Positions 1-64,000 of a stretch of 64,000 nucleotides of DNA are shown in pieces. The number at the start of each line of letters is the position of its first letter. Position 1 is the first letter of the stretch. Both the position numbers and the translations under genes were made by a program. Under the pieces are notes generated by a model. It worked only from the letters and a program-made list of their open reading frames with translations. It had not been told where the DNA came from and did no database searches. This stretch comes from Lytechinus variegatus (Eukaryota; Echinodermata; Echinoidea; Temnopleuroida; Toxopneustidae), in contig NC_054747.1 in assembly GCF_018143015.1 (NCBI RefSeq), forward strand, positions 30,684,733 through 30,748,732. Reading direction: 5' to 3'.

Positions 1-816
1 CATTTGCCTTATAAAATATAAGAAAAACAGAGTTTTTATAATTTATAGGGATACTTTCCTCTATGATGAGATATTTCCATCTATATATTAGTAGATTTAA
101 GATTAAGACCAGCAACTTAGAACTAGACCTAGCCTAGGCTAGACTAAAGTCCAAAGTTAAAAAGTGCCCCCACCCATTGGATGATTGGTGGCGCCATCCC
201 TGCAATTAACCGCCGAAGGCCTATAGGGTGGGCTAAGGTTTCCGCCGCCGAAAGCTCCGGCGGCGCAGCTCCTTATCTTTGCATGGCTAGGGTCTTATGA
301 AGGGTAGTCCCATATGCTAAATTTTATGAACTGTTTTGGGTAGAAATTAAATGGATTTCCCCAAAAATAACATGAAAAAAGTTGTTAAAAGATCATTCAA
401 CCTTGACAGTCATAGTAAAACACTATTTTCAACACGTTGAGGTAATTTTTTCAAAACATGATTACACAAAACTTGAAAAAATGCAATTTTTCTCTCTTAC
501 CAAACACTTTTTTCGACATTATTTTTGAAGCCAATTTATGCAAAATAACACCAGATGTATCTACAAAAAAGGCAACTTTATATGTTAAAATACTCACATT
601 GGCGTCTAGAAAATATATCCGCGAGTGGAAAGTGTCGAGGTATTTAATCACTAAATTTGAGAAAACGTGTAGTTTATTGATATTTCCGGGGGTATGCACC
701 CAGCAGAAGATCACAAGCGCAGAAAATATGCCAGAGGGAACTAATTGGAGCTCCATGAAATATCAGACCAATCAGAGCACACTTCCGGTTTCGCCACTCT
801 GTCTATTGATAACTCT
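1..816. other. No gene seen
   Basis: AT-rich sequence with only short open frames that resemble no family. A small GC hairpin lies at 243-265 (CGCCGCCG / CGGCGGCG arms). Nothing else is supported. Confidence 0.6.
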
Positions 817-1464
817 GTAAATGGCAATTTAGCCCCACCTATAGTACGGGGTTTAGCTTAACCCACTTTCTTTTTACACAGCATTTTTGCAAAGTGGACT
901 AATCCCACCTATAGTACGGGATTATTTGGCCCTGCAAAAAAGCAGGGTTATCCCACAAATTGCGGTGCTAAGAGCAATAGTACGGGATTAAGATCGCATG
1001 TGTAAAACGAAAGCGGGCTAAGCTTAACCCCGTACGCGCGTTTCCGTTTTACACCCTGGCGAAGGCATTTTCCGCAAATATAGCTAAAAAGCGACTAGTG
1101 AAGAGTCTACACCCGTAGCTGGTTATTGAGAGTCCGACACTGGCGACTTCCCCACACACAACCGCATGCAATCTCAGTGGCTACCCACGGCCACATAACT
1201 TCATATTTATGTACACAGAGCTTTCATATGAATTAAATCTTAACATGTCTTGCAGTGCCGTTTGTGTTCTCAGGGAGGTGAGAAACTTAGAATTCGGGGC
1301 GATAGCCAAAATTAATTTAGTTAGCAGAATAATGATAAGACAAGAATAGCAACAATAGTACCAAACGAAAGAGAATCTACAGCATGTAGAAAGAAGTCCA
1401 GTTGTTTCGAACTATAATTGTTTCATGCAAGATGATTCTAAGTCACGATGAATTAAAATATTAC

Positions 1465-1800
1465 CACCGGTATTACTACTACTGAGTACTACTGTTGCTG
1501 CTACTGCTACTACTACGTACTACTACTACGACTACGACTAATTCTGACAACGATACTACACCACTACTACTAATTCTGATAATAATAATTATAATAATAA
1601 TAAATAATACATAATAATAATAATAAAATAATATAATAATACATAATAATAAAATAATATAATAATACATAATAATAGTGATGATGATAAGAAAAAAACA
1701 GAAAAGGTAGAAAAGAAGAAGAAGAAGAAGACTGAGAAGAAGAAGAATGAGAAGAAGAAGAAGGAAAAAAAAGACTGAGAAGAAGGCTGGAGGAGAAGAA
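1465..1800. repeat. Trinucleotide microsatellites (CTA, AAT, GAA)
   Basis: CTA/ACT repeats at about 1465-1575, AAT repeats at about 1577-1680 and GAA/AAG repeats at about 1690-1800 follow each other. Open frames across them are low-complexity artefacts. Confidence 0.9.
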
Positions 1801-2088
1801 GCTAGAACAAGAACAAGACGAACTCATAGAATGCAGTGTCATACAACGGAGAATATCATCTTCTTCCATGATAGCGAGGGGGCAGATTACCACTGAACTA
1901 TATACCACTATGTTGTAATAGGTCCATCGGGTGCAAATTGCCTGCAATTCGGCAAAGGCAAATCAAGGCAAACATTCGTGTTGAATCTGAATACAGCTGC
2001 CTTTGAACATAGAGCTCTATGATTTGAACATGTTCTGTTGTTATCTTCGGTGCGGACTTTCGCATCGCGCGCCCAGCTGACACGTCTG

Positions 2089-2551
2089 GGTCTCACAGGC
2101 CTAATTCATTCCCCATAGACTCATGTGTTAAATTGGCACTTTAAAAAATTCATAAAAAATAAGGATGAAATTCGGGGGTCGAATGTTTACTACCAGTGGA
2201 TAGGATTTATATCTGGCAATCCATATCTGACCAGAAAAGGGTCCCTCGACCGGCTCATTTTAAAAATAAATTGGCGTGTTTGAAGACACCGTCGGGGGGA
2301 GCAGATTCATCAACTCAAACAGCAAAATAGCCCTAATCCTTCCGCCAGTCATAATATAGTCCAAAATTGGTGATATTTCTTCCCAATTAGGGAAAAGGAA
2401 GTTCAGTAATTACCAAAAATAGAATCAGTGTTAGATGGACAATCATATGCATACACTTTGTCAATCAGCCATATCAAAATAAAAAAAATAGCAATGGGTT
2501 GGCTCGAATGAATATCTATGGCCTACCACTAGTAATTAGGCCCGTGAGACC
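2089..2551. mobile_element. MITE, tandem copy 1 of 3
   Basis: A 463-bp unit begins GGTCTCACAGGCCTAATT and ends with its near inverted complement AATTAGGCCCGTGAGACC, giving terminal inverted repeats of about 18 bp. It has no coding capacity. The bases TCTG immediately before it (2085-2088) recur after the third copy. Confidence 0.85.
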
Positions 2552-2555
2552 TATA

Positions 2556-3017
2556 GGTCTCACAGGCCTAATTCATTCCCCATAGACTCATTTGTTAAAT
2601 TGGCACTTTAAAAAATTCATAAAAAATAAGGATGAAATTCGGGGGTCGAATGTTTACTACCAGTGGATAGGATTTATATCTGGCAATCCATATCTGACCA
2701 GAAAAGGGTCCCTCGACCGGCTCATTTTAAAAATAAATTGGCGTGTTTGAAGACACCGTCGGGGGAGCAGATTCATCAACTCAAACAGCAAAATAGCCCT
2801 AATCCTTCCGCCAGTCATAATATAGTCCAAAATTGGTGATATTTCTTCCCAATTAGGGAAAAGGAAGTTCAGTAATTACCAAAAATAGAATCAGTGTTAG
2901 ATGGACAATCATATGCATACACTTTGTCAATCAGCCATATCAAAATAAAAAAAATAGCAATGGGTTGGCTCGAATGAATATCTATGGCCTACCACTAGTA
3001 ATTAGGCCCGTGAGACC
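2556..3017. mobile_element. MITE, tandem copy 2 of 3
   Basis: The second unit is nearly identical to the first, with a few single-base differences including one G fewer in a G run. It is joined head to tail to both neighbours through the 4-bp linker TATA. Confidence 0.85.
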
Positions 3018-3021
3018 TATA

Positions 3022-3484
3022 GGTCTCACAGGCCTAATTCATTCCCCATAGACTCATGTGTTAAATTGGCACTTTAAAAAATTCATAAAAAATAAGGATG
3101 AAATTCGGGGGTCGAATGTTTACTACCAGTGGATAGGATTTATATCTGGCAATCCATATCTGACCAGAAAAGGGTCCCTCGACCGGCTCATTTTAAAAAT
3201 AAATTGGCGTGTTTGAAGACACCGTCGGGGGGAGCAGATTCATCAACTCAAACAGCAAAATAGCCCTAATCCTTCCGCCAGTCATAATATAGTCCAAAAT
3301 TGGTGATATTTCTTCCCAATTAGGGAAAAGGAAGTTCAGTAATTACCAAAAATAGAATCAGTGTTAGATGGACAATCATATGCATACACTTTGTCAATCA
3401 GCCATATCAAAATAAAAAAAATAGCAATGGGTTGGCTCGAATGAATATCTATGGCCTACCACTAGTAATTAGGCCCGTGAGACC
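3022..3484. mobile_element. MITE, tandem copy 3 of 3
   Basis: The third near-identical unit is followed by TCTG (3485-3488), which matches the bases before copy 1. This suggests that the trio sits between one target duplication. Confidence 0.85.
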
Positions 3485-3880
3485 TCTGATAATGTAGACA
3501 AACGTAGACTCTTCACTAGTCGCATTTTAGCTATTTTTCCGGAAAATGCCTTCGCCAGGGTGTAAAACGGAAACGCGCATGAGAGCTTAACCCCGTACTA
3601 TAGGTGGGGCTAAATGGCAATTTGGCCCCACCTATAGTACGGGGTTAAGGAAATTGTAGCGTGTGTAGAAAGTGTACGAGTGAAGTACTTGTACTACGAA
3701 TGATCGACAAAAACCACTAGTCCGGGCCGGGTTAGCGAGTTTCGTGTGTGAAAAGCAAGCATTCCTTATCCGGGGTTAGCAATAACAATTTGGCATGTGT
3801 GAAAAGGAAAAAAAATAGTACGGGCGGGGGTTAAGGATAGTACGGGGTTAGCGATAGTCCGGGGTTAAGAGAATCCTGTG

Positions 3881-4286
3881 TAAAAAGGGCACAAGAGAGA
3901 GAAAATCGGTATTTAATATGTTATAATGACATTAAGCTTATAATGCTGCTCTTAGGTAATAATATTAAACACAAGTTGCCCACTTTCCACTTCCAATAGG
4001 AAATTCAGGTTAACCAGTATTTTCTATATCAATCTGTCGCCTGTATGCGCGGACGATCGAATTATGCGGTGATAGGCTTTTTGCACTAGTATTCAACCTA
4101 GTCATAATAGATGTTATGTCGTACATGGTGTAGACTGCTCAACTACATGTATATCAGTTCACTCTGAGTTTGACTAATTCCCTGTTTGATCTAATCCCCA
4201 ATGGTAGTCAAATACATGGATGGGGCAGGAGCCGATTATGAAAAAGCGTCATGAGGTTGAATACTAGTGCAAAAAGTCATTCTTAT
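3881..4286. other. No gene seen
   Basis: AT-rich sequence. No coding, RNA or repeat signal was recognised. Confidence 0.5.
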
Positions 4287-6166
4287 GTTTTTGCCTCACC
4301 TGCATGGCAGAGTGAGACTATACAGTGCGTATCAAAAAAACGTTTACACTTTGAAAAAGCTCTGGGACTTTAAAAATATACAACATGTGGGTAATTTTTT
4401 CACATATAATCTTGGGTTTGGGTCTCATCTATCCAATGAAAGTAAAAGTTTTGACAGAATGTTACACTTGAGTGAGCACTGTCCATTTTTGTAAAGCTCG
4501 CAGAAATCTGTTTGCGCAGAAATGCTCGTTTTCACACAGTGTCAAGGGGAAAGGGCGAAATAAAACTTACCCTGCGATACATTTTTCCTACATTTCCCTT
4601 GCACTTTTAGTCAATTAAGATAAAACAGATACATTCAAGCATTTTTAAACAAATTTGCCACCCAAATTGAAATTTCAACACTTAGTAAGCACAACTTTTA
4701 CCCTTTTTGTGCCAGCTGGATCTGAGGACATAACTGAATCTGAACAAAAGTTTACATCAGACATCTCCAGCACTTTTTCACTAAGTTTTTATTATTGAAA
4801 GTGGGTTGACATTTATTTTTTCATTTAATACTTGTTTCTCCACACTTTTCCCAAGCTTGACAATGATTAACAAAATGAAAATCAAGCCTAATTCATTTTA
4901 TGTAAATCACAGCTCAGTTTAAATCAAAATCGTCTTGATGGCCTTGGTGAGTGGTGGAGTTTGGCGGAGCGCAATGCACTCTTCGAAGTGTATTGGGCAA
5001 GGAAACGGGTTAAAAGGGGTCCAAGATATCTTCAAATCAATTTTACTTGATAAATTCTACGTGTTCTTCATGATAAAGGTTTACTTTTATTCGCATAGCT
5101 ATTTCAAAGTTCTGCGCAAATCATTTTTCACTAACTTTTCAAAAGTAAGTGGTGCTCACTCAAGCGGAAATATTTTTCGATAGTTATATCGTCATTTGCT
5201 TATATGGATCTATACCAATGTTAAAATGTGGGAAAATCTTCAGGATATTACAAATCTATAATTTTACAGGTTTTTTTCAAAGTGTAAACTTCTTTTTGGT
5301 ACGCACTGTATAGGCGCCGCTTTTCCGATGACGGCGGCGGCGTCAACATCAAATCTTAACCGGCTAGGTTAAGTTTTTGAAATGACAGCATAACTTAGAA
5401 AGTATACAAACCTAGTTCATGAAACTTAGACATAAGGTTAATCAAGTATTACTCAACATCCCGCCTTCGTTTCAGGTCACAAGACTGAGGTCAAAGGTCA
5501 TTTAGGGTCAATGAACTTAGACAATGTTGGGGGAATCAACATCAAAAACTTAACCTAAGGTTAAGTTTTTTTTTAATTTCGTCATAACTTCAAAAGTATA
5601 TGGACGTACTTCAGACCTAGTTCATGAAACTTGGCCATGGGGGTAATCAAGTATTACTAAACACCCTTCCTGAGTTTCAAGTCATATGAAGAAGGTCAAA
5701 GGTCATTTAAGGTCAATGAACTTTGACCAAGTTGGGGGTATTTGTTGAATTACCATCATAACTCTGAAAGTGTATTGCTCTAGTTCATAAAACTTGGACA
5801 TAAGAGTAATCAAGTATCACTGAACATTTCGTGCGAGTTTCAGGTCACATGACCAAAGTCAAATGTCACTTAAAGTCAATGAACTTCGGCCATGTTGGAG
5901 GTAATTATCAAATTGCTGTCATAACTTTCAAAGTTTATGGATGTAGTTTATAAAATGTTGACATGGGGGTAATCAAGTATCACTGACAAATCTTAGGTCG
6001 CATGATCAAGGTCAAATATCATTTAGGGTCAATGAACGTAGTATTGTATCATTATATGAATGGTGTTTTTGTGAATAATTATCTTATTGTAGTTTTCAAA
6101 GTCAGCACTGCTGCTTTATTGAATCGCGTAATGCAGGTGAGACTGCCAGAAGCGCTCCACTTGTTA
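4287..6166 (+). repeat. Composite satellite-bearing repeat, copy 1 (interrupted)
   Basis: This begins with a GCCTCACCTGCATGGCAGAG-type hairpin end, continues (after an insertion) with GGCGCCGCTTTTCC and tandem units of roughly 150-190 bp, and ends with GCAGGTGAGAC near 6130. The units contain CAAGTATYACTGAACAT, AGGTCAAAGGTCA and GGGTCAATGAAC. The same element occurs in the opposite orientation at 41066-41983 and 45931-47049. It has no coding capacity. The matching GTGAGAC / GTCTCAC ends suggest a mobile non-autonomous element carrying a satellite. Confidence 0.7.
4321..5310. mobile_element. Mariner/Tc1-like non-autonomous element
   Basis: Terminal inverted repeats of about 40 bp begin CAGTGCGTATCAAAAA at 4323 and end TTTTTGGTACGCACTG at 5308. 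They are flanked by TA, as expected for the Tc1/mariner superfamily. It is inserted in the composite repeat. The uninterrupted site (GACTATAGGCGCC) can be read in the two other copies of that repeat in this window. The interior has no transposase-like frame. Confidence 0.75.
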
Positions 6167-6178
6167 ACAGTCAATATA

Positions 6179-6412
6179 CACTCCAAAAAGACAGAGATTT
6201 AAAATAAATCCATTACGGATGTGAATAGTGACCAGTCGATATTATGATTCAAAATCAATCCTTAAAGATTTAAATGTAAATTTTAAAGACTGATTTTGAA
6301 ATCAAGATTTATTAGCATTTAAATATTCATGGATTAATCTTAAATCCCAACATCGACTGGTCACTATTCATAGCCGAAATGGATTTATTTCAAATCCTTG
6401 TAATTTAGAGTG
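6179..6412. mobile_element. MITE with long inverted repeats
   Basis: A 234-bp element has ends CACTCC / GAGTG and inverted arms that share AATAAATCCATT and GAATAGTGACCAGTCGAT. It lies directly after the composite repeat. It is non-coding. Confidence 0.75.
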
Positions 6413-6437
6413 AAAGAATACTAAAACAGTTTTTTCT

Positions 6438-6840
6438 ATGTTACATTTGAATGCCAGCAGCTTGCCAAAGAATTTCAATGAGATTCAAATAATTTTGTCA
6501 TCTTCTGACCATGAATTTAGTTTTATCGCAATTTCTGAAACATGGGTAAAACCTTGTACTCATTTTGATAATTATGTTAAATTTATCCTGCTTATTCCCT
6601 AGTCCAAATGTGTACAGACCAACGTAAAGATGTGGAGGTGTAGCTTTAGTATGTTAAATTTAATATAGAATATACAGTTCTTGCTGATCTGTCTTCATCC
6701 ACTGAGTATGCTGATACCTTGATCATTGAAAATATTTTTTTTAATAATAAATCCGTTGTTATTAGATGTATTTATCGTCGTCCTGACACTAAAACCACTT
6801 CCTTTACAGAAAAAATATTTGTAAAGAAAACAATGCCTGA
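6438..6840 (+). pseudogene. LINE endonuclease relic (CR1/Jockey-like)
   Basis: Frame 6438-6602 reads LHLNASSLPKNFNEIQ, then FIAISETWVKP, which matches the start of an APE-type endonuclease of non-LTR retrotransposons. A second open piece from 6668, in a shifted frame, reads EYTVLADLSS, then VVIRCIYRRPDT, the next conserved part of the same domain. The pieces are separated by a stop and a frame change. No reverse transcriptase follows, so this is a decayed 5' fragment of a LINE ORF2. The clade assignment is approximate. Confidence 0.7.
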
Positions 6841-7010
6841 TACATTAGAATGTGAAAAGAAATGAATATATGCAATGGTGATCGTAATATCAATCTGATA
6901 AATTATGGTATTTACAACAAAACAAACTATTTCTTAGACTAAGTTTTCATATCATATGTATCAGTTAATAACAAAACCAACAAGGGTCCCACATAACACA
7001 ATTTCTTTAC

Positions 7011-7120
7011 AGGGATGGTCCAGGCTGAAAATATTTATATCTTAATAAGGTCAAATTCGCAGAGCAAAATGCTGAAAATTTTATCAAAATTTGATTACAA
7101 ATAACAAAGTTATTGAAGCG
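7011..7120 (+). mobile_element. Fragment of GGGATGGTCC-type TTAA MITE
   Basis: The left end GGGATGGTCCAGGCTGAAAA and the following 90 bp match the start of the complete element at 31659-32244. The right half is absent. Confidence 0.7.
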
Positions 7121-7689
7121 TATCCTCTTAAAAAAAATCCTCGTCATAACATTCAAAAGCATCCAAGGAAGGTCCCATTCATACATTGCGAGCATGATCA
7201 ACACCTACCAACCTTCCCGATCATCCAACAAGAACCTTTTAGTTGTTCCCCAGGCAACCTCCCACACCCATGGCGACAGAGCCTTTTCAGTTGTAGCTCC
7301 TAGTCTAGAACTCACTTCCTCTTATAGTCTAGATGATCGGTGCAAAACATAGCAAGAATTGTTCAGATTATGGTACAAGCAACAGAGGAATACATTAAGA
7401 AATTTACAGTCATCATCCTATTCGATGGGAAGATGAATGTTTCATCAATCGAAGTGTAAGAAACATTTCTCCCCATAAGGACATTATATTGCGAGACAAA
7501 GTGATAGTGTCATCAGCAGAATCATTTCTATCTGATGTGGGCATGTCAAGAAGTATTGGAGGTATATATGGGAGGAAGAAGCATATCAGAACTGAATGCT
7601 ACTGTTCTGTGGCCGATTATGGATCACGTCCAGACAACCTGTTACACTAGTGCTTCACATGTATGTGACAAAGTCAGCTGCGCATAGTC
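7121..7689. other. No gene seen
   Basis: Overlapping short open frames at 7091-7352 resemble no family and begin inside a MITE fragment. Nothing else is supported. Confidence 0.5.
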
Positions 7690-8350
7690 CTGCAAAATCT
7701 TTAAAGTCATGATAGACCTTGAAGCTGCAAGATCTAAGTCAAGACACCCGCAATCGGAAATGCCAGGTCCAAATCAACTTCTGCAAGAGCTTTCAGGTCA
7801 TGATAGATCATGGAACTGCTGGATCCAGGCCAACACGCCTGAAACAGAACTGGCAGGTCCAAATCAACTCTTGTGAGATCTTTGACGTGATGATAAATCC
7901 CGGAGATGCAGGATTGATCCAGGTCAAAACACCCGGAAACAGAACAGACATTTCCAAATAAACTACTGCAGGATTTCGTCGTGATGGATTAATCATATAG
8001 CTTCAGGATCCAGGCCAACCTGCTTTAAAATGGAACTGACTGGTCTAAATCAAATCTGGCAAGATCTTTCACTTCATGATAGATGCCAAAGCTGCAAGAT
8101 TGATCCAGGTAATAAAAAGAATTGGAATCGGACCTAACAGGTCCAAATTAACTTCTGTAGAAGACACCATAGATCATGTAGCAGCAGGATCCAACACGTT
8201 GGAACGGAACTCAGTGATCCAAATCAACAGATCTTTCACTTCATGCTAGATCCCGGAGCTGCGCAGGATTGATCATAGTCAAAACACCTGGAGACGGAAA
8301 TGACAAGTCAAAATCAACTCCTGCACGTGGCATTATGTCCGGGAACAGCA
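7690..8350. repeat. Diverged ~90-bp tandem repeat, about 7 units
   Basis: The phrase CAGGTCCAAATCAACT recurs in diverged form at about 7764, 7854, 7949, 8039, 8138, 8213 and 8303. Between copies lie variants of TCATGATAGATC, CTGCAGGATTGATCCAGG and CACCCGGAAACAGAAC. The spacing is 75-98 bp. Open frames on both strands here follow the repeat and look non-coding. Confidence 0.8.
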
Positions 8351-9217
8351 TGGAGAACTAATTTTATCTTTTGCAGGCTACGGAAGGGAGGGGTAAAACC
8401 AAGGTCTTTAAAGCGACCGGCTACCGTAAGCAAGGTATAAAATAGTACCCATGCAAGCACACATTTGGAAAGTACATTCTGGCGATATTTTGGTGCTTTA
8501 AATGTTTATTGCCTGAATCAATTTCTTGGCGGTCATTTTTTCACCACTCCAAGATCAGAGATGTTTAGGTTATAGCAACCCATGACCTCCTGGTGAGCTC
8601 TTGTAACCGTTCTTCTACAACAGTGACCTCTCGTTAAATGTTTATTTTGTGGAATCTTTCCAAGGGCATTTGTACGTATGGGTCTTAAAAGTGTTTAATA
8701 GGGCCTCATTGGAAAATAGATAGCTACAAATTTGCAGAATGTCGACAGTTTCTAGACTTGATTCTTGATGATAGAAGTGTCGATCAGTTCTACCTGATTC
8801 TCAATCGCTCAGATAAGTAATCATTAGGTCTACCATCATTTAATGATAAGCATAACTATATAGTAATAACAAACATTAAAACAATAACCCTTTACTATGA
8901 AAGACACCAAATAATTTGATCAATGATTAAACTTTTACATAATTATGTTTAGGTTAATTTCTAATTATCATGGTTTCCAGATGGAGAAAGATTGGTTTTA
9001 AGGTGAGTTTTCTTACAAGCAACAAGTATAATTATGCCAATGATATGGACCCCATAAACATCGTTTTCGGGAATATAAACCATATCATGAGGTAGTTTAA
9101 TTTGTGCAATGTTTTCAATGTTTTACGTTTTAAGCATCTACTAGTATGAGTACCTCTCAAATGCTTCGATAATCTTACCATACGGCCTTTAACAATCGGT
9201 TGCAGAAAACATGTCAC
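8351..9217. other. No gene seen
   Basis: Unique-looking AT-rich sequence without a recognisable gene or repeat. Confidence 0.5.
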
Positions 9218-9613
9218 TAATACCCTTTTCATAAACCTATCCTCCAATTAGCCGCCTAAGAGTAATGCGGATAATTCAATAAAAATTGCGTTCATAAACT
9301 CCGAAAATAAGCCGCATTATTTTTACGAGCGCCCGTCCTGAAGAAGGCGGATAATCGCCATGACAACTGGACACGCCCCCTCCGATGCGGTTGTGTTGGA
9401 AAAGGGTGACCTTGTGACCGCACCATGGCAATTATCCGCATTATTTGGAAATGCGTTCATAAACTCAAAATCTTATCCCGATGCCGCTATTATGCGGATA
9501 ATAGCAGCATCAGAGTAATGCGGATAACTCTTGTCCTCCTCCAATTTTACGACCAAATTATGCTGCTATTAGCCGCCTAATTCATTTTAATTGGGTTTAT
9601 GAAAGGGGTATTA
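9218..9613. mobile_element. MITE, TAATACCCCTTTCATAAACC ends
   Basis: The left end TAATACCCTTTTCATAAACC is matched by its inverted complement ending at 9613. Subterminal AGCCGCCTAA and ATGCGGATAA motifs occur repeatedly in both orientations. It is non-coding, about 396 bp. Confidence 0.75.
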
Positions 9614-10074
9614 AGCACCTCGTACTTATGATTGGCGGGTAAACATGGTATACATGTTCCTGGGTTGTTGTGATTAAAGTATTGATGCTTAAATATTATA
9701 AATATGGTGGCTCACCAAAATTATAATCATTAAAATACCCTATATAAGTACTGGTTATTGAGGAAATATGTTACCTAGCAACCTTTCCCTTGGTGCTCAC
9801 TGGGTCTACCTATGGAAATATTCATCTCATAAGGAATCTATGGGCCAAAATTAATTTCTGAGCTCTTCTGGGTAAATTATAATGATCTGAACTATGATAA
9901 ACTATTGTTGCTATCGAAAAAGGGTCCCTTAGAAACCGTTGCTATGAATAAATGGATCAAAACTGTTGTGATACCAAGAAATATGCTTTCGGTAAAAGTT
10001 TATGTGACATTTTGCTTGTAAAACTGTTCCTCAAGCCCAATAAAGCTCGGTTACTAAGTAAAGGTAAATATGTT
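9614..10074. other. No gene seen
   Basis: No gene, RNA or repeat signal was recognised. Confidence 0.5.
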
Positions 10075-10271
10075 AAGGCATGGTCACACCGCCCGAGTGT
10101 TGTTGGAGCGGAAGGGAAAGAGGGTCGAATTTCGCTGACAAAATTGGGGGAAAAAAATCGAAAAAAAAAAATCGAAATCAAAAATGGTAAACGGTAGAGC
10201 GAGCGGTGATGATTTATTTCTCTCCGCTCCACGACCGCTCCAACAACGCTCGGGCGGTGTGACCATGCCTT
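10075..10271. mobile_element. Short MITE, GGCATGGTCACACCGCCCG ends
   Basis: Inverted repeats of about 35 bp (AAGGCATGGTCACACCGCCC and its complement) are nearly perfect and enclose a short A-rich core. The open frames on both strands across it are by-products of the palindrome. Confidence 0.85.
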
Positions 10272-10584
10272 TACCTAGTAAAGTAGCACTTAAGACAATC
10301 TCTTCCGTAAATATACACAACAAAAAGTAAGCTCCCCCCTCCCCCTAAATCAAAGTTCTGTAACTTTTGAACGGAATAATTTGAAATATAATATTTCGTA
10401 GGTGTTTTTACACTCATTAAGCAAATCCGGGCGAAAATGAGATTGATCGGTTGAGTCATGCATGAGTAATCAAAGATTGAATTAAAATGACAATTTTTAT
10501 GGTCACAAGAGTCGTTTTTCAGATCGTGTAAATACAAACATAACAAAGTTGGGCAAAGGTTGTTTTGTGGTGAATTTCATGGTG

Positions 10585-11150
10585 TTAAAGGTCAAGTCCA
10601 CCCCAACAAAAACTTGATTTGAATAAAAAGAGAAAAATCAGACAAGCACAATGCTCTAAATTTCATCAAAATCGGATGTAAAATAAGAAAGTTATGACAT
10701 TTCAAAGTTTCGCTTATATTAAACAAAATAGTTTTATGAACGAGCCAGTTACAACCAAATGAGAGAGTTGATCATGTCACTCACTATTTCTTTTGTTTTT
10801 TATTGTTTGAATTATACAATATTTCAATTTCTACGAAATTGACGATTAGGACCTCCTTGCCTGAAGCACAAAATGTTAAAAATAATGGAATTCCACATGT
10901 TCAGGGAGGAATGAAACTTCATTTCACATGCAATGACGAGAAAAAAAAATATTTCATATAATAAAATATAATAGAAATAGTGAGTGATGTCATCAACTCT
11001 CTCATTTGGATGTAACTGCATGCTCGTTCGTATATCTATTTTGTTGAAAATAAGCAAAACTTTAAAATGCCATAACTTTCTTTTTTTACATCCGATTTTG
11101 ATGAGGTTTTATTCAAATCAAGTTTTTGTTGGGGTGGACTTGTCCTTTAA
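10585..11150. mobile_element. TTAA-flanked MITE family A, copy 1
   Basis: The element runs from TTAAAGGTCAAGTCCACC to GGTGGACTTGTCCTTTAA. The inverted arms extend over 100 bp and include AAACTTGATTTGAATAAAAA and AAAATCGGATGTAAAA. TTAA at both ends is the target signature of piggyBac-like elements; that link is an inference. No transposase is present. Confidence 0.8.
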
Positions 11151-11164
11151 AGATAACGTATGTT

Positions 11165-12013
11165 CATGGTTGAGTGAGCACATTCTTTTTGTGACACATC
11201 ATCATAGGGGTTTATGGTAGTATCCCCTGTAACTTGTCAAAACTTGTTAAAATTTGAAAATTTTAGTGGCTCCCCTCCCCCAATTTCTCGTTATCTTTAA
11301 AGGACAAGTCCACCTCAATAAAAACTTGATTTGAATAAAAAGAGAAAAATTCAACAAGCATAACACTGAAAACCTCATCAAAATCGGATGTAAAATAAGA
11401 AAGTTATGGCATTTTAAAGTTTTGCTTATTTAAAAAAAAAATAGTTATACGAACGAGCCAGTTACATCCAAATGAGAGAGTCGATGATGTCACTCACTCA
11501 CTATTTCTTTTGTTTTTTTATTGTTTGAATTATACAATATTTCAATTTTTACGAAATTGACGATTAGGACCTCCTTGCCTGAAGCACAAAATGTTAAAAA
11601 TAAGGGAATTCCACATGTTCAGGGAGGAATGAAACTTCATTTCGCATGCAATGACGAGAAAATAAAAATATTTCATATTTCATATAATAAAATACAAAAG
11701 AAATAGTGAGTGAGTGATGTCATCAACTCATTTGGATGTAACTGGCTCGTTCGTATATCTATTTTGTTGAAAATAAGCAAAACTTTAAAATGCCATAACT
11801 TTCTTATTTTACATCCGATTTTGATGAGGTTTTCAGTGTTATGCTTGTTGAATTTTTCTCTTTTTATTCAAATCAAGTTTTTGTTCATGGTTGAGTGAGC
11901 ACATTCTTTTTGTGACACATCATCATAGGGGTTAATGGTAGTATCCCCTGTAACTTGTCAAAACTTGTTAAAATTTGAAAATTTTAGTGGCTCCCCTCCC
12001 CCAATTTCTCGGT
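11165..12013. repeat. Duplicated flank of ~720-bp tandem duplication
   Basis: The segment from CATGGTTGAGTGAGCACATT to CCCCAATTTCTCG occurs at 11165-11290 and again at 11886-12011, offset by 721 bp, with one or two base changes. Together with the MITE copies it shows a direct duplication. Confidence 0.85.
11297..11885. mobile_element. TTAA MITE family A, copy 2 (right end missing)
   Basis: Closely similar to the element at 10585-11150, but the last ~25 bp of the right arm are missing. The sequence passes straight into TTCATGGTTGAGTGAGC, which also follows copy 1. The two copies belong to a tandem duplication of about 720 bp (10585-12013). Confidence 0.8.
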
Positions 12014-13700
12014 ACCTCCCCACATTCAAATTCTGGATCCACCACTGATTTGTCCATAAATTCAACCGATCCTGAGAAATTGTAAGGAAAAGAATACAGT
12101 CTTACGCAGTAAAAAGAGTATTAATTACTAAGTTTTCGAGTGTGCTCGCTCAACCATGAAAGTGTAAAAAGTGCGGAAAGTGTGTGATGATAAAAATGAT
12201 GGATGATAAAAACAACACCAAATATGTTACATTTAAAACCGAATTTGCCCCCATTATTCACTTTATAACCCCTCAAAATGAGTCTGTGACATTTGAAAAT
12301 GTCAATTATCCCCCTTTGAGGCGTGCTCACTCATCCATAGATAAACAAATCGAGTTTAATTTTTTCATAGAAGTCTGCACATAGGTTGATAAAAATTACT
12401 CCCAAATGATGCTGCTCAAGACAGCTTTGAAAAAGTTTCAACACATTGAATGAGGGGTTACTTATTCTCAAAGATATGCACCCATAGTGTCCACAATGTC
12501 TATGAGAGAGGAATGCAAAATTTTAACAAAATTGAAATAAGGGTTTGTTTGTTATATAGACGGTTTTTGTTACTTCTGTCAATATTTTTTTCATGAAACT
12601 TTTCACATGCTTTAGAGTGGCACTATCCAAAAGGCGCGCACGCCAGAATAACAATTCGATACGGCATGGAGTGGGGCCAAGGCCTTGAACTTCATCTCAT
12701 TTGCATAATTTTCGAATATTGTCTGCTCACTGAAGCATTGGACATCGGGATTTTCATTAAAATAAATCAAATCAACTATGCAAGGAGTTTTATGGCAGAT
12801 ATCCATACTTAGCAATTGCATATTTTCCATTACCGTAAAACACAACTAATCACATTCCACATGTTCATTCAAGCGTGAATGTTGAATTAAACGCCTTTGA
12901 ATCATTGAACATGTTAATTGGTCATGAACATCACAAAAAGATAATTTCAGTTACCAAATTAAAACATTACTTGCCAATGATATCTAAAAATCGTATTTTT
13001 TTGCTTTCATTGAATGTTCATTGAGCCGTAAATTAATGAATATTGCTGAAGATACTCTTCCCAAAAACAATTGTCATGGTATTCGATCATTTTTTCTTAT
13101 CGATGGAAATGTGTGAAAATTCCAATAAAAGCAAATTTCGACTGTGTTTATTCAACCGTGGAATTTAGCCAAAAAAGTTGTAGCGTCTTTAGAAAGTACC
13201 TTTTACAAGAGTTCTGACTATTTTTCATGGTGCAAAATGTGGAAATCGTTCCAATGAATTGGAATCAAAGTCATTATATTTTGCTTGTGACTTTAAAAAG
13301 TGACAACTTTGCCTTCTGGTGATGCTCACTGAAGCATGACATAAAATACGTCCGTAACATTCATTAAGAGGGGAGCTTATAAAATTACCAACACGCTCAT
13401 GTAAAAGTGTATTAAAAAATCCCAGTGGTTCGGAAATTATGGATGTTTGTTTAAGGGGGACTTACTTTTTTGTTGAGTATAGTATGATTTATCTTTTCTG
13501 ACTTATCTTTTATTTTAGGAGCTTGTGTGAAATAAATTGTTTATTGATATACTGAAGTTACAATAAAAGCCACTTTCAATTTTCTGAGAAAGTTACATTT
13601 CATAAGGTTTTACCATACGATATGTAGGAAAATTCCTCGCATATGACGTCACAAATCAAATGATTAAAATTCTATTTTTTTATTGGCTGGTGGATTTTCC
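12014..13700. repeat. Non-genic region with a degenerate 18-bp motif array
   Basis: No gene is supported. A motif close to TGYTCAYTSAASCRTGRA occurs on the plus strand at 12143, 12324, 12724, 12862, 13015, 13145 and 13323. The spacing is mostly 130-180 bp, with one gap of about 400 bp. The sequence between copies is unlike, so this may be a very old tandem array or a series of retained sites. Confidence 0.45.
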
Positions 13701-13849
13701 TTAAAGGACAAGTCCAATCCAACAAAAAGTTTATTTGAATAAAAAAAGGATAATCCAACTTTATAATGTCATAACTAGCGTTATGCTACTTTGATTTTTT
13801 TTTCTCTTTTTATTCAAATCAATATTTTTCTGGGGTGGACTTGCCCTCA
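13701..13849. mobile_element. TTAA MITE family A, short internally deleted copy
   Basis: This begins TTAAAGGACAAGTCCAATCC and ends GGGGTGGACTTGCCCT. Only the terminal arms are left, about 150 bp in total. Confidence 0.75.
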
Positions 13850-14298
13850 TAAACTTTCGCCAATATGTTTTATTATTTTTCTACTATTTTTACAATAATT
13901 TTTTTGTCGGGGTGAACTTCCCCTTAGACAAATAAAAAGGGAAAGAAAAAATAGTGAAAATACCACACGTCAGTATTCTCATTTGCATATACCCTGTGAG
14001 ATGCTCATCTCTGTTTTGTGAAAATGAACAAAAATTTCGGGTTATCATAACATTCTTATTTTCAGCCCAATTCCGATTGAGTTTCAAATGTTACAGTAGG
14101 CTTTTATTATACTATTTTTGACTATTTTTTTTTCTTGGTGGATGTGATCCAACGATGCTTGTCGGACTATGCCTGTTCATCGGTCCAAGGGAAGAGCCTG
14201 TATTCTCTACGCTCTCAGTTCAATTATGTATAATCATGTATTACTTTTCTCTTTTTCGATTCGCCTCTCCCTTACAGAATTCATCTATTCAACTTGCA
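13850..14298 (+). promoter_or_regulatory. Upstream region and likely 3' splice site of the fucosyltransferase
   Basis: A pyrimidine-rich run (TTTTCTCTTTTTCG...CCTCTCCCTTACAG) ends at 14277 with a good acceptor. It lies 21 bp before the preferred ATG at 14299, so the coding exon probably starts at 14278 and the rest of the 5'-UTR lies in an upstream exon that was not identified. The reading frame stays open back to an ATG at 14155, but those residues look like intron translation. Confidence 0.55.
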
Positions 14299-15669
14299 AT
14301 GGCCTCTGTACGCCCTTTTCTTCTACTACCAGGGCTTATTTGTCTTGTGACTTTAGTGGTGGTTTTACAATCGAGCTCTATCAGTCAGGAATGGAAAACG
14401 ATGAGATTGGTAAAACGAGCGAAGCCGCCAAATCAAAAAAAGTCAGTCCAGAGAGAAATCAAACAAAAAGAAAATATTCCAACTGGAAGTGACGACCCTT
14501 ATGCATACTTTTTCCGAGTTCTACATAGAACTACAAACTTTTCGGACATACACAGTCAAAACAAGCCCAGTGCTAGTGAAACCCAGAGTCCGAATTGCTT
14601 TCGACAAGTCCAGATATGGGGTCCTAATATATTCAAGATCCGACCTCGAGGGATAGAACCTTGTCCGGGTTTACCATGCGGTGTTAGATTGATCTTCGAT
14701 ACAAACTATAAAACTCTGAATATCAGCCACGCTGTCTTTCCATTCCATTTGGTGAATTGGGATTGGAGTAAATTAATAAATCACAAACCGAAAGGACAAA
14801 AATGGATCTTCTTCTCAAATGAAAGCCCCGTGAACACAGAACCCCATAGTGTCCCACCTCAGGAATACCACACTAGGGCTTATGATTATTACATGACATA
14901 CCGATCCCGGTACGCACAACTGTTCGGGGGTTATGGTTACTACAATGCCAGCAAACCATCAGTCGAGCTTAATGATACACGAAATTGGGCAAACGGTCGG
15001 AAAGGAAAGGTTGTTTGGTTGGCGCAACAGTGTGATCATGTTAACAACCGATACCTTCACTGGAATAGGACAGGCTTCGTCAAAGAACTCTCTCGTCTGG
15101 TGGATGTAGGTATATATGGCAAGTGTGGAAAACCGCCCCCCTGTCCTGCACGTCATGACAACAGAGAAGGGGCGAACTTTGTGACATCATGCAGCAGTTT
15201 CCTCCGACGATTCAAGTTCTACCTTTCCTTTGAGAACAGCGCCTGCCGGGAATACATCACTGAAAAACTATGGAACAATGCCTATATGAACAATTTAATC
15301 CCAATTGTCTTCGGAGCTCCGCGCGCAGACTACGAAGCAGTGGCCCCTCCCCATTCATTTATCCATGTTGAGGACTTTGAAACCCTCCAGGACCTTGCTG
15401 ACTACATTAACCTTGTAGACAGGAACGACCGTCTCTACAATACGTTTTTTGAATGGAAGAAATATGGATCCGTCGTCGCTTTTAGTGAAAACATGGCGAA
15501 ATGGCTCTTTGAGCCCTGGAATATGTGTCAAGTCGTCAACAGATTGCTAGCTGATGAGAAATCAACCAGTGAGGGTCGGCCGGTCCGCCAAAGCCTTCCT
15601 CCTTTAACAGAATGGTGGACGAACTCCTGCCGGAGAATTGAAGGATTTCCAATAAAAATACAGAAGTAA
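14299..15669 (+). CDS. Alpha-1,3-fucosyltransferase-like (GT10), single coding exon
   Basis: This 456-residue protein is expected to transfer fucose from GDP-fucose to N-acetyllactosamine-type or related glycans in the Golgi lumen. It has type II membrane topology: a short cytoplasmic end, one hydrophobic segment at about residues 6-23 (FLLLPGLICLVTLVVVL), a basic stem to about residue 65, then the catalytic part. The GT10 hallmark runs from FKFYLSFENSACREYITEKL at 305-324 through NLIPIVFGA and SFIHVEDF to FFEWKKYG at 383-390. VVWLAQQC and VDVGIYGKCG lie upstream. Six NxS/T sites are visible (80, 141, 174, 216, 225, 256). The length suits the animal family. The ATG at 14299 was chosen because it precedes the membrane anchor and follows a splice acceptor. 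An uninterrupted coding exon is common in this family. The exact linkage cannot be read from sequence. Confidence 0.92.
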   Translation: MASVRPFLLLPGLICLVTLVVVLQSSSISQEWKTMRLVKRAKPPNQKKSVQREIKQKENIPTGSDDPYAYFFRVLHRTTNFSDIHSQNKPSASETQSPNCFRQVQIWGPNIFKIRPRGIEPCPGLPCGVRLIFDTNYKTLNISHAVFPFHLVNWDWSKLINHKPKGQKWIFFSNESPVNTEPHSVPPQEYHTRAYDYYMTYRSRYAQLFGGYGYYNASKPSVELNDTRNWANGRKGKVVWLAQQCDHVNNRYLHWNRTGFVKELSRLVDVGIYGKCGKPPPCPARHDNREGANFVTSCSSFLRRFKFYLSFENSACREYITEKLWNNAYMNNLIPIVFGAPRADYEAVAPPHSFIHVEDFETLQDLADYINLVDRNDRLYNTFFEWKKYGSVVAFSENMAKWLFEPWNMCQVVNRLLADEKSTSEGRPVRQSLPPLTEWWTNSCRRIEGFPIKIQK

Positions 15670-16368
15670 ATCAGACCTCCTGAGAAAAACATAGAACCTA
15701 CTTCAATTTGGTCTGTATATTTATAGGTTTCAATGTCTGGACCTAATTTTGCTGAATTATTTGTTGTGTCTTACCCAATTGCAATTAGCAAACTGCAGGA
15801 GCTATATTGACATTTCTGCATTTTTTTCTTTGACGTACAATATTTTGATATCTTCGTTTGGTCCATGGGGGGGATTGAATATATCGTACACCGCCTGATA
15901 CATACAGATCTATGACTAGGGCGTAGGCTGGTTAGAGCATGGGGATCCAAGTGGACGGCACGGTATCGGGATGCACATCTTGGTGTTGGAACTAAAATTT
16001 GGAAAATTAGCCGCTAAAAACTGAAGAAGGGGTACAAATTTTTGTTTTGAGTGCCATGATTATGTAATGTCAGAACCCCTCATCCTCGATATGAGGCAGG
16101 ATACAAGTGCACCCCCAGCATACGCCCTTGTATGCGTCGATCGTTGAGGCCACCTTCACCACTGCAGTATGAGTGGTGATGCTCATTAGCAGCCGGAAAG
16201 TGAATGGACTGAACGAGGTTCCACTTAAGATCAATACCCCCCCCCCCCCCCCGTCCACATTAATTCTGGTTCACATTGCCTTTTCACTTGACATAGCGAA
16301 GTAACGTGGAAAGGCAAATAAAGTCAGGCGCAATTTTTTGTAATTGCTGAACACAATGTGTTGCATAG
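15670..16368 (+). other. Fucosyltransferase 3' flank
   Basis: No further coding signal is seen. An AATAAA at 16317-16322 could serve as polyadenylation signal for a 3'-UTR of about 650 bases. A run of about 16 C lies at 16237-16252. The transcript end is not proven. Confidence 0.35.
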
Positions 16369-17290
16369 CCCTTATAAAAAAAATTGAATGGTATACCATT
16401 GACTACCATTTATCATACACCACTGATATACCATTGGAATACCATTCGCACAGCACCCACCATACACCAATGGTATACCATTCAAGCCTCAATGGTATAC
16501 CATTCAAACTAATTTAAATAATTGGGACGTTACTATTACCATATTCATGAGCACCATTTACCATTCATATACCATTGATCAAACACCATTCACCATTGAT
16601 CTACCATATGGCCACTATAGACAGGTTTACCATTGACCACCATTCACCATTCAGCCACCATTCACTGGCCTACCATTTACCATTCAGCCACCATTCACTG
16701 GACACCATTGGCCTACCAATTGCCTTTCACCATACACCATTCGCCTACCATTGACCATACACCATACACCATTCATGTACCATTTACCATCCGCGTACCA
16801 TTCATCGTACACCATTCGCGTACACCATTCACTGTACACCATTCACCGTACACCATTCGCATACCGTTCAACGTACACCATTCGTGTACCATTCGACACT
16901 CACCATTCAACTACCATTCGCCGTACACCATACACCGTTCACCATTGATTGACCATTCACTTTACACCATTCTACCATACACCATTGACCTACCATTTAC
17001 AGTACACCATTGAACTACTATTCACCGTACACCGTAGGCTTACCATACACCATACACCATTGGCTTACCATACACTGTACACCATTGACCTACCATTTAC
17101 CATACAATACTGTCATACCATACACTCTATACTATTAGTCAACCATTCAAATAACACCATTGGTCATACACTATAGACCACAAGTGTACATTCAATGGTA
17201 GACCAATGGTAGACAGAAGAACAAAGATGTGCAATGTATAGTAAGCCAATAAAGTACAGTGAATGGTAGACCAATGGTGTACAACATATC
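16369..17290. repeat. ACCATT-type minisatellite array 1
   Basis: This starts with CCCTTATAAAAAAAATTGAA and GGTATACCATT, then runs for about 900 bp of irregular units built from ACCATT, CACCATTC and TACACCATT. Near 17190-17280 the orientation flips to CAATGGTAGACCAATGGT. Open frames across it are repeat artefacts. The starting sequence is the inverted complement of the right end of the second array at about 25740-25755. Confidence 0.85.
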
Positions 17291-18078
17291 TCTGGGGTTA
17301 ATGGTAGGCTTAATAATGGAATAAGTATACACAAGAAAAATAAATGAAAGCAGTTATTTCAAGAACGTCATTAAATTGTTTTTACTATAAGAAGTTTAAG
17401 TACAGCATAAATGGCACAGAGTATTCACAAGTATAGACTTTATAATTAAAGCACATAAGTTATTAATATATATGACTTAGTCTTAGCTACTCGTTGATAT
17501 CTCTGTCAATCTTGTTATGAAAAAAATAAACATGTATCAAGACAGATCGAGTTTGATTGAAAAACACAACAAATGAAGACTAACATTTCCAAGAATAAAC
17601 CTGTTCTCTCTTATTGCTTTTTACATGGATTGAGTACTTGGCAAAACCACTGTTCTGCGTACAAACCTGATACTTGATGTTAAATCTGTTGTGTGTAATT
17701 GCTTTCAACAATATTAATAAACATTTTTTTTACTAATAAGTTCAAGTACAAAAGAGTATTGACAGGAATGGTATAAAAGCACCATATTATGAATACATGT
17801 GACTGCGCGACACTACAAGAGATCAATGATTACACTCCACATAGGTATTATGTTAATCTTCCTATAAACAAATTTACATGCAAGACAGAATTTGGACAAC
17901 AAACTAATGAACACCAAATTTTGAAGATTAAACTCAAAATGTGCGATAGCCTTCACATGGCCAAATGAATAAAGGGTACCACACCTAGAAGAAATGAAAT
18001 ATCCCCAAAAGGGGGAAAATAGTACCCCGTCCCCCAAATTGTTCCCTTTTTTTCTTTTCACCTAAAAAGATATATCAA
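17291..18078. other. No gene seen
   Basis: AT-rich, with no recognised gene or repeat. Confidence 0.5.
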
Positions 18079-18630
18079 TGGCGTGTTTCTACAAAGAATT
18101 GTTAAAAAGTATTACCCGCCTAAGTATCCAGAATCCTGGATAAGTTTCCTGTAGAAACAAACGCGATGCAGTTAATTGATAAATTGCATCGCGCAAAATA
18201 CGGTTTCTCATAACCATCTTTGAGAGGTGGTTATTGCCATGTTAATCCGTTTAACTTTTCTGTAAACATGGGGCAAAATAGCATTCATGTCTGGCTTAAG
18301 TGCTTGAACCCAGAAGTGCGATCTCACAGTATACATATATTCTGGCCTGTTTAATCTCGCCAGCTGATCGCGAAACATGTATACCTGCTACAATGAGTGA
18401 GATCTACCATGAATTTTGAAAATTTTCCTGACGAGATGCAATTTTTGACATTCCAAAATGCAATGTTGATGTTATAGGTTGAATTTTCCGATTTCTGCCG
18501 TATTTGCGAAGCGAAATGCAAGTTAATCAGATTCTTTGGTCTGTAGAAACAGCTTGGTTTAAGAGCGATAAGGTTATTCGAGTCTGGAAAAGATAAACTG
18601 TTTTTAATGATTTACTGTAGAAACATGCCA
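18079..18630. mobile_element. Non-autonomous DNA element, TGGCRTGTTTCTACA ends
   Basis: TGGCGTGTTTCTACA at 18079-18093 is matched by TGTAGAAACATGCCA at 18616-18630. TGTAGAAAC recurs internally near 18150 and 18540. There is no coding frame. The superfamily is not clear. Confidence 0.65.
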
Positions 18631-19249
18631 AAAGTTTATCATAAATACAATAAAGATACATTAAGAAATAAATAATATATCACACATAGAAAGAAAATAT
18701 AATGAAAATAGGGAAAGAAAATTATTCAATTTGGAACACTAAAAAACATAAAAAAATAGAGACCTCTTTTTGCAAAATATATAGAAAATAATATATACAA
18801 GAGCAAGATACCCACTTATTTCTTTTCTGTCTATTTTTGCTGTGCTGAATCAGATGAATAACTCAACTATGTGTGAGAAATAATATGATTGTCTTACACA
18901 GAATCAGTAGTCAATTGTAATTTTTTACAACCTAGCTTGGACAAAATTTGAATTCATATAATACAAAAAATATATAAATTGTGATTTTGTATATTCATGA
19001 GGACTTGAAGAGAACAGTTTTACCAAAAAATAACAACTTTAATTCGTCATAACTTCGTTAATCCTCAACAAATTTTGATGAAATTTTAAGTGCTTTTTGT
19101 TTGTCTGATGTACACTTTGAATTGTATCACATAACTTTCAGTCTCGAGTACCTCTAGCCCTTCAATCGAATGGGTTGGACGACTGGTTACATTTTACACA
19201 TAAAATAGTTATAAGGAGAATGAAGGGGACCATAGAAAGAAAGCATGAG
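18631..19249. other. No gene seen
   Basis: AT-rich sequence; nothing recognised. Confidence 0.5.
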
Positions 19250-19514
19250 AAAAGGGGAGATTTTGGTAGGGAGAATGAATCAGAAAAGCATCATGCTGAA
19301 AATTTCATTAACATCTAATAATAACAAAGTTATTGAATTTGAAATTTTAACAATATTTTGGTAAAAAAATTAACCTAATGTACACATGATCGTCAGGAAT
19401 ATTTGCTATGCTTATTGTATAAAATGAAATCATAATTATTTAATATTATCATACATGTGTGTATGATATGTCCCAAGTATCATATCATTATTTCCAGCAA
19501 TGAATATCTTCACA
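19250..19514. mobile_element. Partial GGGATGGTCC-type MITE
   Basis: Pieces such as ATAACAAAGTTATTGAAT, CAATATTTTGGT and AATGAATATCT align in order with the interior of the complete element at 31659-32244. Its end is lost where the next MITE begins. Confidence 0.5.
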
Positions 19515-20088
19515 TTAAAGGTCAAGTCCACCACAGAAAAGGTTGTTTTGAATCAACAGAGAAAAATCAGGCAAGCATCATGCAAAATATTTCATCAAAA
19601 TCGGATGCAAAATAAGAAAGTTATGACATTTTGAAATTTCGCTTATATTTCACAAAATAGTTATATGCACAATTTACCCACATGCATATGAGAGAATCGA
19701 TGATGTCCCTAACTTTTTGGTTTGTTTTTCATTGTTTGAATTCTACAATATTTCAAATTTTACAGATTTGACAATAAGGACCAACTGGACTGAACCAAAT
19801 AATGTTAAGCAATGGTAACTCCACATGTTCAGTGAGAAATAAAACTTTATTTCATAGGTCAATGGGGAGAAAATTATATTTCATATTCAAAAAAACAAAA
19901 GAAAAGTGAATGAGTGATGTCATCAGTTCCCTCATTTGCATACCGACCAGGATATGCATATAACTATTAAGTGAAATTGAGTGAAACTTAAAAATGTCAT
20001 ACCTTTCTTATTTTTCATCCGATTTTTATGTTTGATTTTTCTCTTTTTAATCAAATCAACATTTTGTTAGGGTGGACATGTCTTTGAA
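19515..20088. mobile_element. TTAA MITE family A, copy 4
   Basis: This begins TTAAAGGTCAAGTCCACC and ends GGGTGGACATGTCTTTGAA. It contains the same internal AAAATCGGATGCAAAA and ATGTTCAGTGAG landmarks as the copies at 10585 and 11297. Confidence 0.8.
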
Positions 20089-20195
20089 ATAAATTTTCAC
20101 TCCATTTTTTATAGTTCTCAGAGGACAAAGTGTAAATAAGCACGACTTCTTGTAATAAAATACAAAAGAACAAGTGGGGATATGACATCAGCTTG

Positions 20196-20375
20196 GGTAC
20201 GTCATGGTCTAGTGGTTCTGACTCTCACCTTACAAACAGAGGGTCATGAATTTGAGTCCTAGCCATGGTGTGTTTTCCTTCAGCCCGAAATTTATCCACA
20301 CTGTGCTGCACTAGACCCAGGTAAGTGAATGGGTACCCGGCAGGATTAATTCCTTGAAGCTGTAATAAGAAATAT
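20196..20375 (+). mobile_element. tRNA-derived SINE, plus orientation
   Basis: A tRNA-like head (box A TGGTCTAGTGG; box B around GGGTCATGAATTTGAGTCC) is followed by the family body ATGGGTACCCGGCAGGA. It is the complement of the copies at 34038, 48918, 54935 and 61585. Confidence 0.8.
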
Positions 20376-21284
20376 TGGATGAAAACAATGCAAAGGACAG
20401 TATATTAGCTACGGGTTCAAAACATCAATGCTTGTCGTGTGTGTAAGCTTTCTTTAGAAGTTCATATATTTTTTTAAATATCGAGAAATTTGCAGTATAC
20501 ACTACCATTCAATTGAATGGTACCAATTAACAAATACTAACAAAACATTTTGTAAAATATGATAAATAAATTTATGTTTAACCATAGATGGGAAGAAAAT
20601 AACCTATTATCTAATGGGAGGCCCCAATGATGACAAATACCACAACAAATGAATACCTGAGGACAAAGTGTCCACCCCTCAGCCAACATACTGATTTTTT
20701 TTTTTCAGCTATGCCACTGCAGGAATACAATCTGTTTTATCTCATGAAGCTTTGCAATTTTTCCTACTGAAGAAAATTCTTACACACATACCTTTCATAA
20801 CTCCATTTTTTTTTCTTGTACACGGCACGTTTTCTGTGTTCAACACCCGTCGTGTCATTCCCAGATAAGGCTGGACCATTAACCTTATCATCCAGTGTAT
20901 CCGTCGTCCAAACTTTGAAAATGAAATAAAATCAATTTGAGTGTTGTAAAATCTGCATGTATGTGCAGATACAAACAAAAATAGAATACTAATATAGTAA
21001 TAGAAAAAGAATGATCTTAGAACATGAATTTTAGAGATATTTTTCATGGATCTCTGATTACCAGCCCAGAATTCAGGAAAACAATAAGGAAATGTGATAT
21101 TGTTCAGCTTAGTTCAGACAAGGCTGTATTATAACTGTGCATGATTTATACTAGTAATAGCTATGTCATCTGAAATCAAATTTCCAGAGCAGCAATTTTC
21201 AAAAGGAGGGTAATCGATGACATAAATTCCATTTCCCTGGTATTGACAATCACAGAAGCGGATCCAAGTGGGCACATTTGACCT
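20376..21284. other. No gene seen
   Basis: No supported gene; short open frames at 20742-21047 resemble no family. Confidence 0.5.
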
Positions 21285-21433
21285 GGGGTCCGTTGTATAT
21301 TTAGAGTTGCAATAAATCGCAACTCTAAATATCATGCGCAACTTGATTTTCAACCAATCAACAGCGCGCATTTGGGACTTGCGATTGATTTTTTTACCTG
21401 CGTTTAAACGCAACTCTTTCTGCAATGGACCCC
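21285..21433. mobile_element. Short MITE, GGGGTCCRTTG ends
   Basis: GGGGTCCGTTGTATATTTAG at the left is the inverted counterpart of the right end CTGCAATGGACCCC. An internal AGAGTTGC / GCAACTCT palindrome is present. About 149 bp. Confidence 0.7.
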
Positions 21434-21899
21434 TGTGCCCCCACCTTGAGAGCAAGATAAGAATGTGGCTTTCTTACACAAGTGTTCCCCCCCCCCCCTT
21501 CGAAAGTTACAGCAAATATTTATATTGAAAATATTGTCTCATACAAGAGGATCTCTTTTTTGGTTTGCTTGTTATTTAAAGTTTCCTTGGGAAAATTTGC
21601 CCCACTACCCCCTTTGAGAAATCATGGATCCGTTCATGGACAATCATATGTCAGTGGATGAATTCCAGACATTGTTTTAGGCAAGTTTTGATCAGTAAAT
21701 AAATAAAAACAGATAAAATGTGATCACAGGACAAACTAAAAAAAGGATAAAATTTACTTTAAAAATTGATATGCCTAGCCCCATGAAAAGATCTAATAAT
21801 ACCCTCCCGCATTAATGCTTCACAAGTTTCACACCAGCCAACTTCGAGCAAAACTCCCCACCAGAAATTGTCTACACACATTTGAGGTCAATACACAAT

Positions 21900-22170
21900 A
21901 TGCCCACCACTTTTCAAAATATTGCGGATTGCTTGGATTTGCCGTCATGTAAATATATGGACCGAAGTTATGCGACCAGAAGATTCGCATGTGGCATGTT
22001 GGCTGTTTGTTCGCCACATGTAAGCATGATTTGTTCGCTAACTTCAGTCCCAATAAACATTACAGCGAATCCAAGCAATCCGCGAAGTGATGTCTACGGA
22101 TTAGATCAACGCATCGAGATCGAAGACTAAATACAGCCGTTCCAGATATTTTGAAAAGCGGTGGTATTAA
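21900..22170. mobile_element. Probable MITE, ACCRCTTTTCAAAATAT arms
   Basis: CCACCACTTTTCAAAATATT at the left has an inverted partner in AATATCTTGAAAAG-like sequence at about 22150-22168. A second inverted pair, GCGGATTGCTTGGATT, lies at 21924 and about 22072. The exact ends are uncertain. Confidence 0.5.
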
Positions 22171-23856
22171 CATCGAAATGTGACTGAGAGACCTGTCATG
22201 ACATTTGGGAACAAATTTTGGTGATGAGGTATGCTGGTAATCGGGCAGTGCAAAACTGCATTAGCACCACTTTTCTCTGCATAATTATTGCAGCCTCTGT
22301 AGAAAAATTGAATAGGAATCGTTTGTCACTCTGTCCAGTCACAGTTCCACACACAAAGTGCACATTTCACCATACGTGCCATGAGTGGTAGAGTGTCACT
22401 TTATAGGGGCTGCGTAGCCTTCATCATTTTTTAAACTTTAGGACCCCTTCCATGTTTCACCTCCATTTTATCTCATTTACCAACATCCATCAACAACAAC
22501 AAATTTATAGGCCTAATTCCAAAACATTATTTGTCGGCAAGTTTTCAATTTCAGTGAATTAACGTTGTGCAGTAGGCCCTACGTGTTTCACAATTAACGT
22601 TTTGACAGTCTTGACATTAGTTTAACAAATCATTCATTCATGAATTCAACGTATTCAGAGACGGTTTTTGTAAAACAGTGACAATAAACATCAGGCAATA
22701 TGAGCGAATTACTAATCTATTCAATGCTCCCCGAGCTAAACTCAGCCAACACAAAGCATAAGCACTCCCTATCGTCATAGCCACGTCCCGGCCGCGTAGA
22801 GCAGCGGCCAGCGCCAACGGGGCAATGGCGGTGGCAGTGCAGTGGTCGTGGCAGTACACCGACATCTAATATTTTGAGACAATTTGAGAAATAAATCAAA
22901 GAAAATTGTTATAGAACTTACTGTTTAGACTTCTACAAATGACTTTGAAGTCGCTTCCGAATCTGACCCATGTTCCTTTTTTTGATGAATTATCGACGGA
23001 CTTATCAACAGCAAAACGGCGGTCCTGGTAGTGGTAGATGGAGTTTTCTTTTTCAAATATTGTAATTGGCGGTTAGACGCACGTGCGCGCGCGTGCAATA
23101 GAGCTAGCTAGCAAGCAGCCAAGCGGCCCAGCCCTGCTTGCCAACGCATATGGGGGGGGGGGAGGGGTGGATTAAAACCAAATCAGGGGTGTCTTCTTTT
23201 TCCTCTCGATTGCTTTTGGGTTGGAAACCATGATGGCGTGAGTGCCACTGTTTTCCTTGGATCTTGGAATCTATGAAAAAAGTTTTCGATCCCTTCACTT
23301 TTTTTTCCTGTTCTCTCTCTTTTCTTTTTTATTTTCGTTGTCTTTTTTTCTGTTAATCTTTCTTTTCTTCTTTGCCTTTTTTCTTTTCTTGTTTTTTCCC
23401 CTTTATATATATATTTTTTTTACTCACTCCTCTTCCCTTTTAATTTGCTTTTGTAATGATTGAAATTGAGATTTCATTCAGTAGATTTCTTTTCTGTTAC
23501 ATTGTACTATACCCTGTATGCAGGGAAGGCATTTTGATAGGGGTGAGGGAGCAAGACCATGTGGATAAATCATTTCAATCAAGTAATGCCGGTCTATAGA
23601 AAAGCTCTCCTCTTTATAAACGCCGTCCACAGAAGTGGAAATATTTAGGGTCTAAAAATAGAATTAGAATTTTGAAATATCATTTGTAAAAAAAGGGTGA
23701 AATAATTCATGATTGGAAGCAGCTATAATAGCGTACAAATGGTTTCAGATGGGGCTTTTGACGTTGCAGACAGACCAAATCAGGGTTTGCGGATGGGAAT
23801 TTGATAGAGGTGGGGGACCAAGACAACCAACAGTGAATTCATTTTGAGCAAAATAT
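22171..23856. other. No proven gene; GC-rich island at 22730-23110
   Basis: Most of this stretch is featureless. From about 22730 to 23110 the base composition turns GC-rich, with GCGCGCGC near 23085. A minus-strand frame (22865-22638) starts ATGTCGGTG just after a possible acceptor TATTAG. It resembles no family I recognise and could be an exon, a CpG-rich promoter or chance. Pyrimidine-rich low-complexity sequence lies at 23295-23420. Confidence 0.3.
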
Positions 23857-24070
23857 GGGGCATTGCAAGAAACTTGCAATCGAAGCAATCGAACGCAAAT
23901 CAATTTCAGACTCCAAAATCATGAGAGTCATACTTTTCATTGCAAACTTGCAACTGATCCATAAAAAAAATCCAAATTGATATGTTCTAGATAAACTTAA
24001 TGTATCATCACCTGTAAATTTGCATCTGATCGAATTTTGGGATTGATTGCAAATATCTTCTTGGAACACT
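23857..24070. mobile_element. MITE, GGGGCATTGCAAGAAACTTG ends
   Basis: The left end GGGGCATTGCAAGAAACTTG and the complement of the right end (AGTGTTCCAAGAAGATATTT) are inverted relatives. TTGCAATCRATTGC-type motifs run through it. The same family lies at 50492-50710. Confidence 0.65.
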
Positions 24071-24499
24071 CAGTATATAGTTCTTTTTACAAAAAGCGGC
24101 CATAAACAAGCAAAATGATTATAAAAATAGAATAAAACTTATTAATTAAAAATTAAAACCCTTTTTATCAAAAAAGGTTTCATTGACCGATTGATTTTAT
24201 TTTTGCACCCATTGCATCAGATTTAAATTTAGAAGGTAATATGTACAATTGTAAAATATAACAAATTTATAATATTGTATCATAACCACTGGATCAATAA
24301 TATTTAAACACATATAGACCTTTTACTTAATAAGGACAAAGACAATTTAAAAGAATGCAAGAGACCATGTTTACAATCATGAGCGATTACACTTGATTTG
24401 GGGAAGCTGGTCGCATAAAAGTCACAGGTCAGATATTTAATTAACTCTAAATACCTTTTAATCTTTGATATATTTTCTTTAAATCTTCGGAATTATGTT
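24071..24499. other. No gene seen
   Basis: Very AT-rich; nothing recognised. Confidence 0.5.
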
Positions 24500-25755
24500 A
24501 ATGGGTAATGCACTTGGGCATATCATTCACCATTAACACAAATGGCATTCAATAGGCAAACACCACTAAGCCACTATAGCTTTACAATTATCCAACATGA
24601 TTATATATACCACTAGGCACATACTACTAAGACACCATATTGATACCAATCATACCATTATAGAGGCACATACTACTGAGACACCATTGAATACCACTGA
24701 GACACCATTGTATACCACTGAGACACCATTGGGTATATAATGATATACCATGCAGTCATACCATTAGAGGCACATACTACTCAGACACCATTTGACACCA
24801 CTGAGACACCATTGGGTATAAGGTATACAATTCATCATACCAGTCATACCATCATAGAGACACATACTACTGAGACACCATTGAATACCACTGAGACACC
24901 ATTGTATACCACTAAGACACCATTGGTGCATGGTATACAATTCATTATACCAGTCATACCATTAGAGGCATACTGAGACACTATTGAATACCACTGAGAT
25001 ACCATTGTATACCACTGAGACACCATTGGATGTATGGTATACTATTCATCATACCAATCATACCATTACAAGCACATACCACTGAGACACCATTGAATAC
25101 CACTGAGACACCATTGTACCCCAGACACCATTGGGTATGGTATACCATGCAGTCATACCATTAGAGACACATACTACTGAGACACCATTGAATACCACTG
25201 AGACACCATTGTATACCACTGAGACACCATTGGTGCATGGTATACCATTCATTATACCAGTCATACCATTAGAGGCATATACTACTGAGACACTATTGAA
25301 TACCAGTGAGACACCATTGTATACCACTGAGACACCATTGGTGTATGGTATACCATTGATCATACCAATCATACTATTACAGGCACATACTACTGAGACA
25401 CCATTGAATACCACTGAGACACCATTGTATACCACTGAGACACCATTGGATGTATGGTATACTATTCATCATACCATTACAAGCACATACCACTGAGACA
25501 CCATTGAATACCACTGAGACACCATTGGGTTAATGGTATACCAATCATCATACCAATCATATCATTAGTCACATACCACTGAAACACCATTCGGTATATG
25601 GTATACCATTTACCATTAAATAAACTACCAATTACCATTAAGAACTTACCATTGAAACACCACTTAAATACCATTCGCGTACCATTTACCATTCAGATCA
25701 CCATTCAACTACCATTCGGCACCATTCAAATACCATTGGCGATTTTTATAAGGGA
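24500..25755. repeat. ACCATT-type minisatellite array 2 with ~105-bp higher-order unit
   Basis: The basic unit is about 21 bp (GAGACACCATTGAATACCACT). A higher-order unit marked by AGTCATACCATTAGAGGCAC recurs at roughly 80-110-bp spacing about nine times between 24750 and 25560. The last 150 bp switch to plain ACCATTCRCGTACCATT units like those of array 1, and the array ends TACCATTGGCGATTTTTATAAGGG. Open frames rich in Thr/Glu or Val/Ser are artefacts of the repeat. Confidence 0.85.
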
Positions 25756-26140
25756 CGGTACACCATGTGGAGTGTTATAGAAACAGTGGATAGAAGAAGA
25801 GAAGAAATTGATAGGCGAGAAAGTGGAGATTTGAGAGTAGAGTATTCTTTCTTGAAATAGTCCTAAAAAGGACTGTAAACCAGACGGAATGTTGAGTGAG
25901 AACAGCTTGAGTAGTAGAGCTGATGAGGAGATGCTGGCTTGAGTCGGCGAGTAGAGATGATGAGTCGTACAGAGACTCGACGTCTCTCTACGACTCGACG
26001 CGACGGCTCGACACTTTTTTATAGTTAGCAATAACTATTGTTCGCTGTTTCCAGTTCAGTAGTCATGCAGGCCTGCGTCCACTTCAAGGCGATACACGCC
26101 ATTTGCAGGACTGAGATCGGCGTAAAGGCGTCTTAATTCA
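25756..26140. other. No gene seen
   Basis: A small GC-rich stretch rich in CGACTCGACG lies at 25960-26015. There is no coding or RNA signal. Confidence 0.45.
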
Positions 26141-27229
26141 AATTCGATTTGCACGTCGAATAGTGGACTGCGACGAAAGTGCGTCATAATAGTCTGCTTT
26201 GTGTTATACAGAACCGCTGGAGTAAATCACCACGTGGCTTCAATCAATGGCAAGGATTTGATTGCTCTTTTACTACAATTCGAACAAGCGTGATCTGAGC
26301 GAAATCCACGGTCGTCATCATGAAGTTGACGTGTCAGGAATGGCTTGCACATGCTCATTGTCTTCCAATCATGTGCTAGACTATGGTGGCCCTGAAGGGA
26401 CATCGCATATAGACCAAATCGCGAATATTCACGACGAAATTGGCGACGAAATTCACGACGTCGCCAATTTCGTCGTCAATTTGATATTCATGACGAAATT
26501 GGCGACGAAATTCACGACATCATGAAGTTCGTCGCGAATTATTCACGACGTCGTGAATTTCGTCGCCAATTTCGTCGTGAATTTGTTTTGCTTGCCTGGG
26601 CGGTATGCGGCCGGGTTGAAACCAATTCGTCCACTCACAACAGGGTCTACATTCATTTAGTATAATGCAAGTCTGTCCATTAACTTTTCGCCTAACAACC
26701 ATGGTCTAATAACCATTTGGTCCAGTCATCACTTCGTCATATCACCAATTCGTATTTGACCATTTCGTCTCATAACTAGTTGGTCTAATATCAATTTTAT
26801 TTTCCTTAATTTTGCCCAATTAACACTTGGCATTACTAACCTTTATGTAGAAATGTCAAAAGTTGTTAGCTCGCGCTACGCGCTCACATCAATTGTTTAT
26901 TATATACATATTCTGTTTTAGTTACAAAAAGTGATAAGAATTCTCATTTTTAAATAAAAATGTAAAAAAAATCCAGCTCGCGCGAATCGTGAATTTCGTC
27001 GTCAATATTCAAATTGGCGACGTCGTGGAATAATTCGCGACGAAATTCGCGACGAAATTCGCGACGTCGTGAATTTCGTCGCCAATTTCGTCGTGAATAT
27101 TCGCGATTTGGTCTATATGCGATGTCCCTTCAGGGCCACCATACTAGACTGACTTTGTATACCATCAACACAAAGCAGACTATTATGACGTACTTTCGTC
27201 GCAGTCCACTAGTCGACGTGCAAATCGAA
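26141..27229. mobile_element. Foldback element with arms of 12-bp repeats
   Basis: The outer arm 26141-26207 (TTCGATTTGCACGTCG, then GTGGACTGCGACGAAAG) is inverted at about 27165-27229. The inner arm 26378-26490 (GGTGGCCCTGAAGGGACATC, then CATATAGACCAAATCGCG) is inverted at 27000-27147. The inner arms pass into alternating 12-mers GACGAAATTGGC and GACGAAATTCAC in both orientations. About 175 bp in the left arm have no partner. No coding frame. Confidence 0.75.
26620..26850 (+). repeat. TTGGTCTAATAACC-type repeat, copy 1
   Basis: A stretch with regularly spaced phrases such as AACCATTTGGTCCA, ACCATTTCGTCTCATA and CCCAATTAACACTT is shared in the same order with 31130-31490. It lies between the arms of the foldback. 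The family is not recognised. Confidence 0.65.
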
Positions 27230-28849
27230 AACTCCATAATGGTGGACTCGGTCCGAGGCGGTGTGCAGACCGGCAAAAAAGAGTGCGGTGATATACAATT
27301 AAGTCGCGCTGCATCTGATACCTGGCTTCAATCGAGTCAGTTGCCCCCCCCCCCCCCCCCGAAATTCTTGAAAAACTATATCCTGAAAATTGTCACAAAT
27401 TTCATCAAAAGTTTGCACAATTTTTTTTCAGTTTAACTATTTTTAAATGCTCGCTTTTTCGAGTTTCTCCGAAAAATTTAATGTGCCCCCTCCCCGTGCA
27501 CCCTGGGGAAAAAAAATTTGCATGCAGCCATGTTTCCGTCCACTTCCAGCGTAAGTGTATCATCACCCTATGTTAACAATACAAAAAAGTATTCGATGGT
27601 CACCTATTATTTGCGGAGTTTTTTGCCTTCCAAACCTACTACCCCTTTGCTTTAATCGTATTGTATGTTATAATATAAGTAACCTATGTACATTTGATTA
27701 TTAGCATTGATATTAGATCTCGTCACGTTAGCCGCTGAATTCGTATGAGCTCCCACAATATATATATGTGTGTGTGTGTGTGAGGTTGTGTGTGCGTGTG
27801 TAAGGGTGTGTGTGTGTGTGCAATATTTGGAATAAATTTCAAAGTTCATGCATTTTGCGCTGTAAAGTAATACCTTTGTACTTTTCAGCAATACAAGATA
27901 TATTTATATATATTTGGAATAAATTTCAAAGTTCCAGCATTTCGCGCTCTTAAGTAATACCTTTGTAATTTTCAGCAAGACAAGTATATATAGATTAAGA
28001 TAAATCAGTAAATAACATCTTAAAAATAGAGTTTTCGTGTTCACATTGCCCATATCCATTAAAGTTTGTTTATTCAATTGCGCTAATTTATGCATGAAAA
28101 TCACGAGTTCTGATTGAAAACACTAAAGGAATCTCTGGAAATGGTAATAATTGGCGAAAGGGCTCTTTCAACAAGTTTCCTCGATGGGAGTAGGATTTTG
28201 AATTACTTTGTATATTATGATATTAATTGCTTTTGATATCTCCTTGCCCTCTTTCAGTAAAATATCGCCAAAGAAAATCTTTGTGACCATGAAGAGAAAT
28301 ATGTTAGTGAATTACTGAATATAGAATGGTAAAATAATTTAGGACTCATTATTTAGAGAGAAATGGGTTCTAAATTACGGTGAAATGATAGACGATAGCT
28401 AGAGAATAGTAAAACTGAAAGAAACTATAAAAAAAAGGATGGACAGACTACATATCATTTGACCATTCGACCCTTTGATGGCCTTCGACTTCATCATCCT
28501 CTAAGACAGATAAGTAAAATTATCCATTAATGATATTTACTAGTATGAACATAATTGAAGTAGAAATAAAGAAATCATATCAAATTGAATAAAAACTAAC
28601 AAGAAGTCTGATGATCAATATTTTCTATTTTTGGGGCATTTGGCGCAAGCCTTTTTTAACCCCTCCAAGAAACGTCTTGCGTTCGCTCAGGCATGAACGA
28701 AACTATTTCTTTAGCATTAAAAAGATAAGGCATCAGAGAATATAACATCAAAATATAGACATCATGATTTGAAACAAAATATTTTGATAGACTTTTCTAA
28801 ACTGTCCCGCACTGTATATGTTATCATGTTTGTACATGTACACTTATTT
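27230..28849. other. No gene seen; C run and TG microsatellite
   Basis: A run of about 18 C lies near 27343-27360. A TG/TGTGTGCG microsatellite occupies about 27763-27821. Two copies of GGAATAAATTTCAAAGTTC (27829 and 27915) mark a short direct duplication. Nothing coding is supported. Confidence 0.5.
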
Positions 28850-28975
28850 ATTGCTCCCTCTGTGCTTAATGTGCTAATCAGCGCAGTTGAGTATATGCAC
28901 ATAGTAACTGCGCTATATAAATGGACATATCATTATCATTATTATTATAATCATAATTATGTATTGTTCGTTTTC
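28850..28975 (+). mobile_element. SINE 3' tail fragment
   Basis: GTAACTGCGCTATATAAATG is followed by a run of CATTATTATTATAAT. This is the usual 3' end of the tRNA-derived SINE family seen elsewhere in the window; its head is missing. Confidence 0.55.
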
Positions 28976-29091
28976 TCTTATATTGGAATAAATTGTGGTC
29001 TGTCACCAACGTCTAATCGTCTTGTCTTTTTTTCGTCAAGTATTTGGTACAAGACACAGAGTCATGTTAAACAGTAGATGCCTGTTTACAT

Positions 29092-29160
29092 TTATATATA
29101 TATATATATATATATGTTTGTATGTAGGTACGTATGTATGTGTGTGTATGTATGTATGTA
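29092..29160. repeat. TA and TGTA microsatellite
   Basis: About 20 bp of TA are followed by TGTATGTAGGTACGTATGTA-like tetranucleotides. Confidence 0.85.
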
Positions 29161-29412
29161 TTCTTTTTTCCTATAGAGGCTATCATTGTTTGCTTCCACG
29201 ATAAAATCAACATTTCATTTTGAAATTAGAGGTATGATCAAGAAATAATAAGAAAAACGAAATTTCATATTAATCCTAATAAAATAATCATTTTTAATTC
29301 ATGAAATCATGGTAAACATCATAAACATGTGAACACAAACATGGTTCAGATACATTTAACCAAATCAAATTGATCCCGATTAACATTCAAGAAAGCATAT
29401 CATAAACGTGAC
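29161..29412. other. No gene seen
   Basis: AT-rich, without a recognised feature. Confidence 0.5.
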
Positions 29413-29520
29413 GATAAATTTTGCAAATGATTTTCACTGACTAATTTCCTATCAGCCAGTCAGATGCAAGGATTTTCAGTAGCTTATAACATCCGTCGGT
29501 GAAAATCACTGACAAAAAAT
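29413..29520. mobile_element. Short MITE, TGATTTTCACTGA arms
   Basis: AATGATTTTCACTGACTAAT at the left pairs with GGTGAAAATCACTGACAAA at the right. The core (CAGCCAGTCAGATGCAAGGA, then TTTTCAGTAGCTTATAACAT) matches the element at 59086-59215. Confidence 0.65.
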
Positions 29521-29893
29521 ATTCACGAAAATAAGTATCCCCTCAGATGTCATGTCTATTAATATTGCACCTTTAATTCATTATGATTCAAGTCAGCGAG
29601 AAAATCAATGAATGTAATAAAAATTATAATAGTCATCAGCATCATAACAATTTGATACATAGCATTTCAATTTGTTCAACGGACTTACAGCTTCATTACA
29701 TGGTTAAGGCGCTTCAGATCAAATTACAAAACTGAAAGAAAATGGAATTGACCCTTTAAAGAGCACCTACCGACAAAAATATAAACTATTTCTATTTTTA
29801 ATTTTTGTCACATTTCATAAAAGTGTCTTCTATTTTATCCTCTTTATAAAATAACTTCTCGTTCAAGTAATGAAGGCCTAGGACTCTACTAAC

Positions 29894-30195
29894 TCAAGAA
29901 CATTGTAACGCCTCTTGGTATTTATACAAGACGAAATTGCTCAAATCATGACGTCCTAGTTTCATCATACTATTGGACAGTTCCATTGCCGCCTGGTGGG
30001 GAGGTATGAGTTTCAATGACCTGAATCGCCAGTCCCTCAGGGCACTAAAATGACGGTCATGCTCGGGTTGTGGAGGGAAGAGATGGTCGATGCGGGCGAG
30101 CTCGGTGTCGGGGAGATTGAGGGCGTAGGCGAGCTCGTACCATCGGTTTGTGAGGTTTGTCGCGATCGTCCAGAGGACTTGGTCACTGAGAGGAC
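29894..30195 (-). CDS. Death-domain protein, last coding exon
   Basis: The exon starts after a good acceptor (CTCTGTAG, exon base 30195) and ends in TGA at 29894-29896. It encodes about 100 residues, beginning PLSDQVLWTIATNLTNRWYE and continuing LAYALNLPDTELARIDHLFP, then FSALRDWRF and MMKLGRHDLSNFVLYKYQEA. The pattern (hydrophobic LWTIA, RWYELAYALNL, ELARI, ALRDWR, LGRHDL) is that of the six-helix death-domain fold used in apoptosis and innate immune signalling, placed at the C terminus as in UNC5- or PIDD-type proteins. The previous exon ends in matching phase (G|GT) at 32263. Which death-domain family it belongs to cannot be told from this fragment. Confidence 0.8.
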
Positions 30196-30289
30196 CTACA
30201 GAGTGAGAAAAGGAATAGAATAGAATGCAAGTGATGTGAAATAATCATCATGGGATTTATTTCCAAATATCAGGTGATTGAGACACTAA

Positions 30290-31020
30290 TACTACTACTA
30301 ATAATAATTATAATGATAATAATAATAATAACAATGATATTAAAGGGATCGTTTCACTTGTGAGCAGCTGATTAAAAAAAATCTAAAAATAAGATGAAAC
30401 ATGTGTATGAGTGATTTATCTTTTTATCTATATGTCTATCTATCTATCCTATCTTTTTTTTTATCTATCATATCTATCTGTTTATCTATCAATCTATCTA
30501 TCCTATCTATTCATCTATCCTATCTATCTAGATCTATCCATTTATCTGTCTTTCTGTCTATCTATTTGTCTATCTATCTATCCTATCTATCTATCCTACC
30601 TGTCTATCCTATCTATCTGTCTATCTATCCGTCTATCTGTCTTTCTATCTATCTTTCTATCTATCTATTTATCTATCTGTCATTCCATCTATCTATCTAT
30701 GTATCTATCTATATATCTATCTATCAATCCATCCATCTATCTATGTATCTATCTATTTATCTATCCTATCTATTTATCTATCCTATCTATCTATCTGTCT
30801 ATCTATCTATTCATCTATCTATCCTATCAATCTATCTATATATCTGTCTGTCTATATATATCTATCAATTTATCTTTCCTATCTATCTATCCAGATCTGT
30901 CTGTCTATTATTATATATATCTATCTACTATCTATCTGTCTATCTATCCTATCTATCTGTCTATCAATCTATCTGTCTATCTACTTTCTATTTATCTATC
31001 TTTCTATCAAATCCATCCAT
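30290..31020. repeat. CTAT/GATA microsatellite, ~600 bp, in death-domain gene intron
   Basis: AAT repeats at 30297-30341 are followed by an imperfect CTAT/CTGT tetranucleotide array at about 30415-31018. Long open frames rich in Ile, Tyr, Leu and Ser run through it in all plus frames and are artefacts. Confidence 0.95.
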
Positions 31021-31129
31021 GTATATTATTTACATATTTATAATTCTCAAATTCAACAATGTGATGATATTTTCACTCTGTGAACACTCCATAAGTTTGA
31101 CTGTTCACAGCGTGTTCACATGGTTAAAA

Positions 31130-31490
31130 TGCCGATTCGTCCACTGTCAACTCGTCCACTCATCACATTGTCTGCCTTCATTATAGTCGAATGCCATTTC
31201 GTCCATCAACAGCCATTTGGTCTAATAACCATTTGGTCCAATGATCACTTCATCTGATCACCAGTTCGTCTATGACCATTTCGTCTCATAGCCAGATGGT
31301 CTAATACCCATTTTCTTTTTAATCATTTCGCCCAATTAACACTTAGTCCTATTAGACCAAATGGTACACAGATTAAATGGCTATTGGACCATGTGGATAG
31401 TGGACGAACTGATTTTAGACCACATGACAGTAGACGAATTGGTAATTTGATGAATTAATATTAGACCAACTGGAAATAAACCGGTTCACA
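31130..31490 (+). repeat. TTGGTCTAATAACC-type repeat, copy 2
   Basis: This shares ordered phrases (CATTTGGTCTAATAACCATT, ACCATTTCGTCTCATA, CGCCCAATTAACACTT) with 26620-26850. Its second half partly reverses them (GACCAAATGG, GTGGACGAACTG), giving a loose inverted structure. Confidence 0.65.
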
Positions 31491-31658
31491 TGGTCCACTA
31501 TATGAATTCAAGCTGGTAAATAATCATATTCAACAGTGTGAAAGTGATTTCACATTCTGCTCCACACTGCGAACACACTTTGTACCACACTCGGGGACAC
31601 ACTAATCTTTCCAGTAGGGCAACCTCAACCCCCCCCCCCCCCCCACCCCCTCCTGTCC
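31491..31658. repeat. Homopolymer C run
   Basis: About 20 nearly uninterrupted C at 31630-31650. Nothing else. Confidence 0.8.
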
Positions 31659-32244
31659 TTAAAGGGATGGTCCGGGCTGAAAATATTTACATCTTAATAC
31701 ATGAGTAGAATTAACTGAGCAAAATCCCGAAAATATCATTAAAATGGGATAACAAGTAGTAAAGTTATTGCATAGCAATATTTTGTGAAAACAATCGTCA
31801 TGAATATTCATTAGGTGGGCTGATGATGTCACATGTCACATCTCCACTTTCCGTTTTCTTATGCTTCTACATAAAATCATAATTTTTTCATTATTTCATA
31901 CTTGTGTGAATAATATGTCTCCCTTATAATAAAATAGGTTGTAGCAATGAATATCTAATGCACTAGATCAGTTATCAATACAATTTTTCTAGTTCTTGGA
32001 GGAAAAAATTTGAATAAACCTAATTTCATGTAATAAAATACAAAAGAACAAGTGGAGATATGACATCATCAGCCCACCTAATGAATATTCATGACGACTG
32101 TTTTCACAAAATATTGCTAAACTTTAAACTTCAATAACTTTATTTTTTGTTATCCGATTTTGATGAAATTTTTGACATTTAGGTCAGTGAATTCTACTCT
32201 AAGTATTAAGATATAAATCTTTTCAGCCCGGACTATCCCTTTAA
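31659..32244. mobile_element. TTAA MITE family B (GGGATGGTCCGGGCTGAAAA), complete
   Basis: This starts TTAAAGGGATGGTCCGGGCT and ends GGACTATCCCTTTAA. The inverted arms extend well over 100 bp (AATATTTACATCTTAATAC, ATTTTGTGAAAACARTCGTC, ATGAATATTCATTAGGTGGG). TTAA lies at each end. It lies in the intron between the two death-domain gene exons. Partial copies are at 7011 and 19250. Confidence 0.85.
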
Positions 32245-32262
32245 TTCACTCTGGATTCATAC

Positions 32263-32421
32263 CTTCTGGAGCTTTGATGGGCACATTTGAGTTAAGTTGG
32301 TAGTATGAAGTAGCGTCTCCGTTTCTCGGCATCTCGTTCGTCTTATTGCCGTCAACAAACAGATTGAGTTGTATCAAAATAAGGTCTCCTTATAAACCGT
32401 TCGATGTTTAGTTTCTTCAAC
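32263..32421 (-). CDS. Death-domain protein, penultimate exon (frame doubtful)
   Basis: The exon ends in a good donor (GAAG|GTATGA at 32263). In the phase that joins the death-domain exon it reads DLILIQLNLFVDGNKTNE, then SYYQLNSNVPIKAPEG, a plausible linker ahead of a death domain (UPA-like end suspected). In that frame a TAA lies at 32392-32390. The best acceptor, a long pyrimidine tract ending ATTTAG, is farther up, with exon base 32421. From 32421 the other two frames close before the donor. Either a weaker acceptor near 32389 is used, or the exon carries a frame change (decay, allele or sequence error). More upstream exons were not found. Confidence 0.5.
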
Positions 32422-33253
32422 CTAAATGGAAGATAAAGAAAATGTATTAAAAAAAAATAAATACCGTACAGATTTTCTTTCAATTGATCATTTTACGCAC
32501 TTTATTAGGGAAAAGGTTGTTTAATCACCCAACCCATTGTTTGCAGGTTCTGTAACAGTTTCCCCAAATATCGGATCCATATCGCCGTTACACTACAAAA
32601 ACGCCGGTTTTATTTTACAACAGCCAGCTGGTATCTACATCGGTCTCCTCATGCACCAGACAGGTGATGAAACAAAACCGGTTAAGAATCAAACCGATAT
32701 TGGTATACCACTAATTGGTATGTCTTAAATGCCAAATATGTGTTAGCGTAACGCCAAACCGGTGTTGTTTCAACACTTCTCTGACGTGGACCGATATCAT
32801 TTTAGATATTGTGTAGGTATGCCTATAAATAGTATTGCCAACTATATCACGTTGTGAATACAAGTTTTGATATTTCTTTTCAACATAAAATTTGATCGAT
32901 ATTACACAAATTAAATTCTACCCACTGCAAAATTTACCGAACACATACAGCGTTATTTAGAAACAAGAATTTGTCACAGATAGCCCCACTCGGGTGATAA
33001 CTCGGGGCCACCAGCCCCTTAAAATATTATGTACAATATGTAAATGAATAGTTATCTTGGAACTTAAGTATTATTTTTTTTTCATTCCAGTTCATCAATC
33101 GAGCTGACTTTAACGCGCCAAGTATAATTATGATAATAATCTTTAGACGACAAATGAGTATACTTACTTATTAGCTTGCTATTTTTGTCATTATTTTTTA
33201 TATTTCTTTTTAGTATCTGAAATATATATATGTTTCAAGAATCAAAACCCAGA
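32422..33253. other. No gene seen
   Basis: A short plus-strand frame at 32537-32728 resembles no family. Nothing else is supported. Confidence 0.4.
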
Positions 33254-33560
33254 GGACCGTATTCTGAAGTCAGGTTTAACTTAGACCATGTTCTAACTCT
33301 GAGCTAAAATTATGGGAAGCAAAAAGTGTCAATATGTTAAGTTGTATGTCTCTTATGTTTACTGTGCTCTTTCCTGATTCATCGATGGTGAAGACAATCA
33401 TCTATTCAGACTTCCTAGACAATTATGAATGATTTGATAACCAAATGAGCTGAAATATGATATCTCTACCGTTAGTGATTTATGTAACAATTGGTTTTCC
33501 ATACTTAAACCACAACTTAAAACCAGAGTTGAAATCAAACCAGATTTCAGAATACGTGCC
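33254..33560. mobile_element. MITE family C (GGGCCCGTATTCTGAAGTC), copy 1
   Basis: The left end AGGACCGTATTCTGAAGTC and the right end TTTCAGAATACGTGCC are inverted. The interior shares ordered landmarks with 47696-48002 (AACTTAGACCATG, AATTATGGGAAGC, TGTGCTCTTTCCTGATTCAT). Confidence 0.8.
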
Positions 33561-33813
33561 ATAAAGTCCTCATTTCGACGCCAATGCTATACGGTAAAAA
33601 TGTTGTTCTTTTTTATACAACATTGTTTTTATATGAACCTTACAGTTAGTTGTTTAAACATTGTAAACATGTGTTGAAAATCGTGAATAACAAATTCTAA
33701 TTCTTAATATGCAATTCTCAATGAATGAAGCATGGTTGTTTAAAAATGTTAAACAACTGCTGTAAAGTTTATAAAGGAAACAGCGTTGGATAAAACTTTA
33801 ACCGCGTTTTACC

Positions 33814-33859
33814 ATGGCTACACAATCAACTAAAAAGATTACACTGGAAGACGAAGAAA
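33814..33859 (+). CDS. Possible first coding exon (MATQSTKKITLEDEE)
   Basis: An ATG in a strong context (TTTACCATGG) opens a 46-nt frame, MATQSTKKITLEDEE, that ends at a consensus donor GAAA|GTGAGTC. No following exon could be recognised on this strand, so this is only a candidate. Confidence 0.2.
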
Positions 33860-34037
33860 GTGAGTCTATTTTTCAAATACAAGGATGTATGGAATATTAA
33901 GAATCGATTTGATATACCTTACTATGGTATTATATCGTACACCATTACACAACGCATAATATAAAAACTCGCAAATTACATTTAAGGGGAAAAAGAAGGA
34001 ACGAGTTGCTTTAGCGACAGCCATCGATCCTAACCCT

Positions 34038-34347
34038 ATAATAATAATAATAATATACAGTTCTTGTATAGCGCATATCACATTATGAATAATGTCTCTA
34101 TGCGCTTCCAAAGGACTTGGATATTATTACCCCAGCTGTAGCTTTACAGCCGTAATTACTAAGATACAGCGCACACGCATTTCAAGGAAATAAATTCCTG
34201 CCAGGTACCCATTCACCTCACCTGGGTTGAGTGCAGCACAATGTGGATGATTTTCTTGCTGAAGGAAATTACGCCATGGCTGGGATTCGAACCCACGACC
34301 CTCTGTTTCAAAGTCAGAAGACTAATCCACTGGGCCACAACGCTCCA
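34038..34347 (-). mobile_element. tRNA-derived SINE, minus orientation, near full length
   Basis: Reading the minus strand: a tRNA-like head with box B (complement of GGGATTCGAACCC) near 34285, the body with GGTACCCATTCACCTCACCT, and an ATT-rich tail at 34040-34056. The head is a SINE promoter, not a free tRNA gene. Confidence 0.85.
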
Positions 34348-35103
34348 CACATAAGTCTAAAAAGCTATCCCTGATCCCAATACATGTATACATTTTTCAC
34401 ACTTAGGGTGGCCATCGCAAAAAGGAACTTTTCTAAAAAACAATGAAAAGTCATAACTCCCACACATTAATATATTTCTCTCATATTTATTTCAATTGTG
34501 GGTGGTATAATATTTGTGAAAATAGGCCAGAGCTCACCCCCCCCCCATGCATTCCCGCACTCACCCCATTCGTTGACATGTGATAAACATTTGCGCTATT
34601 TTAAATAATAAGATTTTAAATAAAATGGTATAATTCCATTGATTCTATTGAACCACATGCGAGTTTAACTAGTATTACATTTCGATATTGCTATATATAC
34701 TATAATCTGACTGACTAAAGAGGTTTGTATTACTTTCAAAAGGAGTTATAATTATGACTGTCATTTTGACATTGATGTACATAACGTAATGTAAGATGCA
34801 TTTTACCAATGAATAATAATGAATGATAAGAATCGTTTAAAAAACAGTTAAATATTAGACATAGGCCCTAAACACCGAAATTTTCTGTCTACTATGTTAT
34901 TTTCGGAAACCCTCACACCTGTTGGCTTGCATGGTATATCTGATTTCATACATGTCTAGAGTCTAGTATGCGAAAGTAAGTACAGTTGAATTGAAATTCG
35001 AAATACCGACAAATTTTCAGATATCACTCGATTGTATGCATTATTTGGAAGATTATGATGTAGTGTCATTTTTTTTACTCAGATTACACGTATTGCAAAG
35101 TAT

Positions 35104-35147
<44 letters not shown>

Positions 35148-36696
35148 TTTCTATACTCGAAATTCACTTACCAACTCGACTCAGCAACTGACTTTATCTC
35201 TCACTGCATATCATCCAACAAACCAAAACGAATTAAGTTTTCCAAAGTGAAGTTATCCAGGAACTGACATTTACCTTAAAAATATCATCGTTGAATTTGT
35301 AATTCTGAAATACGGTCGACCAAAATTATCATAAAGTTAATTTATTTGCAGGTATCGCGAATTTTTGAATAACACGAATCATATCCAATATACACACTCT
35401 CTTCGCAACAGATATCATGTTATTACGAGACAGCTGATAAACACGGTACAGCCTTCACGTGTCGTATTGACACACTCCCATTCATAATTTGACCTTAGGT
35501 CGCATGCAGGGATCGAAAAGGGGTGCAAAGTTACCCCTCTCATAATCTCAACTTTACCCCTTCTCCCAAAACAATCCCAAACGTGAAACTTCATATTGAC
35601 GTGATAAGGGCTATATTGTCATGGTAACAGTGTGAATATATACTGATTTTTTTTGCTTCTTCTTCGTGAATGGAGAGTGGAATTTTTATTTTGCCTCTTT
35701 TCCCCTTCACTCCCTGATACGCCTCTATACAGTAGAGTGGGTGGGGACAAAAGTCAAGACGATTTGAGTTCCTATTCATAAGATTTACTGGGCAATAATA
35801 GTCTATTGTTATGCTAACCGTTTATCGAACAGCGATGAAAGTCCCGCCGATAACAGTTGTATGTTGCTATGCAACGAAGTAAACAGAACTTAGATTTGGG
35901 GTATAGCCTCTCTCCCGGGAATCTCTATAAATATACCGCAGGACATTATTCCTTTATAGATTGTGTGAACAAAAACTTGGCTCATTTTTTCAGATGGACT
36001 ACATAGATAATCAATAAGTTCATAAACTTGGGGGTAATTATTTATCCTTAATCGCGTTTTTTTTTTGGAAGACATTAATTTATGTTTTATCATGTTATTA
36101 TGTTAGGGGTGTGGTCTTATAATTGCATGGATTGAACAATCATGAAAGTAGTGTATCATGTCGATAGCAATAATTGTTGTACATCTCGGTTGCAGAAGAT
36201 ATTCTGAGGGGATGCTCGCACTCATGCAATCCTTAAAAATGGGCCTTTTTTGTACCGCTTCACCCTCTCCTCTCTACTCACTACTCATTCCCCCCCCCCC
36301 CCTTCTCTCTCTCTCTCTGTCTTTATGCTCACATTCACAACCCTTTTATTTATTGATATATTCATATTCCACAATCATCAAAGTACATTTCGTAATCATG
36401 TTTACAATGAAAAAAATGCATAACATATGCAGGATTGAAACGTAGCAATGAAATGAAAAAAGTGGAGGGGCCTACTAAAAAGCAGAGCTTGTAAAATGTA
36501 GACCCCCTATCAAAACTTTATACAAGGGTAATATGATACAAATAGAGTAAAATAATCAGCAAAATTCTATAAAATTATATAGATATAAACACTGTAACAC
36601 AAATGTATTTACAATATATACAAAATTAAATATTGACTTAAAAAAATATTCAATACTACCGTGGATAAGTATGAAGTTCACAAATATTAGATTGAA
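34348..36696. other. No gene seen; TA microsatellite, C run
   Basis: A TA repeat lies at about 35106-35146 and a C run with CT repeats at about 36290-36318. 36440-36696 is probably the 3' untranslated part of the adjacent LINE. No other feature is supported. Confidence 0.5.
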
Positions 36697-37560
36697 TCAA
36701 TAAGAATTCAGGAGAAATTTTTTGATGAGTAATTTAAATCGTATAAGATTAGCTGCCTCTTTCATTTCTCTGTCCAGAGAATTCCAGAGTTTTGGTCCTG
36801 TGAAAAATACAGTTTTGCTAGAAAATACTGTTTTACTTTTAGGTAAGTGATAGTCATTTGATTGTCTCGTATTATATGAATGTAAAGTATTGTTTCTCAT
36901 AAATTTCTTTTGTAGGACATTAGGTAAACTATTTCTATCTAGCTGATACATAAATTGGAATAGTTGCAAGCGGTACAGGTCATTGATTTTAAGGATACGT
37001 TTCTGACGAAACAATTCATCCGTATGAGCTCTAAAGGACATATTGCATATTATTCTCAGTACTTTTTTCTGAAGTAGCAAGACTTTATTTAGTCTCGTTT
37101 GAGAGGCATTACCCCATGCCAGAATTCCATAATTAAGATATGGTAGAATTAATGCACAATACAACATGGATAGCGCCTGTGCTGGTAGAACGTATTTAAG
37201 CTTATTGATGACTCCAATATTTCTTGACACAGTTTTGCAAGTATTGTTGATATGAGCATTCCACGTAAGCTTGTTATCAATAGTAAGACCTAAAAATTTT
37301 GTTGTTTGCACTTCTTTGATTTCAGTATTATCTAAAAGTATTTGATGCGGTAGATGTTTCAATGAATGACTAAAAAGCATATAATTAGTTTTTTGCAGAT
37401 TCAGTGACAATTTGTTGGCTTTAATCCAGTTTGTTACTTTTTTAAATTCTGTATTCATAGTGCTCACAAGTACATGTGGATCATGGTGTGTATAGAAAAT
37501 ATTGGAATCAATATCAATTGATATCTTATAGTTAGACATACATTTATAACTGATTGCCAT
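36697..37560 (-). pseudogene. 5'-truncated LINE, reverse transcriptase C-terminal part
   Basis: A 287-codon open frame covers the end of a non-LTR retrotransposon ORF2. It starts around the catalytic YADD region, degraded here to IDIDSNIFYTHHDP, then reads VTNWIKANKLSLNLQKTNYM, TKFLGLTIDNKLTWNAHI, YCALILPYLNYGILAWGN, and the C-terminal TRQSNDYHLPKSKT and GPKLWNSL. This is typical of the CR1/Jockey group. Endonuclease and most of the RT are missing, so it cannot move alone, but the remaining frame is uninterrupted, which suggests a fairly recent insertion. The ATG at its start is probably accidental. Confidence 0.9.
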
Positions 37561-37564
37561 TTTT

Positions 37565-37890
37565 TCACTCGATTTTCTATTGTGCCAGAATTATTTCATT
37601 GGTCATTGTTTTTATCAGCGAATAAATTATACAATTATAAGTATTAAAATTAATTACTGTTCCCTTTTAATAATTTAAAATATTTTGGTTGATTAATATT
37701 ACCATTTAAGTAACAATATTTTTTTTTATTTATGTTACTAAGTATTGTTATCTTTGATTTAGATTTTGGCTTTATTTTCATGTATGATGTGATGATTTAT
37801 TTTATTCTTTGTTTTCATCGGGTCATTGATGAAAAACAGTTTTATACTGATCTTTTGTACCTGATTAAATATGTTCTAATAAATAAATAA
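37565..37890 (+). mobile_element. Probable retroposon 3' tail in opposite orientation
   Basis: AT-rich sequence ends TTTTGTACCTGATTAAATAT, then GTTCTAATAAATAAATAAG, which looks like the 3' end of a LINE on the plus strand. It abuts the truncated minus-strand LINE. Confidence 0.35.
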
Positions 37891-39925
37891 GTAAATTCTC
37901 TTCTTTCTTGTTATTCAAACACCCGTCTCTGCCATATTGCTCCCTCCCTCCCTCTCTCTTCTCCCCTTTCTTTTCTCTTGTTAGACTCATTCTCTTCTTC
38001 TTGTCATCCTTACACCTGTCTATTTCCTCCCCTCCCCCCCCCCCCACTCACTCTCTCTCTCTCCCTCTCTCTTTATCCTTTCCTTATTAAATACACTTTT
38101 ATTTAAGACCTTTATGTAAGAAGCCTGATCACAAATATACGTTACAGTAAACTATCTTTATAGAATTTCACACATCATTAAAATAAATATTTACAATGTT
38201 TTTGCATGAAACTGCCATAGCACACACTTATGGTATGCTCGTTAGAATTTCGGTGTGAATACCATTTACATATATCTACAGGACTTTTTCACAAAAAGCA
38301 TTTCATACTCTATTCAATAAATCAATTTTCCTAATCAAAACAGGAAACGGATAAGAACTGATCACATTTAGATTTTTAAAAGAAACACAGAAAATAAAGA
38401 TTTTTTTTAAAACCCCACAAAATATCATTACTTTACATTTCTTATTTGAACAAACATCAAATGTAAGAGCACTTCCATAATGCCTCCAAACAACAGTTGA
38501 ATTTCCTCAGATTAAGGTTAAAGGAGAAAAGTAAAAACATAATTTGGAGCAGTCAATAAAAAGAATTATTTCCAAAATCCACTGTTAAACCAAACAGGTC
38601 TGACCTTTCACAATATCTGTCAATCTCAGGGTAGTCCATGTGGTCAACAAACATACATGCAATCTATCACATCATTTAATGAACCTAATAAAATATCACT
38701 TGAAATAAAAGCAGAACTTGTCCAATAGAGTGCTAGTGAAATCAAATGAATTGCAATGGATAAATTTCATTCATACAAACCAATTCAAATTCATCATTCA
38801 TGAAAGAGAAATAGACCTTGCCTGACCTAGCAATATGTAATATAATATGTGACCAGTCACCCAAATCCAACAATAAGTGGCCCAAAAATGAATTTTGAGA
38901 TTTTCATTGAGTTTAAGCTTTAAAATGATATATGTCTTGATCAAAATTAACTCACTCAATTACTTAATTGAATGCAGGAGAAACAAAGCGAGAGCTTCAG
39001 AAATTAAGGAGAAAACAACATTTGAAGTTTGTATTCACTCAAGCATGAGACGTGCACACTCTTTCAATGAAACTTCCAAGCAGTCTGCAAAACTTGTGTA
39101 AAAAAAACTCTTGTATCTTGTTTTCTACTCAACTTTACAACTAAATATTTCTACAGTATAAAGATGAAGAAATACTCCTCCAGAGAAGCTAAGATTTGAA
39201 TTTTGGCTTTTTGAAGACCAATTTACTATTTTGGCTATTACAGACAATTTTCCCTGCCGACTTATTGGTGGTTTGGGGTGGTTGGTCACTATGAAATCAC
39301 ATTCTTATTATTTATCTTTCATCAATCGCAAATGAAGGGAATCCTTCACACTTATTATTCATTCATAATCATGAAAACAGCCCCAATATTATCATGGAGA
39401 ATATCATTAAAAAGAGCTTAAAAACAAAATAAAAACGAAAAGGCAAGTTTGTGAATACTCAGAATTCTGTCAATACAAATTTCCCATAGACATACCAAAT
39501 TTGTATGACTGATATGAAACATTCATTGTAAAAAAAACTTGATATCTCAAGGAAAAAAAAGGATTTAAAATAAGAATAAATATAGTTTGGCATTTGAATT
39601 TACGTCACATTTCTGTAATGTAGTAAATTTTCTCTCACTAATCTGAAATACAAATAAACACAACATAAACGTATCAATATGATTTTTTTTGTGTGTGGGG
39701 GTGTTCTTTTTCCTCAAATTAAAAAAAAATAAGGTTATGACCTGGAAAATATGATCTCTATTAGAAGTGATTAATAGAAACAAATCTGAATTCTATGAGG
39801 TAAAAGTTGTGAAAATATTTAACAAAATTTCAACCTCCAGATTTTAAAGAAAGATGCATTTTCATTAAACTCACATATGAAATCAAATTTAAACTATTTG
39901 CTTTGTCTTCAATAAAGGATATGGA
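37891..39925. other. No gene seen
   Basis: Pyrimidine-rich low-complexity sequence with a C run lies at 37905-38090. The rest is AT-rich without recognisable features. Confidence 0.5.
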
Positions 39926-40137
39926 GGGGTGTTTCACAAAGATTTTAGTATGAATAAAGTCGCACTTAAATGTCGATGCGTACATGGTATGCAACGCGCA
40001 ATCTTATTGATAGATACGCGGTAGTGCGCATCCTCATAACACGATCTGACCAATGCAGTCAAGCCTTTTATACCGCACGCAACTCGGTATTTAAGTGCGA
40101 CTCTAAGTCATACTTAAATCTTTGTGAAACATTCCCC
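39926..40137. mobile_element. MITE family D, GGGGTGTTTCACAAAGATTT ends
   Basis: GGGGTGTTTCACAAAGATTT at the left and its near complement ending ATTCCCC at the right. AAGTCGCACTTAAATG and its inverse lie inside. A broken copy is at 48423-48695. Confidence 0.8.
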
Positions 40138-41065
40138 AGTTTTCTTGTTGTATCATCATTTCTTACAACGAAAAGAAAAAAATCTCAAAAAGAAATGCAA
40201 GGTAATAGCGAGCACACGATACGTTACACTTCTGTTCATTTCAAACTTCTTTCAATCGATAATTCAACAATATTCAATAAGAATTAATATTTGTACAAAA
40301 CAATAAATACAGTACTTTGACTGAATACTTTGAATAGGACGGCTACAATTTTCCTTCAAGGTTGTCACGTTACAAACACAGTAACTGAATACTATACAAT
40401 AAATAAACAATACCGAGAGAAATTTACATGAAACAGATATACATATCTTGCAATTTATGAATACATAATTACACGACTATCATACTTTCAAATTAGCATC
40501 ATCCAAAATCAATTGTTCTAAAATATTGAGGATTTTCCAAATAATAATCATAATCAAACTAAATTGCTAAATATGTCATTTAAAATACTGTTAAATGACC
40601 AAAATCAATCAAATTTTTAAAATGCATTTTTATGCCTTTTCTAAAGAAAGTCATTAGGATAACGATTCTCCTTTCCCCGCAAGACTTCATACTAATTTAC
40701 AGTTTTTGTTTTGTTTTTTCCTTCAATTTTTTCTTCAGACAAATATTTGAATTTACCTATAAAAAATCAGTTCTCTGGTAATTTCATGGTAAATGTATCT
40801 AATCCAGTGCAGTGTTTCGTAGTCAGTCGAGGAATTGAGTATATGGCCCATATTCAAACTCTGGTTTAAAGTTGCAATTTAACAATTGAAGTATTTCTGC
40901 ATAGTGAGATTAATTTCCCTTTGCTCGAGTAGCTCATAATACTGTAAAGATATTTGTATGATAGAAAAAGGAAATAATTTGTTTACAATGTAATATTGTC
41001 GATGGTCGCCTGTTAAAACCTTAAAAATCTAAACATTTCGGCATTCCAAGTCACCTAAAAAGACA
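40138..41065. other. No gene seen
   Basis: AT-rich. A fragment near 40846-40890 (CCCATATTCAAACTCTGGTT) resembles the end of MITE family C. Confidence 0.5.
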
Positions 41066-41983
41066 ACAAGTGGAACACCTGTGGCAGTCTTGCCTGCATT
41101 ACGCGAATCAATATAGCAGCAGAGCTGACTTTGACAACAGCTATTGAATGATTATTCACAAAAGAAAATACTCATATGATAATAAAATAATATGCCCATT
41201 GACCCAACATGACCCTTTGACCATGATCATGTGACCTAAGATGTGTGCAAAACATACTAGATTACCCTTATGACTAGATGTATCATGAACTACATGTGTA
41301 AATCCATAAAATTTCTAAGTTATGATGCCAATTCAACTAATACCCCCAACACGGCCAAAGTTCGTTGACGGTAGATAACCTTTGATCTTGGTCATGGGCC
41401 TTGAAATGTGCACAGGATATTCAAAGATAAATTTATGTCCAAGTTTCATGAACTACATCAATAAACTTTTAAAGTTATGACGATTCCACAATTACCCCAA
41501 ACATTATCAAAGTTTGTTGACCCTTAATGACCTTTGACCTTGGTCATGTGACCTGAAACTCGCACAGGATGTTCAGGGATACTCGATTGCTCTTATGTCT
41601 AAGATTCATGGTCAAGATCCATGAAATTTCAAAGTTATGACAATGCCACAAATACCCCCGACATGGTCAAAGTTCGTTGACCCTAAGTGACCTTTGACCT
41701 TAGTCATGTGACCAGAAAATCGGGCAGGATATCTTTGATTCCCCCAATATGGTCTAGGTTCATTGACCCTAAATGACCTCTGACCTTAGTCATGTGACCA
41801 GAAACTCAGGCAGGACGTTCAGTAATACTTGATTAACCTTATATCCAAGTTTCATGAACTAGGTCTATAAACTTTCTAAGTTATGACATTTCAAAAACTA
41901 AACCTTGGTTAAGATTTCAATGTTGACGCTGCCATCGGAAAAGTGGCGCCTATAGTCTCGGTCTGCTATGCAGGCGAGACAAA
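41066..41983 (-). repeat. Composite satellite-bearing repeat, copy 2
   Basis: In the opposite orientation to copy 1, this runs from ACAAGTGGAACACC and GCAGTCTTGCCTGC to GCGCCTATAGTCTCGG, then GCAGGCGAGAC. It contains about four units with TGACCTTTGACCT, CCCCGACATGGTCAAAGTTC and AAGTTTCATGAACT. Confidence 0.85.
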
Positions 41984-43044
41984 AACTGTCATAAATTGGA
42001 ATTTTGGCGACAATGGTGGAAAACTCGCATTTTCTGAAACAGCCTCCTAATGCCTGTAGAGAATTCATTCTTGGAAAAAGAAGGTTGCTGGTTAGGCTTT
42101 AACTCTTAATCAAGCTCTTTCAGCGCTTTCCTCAAAATTTCTAATTTTTGAGACAATGTTTTAACAGCCTACAGACTGCATGATTGTGGATATTCAAACC
42201 TTCCTTTTTTTAGATTTTTTTTATAATTATTTTTTACAGCTGATGATGCACTAACGCAAAAAAGTCTTTTCTAATTTCCTTGTAGAATAACATTTCTGAA
42301 ACATGCTCAGGTGATTAGGTTTTTGTGATCTCGCAATTTCCATCATATAAATGTATTGGCAAATCATGTTCTGAAAATGATGGATTTTCAAAAGCGATTT
42401 AATCGAATCAAAATTACCGAACATGAATTGCTTGATTGTTAAAAGAGTTTTCAATCTTCTTTATATTTCATAACATTCATTGGCATTGACACATTTCCAT
42501 TAGATCAGAAATAGCAAAGTTGACCTATCACATGACCAATAATCAATATGTCACAGCTTTATCGCAGTGCAAAAGCAAAGCTGGGATCACTCTTTTGTCC
42601 CAAAACAGGGATACTGTACATATACTTTTTAAACAAATGACATTATACATTACCGAGATCTGTCTTAACATTGGTATTTCTGAGCTAAAATTTGCTACAA
42701 AGCAGACTAACGAAACTTCCACTTGACATATCCTTGCGGAGATTGACCTCCTTCAATTCAACTAGCTACATGTATGACCCAGACACTGTGTTATCAAATA
42801 CATACTACTATCTTTAAGATAAATTCAGAAGCGTGGAATACTCTAATTAAATCACAAGAGTAATCATCCCAATTTCTTTTCCTTTTTTTGACCTGACTGT
42901 TGGCACATTTTGAATGGAGTTCTCTATTAGATATACAGCACCGTGTTTTGTTTTAATTGCTTTCAGCTAATTTCACTAAATGTAGCCAAGAACAGCAATT
43001 TGTGTTCTCCAACTATTGTAACACAGACAAGCACTTGTTCTCGA
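41984..43044. other. No gene seen
   Basis: No coding, RNA or repeat signal was recognised. Confidence 0.5.
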
Positions 43045-43290
43045 AGAATTATTTTGAAAGATCGACTTCAAGAGATTTGCAGAGGAAATATTTTTACAGA
43101 TTGACTTCAAGAGATTTTGCAAAGGAATTATTTTGAAAGATTGACTTCAAGAGAATTGCAAAGGACTTATTTTGACAGATTGACTTCAAGCGAATCGCAA
43201 AGGGAGTATTTTGAAAGATTGACTTCAAGAGATTTGCAAAGGGAGTATTTTGAAAGATTGACTCGAAGAGATTTGCAGAGGAATACGGTT
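43045..43290 (+). repeat. 39-bp coding-like minisatellite, ~6 units
   Basis: The unit TATTTTGAAAGATTGACTTC, then AAGAGATTTGCAAAGGGAG, repeats about every 39-42 bp. In one frame it encodes a 13-residue repeat YFERLTSRDLQRE over about four units within an open frame at 43117-43338. Earlier units are out of this frame because of a one-base difference. The protein, if any, is not recognised. Confidence 0.8.
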
Positions 43291-43872
43291 AATTATATAT
43301 CTTTCATGGCAGATGTCAGCAATGACTATCTCCTCTAAGCCCAGGTACTAACAAGCTCCATGGAAGAAATTGAAAAATTGTCCACTACAAAATCTTTTGG
43401 GACGGTACGGTTGCAGGTTGCAAGCTTTGGTAATGCCATTTTCATTCTGATATCACTGAACCTAAATGCCACCGCACATCTTAAGTTTGATCTGCAACCA
43501 AAATTATAAAATGTAGTAAAATTTGATGCAAATATTGAGGCATGGAACATCTTACTGGTAAAGTTTTAAATCATTGTGTGAATACTTATAATATCCAAAT
43601 CTGTGACTATCGTATGCTACCATCCTTATTAGAATGAAACCGAATTGAATATCTAGTCATAATGATGTCATAATAATTGTACGGTTGGCTAAAATTTGAA
43701 ATGAATTTGGTGGCCTTTACTCCAAAATAAAAGCTTGCAATCATCCAAAATTGTCAAATTGGTATTCTTACCACCGATCTAAACCTGAAACACAAAGACA
43801 CTTTCCATTCACATTCTCAGAAAACAAGCAAAAAGTGATATGTTCCAAAGTCGGATTGCGGCCTTTAGATCA
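43291..43872. other. No gene seen
   Basis: Nothing recognised. Confidence 0.5.
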
Positions 43873-44005
43873 GGGGACCATTTCATGAAGACTTAGTGTA
43901 ACTTCCATGAAAACCTTGATTCTGATTGGCTGCCGAGCCCTGTTAACATAGTAGTTGCCATAATGGCAAAGTTACAATAGTTGTAACTCTTTATGAGATG
44001 GCCCC
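43873..44005. mobile_element. Short MITE, GGGGACCATTTCATGAAGA ends
   Basis: GGGGACCATTTCATGAAG at the left is inverted as CTTTATGAGATGGCCCC at the right. It contains GATTGGCTG and is related to 52790-52943. Confidence 0.7.
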
Positions 44006-44076
44006 TAAATCACTAATGTTGTCTAAATGTTGAATCAAGTGCTGCCAACCTATTCAAGAATCAAAATTGACAGCGA

Positions 44077-44308
44077 GACCCATATTCTCAAACGAGGTTT
44101 CAATTTGTACTCAGGTAAAAAAAACATGGTTTGTGCAGATTTCTTGTTTTATTGCGCATCCCTTTGAGCACCCTTTGCCAAGGACACACGTTTAATGGGA
44201 TTTTTCTTTGTGTACGCCATGAAATGAGCATAATTATGGACAAAACATTTGCGCAGTTCAAGGTTTTGTACCATAGCATAATTGAAACCTCTTTTGAGAA
44301 TATGGGCT
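44077..44308. mobile_element. MITE, GAGACCCATATTCTCAAA ends
   Basis: AGACCCATATTCTCAAACGA and its inverse (CTCTTTTGAGAATATGGGCT) form the ends; GGTTTCAATT follows each. A relative lies at 45020-45250. Confidence 0.75.
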
Positions 44309-44725
44309 TGAGTGTCTGGCAATAATTTCCTTTGGAAAACTCTAAAAGAATGCATCTTCCCAGATCACCTAGCACACATAAATCAGAAAAACAGATATAT
44401 ATTGTTGAGTGTCAGAGGATGCAAGCTTATCAGTAACTCAAAAGCAAGGTCACTCAAGCCACCTATCTAGAGATGGTGCAATGTCAGTAGCTATTGAGTA
44501 TTCAGACAAGGCATCTTTACATAGATTCCCATCAGCCTTCATGGTGCCATATACATGTTTTTTTAATATGTTTTCGACCAACACAAAACAATGTTGAGAT
44601 TTAAAGAGGGCTTTGATGGGTGGTGGACATGGGCAATTCTGGAGGTAAGGTGCAGGGTCAGTAGTGCTACCAACCTTGACATGGAATGCAGGTCACCAAT
44701 CAGGCTTCTTCGAAAGGCATCTTCA

Positions 44726-44868
44726 GGACCCCAATTACATAAAGCTAAGAAATCGATCATGGGGTGTTCATTGATACGATTGATTGCCATTGATTATCAC
44801 TTATGGTCATTCGTAAAAATCATCCCCATGACCAATCAATCGCTAAGCTTTATGACAAAGGGCCCAGG
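44726..44868. mobile_element. Short MITE, CCCCAATTACATAAAGCTAA ends
   Basis: GGACCCCAATTACATAAAGC is inverted as GCTTTATGACAAAGGGCCC. AATCGATCATGGGG and its inverse lie inside. The overlapping open frame is an artefact. Confidence 0.7.
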
Positions 44869-45019
44869 ACGAAATGTCATGAAAGTGAAGGGTTACAGTC
44901 TAGCATTGATTGGTAACAAAGGTAAGGCTAGTCTTCAATTGCCATCGTGCCACTTATCAACACATAACACAATGCAAGAAGCTATCTAGCTGCTTACTAA
45001 GGCATCTGCTGACACAAAG

Positions 45020-45250
45020 GCCTGTCTTCTCATGAGGTTTCGATTGAACCATGGTACAAATCCATGGACTATACAGATATTTAGTATCATTGTGCTTCAA
45101 TTAGGCGCACTTTGCCGAAATTGCGTACTTACAATTGGACTTTTCTCCTCAGTTTAGGTGATTAAATAAGCATAATTATGTACACAAATCTGCATAGTCC
45201 GTGGTTTGGTACCATGGTACAGTTGACAGTTCTTTTGAGAATATGGGCCA
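45020..45250. mobile_element. MITE related to 44077-44308, diverged
   Basis: The right end CTTTTGAGAATATGGGCC and internal ATAAGCATAATTATG match the family. The left end (TCTTCTCATGAGGTTTCGAT) is diverged. Confidence 0.6.
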
Positions 45251-45506
45251 TAGAGTCAGGGTTGACTGGCACCTTGGGGAGGATTGGCAGTTTGGCATTG
45301 GTGAGTAGGTATCCAGGAGAAAGGCTATTCTTGAATCACCAAAGGACAATACACCTGGACATGGTGCAGTACAAGAAGCTTGCTTGCTTCCAAATGGGCA
45401 TCTGTTTGGAGATTCTTGATGTCTACAGCAATTGTCCTTGACAGGTAGGGTTCTGACTGTCTTATTGGTTTGTTCTGATGGCGACGCACAGAAGGGATAA
45501 CGGCTA

Positions 45507-45600
45507 TCATAGCCTGGAGTCCTTACGGCTTATCTTGGAAGTATAGAAGAGGATATAGGCGTTGGATGTTACAACATTGCACTCCTTTAGTTGTGTGACT
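45507..45600 (-). CDS. USP2: USP exon 11 (last)
   Basis: Acceptor CCTGCAG|AGTC. Encodes VTQLKECNVVTSNAYILFYT, the final beta strand region of the USP fold (usual form SDAYILFYE), then SKISRKDSRL and TGA at 45507-45509. Confidence 0.88.
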
Positions 45601-48600
45601 CTGCAGGATTGAATACAATGGGGGGAAATTAGTTCATGAGATTAGAAAAAATAAATAAAATTAAGAAAGTTAATACAATAGTAATAACAATAGAGCATCG
45701 GGTATAGGAGTAAATAAAGCAACTCTTCATAATATTCTTGCAATCTTATAAATATCTGATAAATATATAGAAATATAATTTTGATCAACATCACTTTAAA
45801 AATTTAACTAGATCATGGTCTAACCCTGTGCGGAAGGTATAGGTAGCTGAAAAATGTCAACATTTTGTAAATATACACTGAATTTTTTTCTAATGTTTAC
45901 TATGTTGTTTCCTCATGCTCTAATGATAAACAAGTGGAATGCCTCTGGCCGTCTCACCTGCATCACGCGGTTCAATATAGTAGCAGTGCTGACTTTGAAT
46001 ACTACTCTAACTCGCACTTAGATGTTCAGTGATACATAGTTACTCTTGTGTCCACTTTTTTATGAACTAGACCAAAAAACTTACAGAGATATGATGGTTA
46101 TTCAACAAAAAACCCCAACATGGCCAAAGTTCATTGACCTTACATGACCTTTGACCTTGATCATGTGACCTGAAACTCGAACAGAATGTTCAGTGATACT
46201 TGATTACTCTTATGTACAAGTTTCATGAATCAGATCCATAAACTTTCAAAGTTAGGATGGTAATTCAACAGATACACCCAATTCGGCCAAAGTTCATTGA
46301 CCTTTGACCTTGGTATGTGACCTGAAACGCGCACAGGATGTTCAGTGATACTTGATTACTCTAATGTCCAAGTTTAATGAACTAGACCAATAAACTTTCA
46401 AAGTTATGATGGTAATTCAACAGATACCCCCGATTCGGCCAAAGTTCATTGACCCTAAATGACCTTTGACCTTAATCATGAGACCTGAAACTTGCACAAA
46501 ATGTTCAGTGATGCTTGATTACTATTATGTCCAAGTTTCATGAATCAGATCTATAAACTTTCAAAGTTATGATGGGAATTCAACAGATATCCCCAATTCG
46601 GCCAAAGTTCATTGACCCTAAATGACCTTTGACCTTGGTCATGTGACGTGAAACTCATGCAAGATGTTCAGTGATACTTGATTAACCTTATGTCCAAGTT
46701 TCATGAACTAGGTCCATATATTTTCTAAGTTATGATGACATTTCAAAAACTTAACCTCAGGTTAAGATTTCGATGTTGATTCCTCCAACATGGTCTAAGT
46801 TCATTGACCCTAAATGACCTTTGACCTTGGTCATGTGACATGAAACTCTAATAGGATGTTCAGTAATACTTGATTAACCTTATGGCCAAGTTTTATTAAC
46901 TAGGTCCATATACTTTCTAAGTTATGACGTCATTTCAAAAACTTAACCTCAGGTTAAGATTTGATGTTGACGCCGCCGCCACCGCCGCCGTCGCCGCCGC
47001 CGTCGGAAAAGCGGCGCCTATAGTCTCACTTTGCTTCGCAGGTGAGACAAAAAATGACAATTATGACAGATTTGAGAGTAAACTGAGCTAATGAACTGAG
47101 CTGTTAAAGATTTGTGTTACAACTGGCTTTCCATAGTAAATCTACATCTTCAGACCAGACTTTGAATTGAACTATTTAAAAGTACAATGCACCGACCAAA
47201 ATGTCAAAATAACCCTCTTCAGTTGCAGAAGTACCAATGCAAACTGCCTTTGGACGAAATAGGCTGGCAAGTGTAAATCTGTTGCATAAAACTTTTTACC
47301 TGAGAAAACTCTGGTAAAAACTGAAAACTACGGTTCGTCTGATTTCTACCATTGACTTTAACACAGGGCAAAAACTCTGGTAAAAATAACCTGAGTTTTC
47401 TCAGATAAAAAGTTTTATGCAACAGGCCCCACGGGGTAGAAAAAGAAAATTCTATGACCTTTGACCTATTTTGGCCCATGACCTTTTCTGTGACCTCCTT
47501 ACCTTTCATCGTCATACTTGTACCACTGGTCATCTTCAGGATGTCTGCAGTACGCTATGTAGTGACCCCCTGCAGTCCCCCCATAATGATTGCACACGGC
47601 CTGTAGGTGGTAACGGGAACACGGATCGGCTGGAGAAGAATATAAATAAAAATAATGATGATGATATGGAACATTTATATAGTGCTTAATACAATAGCCC
47701 GTATTCTGATGTCGGGTTTAACTTAGACCATGGTCTAACTCTGTGCTAAAATTATGGGAAGCCAAATGTGTCAACAAATTTTATTAAGCTGTATGTTTCT
47801 TTACTGTGCTCTTTCCTGATTCATCCATGGCGAAGACACTCATCTATTTATACTTCCTTGACAATTATGAATGATCTGAGAGCCAAATGAGCTGAAATAT
47901 GATATCTCTACTGTTATTGATTTATGTAATAATTGGTAATCCGTAATTAAACCACAACTTTGAGCCTGACTTTAAGTTACACCCAACTTCAGAATACGGG
48001 CCTATGTTTCTAAGTGCTCCATACTCTTACTCCGACTTTAGGGCCCGTATTCTGAAGTCAGGTTTAATTTAAACTCTGGTTTAAAGTTGTGGTTTAACTA
48101 TGGAAAGCCAGTGTAATAAATCTATAATGGTAGAGGTTCAATGTTTTAGCTCATTTGACTCCCAAAACATTATTAACTGCCTGGGAAGGACAAGTATGAC
48201 AATTGTCTTCACCATGAAATAATTAGTAAAGAGCACAGTAAACATGAGAAGCATTCACTGTAAACAAAATTTTGAAACATTTGGATTCCCATAATTTTAG
48301 CACAGAGTTAGACCATGGTCTAAGTTAAACCAGACTTCAGAATACGGGCCTATCAAGGCAGCCCTGATCAGGTGCACGAGCATTCAAGGAATTCCTTCCC
48401 ACCAAGAATCCATTTACCACACCTTGAAGTGTTTCATTAAGATTTAAGTGCAACTTAAAGCCATGCTTAGTGCCGACGCGTGCAAGATTTTGTAACGCAC
48501 AATCTTATTAATACGCAGTAGTGTCCTCTTAACATAATTTGACCAAAGCAGTTATGCCTTTTATTTGGCCAGCAGGTTGACATTTATTCCGTTGGACACT

Positions 48601-51600
48601 GAGCATGCATATATCCGTGCTGAGGTCTATGGAAAGCATGTGTTATACCAAAATTATACAGTCTCCAAAGGGTTAAATGTGACTTTGAGTCATAGTTAAC
48701 CTTACATAGACTGGGCTATTTCGACGCCTTAGAAGACGGGAGGTAGGGGGGGGGTGATTCACAAAGAGTTTATACCAACAGGTAATTTTTAATTTCTTAC
48801 CGTCTTGTGATAGGTTATTGCTGAGATCAAGACCCCGAAGTGGTGCATCTACATGAGTGTCTACCTTCCGTGTCAGTCCGGTGTGTGACGATGAAAACCT
48901 CTTTAATTCTATCATGAAAGATAAAATAATCATATAAATAATAGCTGGATATGTATGAGCGCTTTTTGATAGCGCTGCTATCATTACCCCGACTTTAGCT
49001 GTGCTGCCATATAGGCACTGAAGCCCACCAGGTACCCATTCACCTCACCTGGGATGAGTGCAGCACAATGAGGGTAAATTTCTCGCTGAAGAAAAACACA
49101 CCACGGCTGGGAATCAAACCCACGTCCCCCAGATTGAAAGATGTATTTCATTACAACTAGACCATTACGCCCCCTACTATTACAACATAATGGTAATAGT
49201 AGTTACATTTATAAAGCATATTGTTTCAAAACGCTTTACATTGCCATTATCATCACCCCGGTCATAGGATCTTAGTATGCCCCCACAAAATGTATGCACT
49301 TTCTCCACTTCATGGGGACTATTCCAATGAGATTTCCAAGAATCAGTTGCAACGCATACTACACAGGCTTTTGCATCCTACTGGGTACCCATTTTACAAC
49401 TGGGTGGAGAGTGGCAGTGTGAACCGACGCCTTGCCAAAGGATGCTATGCCGCAGTAGGATTTGAACACACAACTCTCAAGATGAGAGTCAAACCCACTA
49501 CACCACAACACTGCCATGAAATATACATGTAAAAACAACAACAAAATACTGTGAGCTGAACTTTTCTGGTGATGTCATTTTTGCTAAACTTGCTCGATCA
49601 ACATTGCCCAATCTTCTGTATATATATATGAATAACTGATATGCTCAATGAATTAGATGGATCAATAGAAATCTGGCCTAAATTGAACAGAATAAAACCA
49701 CCTTTGGTATAAAGGCCAAATTGCAAGCCACACAATGTTAGCACAGATTTCTTTTATGAAGTTCATTTCAATCAAATATATTCAGAATATTTGATATGCT
49801 TGATTCTTAACATGTAAAACAATGTTGGCAGTGATTCTTTGATAAAATATATATGTATAGCAGACACTCAAATCTGTTGTAATTCATAATTTTGTCCATC
49901 GATTGGGTAAATCAATGAGGCCTTTTCAATCAAAGAATTCACAATAATAGAATTCTCATAAGACAGAACAAAGCTAAAGTAAATTTAGGAGCAAAAGTAC
50001 TTACGGATGATAAGAACTTTAGGGCATCTCTCTATCTCCATCTTCTTGGTACCCGATCGTAACGTCTTGCACTTTTCACATCGCTGAAGAACATGAAACA
50101 AAACAAAATAAGATATTTTAGTCAGGATAAAATGAGTGAATGCCAACTTTCTTTAATATCAACACTGTCGAAAAGAACGAAAGGACTTCTAGGAAGTACA
50201 GAGCCATTATATCAATGGCTCTGAGTGATCCATCCGCATATTTTCAAGTGCATGTTTATATATTTATATTTAATCTCAGATCTTGTGCAATGTATTTTGT
50301 TGAGATATTTAAAACCAAATAAAACCAAACCAAACCAAAAAGTCTTCCATCTTCATACATGTATACACAGTGGCCTGCATTCTGAGCTTGGCTTTGAGCT
50401 ATGGATAGCCAATTGTAACAGAAATCTATAACAGAACAGGATTGATTTTATAGCAAGTCATCTGTTACTCAGATCATTCATTACTGTCTAAGGGGGTGTT
50501 GCAAGAAAACATTTGCAATCGATTGCAAATATTCTGTTGCAAGTTTACAATTCATAGATCATTTTTAACTGTAGCAAATCAGATTACACTCCTTATTAGA
50601 AGATGCAGACTTGCAATTAATCACAAATATGCAATTAATTACAAAATATATGAAAGATTAAGAGACAATAAATGGACATGCAATTGATTGCCAGTTTCTT
50701 GCAATGCCCCATAAGAATAACAACTGAATTAGCTTTCTTCACTATTATAACATGATGAAAGAGCAGGGTGGACATATATGAAAAAAATATGATGAAAATA
50801 AACTTTTGACATTTTCAACTTCGCATAAGTTAATCAGAGTTAGACCATGGTCTATAAAGTTAAAACTGACCCCAGAATACAAGCCAATAACAGATTAAGG
50901 TGACATCTGACAAAGCGAGTTGGTTAAATTCATCCATATCAAAATCATTGATGGAGCTACTAATGCAATCATACTAACAATATTTTTAGGTCAGACTTGA
51001 GTGGTCTCAGCTTAAGATCAACGGAATAAAACCCCATATAAAAAGAATTGGCTTCAAAGGTCTTATGGATAGATTCCTCATAAAATGCAAACGAGAATAC
51101 CATCTTTTCACCCCTGAAATGTAAAAATTAGCCCTTGAATATGAGGTAGGGAAAAGAAGATATAAAAGATAACACTTACGAATTTGTTTTCTCCTGTTAA
51201 TGTTTCTGGTTTGGTATACAGCTCTAAGGCATCAGCTAGGGAACTACACCCCTGTTAGGGAAAGGGAATATAAAACAAACGATGAATGTCAAATAAGTGA
51301 GTAATGATTCAAACACAAGGGGAAAAAAATCCTGGGCAAGGGGTTCTTACAGCTGTTCATAAATTTTGCATATGGGCAAGTCCAAGAATTCGCGCGCGTT
51401 ACGTATGGGACATTTCAGAGGCTTCAATGACCTGAAAAATAGTGTTAATTGACTTTGATTAGATTGAATACCCTCATGATGGTAGACATCTAGGAGAAGA
51501 ATAATCATGGAAAAAATGGTGGCATATGACCTCGACCTTGACCTTTTATAGAGAAAAGATGGGCCGTTACGTATGGGACGCAGAAAAAAGACAATTTTTA

Positions 51601-54600
51601 AAACAATTTTTACAAGTTGAGAATTCTCTGAAAGTATTTTATTTGACAACTTGTAACTCAGTGTGATAGAAGTCACAATACTCTAGTATATCTAAGGCAA
51701 GTTTCATGTCATAAGCCAAATCCCTCTAATTACAGACTCTAATTAAACAAATTAATGACATGTTACGTATGGGACAGTTACGTATGGGACATTTTGTCCC
51801 CATAGAGAATGTACACAATTTCCCCCATAATTAAGAAAATTGAAATAATTTAAAATATGGAAATAACAAAAGAGTTTCTGTCTTTTAAAATGTTCTATTG
51901 AGACATATTTGATATGACTGACAAGGAAATTAGCCATTTCCACATTTTTTTTTCGTGTTTTTCATGGTTTCATGAATTTCTTATGTATTTCTATTGTTTT
52001 TTATTTTATTCATATTTTTCCATTTTCACAATTTTTTCGCTTCAATTGTTTTCATTAATCAGTATTCATAACAAATCAGTCTTTAAAAACTAAAGAAAAG
52101 GTAAATAATCACTTTTTAGAGCACTCTTGAAATTTGTTTTTCTCCATTCACTTTGTACACAAATCTCCCCATTGACATTGTGTGTAAATGTCCCATACGT
52201 AACATGTTGTCCCATACGTAACAATTATTTAATTAACTTTTAATTAAAAAGTAAACTCCATTTTTGAAACTTTTTGGGGTATAACATTTTCATACTTTAT
52301 AAATTAGAACTTCCCAGAGATGCAACAATACAAGTATTGTATTATGAGAAATAACTTAAAAAAACATCCTCAAAATGTTACGTATGGGACATTCCGCCCT
52401 TGGACAAGACCTAATTTGCATAATTAATTAGATGACATCACTTCTTTTCCCCCAAAAGTAATAAGATGTTAGGGGGTCCATGTCCCACCCATGACTAAAT
52501 CTCACAAGTTTTGTTTTTATTTTCTATGAGTTTTTATAATTGTCCCATACGTAACGCCCATTTTACCAATTATGCAAATTAGGTGCCCCAAATTAGCATA
52601 AATATGCATATTATCAAATTTTTCTTAATGAAATTTTAAATTTCAACATATGGGCTTTCTTACCCCACCAAAGATAACTTCTTAAATTAAAGATGAAATT
52701 TTGCCTTCTAGGGTGACCTTTTCTTGGACTTGCCCATATACATGTAGACCAATGGACCATGTTCGTAGGTGGCACTGGTCATTCCATCAGGGACCCATTG
52801 CATGAATTAAAAGTTACTAATTATAGTAACTTTGCAATAGTTCTACCATGTTAACAATGATCAACAGCCAATCAAAATCAAGGATTCCATGCAAGTTACC
52901 ATTAGATGGCAAAGTTACCACCATGGTAATTTTGTTGTGGCCCCCCCCCTAAAAATTTTGGTTGATAACCTCTTTTTTTTTACCTATGTCCATCCCAAAA
53001 TTTCTGGTGGATCCCCCCTTAAATTTGTTGGCTTCCGCTGCCAATGGGCAAATAACTTCTGATTACTTCAGCAATATTTGGTGTCCCACTATGGTTTACT
53101 ATTTAAACATCATGAGGAATTGCAATTTCAGACCTGGCAGTCTACGGCCAGTTATACATTACGTGATGTCCAACATTGTTAAAAAAATTAATTTGAACAG
53201 ATCCAGAAAATATTTCAAGATCAAACATGAATTTCACATTGACACATCAAAACTTAGCGATATCTGCAATGAAATTCACTGTGAAATAGAATAGTTGATA
53301 CCTATGTAACATTGACATCCTGTAATTTTTTACACAACCTGGGGGATGTTTCATAAAGCTGTTCGTAAGTTAAAAGCGACTTTAAGAATAATAATAATAA
53401 TAGCCAATTTTTATAAAGCGCTTTTCCCAGAATGGCCCAAAGCGCGTTACAGCATATTATTACCCTAGTCATTGGATTCATTTCAATCAAGCACAAAAAG
53501 TGCACAATTTCCACTCCCTGGGGAGCATTCCTTGCATTCATCGCAGCCACATTATGGCGCTGGCAAAATCAAACATACAATATCTTTCGCATCCTACCGG
53601 GTACCCATTTAGCACCTGGGTCTCGAGTGGCAAAGTGTGGATTAACGCCTTGCCAAAGGACGCTTGACCGCAGTGGGATTCGAACACACGACCCTCTGTT
53701 TACAAGGCGGGATTCAGAACCACTACATCACGGCTCTTCCACAGAATGACTGGTGAACCTTTCTTAAGCGCTTAAGCAAATCGTCAGATCACCAGTCATT
53801 CTTAAAGTCATTCTTAACTTACAAACAGCTTTATGAAACACCCACCTGGGTTCCATTTCAGAAAGACTTATTACAATAACAAATACCAAATTTCTATAAC
53901 AAATGTACAATCAACCAATCAGATTGAAATTTAAATGGCTTTAAACTGTTATTGCAAATTGGTTATTATAACAAGTTTTATGAAACAGGGCCCCAGATGA
54001 AATAGCCCAGAGCAGATTCTCAATCATTTTAATTTCATCTGTCAAAGTTGAAACTGAAAATGAATCGTCATCGCTGGGGAGTTAAAAATTCTATCACAAA
54101 GATGTGATGGTGGTGATTAAAGCAAAGCCAATCGCTTGACTTACCGTAGGAATAGGCACTGAGAGGTCGTAGAAGAGTTCAAAGGTCACTGAGACGTAGT
54201 CACATGTGGAGCATCTTAGTGTGCTGCGTGTTAGGCCATTGAAGAGGTCAAATATGATGGACTGGGTCAGCTGTTGCTGGCGCCGCCACATGAGATTGGC
54301 AAGATCAACGGGGCTGAAGTATGGACGGAAAGAAAATCGGTTTAATGTTAAAGGGGAATGAAACCTTTGGAACAATAGGCTTGTGTAGAAACAGAAAAAT
54401 CAAAGAATAAGAATAAAGAAAGTTTGAGAAAAATCGGACAAATGAGAAAGTTATGAGCATTTGAATATTGCAATCACTAATGCTATGCAGATCCTCCCAT
54501 TGGCAATGCGACAAGGATGTGTGATGTCACTGATGAACAACTTTCCCTTTGGTGGACTATGAAATACCCTCAAAATGTCTCTTTTTGCTTTTTCTTATGA

Positions 54601-57600
54601 TGATACAAACTCTTTATCCATGATGTATTCTTAAAAAATATGTACTACATGCCCTCATGTAGAAAGAACACATGATCTAGGGATAGATGCGATAAAAGAG
54701 GCAATTCAAGTGAAATATATACTAAAGTAATGGGGAGAGCTGTTCACAAGTGACATCACACATCTTTGTCGCATTGCCAATTTGCTATCTCCATAGCAAT
54801 AGTGATCGCAATATTCATATGCTCATAACTTTCTCATTATTTGTCCGATTTTCTCAAACTTTTGTTGATCTGTTTCTTTGATTTTTCTGTTTTCACACAA
54901 GCTATCTTGTTCCAATGGTTTCATTCTCCTTCAAGGCATTCGGTGCATTCAAGGAATTGATACTGTCGGGTACTTGTTCACTTCACCTGGATTGAGTGCA
55001 GCACAGTGTGGAAAAAAATTTCTTGTCGAACGAAATTATGCCATGGCTGAGATTCGAACCCACGACCCTCTGTTTCAAAGTCAAGAGACTAATCCACTGG
55101 GCCACAACACTCCACATGATGAGATTGTATCGTAAAAGAAATTGTCTTCAAAGAATTTTATTATGGTGCACTCGGCCTGAATCTGTCATACAGGAACATC
55201 AGAAACTGCACAATACCATTCGTTTCTGATACTTTCCCCCATAATGCAAGCTAAGACATTCCATCTCAGGGTAAGAACCTTCAGTGTTCCCTTTTATTTT
55301 GGCTTTATGACAATATCGACATTCAAATATTTATACATGAATGAAACTTTAAATTGGAATTGCGATTGGCATGTTGGACTTGTAACCTGCTACCCCAAAA
55401 CCAACATTATGTCACACAATGATATTCTGCATTTTTATGGACCTTGAAAGGCACACCCTAAGCTTTAAGATAACATATAATTTGGTTAACTGATCAACAT
55501 ATACCTCTAGGCAGCATTTCATTATGCGTTCTAATGTGTCATGTCTTTGTCTATACTTACTTGAGGTTCTCTGGCATAGCACCCAGCCTGGGGGGATTCT
55601 TGACTCTGTTAACATCTTCACTCAACTCAGCAAGAAGACTCAATAAAAACTCTGCAGCATCATGTTGCCTACATAAACAAGAAAAAAACGCAGTTAATAA
55701 GCCGTCGACTACTGAATAACTTTAGCAATATCCAACTCAATAAGACTTGAAGGGGCTCCACTCGCCTGTTTTTGTGATAAATCTTGCCGCGCAAATTTTT
55801 TTGACGTCACTCGCTGACCTTGTACTTTCCAGTCTCACGTGTCTTTTGAGACCAAAATTGTGCCCCCTGGAAACACGGTTCATAAATTACGCAACATTTT
55901 GTAACTGCATGCAGACAAAGAAATATATAAGAAATTTAAAGAACAATAAAATACATAAGAAAATAATAGTAAAGTTGAAATATTTTTAAAGTACATTTGA
56001 TCAGATTCCTATTGTCTGTAAATAAAAAATTAGCATTTTTGGAGCATGATTTTGTTAGTTACGATTTTATGCATAATTTTGCATAATTAATTAGCAATGA
56101 GAATTTTCACAAATTTCAAACTTATGGTTTTGTAGATTATGCCTTTGGTAACGCACGTGCCAATTTGTGTCGCGTCGAAATAGCCCAGTCTATTAATAGG
56201 GGTTAATAATACTAATTCTGCCCATTCTTAACTGTAGCAACATTAATCTCTCATCATTGAAGAGAGACAATAATCTCATAATGTAAATTATCTTACTATG
56301 CTGATCTGAGCTTAGTACAAAAAAGCTGAAACTGAACTAAAAGTACCAAACACAAATATCCCTGAAGATTGCAAATCATGAAATCTACAGTGTTCTTTTT
56401 GTTTGACGTTCGGTTTTAATGTATTCCTGATAGGCTGATAAAATATTGTTAAGCTGCACTTGGCCATTAGAATCTAGGAACATGGTACGAACCTGTAGCC
56501 ACGAAACTCATGACTGAGCATGTTGCCAATTTGACGCTTGAGGTTGTGCGGCGTCAAGGAGCTGACGGTAGAGTCGGGGTCCCAGAGTTTCTTGAGAGTC
56601 TCGGCAAACTCTGTATCAAAGAGCATCAGAAGGATCACATCAATACATCAATTTCTATGCTAATGGCAGTACTTCATTTATAGATGTAGGCCAACAATAT
56701 TTTAAGACTGCAGTTGGGTGTTAAGCAATGCTGTTGGCAGTTGGTATTTAAGACTTTCACTTAATAGTAGAGGGTAAATAATAAATAAAGTAAATAATAA
56801 ATGCAAATATTTATTTACATGTAACAGGGCTCGACACTAGCGGCGGTCCGACGGTCCAAGACCGGTAAAAATCGCTGTCCGGCCAGTAGATTTTCAGAAA
56901 TTGGAAGATTTACTGGTCCGACATGACCAGTAAAAAATATCATTGTCGGGCCAGTAATTTTTCCAAAAATAGCAAGATTTAAGGGTCCGGCATGACCAGT
57001 AATAAAAACCATTGTTGGCCAATAACTTTTCCAGAAATGGTCAAATTCACAGCAAACCATTTCCCCCCGTTAAATTTTGCCATCCACACACAGAATACAC
57101 ACAGAATGAATCGCACGTAATGTATATTACAGCATGCATACAGTGCAGTGTACATGTAGTTAGCCACACAACTCACATGGTAAATTCTCCACTGCCCGCA
57201 CGAACGAAGCCTGGCTAATAAACTCTGGCAGAAATCTCTCACAGAGCTGTCAAAATTCAAGGTTCATACTCATGAAAGGCTCTTATAATGTCCATATTTC
57301 CTAAAAATTGTAGCAACTCTGTCATTTCTGAGCAGTAAAAGGAGAAATTTTCACTTCTGTTTTGGTTCCAATAGATCGGGTTTCGGGTGATATCGTCTGA
57401 ATACATAATAGCCCCACATATGCATTTATGTGTGTGTTGATACACTTGGTATCTGTCTTTATTTCGTAGCTATTTTAATTGAGCCAAAAAGAAACTGATA
57501 AATTATTTATGATAATAGTTTTAGCTTTCTTCCTATCTTTCTTTCCTTCTTAATCTTTCTTTGTTTCTTCCCTCGATTTTTTTTGTTACTGTCTTTTCTT

Positions 57601-60600
57601 TTAATTTCCCTTTTTTCTTTAATTCATTTTTTCTTTCTATCCTTTTATAAAATATTTTCTATATTTTCTTTTTCTCCCTCTTTCTTTCTGACATTTTCTT
57701 TCTTTAGTTTTTGAGTCCATCCATCCTATCTTCATCTCTTCTTCCTTTCTTTCCTTCCTTCTTTTTACCCCTTTCTTCATTCTTTGTTTCTTTCTTCCAT
57801 CCATCATTTTATTTACCCTTTCTTTTTTTATTTCTTTTCTCAGCCCTTTCTTTATTACATTCATTCCTTCCTTCTGTCTTCTTTCCTTTTTCCCTTTCTT
57901 AATTATATCCTTTTACCTTCCTTTCTTTTTTTTGACTGCTTGCTTCCTTTATTCTTTCATTCCTTCCTTTCTTTGTCTCTCGGTCTTTCTTTTTTTTTAT
58001 GATTGCTTGCTTCTTTCTTTCCTTCCTTTATTTATTTCTTTCCTTCTATCTATCATTTTACCTTTCCGTCATTTCTTCCTTAATTCCTTCCTTCCTTCGT
58101 TCAATCCTTCCTTTCTTTCTTTATTTCTTTCTTTTGTCTGTCTTTCCATCTCTCCTTTTACCCTTTCTTTTTTATTGCTTCTTCTTTCTTTAATTCCTTT
58201 ACTACTTTCTGGATTTGTTATTTCTTTCTGTATTGCTTGCTTCATTTCCTTCCTTCATTTCTTTCTTTCTTTCAGTCTTTCTTATATTTGTTCCTTCTTT
58301 ATTCCTTCCTTTCCTTTAGTTCTATTTTTTTCTTCCTTCACATCTATCCTTTCTTTACCTTTTTTTCTTCCTTTCTTTTATTCTTTCTTTTCCTTCCTTC
58401 CTTTCTTTCTTTCTTTCTTCGTTTCTGTCTTTCTTCGTTTCGGTCTTGCTTTCTTTTTGTCCTTCATTTCCTTCATTTTTTTTTTTTGGGGGGGGTAACG
58501 AAAGGCTAGAAAAATAAACTTGCGCCTTTTCTTAATGTTTTCTTTGTTTTGGGGGACCAGTAGATTTTAGGTTCGGACCAGTAAAAATTTGAAAAACTGG
58601 GTATCTACTGGTCCGACATGAATAGGTTGGACCAGTAGAAAAAATGTGTTAGTGTGGAGCCCTGCATGTAATCAGAGGCCCTAAAAATGTACCCTGGGGA
58701 ACCCCATGATTTCGCTAAGTAGAGGTATAAATACGAATAACACTTGATCAGGGGCCCATTTACAGAAAGGAATGTTTTTGATCACAACTCAAAAACAATT
58801 AGACATAAAAAAACAAGCGGATGTAATTGGTTAAAAACAAGTCGAAGAAATTAGTTTTGTGTTGATAGGGAAGCCAGTTGGAATTGATCAAGGGGGCCTG
58901 AAAATCACCAAGGATACAATATTTTGTACACAAAAATGCTAAAACTATGGCCTGAAAATAAATTGCCAGAGCCTGAATTCAGGCTTTTGCCTGAAAACTG
59001 GCATCCCTGCATTGATACTGAATATCAACTTAAATGCAGACTGAATAATGTCATATTTTCTTTCTTATTCTCATAACTCCTGGAAACATTTCATGAAGTG
59101 TCTTATCAGTGATTTCCATCTGAAAATTTGCTTTTAGCCAATCAGGTGCAAGAATTTCAGTAGCTTACAACATCTGTTTATGGAAATCACTGATGAATTG
59201 TTTCATGAAAGGCCCCCCCCCCCTTTACCTTGAAAGAGTTTGCCAGAGTGGTAGCTATTGCTGTTAACATGATCGTTGTGCATGAAGTTATCCATCTGAA
59301 GGCAATACTTGGACAACTCCGGAATGGAAGACAGACACTGGATAATGGTGTTCATATAACACTGCAAGAAATACACAAAGACAAACACTGGATAATGGTG
59401 TTCATATAACACTGCAATAAATACATAAGACAAGGGGTATAAGGTGTTTACATAACACTGCAAAAACAAACAAAGACAGGGCACTGGGTAATAGAGGTCA
59501 TATAACACTGCAAGAAATACACGAAGACAGAGACTGCAAAATGGTGATCATATAATACTGAAAGAAAAACACAAGTTTGAATTATTGTGTATATAAATAA
59601 GAAAGAATTACACAAAACAGACACTGGATAATGGTGTTCATATAACACCGAAAGAAATACATAAGACAAACACTGGAAATGGTGTACATATAACACTAAA
59701 AGAAATGCACAAGTATAATAGTGTTCCTATTAGTAAGAAATACACAAAACAGACAATGGATAATGGTGTTTATGCATATATCTGACAGACATTCACAAGA
59801 AGGACACTGGATCATATTGTTCAGATAACACCAAAAGAAATACACAAGAAAGACACTGGACAAAGGTGTTCAAGTAACACAAAGAAATACAAAAATTGTT
59901 AAAAATGCAATGGAGCCCGAACTAACTTAATGAGAGCAGGCCAAAAAATGACAAAAATTATAATTTTGACTTGCCACATGTGACCTACATCAAATGTGCT
60001 TACTTTATAACATACATTTAAATGAAGATATTATCATAATAAGAACCTTGCAGAAAAACCACAACTAAGAATTTGAGATTCAGTTTTTAATATCATCTTA
60101 CCGTGTTTCCTATGTTTTTCAGCCCTCTTTTTCCTGCTCCTTTGATCGTGGAAAGACCGTACTGTTCATGAAGAAAAAAATAATTGAAACTAAAACTAGG
60201 TAAAATTACATTAGTTAATCATATCAGGATCGCACCTGTCTGTTTACCTAAAACAGGCACATGTACATTTTACACATTTTTTCAATATGAACTCGTAGAA
60301 CAGTGTGTTGAATTCTGATTAAACGGAGGTCATGGTCTCTGTTCTAAAATTGGAGCAAGCAAAAATGCCACACTTGTTTACAATAAATTTTATTTACAAT
60401 TTACTGTGCACCTTCCTCATGCTTAGGTTGTGAAGAAATACTTGGTATTATTCCTAGACAGTTGTAAATGATTTTAACATCAAATTAAATGATAAACTGA
60501 GCCTGTACATTTCAAGGTGTGTAGCACCAACGGCTGTCTATTGGTAAATAACAAGGTCAGAGTTTAAATAAAATCGGAGTTCAGAAATCGGAATACAGGA

Positions 60601-61365
60601 ACTATTCTTTTAATTCGATAATCTTACCTCTCCAGCTGTCGATCTTGAAGAATAATCACCTAGACTTGATCTCCTATTTGATAATTTCACAATACTTGGA
60701 GTTCTTTTGAGGGTTGAATAGCTTGACCCCCTATTGGTCAGTGAAGGTCGGTATGTTTTTTCTGTCCTACTGTAGCTATCCTTGACCTCTTCCGTGTTAT
60801 TCGCAGATGAAGTCCTGCTCTCGGAGCTATCCCGTGGACGTGGTGCGTTCAAGTCCTCGATGGAAGATTTATAAAGGTTATCAGGCACGCTGCCAAAATT
60901 TGAACTCTTATACGTCCTGGACGGGGAATCGTCCATAAGAGGCAGCTTCAGTAGGTCCCGAGATAGCGAAGACACGCTCGGGCTACGCTGCTCTTGTCGG
61001 AGCGACCTCGAGGCGTATTTAGTACTGTAGGTGGTGATATTTGAGGAGTCGGCACCGTATTTATTTGGCTCGTACGTGGCGGTGATGGGGTTGGTGGAGG
61101 TTCGACTGGTGATGCTGGTCCGATGAGGGCGGTAGGCATCGCGGCTGGTGCTGGATGGCGAGCCGTAGCTGCTCGAATACAAGCTGGCCGGCTTGCTGTA
61201 CGAGGATGTGTCGAGGGCATGTTGGGTGGCGCGTGGTGCGATGCGTCGCCGAATGGAAGAGCTGCCTGTACTCTGGTAGCTAGCTGGGGGGCGGGGTATC
61301 ATGCTGGTTCTTGTTGTAGAGTGCCCATGGTAGGTCACTGGGGAGGGGCGCACACGTACAGGCAT
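45507..61365 (-). CDS. USP2: Ubiquitin-specific protease, USP2/USP21-like (11 exons)
   Basis: Coding exons, in gene order: 61365-60628, 60161-60102, 59361-59229, 56610-56493, 55668-55561, 54313-54145, 51251-51180, 50083-50005, 48908-48801, 47629-47503, 45600-45507. All introns are GT-AG and the phases agree, giving 601 residues; human USP2 is about the same length. Residues 1-246 are a disordered Ser/Thr/Arg-rich arm. The peptidase C19 domain follows: Cys box GLKNIGNTCYMNTIIQCL with Cys267, QHDAAEFLLSLL at 351-362, zinc cysteines in CSTC (420/423) and CEKC (468/471), His box GGHYIAYC with His551, and WYKYDDE with Asp568 in place of the Asn/Asp third residue. It should remove ubiquitin from proteins; all catalytic parts are present. 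Assignment to USP2 rather than USP21 rests on length and general layout and is less certain than the family. Confidence 0.93.
45931..47049 (-). repeat. Composite satellite-bearing repeat, copy 3, in USP intron 10
   Basis: This runs from ACAAGTGGAATGCC and CCGTCTCACCTGC to GGCGCCTATAGTCTCAC and GCAGGTGAGAC. It has about six units of 150-190 bp marked by GATGTTCAGTGATACTTGAT. It carries five perfect TGACCTTTGACCT sites. It is inserted in a copy of MITE family C: the halves of that MITE lie at about 45805-45930 and 47085-47178. Confidence 0.85.
47279..47425. mobile_element. Short MITE in USP intron 10
   Basis: CTGTTGCATAAAACTTTTTA is inverted at the right as TAAAAAGTTTTATGCAACAG. The arms extend through CTGAGAAAACTCTGGTAAAA. 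Confidence 0.85.
47503..47629 (-). CDS. USP2: USP exon 10 (catalytic His/Asp)
   Basis: Acceptor TTCTCCAG|CCGA, donor GAAAG|GTAAGG. Encodes DPCSRYHLQAVCNHYGGTAG, then GHYIAYCRHPEDDQWYKYDD, with His551 and Asp568. Confidence 0.95.
47696..48002. mobile_element. MITE family C, copy 2
   Basis: GCCCGTATTCTGATGTCGGG to CAACTTCAGAATACGGGCC. The same orientation as 33254-33560, with the same internal landmarks. Confidence 0.85.
48041..48350. mobile_element. MITE family C, copy 3 (opposite orientation)
   Basis: GGGCCCGTATTCTGAAGTCA to GACTTCAGAATACGGGCC. The interior is in reverse order relative to copy 2 (ACTCTGGTTTAAAGTTGTGG first). Confidence 0.85.
48423..48695. mobile_element. MITE family D, interrupted copy (USP intron 9)
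   Basis: GAAGTGTTTCATTAAGATTT, ACGCACAATCTTATT and AGTTATGCCTTTTAT match the order of 39926-40137. About 100 bp of unrelated sequence (48558-48668) separates the right end. Confidence 0.6.
48801..48908 (-). CDS. USP2: USP exon 9
   Basis: Acceptor ATGATAG|AATT, donor GACG|GTAAGA. Encodes LKRFSSSHTGLTRKVDTHVD, then APLRGLDLSNNLSQD; LKRF is the conserved USP strand motif. Confidence 0.93.
48918..49174 (-). mobile_element. tRNA-derived SINE (USP intron 8)
   Basis: ACCCCGACTTTAGCTGTGCT, GGTACCCATTCACCTCACCT and a diverged box B (GGGAATCAAACCCACG) lie in the family order, read on the minus strand. Confidence 0.8.
49177..49514 (-). mobile_element. Second SINE type, head to tail with the first
   Basis: TTTATAAAGCATATTGTTTC to CACTACACCACAACACTGCC, with GGGTACCCATTTTACAACTG, CGACGCCTTGCCAAAGGATG and a diverged box B (AGGATTTGAACACACAAC). 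The same subfamily as 53387-53740. Confidence 0.8.
49515..50004. other. USP intron 8 remainder; nothing seen
   Basis: AT-rich intron sequence without recognised features. Confidence 0.6.
50005..50083 (-). CDS. USP2: USP exon 8
   Basis: Acceptor TTCTTCAG|CGAT, donor ATCC|GTAAGT. Encodes RCEKCKTLRSGTKKMEIERC, then PKVLII: second CxxC pair of the zinc site and the start of the core strand leading into LKRF. Confidence 0.93.
50371..50886. mobile_element. MITE family C, copy 4, split by another MITE (USP intron 7)
   Basis: Left half 50371-50491 (GGCCTGCATTCTGAGCTTGG, AGCTATGGATAGCCAATTGT). Right half 50711-50886 ends AGTTAGACCATGG...CCCCAGAATACAAGCC. A MITE of the 23857 family fills the gap. Confidence 0.7.
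50492..50710. mobile_element. MITE, GGGGGTGTTGCAAGAAA ends, nested
   Basis: GGGGGTGTTGCAAGAAAAC is inverted at CAGTTTCTTGCAATGCCCC. TTGCAATCGATTGCAAAT-like motifs lie inside. The same family as 23857-24070. Confidence 0.75.
51180..51251 (-). CDS. USP2: USP exon 7
   Basis: Acceptor CCTAACAG|GGGT, donor ATTC|GTAAGT. Encodes 24 residues, GCSSLADALELYTKPETLTG ENKF, the segment between the two zinc cysteine pairs. Confidence 0.92.
51371..52738. mobile_element. TIR element with eight GTTACGTATGGGAC motifs (USP intron 6)
   Basis: Perfect 18-bp terminal repeats TATGGGCAAGTCCAAGAA (51371-51388) and its complement (52721-52738), with TA likely duplicated at the ends. Inside, the 14-mer GTTACGTATGGGAC occurs at 51398, 51566, 51762, 51777 and 52377 and its complement at 52190, 52209 and 52542. 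There is no long open frame. A non-autonomous DNA transposon of unknown superfamily. Confidence 0.75.
52790..52943. mobile_element. Short MITE (USP intron 6)
   Basis: GGGACCCATTGCATGAATTA at the left and TAATTTTGTTGTGGCCCCC at the right form weak inverted ends. The interior AGCCAATCAAAATCAAGGAT and AGTTACTAATTATAGTAACT are shared in kind with 43873-44005. Confidence 0.6.
53341..53847. mobile_element. MITE split by a SINE (USP intron 6)
   Basis: The left arm 53341-53386 (GGGGGATGTTTCATAAAGCT, GTTCGTAAGTTAAAAGCGAC) is inverted at 53800-53847 (GTCATTCTTAACTTACAAAC, AGCTTTATGAAACACCCACC). The SINE at 53387-53740 lies between the left arm and the rest. Confidence 0.8.
53387..53740 (-). mobile_element. 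SINE inserted in a MITE
   Basis: ATAATAATAATAGCCAATTT and TATAAAGCGCTTTTCCCAGA form the tail end. ACCGGGTACCCATTTAGCAC and box B complement GGGATTCGAACACACG mark the head. It carries GCCTTGCCAAAGGACGCTTG like 49177-49514. Confidence 0.85.
53848..53994. mobile_element. Short MITE next to the previous one
   Basis: CCTGGGTTCCATTTCAGAAA is inverted at TTTTATGAAACAGGGCCCCAG. TTATTACAATAAC and GTTATTATAACAAG lie just inside. Confidence 0.7.
54145..54313 (-). CDS. USP2: USP exon 6
   Basis: Acceptor TACTTCAG|CCCC, donor TACG|GTAAGT. Encodes PVDLANLMWRRQQQLTQSII, FDLFNGLTRSTLRCSTCDYV, then SVTFELFYDLSVPIPT. It carries the first CxxC zinc pair. Confidence 0.95.
54348..54934. mobile_element. TTAA MITE family E (USP intron 5)
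   Basis: TTAAAGGGGAATGAAACC to GGTTTCATTCTCCTTCAA. The inverted arms include AAAGTTTGAGAAAAATCGGA and GATGTGTGATGTCAC, each with an inverse copy. It starts only 35 bp into the intron. Confidence 0.8.
54935..55112 (-). mobile_element. tRNA-derived SINE, truncated (USP intron 5)
   Basis: TCGGGTACTTGTTCACTTCA, TTGAGTGCAGCACAGTGTGG and box B complement GAGATTCGAACCCACG, ending CACTGGGCCACAACACTCC. Confidence 0.85.
55561..55668 (-). CDS. USP2: USP exon 5
   Basis: Acceptor TTTATGTAG|GCAA, donor TCAA|GTAAGT. Encodes QHDAAEFLLSLLAELSEDVN, then RVKNPPRLGAMPENL; QHDAAEFL is the QQDAQEFL box. Confidence 0.95.
55669..56492. other. USP intron 4; shared 22-bp end
   Basis: No gene. GCGTCGAAATAGCCCAGTCT (56172-56193 with its last two bases AT) is an exact inverse of 48706-48727 in intron 9, and may be one end of an unrecognised repeat. 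Confidence 0.5.
56493..56610 (-). CDS. USP2: USP exon 4
   Basis: Acceptor TTTGATACAG|AGTT, donor TACAG|GTTCGT. Encodes FAETLKKLWDPDSTVSSLTP, then HNLKRQIGNMLSHEFRGY. Confidence 0.93.
56825..58664. mobile_element. hAT-like non-autonomous element (USP intron 3)
   Basis: CAGGGCTCGACACTAGCGG at the left and GTGTTAGTGTGGAGCCCTG at the right are hAT-style ends. CATGTAA is repeated on both sides (56818-56824 and 58665-58671), close to the 8-bp duplication typical of hAT. ACTGGTCCGACATGACCAGT and shorter ACCAGTA motifs are repeated near both ends, as transposase-binding subterminal repeats usually are. There is no transposase frame; the core is replaced by a 1-kb CTTT/CCTT tract. Confidence 0.8.
57510..58490. 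repeat. 1-kb CTTT/CCTT pyrimidine tract
   Basis: An imperfect tetranucleotide-rich pyrimidine tract lies inside the hAT-like element. It is purine-rich on the transcribed sense strand of the USP gene. Long Phe/Ser/Leu-rich open frames are artefacts. Confidence 0.95.
58751..58900. mobile_element. Possible short MITE (USP intron 3)
   Basis: CAGGGGCCCATTTACAGAAA at the left and GAATTGATCAAGGGGGCCTG at the right are loosely inverted. AAAAACAATTAGACAT and AACAAGTCG lie inside. Weak. Confidence 0.4.
59086..59215. mobile_element. Short MITE, AACATTTCATGAAGTGTC ends (USP intron 3)
   Basis: AACATTTCATGAAGTG is inverted at ATTGTTTCATGAAAGGCCCC. ATCAGTGATTTCCAT and its inverse lie inside. The core CAATCAGGTGCAAGAATTTC matches 29413-29520. 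It ends 14 bp from exon 3. Confidence 0.75.
59229..59361 (-). CDS. USP2: USP exon 3 (catalytic Cys)
   Basis: Acceptor TTTCTTGCAG|TGTT, donor CAAG|GTAAAG. Encodes CYMNTIIQCLSSIPELSKYC, then LQMDNFMHNDHVNSNSYHSG and KLFQ. The first codon is the catalytic Cys267. The acceptor and first codons are repeated many times in the upstream intron. Confidence 0.95.
59341..59900. repeat. ~50-bp tandem array derived from the exon 3 acceptor
   Basis: The plus-strand unit GATAATGGTGTTCATATAAC, ACTGCAAGAAATACACAAAG, ACAAACACTG is 50 bp (59341-59390). It repeats about ten times up to about 59900, with units near 59341, 59391, 59437, 59487, 59538, 59626, 59675, 59758, 59810 and 59858. On the gene's strand each unit reads as pyrimidine tract, CAG and TGTTATATGAACACCATT, i.e. 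the acceptor and the codons CYMNTI. Distal units are diverged. Confidence 0.9.
60102..60161 (-). CDS. USP2: USP exon 2
   Basis: Acceptor CATGAACAG|TACG, donor CACG|GTAAGA. Encodes exactly 20 residues, YGLSTIKGAGKRGLKNIGNT, the lead-in to the Cys box. Confidence 0.92.
60304..60600. mobile_element. MITE family C, diverged copy (USP intron 1)
   Basis: GTTGAATTCTGATTAAACGG, GTCATGGTCTCTGTTCTAAA and GAGTTCAGAAATCGGAATAC keep the order of the family landmarks. Confidence 0.6.
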
Positions 61366-61437
61366 GGTTTCATTCTCAAGCTATACATCGGGGTAGCGAG
61401 TGGGATCTGAATTGCACTTGACCCAATGGGAGAACTC
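60628..61437 (-). CDS. USP2: USP exon 1 of the coding part (start codon, disordered arm)
   Basis: Acceptor CTACTCTAG|GAGT gives 72 nt of 5'-UTR (61437-61366), then ATG at 61365 in a good context (AAACCATGC) and 246 codons to donor GAGAG|GTAAGA. The protein part is rich in Ser, Thr, Arg and Tyr (MPVRVRPSPVTYHGHSTTRT...), with SLSRDLLKLP and TLKRTPSIVKLSNRR. A short out-of-frame ATG lies 7 nt upstream of the start. At least one noncoding exon must lie farther up. Confidence 0.85.
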
Positions 61438-61584
61438 CTAGAGTAGAGTATAGAGAAACATAATTGATGTTAAAAAAAATGTACACAGACTGTCAATGTC
61501 ATAGACTAATACTGGTAATAATAATATAGGTATATTTACCCAGGGTAGCCACTTCAGTTTCGAAAACTATTCAACCTGCGGGCC
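61438..61584. other. USP 5' intron; nothing else seen
   Basis: Intron sequence ahead of the start-codon exon. No promoter could be recognised. Confidence 0.4.
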
Positions 61585-61731
61585 CTGCTATAATTATTAC
61601 CCCGACTTTAGCTGAGCTGCCTAGGTGCTCAAGATCTCAAGGAATTTCTTCCTACCGGGTACCCATTCACCTCACCTGGGTTGAGTGCAGCACAATTTGG
61701 ATAAGTTTCTTGCTGAAGGAAATTATGCCAT
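61585..61731 (-). mobile_element. tRNA-derived SINE, truncated before the head
   Basis: ATTACCCCGACTTTAGCTGA, CCGGGTACCCATTCACCTCA and TGCTGAAGGAAATTATGCCA match the family; the sequence then leaves it, so the tRNA-like head is missing. Confidence 0.8.
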
Positions 61732-63068
61732 GCCTACAAAACCAATGCCAGCCAGACCTATTATGTACCATATTTCCAATGACATACCATTCTGTGGAAT
61801 AAAGTTTTGCAGGTCTATGTGACTGTAACATTACATAAGCACTAAAACTAAGCCTAAAATGAATACAAGGTAATTTTAACATTTGAATATAAAATATGTG
61901 AGTGGAAAAGGAAATATTGTTAGTTGTAAAAAGTAAAAATGCACTTTTCTATTAATTAATTCTGCATAAAGTTACAGGAATGTAATCTGCAAATTGCAAT
62001 AAAGTGGGCAGAAAAATGTTACAATTATATAGTAAAAATGCCCGGTATTAAATTATGCAAAGGAACTGATTAATGGTACATACTATACAGTAATACAAAG
62101 AATCAAGCAAATTGTTCCCTACTATTGAAACAAATTTCAAATGGAAGTAAAAATTATAAAAGAATTTTAAAATTAAATCTTTTTTTCTGTGTTGTTTATT
62201 TTTATCTTTTTTGTATTCTCTTTATTCCTCTATTTTTTTTACTTTTATTCATAATTTACTTCTTTCATATAACATTCTTTTTTTTTTCTTCTTCTTCTTT
62301 CTTTCTGTATTTCTTTTCCTTTCATTTCTCTCCCTTTTCTGTTCCTAAAGAGGATTGGGAAATTATATCATGCTACATGTACTTACCACCTTTTACATCC
62401 AAGAAGTATTGAGTCCAATCAGTTTTCTATGTGAAGCTGTTGCAATTCTGTGGTCAGTTATTTGGTTCTATAATGGTATCTCTTGGAACGAATGCCTCAT
62501 AGCCTGATTTCAGAAACTGACACAGATGTCATGTGAATCCTTGTCTAAAATCAATCATTATCAAATGCAATTTAAAACTGACATCCATGTGTTCTTGCGT
62601 TGTCCATTTGAAAAGGAAGCATGTGATGTTTAAAAGATTCACATGATTATCTCCAGTACACTTTTTCATTAGAAATCCAGATTTTTTTTTCTTTCCTTGT
62701 ACTTTTTTTCTTGAAACTTGTTCTGTGACCACCTTGATATATAACTTCAATGAAAAAATATGTTGCAAACTGCCAAGTCAGCTTTTATATGTCTTGTTTA
62801 TTTTAGTTGAGTTTCCTTTGCTTTCACTCCAGAATAAACCTGTTAGGGTGAGACAAAAGGGGGAATATTGTTAACATTTCAATGCACAGATTTTCTCATG
62901 ATCTACAGAACCTGTTCATTCTCTGGAAATGGTGCAATGTCAGAAAAGTCAGGCATGCATTTGAAGTCCTTAAGGAGCAATTCTTTAGGGCCTATTGCCC
63001 ACCTTAGGGGTGCGTATCAGACCCATACAAATTTAATTCAATTTCAAATTCCATACAATGCTAATACA
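61732..63068. other. No gene seen
   Basis: Pyrimidine-rich low-complexity sequence lies at 62180-62345. No exon could be recognised. Confidence 0.5.
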
Positions 63069-63221
63069 ATGGTCACATTTGTTCTAAGGCGGCCGTACGG
63101 CGAGTCGAAAACAGCCGTTTTATCAATTTTGATTCAAACCACCTATATGTAGTTGGACAAAAAATGTTAAAACGGCTGTTTTCGACTCGCCGTACGGCCG
63201 CCATAGAACAAATGTGACCAT
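63069..63221. mobile_element. Palindromic MITE with ~53-bp arms
   Basis: ATGGTCACATTTGTTCTAAG, GCGGCCGTACGGCGAGTCGA and AAACAGCCGTTTTA at 63069-63121 are repeated inverted at 63169-63221 with about one mismatch, leaving a loop of under 50 bp. The opening ATGGTCACA recalls the MITE at 10075. Confidence 0.85.
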
Positions 63222-64000
63222 GGCATAAGCAATCTTCTCGTGCTCCCTGGCCAATTCATGATGATTAATGCATCATGGAGATTTTTTCATACAAAATTTA
63301 CAACTTAGATCTACATGTACTTGTTATAGTCCTAAACCAAAACGAAAAATCATGTTTTGATGTCTAAAGTTTTTCTGCACTAATTTTGGTTCTCAACTTT
63401 CTATTCATAAAATATTTCTACCAATGTTTTTTTAGACTTTAAGGTAAGTTCCATCTCAGAAAAATGTTGATTTGAATCATTAGAGAAAAATTAGACATGC
63501 TGAAAAGTTCAGCATTACAGATTACAGATTCAGATTACAGCTAAAGATAAATTCTCTTAAATTGGTATTCTGAAAATTGTCTTATCTCTGGAAGGACGTC
63601 CCCTATTTTATCTCTGACACACCCAATATTTCATCATCAACCAATCATTTAGGTCAATCAATAGAAACATCTCTTCTGAAAAATAATAGAGTATTGTTGA
63701 TATGAGGCGTAATTTTCTTGCGCCCCTGACGCTTATGCTTGTGGGCTTCTGTGCTTAAAGTACATGTCGCTCTTCTCAAAGACATTGTCTCTGAAAGGAT
63801 TAATCATCTCGAACCCCAATTTTTAATTGCTGAAAAGTCTACCAATCCGTCGTTACAATTTCTTTGGAATCTCTCCTTTTGTAAAATATGATTTTCTTGC
63901 GGGATGCAGCAAGAAATAATTGCAGACAGACACATATTGCATACATGTAACAATAGTCAATACAATAGCCCCCTACCTCTTGTTAAATTTCTTGTATTTT
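63222..64000. other. No gene seen; TTAA MITE family A fragment
   Basis: AAGGTAAGTTCCATCTCAGA, AAAATGTTGATTTGAATC and AGAGAAAAATTAGACATGCT at about 63441-63505 match the left end of family A. The rest has no recognised features. Confidence 0.5.

What the first reader, a model, noticed from the sequence alone, without database searches (positions are those of the whole stretch)
59341..59900. Splice acceptor and first codons of the catalytic-Cys exon expanded as a tandem array in the upstream intron
The sequence shows about ten copies of a ~50-bp unit. The copy nearest the exon is the exon's own 5' end: pyrimidine tract, CAG, then the codons for CYMNTI. Several upstream units keep TTGCAG followed by TGTTATATGA, so several candidate acceptors with the same downstream codons stand in a row. 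This could allow competing acceptors or lariat decoys, or insert extra residues next to the catalytic cysteine. A tandem expansion that started at an exon boundary of an enzyme active site is unusual. A functional effect is inference.
Basis: partly seen in the sequence, partly recalled or inferred. Interest (0 to 1): 0.75.

Follow-up and report, generated by a model that had tools for sequence, protein, structure and literature searches.

The report
Repeated splice acceptor before enzyme exon
In an animal gene for a ubiquitin-cutting enzyme, the start of the exon that carries the active-site cysteine has been copied head to tail into the intron before it, an accident already described in lancelet genes; it leaves several look-alike splice sites, one of which could add 32 amino acids at the active site.

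Summary
On the minus strand, 59891-59328 holds 12 head-to-tail units of about 50 nt. Each is the last 16 nt of an intron plus the first 34 nt of the next exon, beginning with its TGT (Cys) codon; the last unit is the exon itself. The gene is a USP2/USP8-like ubiquitin protease. The copied coding sequence is conserved in USP proteins, so copies spread from exon to intron. The exon copy is the centre of the unit family, and intronic copies have decayed about equally at the three codon positions. Six of 11 intronic units keep AG at the junction. Read on without further splicing, five of these give stops; 59457 adds 96 nt, in frame and open (32 residues before the Cys). The genuine acceptor has no adenine between -12 and -27, so its branch point probably lies in exon-derived sequence. 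The kind is known: amphioxus 'mirages', minisatellite-like duplications of exon-intron boundaries, reported not to disturb regular splicing. I judge it a new example of that kind, most likely a decaying passenger array with mostly normal splicing. Transcripts, related species and the species itself could not be tested.

The parts
59892..59905 (-). TTTTTAACAATTTT directly left of the array: probable ancestral branch-point region of exon 3 (branch A at 59899, about 20 nt before the first, now AG-less, junction)
   Evidence: sequence and coordinate; motif score with recalled weights; function inferred
59328..59891 (-). whole array, 12 units of about 50 nt (16 nt intron end + 34 nt exon start)
59847..59891 (-). 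u1, junction AG lost
59797..59846 (-). u2, junction TGG
59746..59796 (-). u3, AG kept, acceptor 59781, extension in frame but stops
59712..59745 (-). u4, truncated, junction lost; score equals the shuffle maximum
59663..59711 (-). u5, TTTTAG kept, acceptor 59695, leads to stop
59614..59662 (-). u6, junction CGG; 33 of 34 exon positions kept
59574..59613 (-). u7, most decayed, below shuffle maximum, placed by register
59524..59573 (-). u8, TTTCAG kept, acceptor 59557, leads to stop
59473..59523 (-). u9, TTGCAG kept, acceptor 59507, leads to stop
59427..59472 (-). u10, TTGCAG kept, acceptor 59457: 96 nt extension, in frame and open (32 residues)
59378..59426 (-). u11, TTGCAG kept, acceptor 59411, leads to stop; its exon-derived part holds the likely branch A of the real acceptor (59393 or 59401)
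   Evidence: branch point inferred
59328..59377 (-). u12, exon copy: genuine acceptor TTGCAG and first 34 nt of exon 3
59229..59361 (-). exon 3 (133 nt), begins with the catalytic Cys codon TGT, CYMNTIIQCLSS
   Evidence: splice consensus and gapless USP alignment over the junction
60102..60161 (-). exon 2 (60 nt), ends GNT, donor ACG|gtaaga
47503..61380 (-). USP2/USP8-like gene model, 10 exons in the window, 5' and 3' ends left open: 61380-60628, 60161-60102, 59361-59229, 56610-56493, 55668-55561, 54313-54145, 51251-51180, 50083-50005, 48908-48801, 47629-47503
   Evidence: no transcript support

Best explanation
It is a mirage-type minisatellite. A 50-nt stretch spanning the acceptor of exon 3 (16 nt intron, 34 nt exon) was duplicated in tandem and amplified into the upstream intron; the copies then decayed as neutral intron sequence. 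Shown: anatomy, direction exon to intron, no sign of coding constraint in the copies. Inferred: splicing still mostly joins exon 2 to 59361, because only that junction gives an intact USP. The true acceptor was cut off from its old branch point (TTTTTAAC at the far left end of the array). It now works with a pyrimidine tract and branch adenosine made partly from duplicated coding sequence. Upstream acceptors are leaky at most; most products would carry a stop, and 59457 would give a +32-residue, probably inactive, enzyme.
For: Unit = 16 nt intron + 34 nt exon, 12 units. Exon copy equals the intronic majority at 49 of 50 columns and has the highest mean identity to the other units, 0.82. Copies match the exon about equally in the intron part (135/164) and at codon positions 1, 2, 3 (103/122, 93/113, 91/112) (gaps left out). 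The exon's protein segment is conserved without gap in the two USP8 and one USP2 chains shown, which fixes the direction; Pfam UCH 8.6e-64. Only 1 of 18 exon boundaries tested in this gene is amplified. The real acceptor has no A from -12 to -27 before the next AG, whereas the 8 other acceptors tested have 3-8 A at -18 to -45. Same anatomy with regular splicing reported in amphioxus (passages of PMC3087553, and PMC3902484).
Against: By recalled weights the tract scores of 59457 (8.3) and 59507 (6.8) are like that of 59361 (7.4), and all six upstream junction acceptors have a better-scoring branch motif (2.8-4.8) than 59361 (2.2); u11, u8 and u5 have adenines in the usual place where 59361 has none. 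So exclusive use of 59361 is not predicted by site strength. No transcript was seen. Identity to the exon shows no gradient along the array (Spearman 0.28, p 0.40). The branch-point argument rests on human rules and an unmapped site.
Confidence: 0.77

Rival explanations
1. Regulated alternative acceptor: 59457 is used in some tissues, giving a USP with 32 extra residues (starting CYVNT) between GNT and CYMNT, a dead or dominant-negative isoform; use of other units gives stop-bearing mRNA and lowers enzyme level.
For: 59457 extension is 96 nt, in frame and open, with the highest score of the 15 AGs listed from the array, exon acceptor included (8.3, recalled weights), and a better branch motif than 59361 (3.3 against 2.2). 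Repeats at exon-intron boundaries can give alternative transcripts in human paralogs (passages of PMC2812944).
Against: 31% of 96-nt stretches of the array are open, so one open in-frame case among six AG-keeping units is about what chance gives. Copies show no coding constraint. The insert would interrupt the Cys box.
Confidence: 0.1
2. Ordinary minisatellite, its likeness to the exon being incidental or the exon having been overwritten by a repeat from elsewhere.
For: The window has many unrelated tandem arrays (67 TRF rows, overlapping rows included).
Against: The exon segment is the conserved USP Cys box, aligned gaplessly to USP8 and USP2; the exon copy is the hub of the family; the first 24 exon nt were found nowhere in the window outside the array at up to 3 mismatches.
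Confidence: 0.05
3. Assembly or collapsed-allele artefact that multiplied one boundary.
For: Tandem arrays are often misassembled (general knowledge).
Against: Intronic units differ from the exon copy at 6 to 42% of aligned letters and several carry indels of their own, not expected of duplicated reads.
Confidence: 0.03

Closest known systems
Amphioxus 'mirages' (Adh3, globin BflGb6 and BflGb9, troponin C, PGBD5)
   Same: Minisatellite-like tandem copies of an intron-exon boundary, some keeping splice signals. In BflGb6 the copied part is likewise the 3' end of an intron plus the 5' part of the next exon; Adh3 repeat units are 10-72 bp (passages read).
   Different: Gene is a ubiquitin protease and the copied part holds the catalytic Cys codon; intronic units here are 58-94% identical to the exon copy, against 81-100% among BflGb6 units. 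The species is not identified, so it may or may not be a lancelet. The RT-PCR reported there is missing here.
IFI6/G1P3 (6-16) minisatellite giving multiple splice donors
   Same: Minisatellite that repeats a splice site in a transcript.
   Different: Donor, not acceptor. Known to me only from the title in a reference list and recall; not read.
Human internal tandem repeats at exon-intron boundaries
   Same: Minisatellites of on average 30-bp units, some at exon-intron boundaries and with alternative transcripts (passages of PMC2812944).
   Different: Those are recent, variable repeats in segmental duplications, linked there to the formation of new introns.
Polyubiquitin UBC array of dual-specific splice sites
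   Same: Tandem array in which each repeat carries a usable splice site (abstract).
   Different: There the repeat is coding and the AGGT motif serves as donor and acceptor; here the junction reads AG|TG and the array has no donor as good as the weakest real one of the gene.

Membership tests
Mirage (exon-intron boundary minisatellite) | tandem units that span an exon-intron boundary, the genuine boundary being one unit | tested here: met
   12 units, last one is the acceptor and first 34 nt of exon 3
Mirage (exon-intron boundary minisatellite) | many but not all repeats keep the splice signal | tested here: met
   AG kept at the junction in 6 of 11 intronic units
Mirage (exon-intron boundary minisatellite) | regular mRNA splicing is not disturbed | not testable with these tools
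   no transcripts; only the intact-USP argument
Mirage (exon-intron boundary minisatellite) | length instability between alleles | not testable with these tools
   one haplotype only; own genome not held
Mirage (exon-intron boundary minisatellite) | found in cephalochordates (the cases named in the two papers whose passages I saw) | not tested
   species not identified; no eukaryote genome collection held
USP ubiquitin protease (peptidase C19) | UCH domain with Cys box and downstream His box | tested here: met
   Pfam UCH 216 bits, cut-off 23.9; aligned to USP8 and USP2 chains through GLKNIGNTCYMN and GGHYIAYC
USP ubiquitin protease (peptidase C19) | assignment to USP2 rather than USP8 or USP15 | tested here: inconclusive
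   best chains USP8 232.1 bits, USP2 230.9, USP15 229.5
Dual-specific (AGGT) or recursive splice site | AG|GT at the junction, usable as donor | tested here: not met
   junction reads AG|TG in exon copy; best donor in the array -0.6 against 0.5-7.3 for the 10 real donors, recalled weights

The most novel reading that the evidence does not exclude
The array rebuilt the acceptor of the catalytic exon from the exon's own coding sequence: the branch adenosine of the real junction lies in a duplicated Cys-box copy, and the neighbouring acceptor at 59457 is really used to make a second, in-frame enzyme form with a duplicated CY-NT motif and a broken active site.
Probability: 0.08. Interest if true: 0.65.

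Novelty: new member of a known kind. Interest (0 to 1): 0.42.

Why it matters
It is a clean natural case of an exon boundary being copied into its own intron, with the direction fixed by protein conservation and seven AG-bearing copies of one acceptor side by side (six intronic and the genuine one). It makes questions testable: how the spliceosome picks the right one among look-alike acceptors, whether coding sequence can take over as branch point and pyrimidine tract, and whether such arrays are raw material for new introns or isoforms. If the species is not a lancelet, it would extend the mirage phenomenon beyond the cephalochordate cases I saw in print.

Tried and rejected
Whole-genome search: no genome held for this window. 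Exact patterns of 30 and 26 nt from the unit in genome contigs and viral contigs: 0 matches. Relatives of the USP protein there: 24 and 4 stretches matched a pattern, none confirmed by tblastn. Species identification through five repeat words in papers: 0 papers; tRNA and Rfam scans of the window gave nothing. Two first gene models had shifted exon ends and broken frames; corrected. The idea that copies grow younger toward the exon was tested and not supported as a gradient; only position -4 separates u9-u12 (G) from u2, u3, u5-u8 (T; u4 has A, u1 a gap), which hints at a later local round of copying. Selection against decoy AGs: 6 of 11 units keep AG, too few units to test. Unit use as a cassette exon: no donor in the array as good as the weakest real one. 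Upstream remnants of the array left of 59891: one hit at 60063-60034 with score 10, within the shuffle range, rejected. Splice-site, donor and branch-point weights were recalled human-like values, not taken from a call.

Full report
What is there. On the minus strand a gene for a USP-type ubiquitin protease runs through the end of the window. Ten exons can be joined without a frame break; the first and last ends are left open. The joined catalytic part matches Pfam UCH (8.6e-64) and, best, solved chains of USP8 (232.1 bits), USP2 (230.9) and USP15 (229.5) (60 of 106 matches listed). Exon 2 ends ...GLKNIGNT and exon 3 starts at 59361 with the Cys codon, CYMNTIIQCLSS. In the three alignments shown (two USP8 chains, one USP2) no gap falls at this junction. 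No transcript supports the model; it rests on splice consensus and protein likeness.

The array. 59891-59328 holds 12 units of about 50 nt. The rightmost unit is the genuine boundary: TGTGTATTTCTTGCAG of the intron and 34 nt of exon 3. The likeness stops at exon nt 34. So about two thirds of a full unit is copied coding sequence. Nine of 11 intronic units exceed the largest of 300 shuffles (18); u4 equals it and u7 falls below, and both are placed by register. I tested 18 exon boundaries of this gene (9 acceptors, 9 donors) against up to 1.5 kb of neighbouring intron. Only this one is repeated (score 44, largest shuffle 16); none of the other 17 exceeds its own largest of 60 shuffles.

Direction and decay. 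The exon segment is the conserved Cys box of USP enzymes, so it is not derived from an intron repeat. The exon copy equals the intronic majority at 49 of 50 positions and has the highest mean identity to all units (0.82; next u6, 0.79). That is a star with the exon at its centre. The exception is position -4: G in u9-u12, T in six of the more distal units. Copies match the exon about equally in the intron part (135 of 164 letters) and at the three codon positions (103/122, 93/113, 91/112) (gaps left out). So the intronic copies show no coding constraint. There is no significant gradient of identity along the array (Spearman 0.28, p 0.40).

What splicing could make of it. Six of 11 intronic units keep AG at the copied junction: 59781, 59695, 59557, 59507, 59457 and 59411. 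I read every AG of the array on from exon 2 without further splicing. Of 14 AGs upstream of the exon, 13 run into a stop, five of the six junction AGs among them. 59457 is 96 nt upstream, in frame and open, and would insert CYVNTLYPLSYVFIAVLYEHHYPVFVFVYFLQ before CYMNT. As 31% of 96-nt stretches of the array are open, one such case is unremarkable. By recalled human-like weights the genuine acceptor scores 7.4, 59457 8.3 and 59507 6.8. All six upstream junction acceptors have a better branch motif (2.8-4.8) than the genuine one (2.2). Strength alone therefore does not single out the true site, which counts against my assumption of near-normal splicing. No possible donor in the array (best -0.6) reaches the weakest real donor (0.5), which speaks against units as cassette exons.

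A displaced branch point. Directly left of the array stands TTTTTAAC (A at 59899), about 20 nt before the first unit's junction, whose AG is lost. This looks like the old branch point of exon 3. The genuine acceptor now has only one A (-11) before the next upstream AG at -27, whereas the eight other acceptors of the gene tested have 3 to 8 adenines at -18 to -45 within their AG-free zones. Their best branch motifs score 4.2-5.3, that of 59361 2.2. The scanning rule as given in PMC1431707 (passages) lets AGs within 12-15 nt of the branch point be bypassed. Under that rule the branch A should lie just upstream of the CCAG, at 59393 or about 59400, inside the exon-derived part of u11. This is inference from human rules.

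Precedent. The same anatomy is described in amphioxus as 'mirages': minisatellite-like duplications of exon-intron boundaries in Adh3 and globin genes. There RT-PCR of globins and the Adh3 data suggest that regular splicing is not disturbed, although many repeats keep splice signals, and the clusters vary in length (passages of PMC3087553). PGBD5 and troponin C are added in PMC3902484 (one passage). The original Adh paper is not held. Among the listings (nine papers; 12 listed of 268) I noticed no 'mirage' case outside lancelets; apart from the papers named here I saw only titles and abstract starts, so this is a limited search. Repeats at exon-intron boundaries also occur in human duplicated genes (PMC2812944 passages).

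Limits. The species is unknown. The genome is not held, bacterial and viral collections gave no relative, and a search of papers for repeat sequences found none. From memory the dispersed repeats and the 36% GC look like a sea urchin or another deuterostome rather than a lancelet; no call supports this.

Verdict. A real and unusual structure with a known precedent. Most likely it is a decaying by-product of tandem duplication, with mostly normal splicing and a partly rebuilt acceptor. A used +32-residue isoform is possible but has no positive evidence beyond site scores.

Noticed in passing
2089-3485: Three copies of a 466-bp unit at 99% matches: a very young tandem triplication or an assembly effect.
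   Followed up: no
14122-15666 (+): Single 515-aa open frame (stop to stop) matching glycosyltransferase family 10 (fucosyltransferase), Pfam 1.6e-48.
   Followed up: partly
43046-43284: Array of 6.1 copies of a 39-bp unit (a multiple of three), 86% matches.
   Followed up: no
24774-25527: Nested array: 21-bp units within 108-bp and 307-bp higher-order units.
   Followed up: no
36700-37590 (-): 297-aa open frame that from memory resembles the end of a retrotransposon reverse transcriptase; no Pfam match at 1e-3.
   Followed up: partly
59213-59223: Run of 11 G (minus strand) directly after the donor of exon 3 (AAG|gtaaa), visible.
   Followed up: no
59712-59745: The decayed unit u4 carries TTACTAAT, a good branch-point-like motif, 35-39 nt before the u5 acceptor at 59695.
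   Followed up: partly
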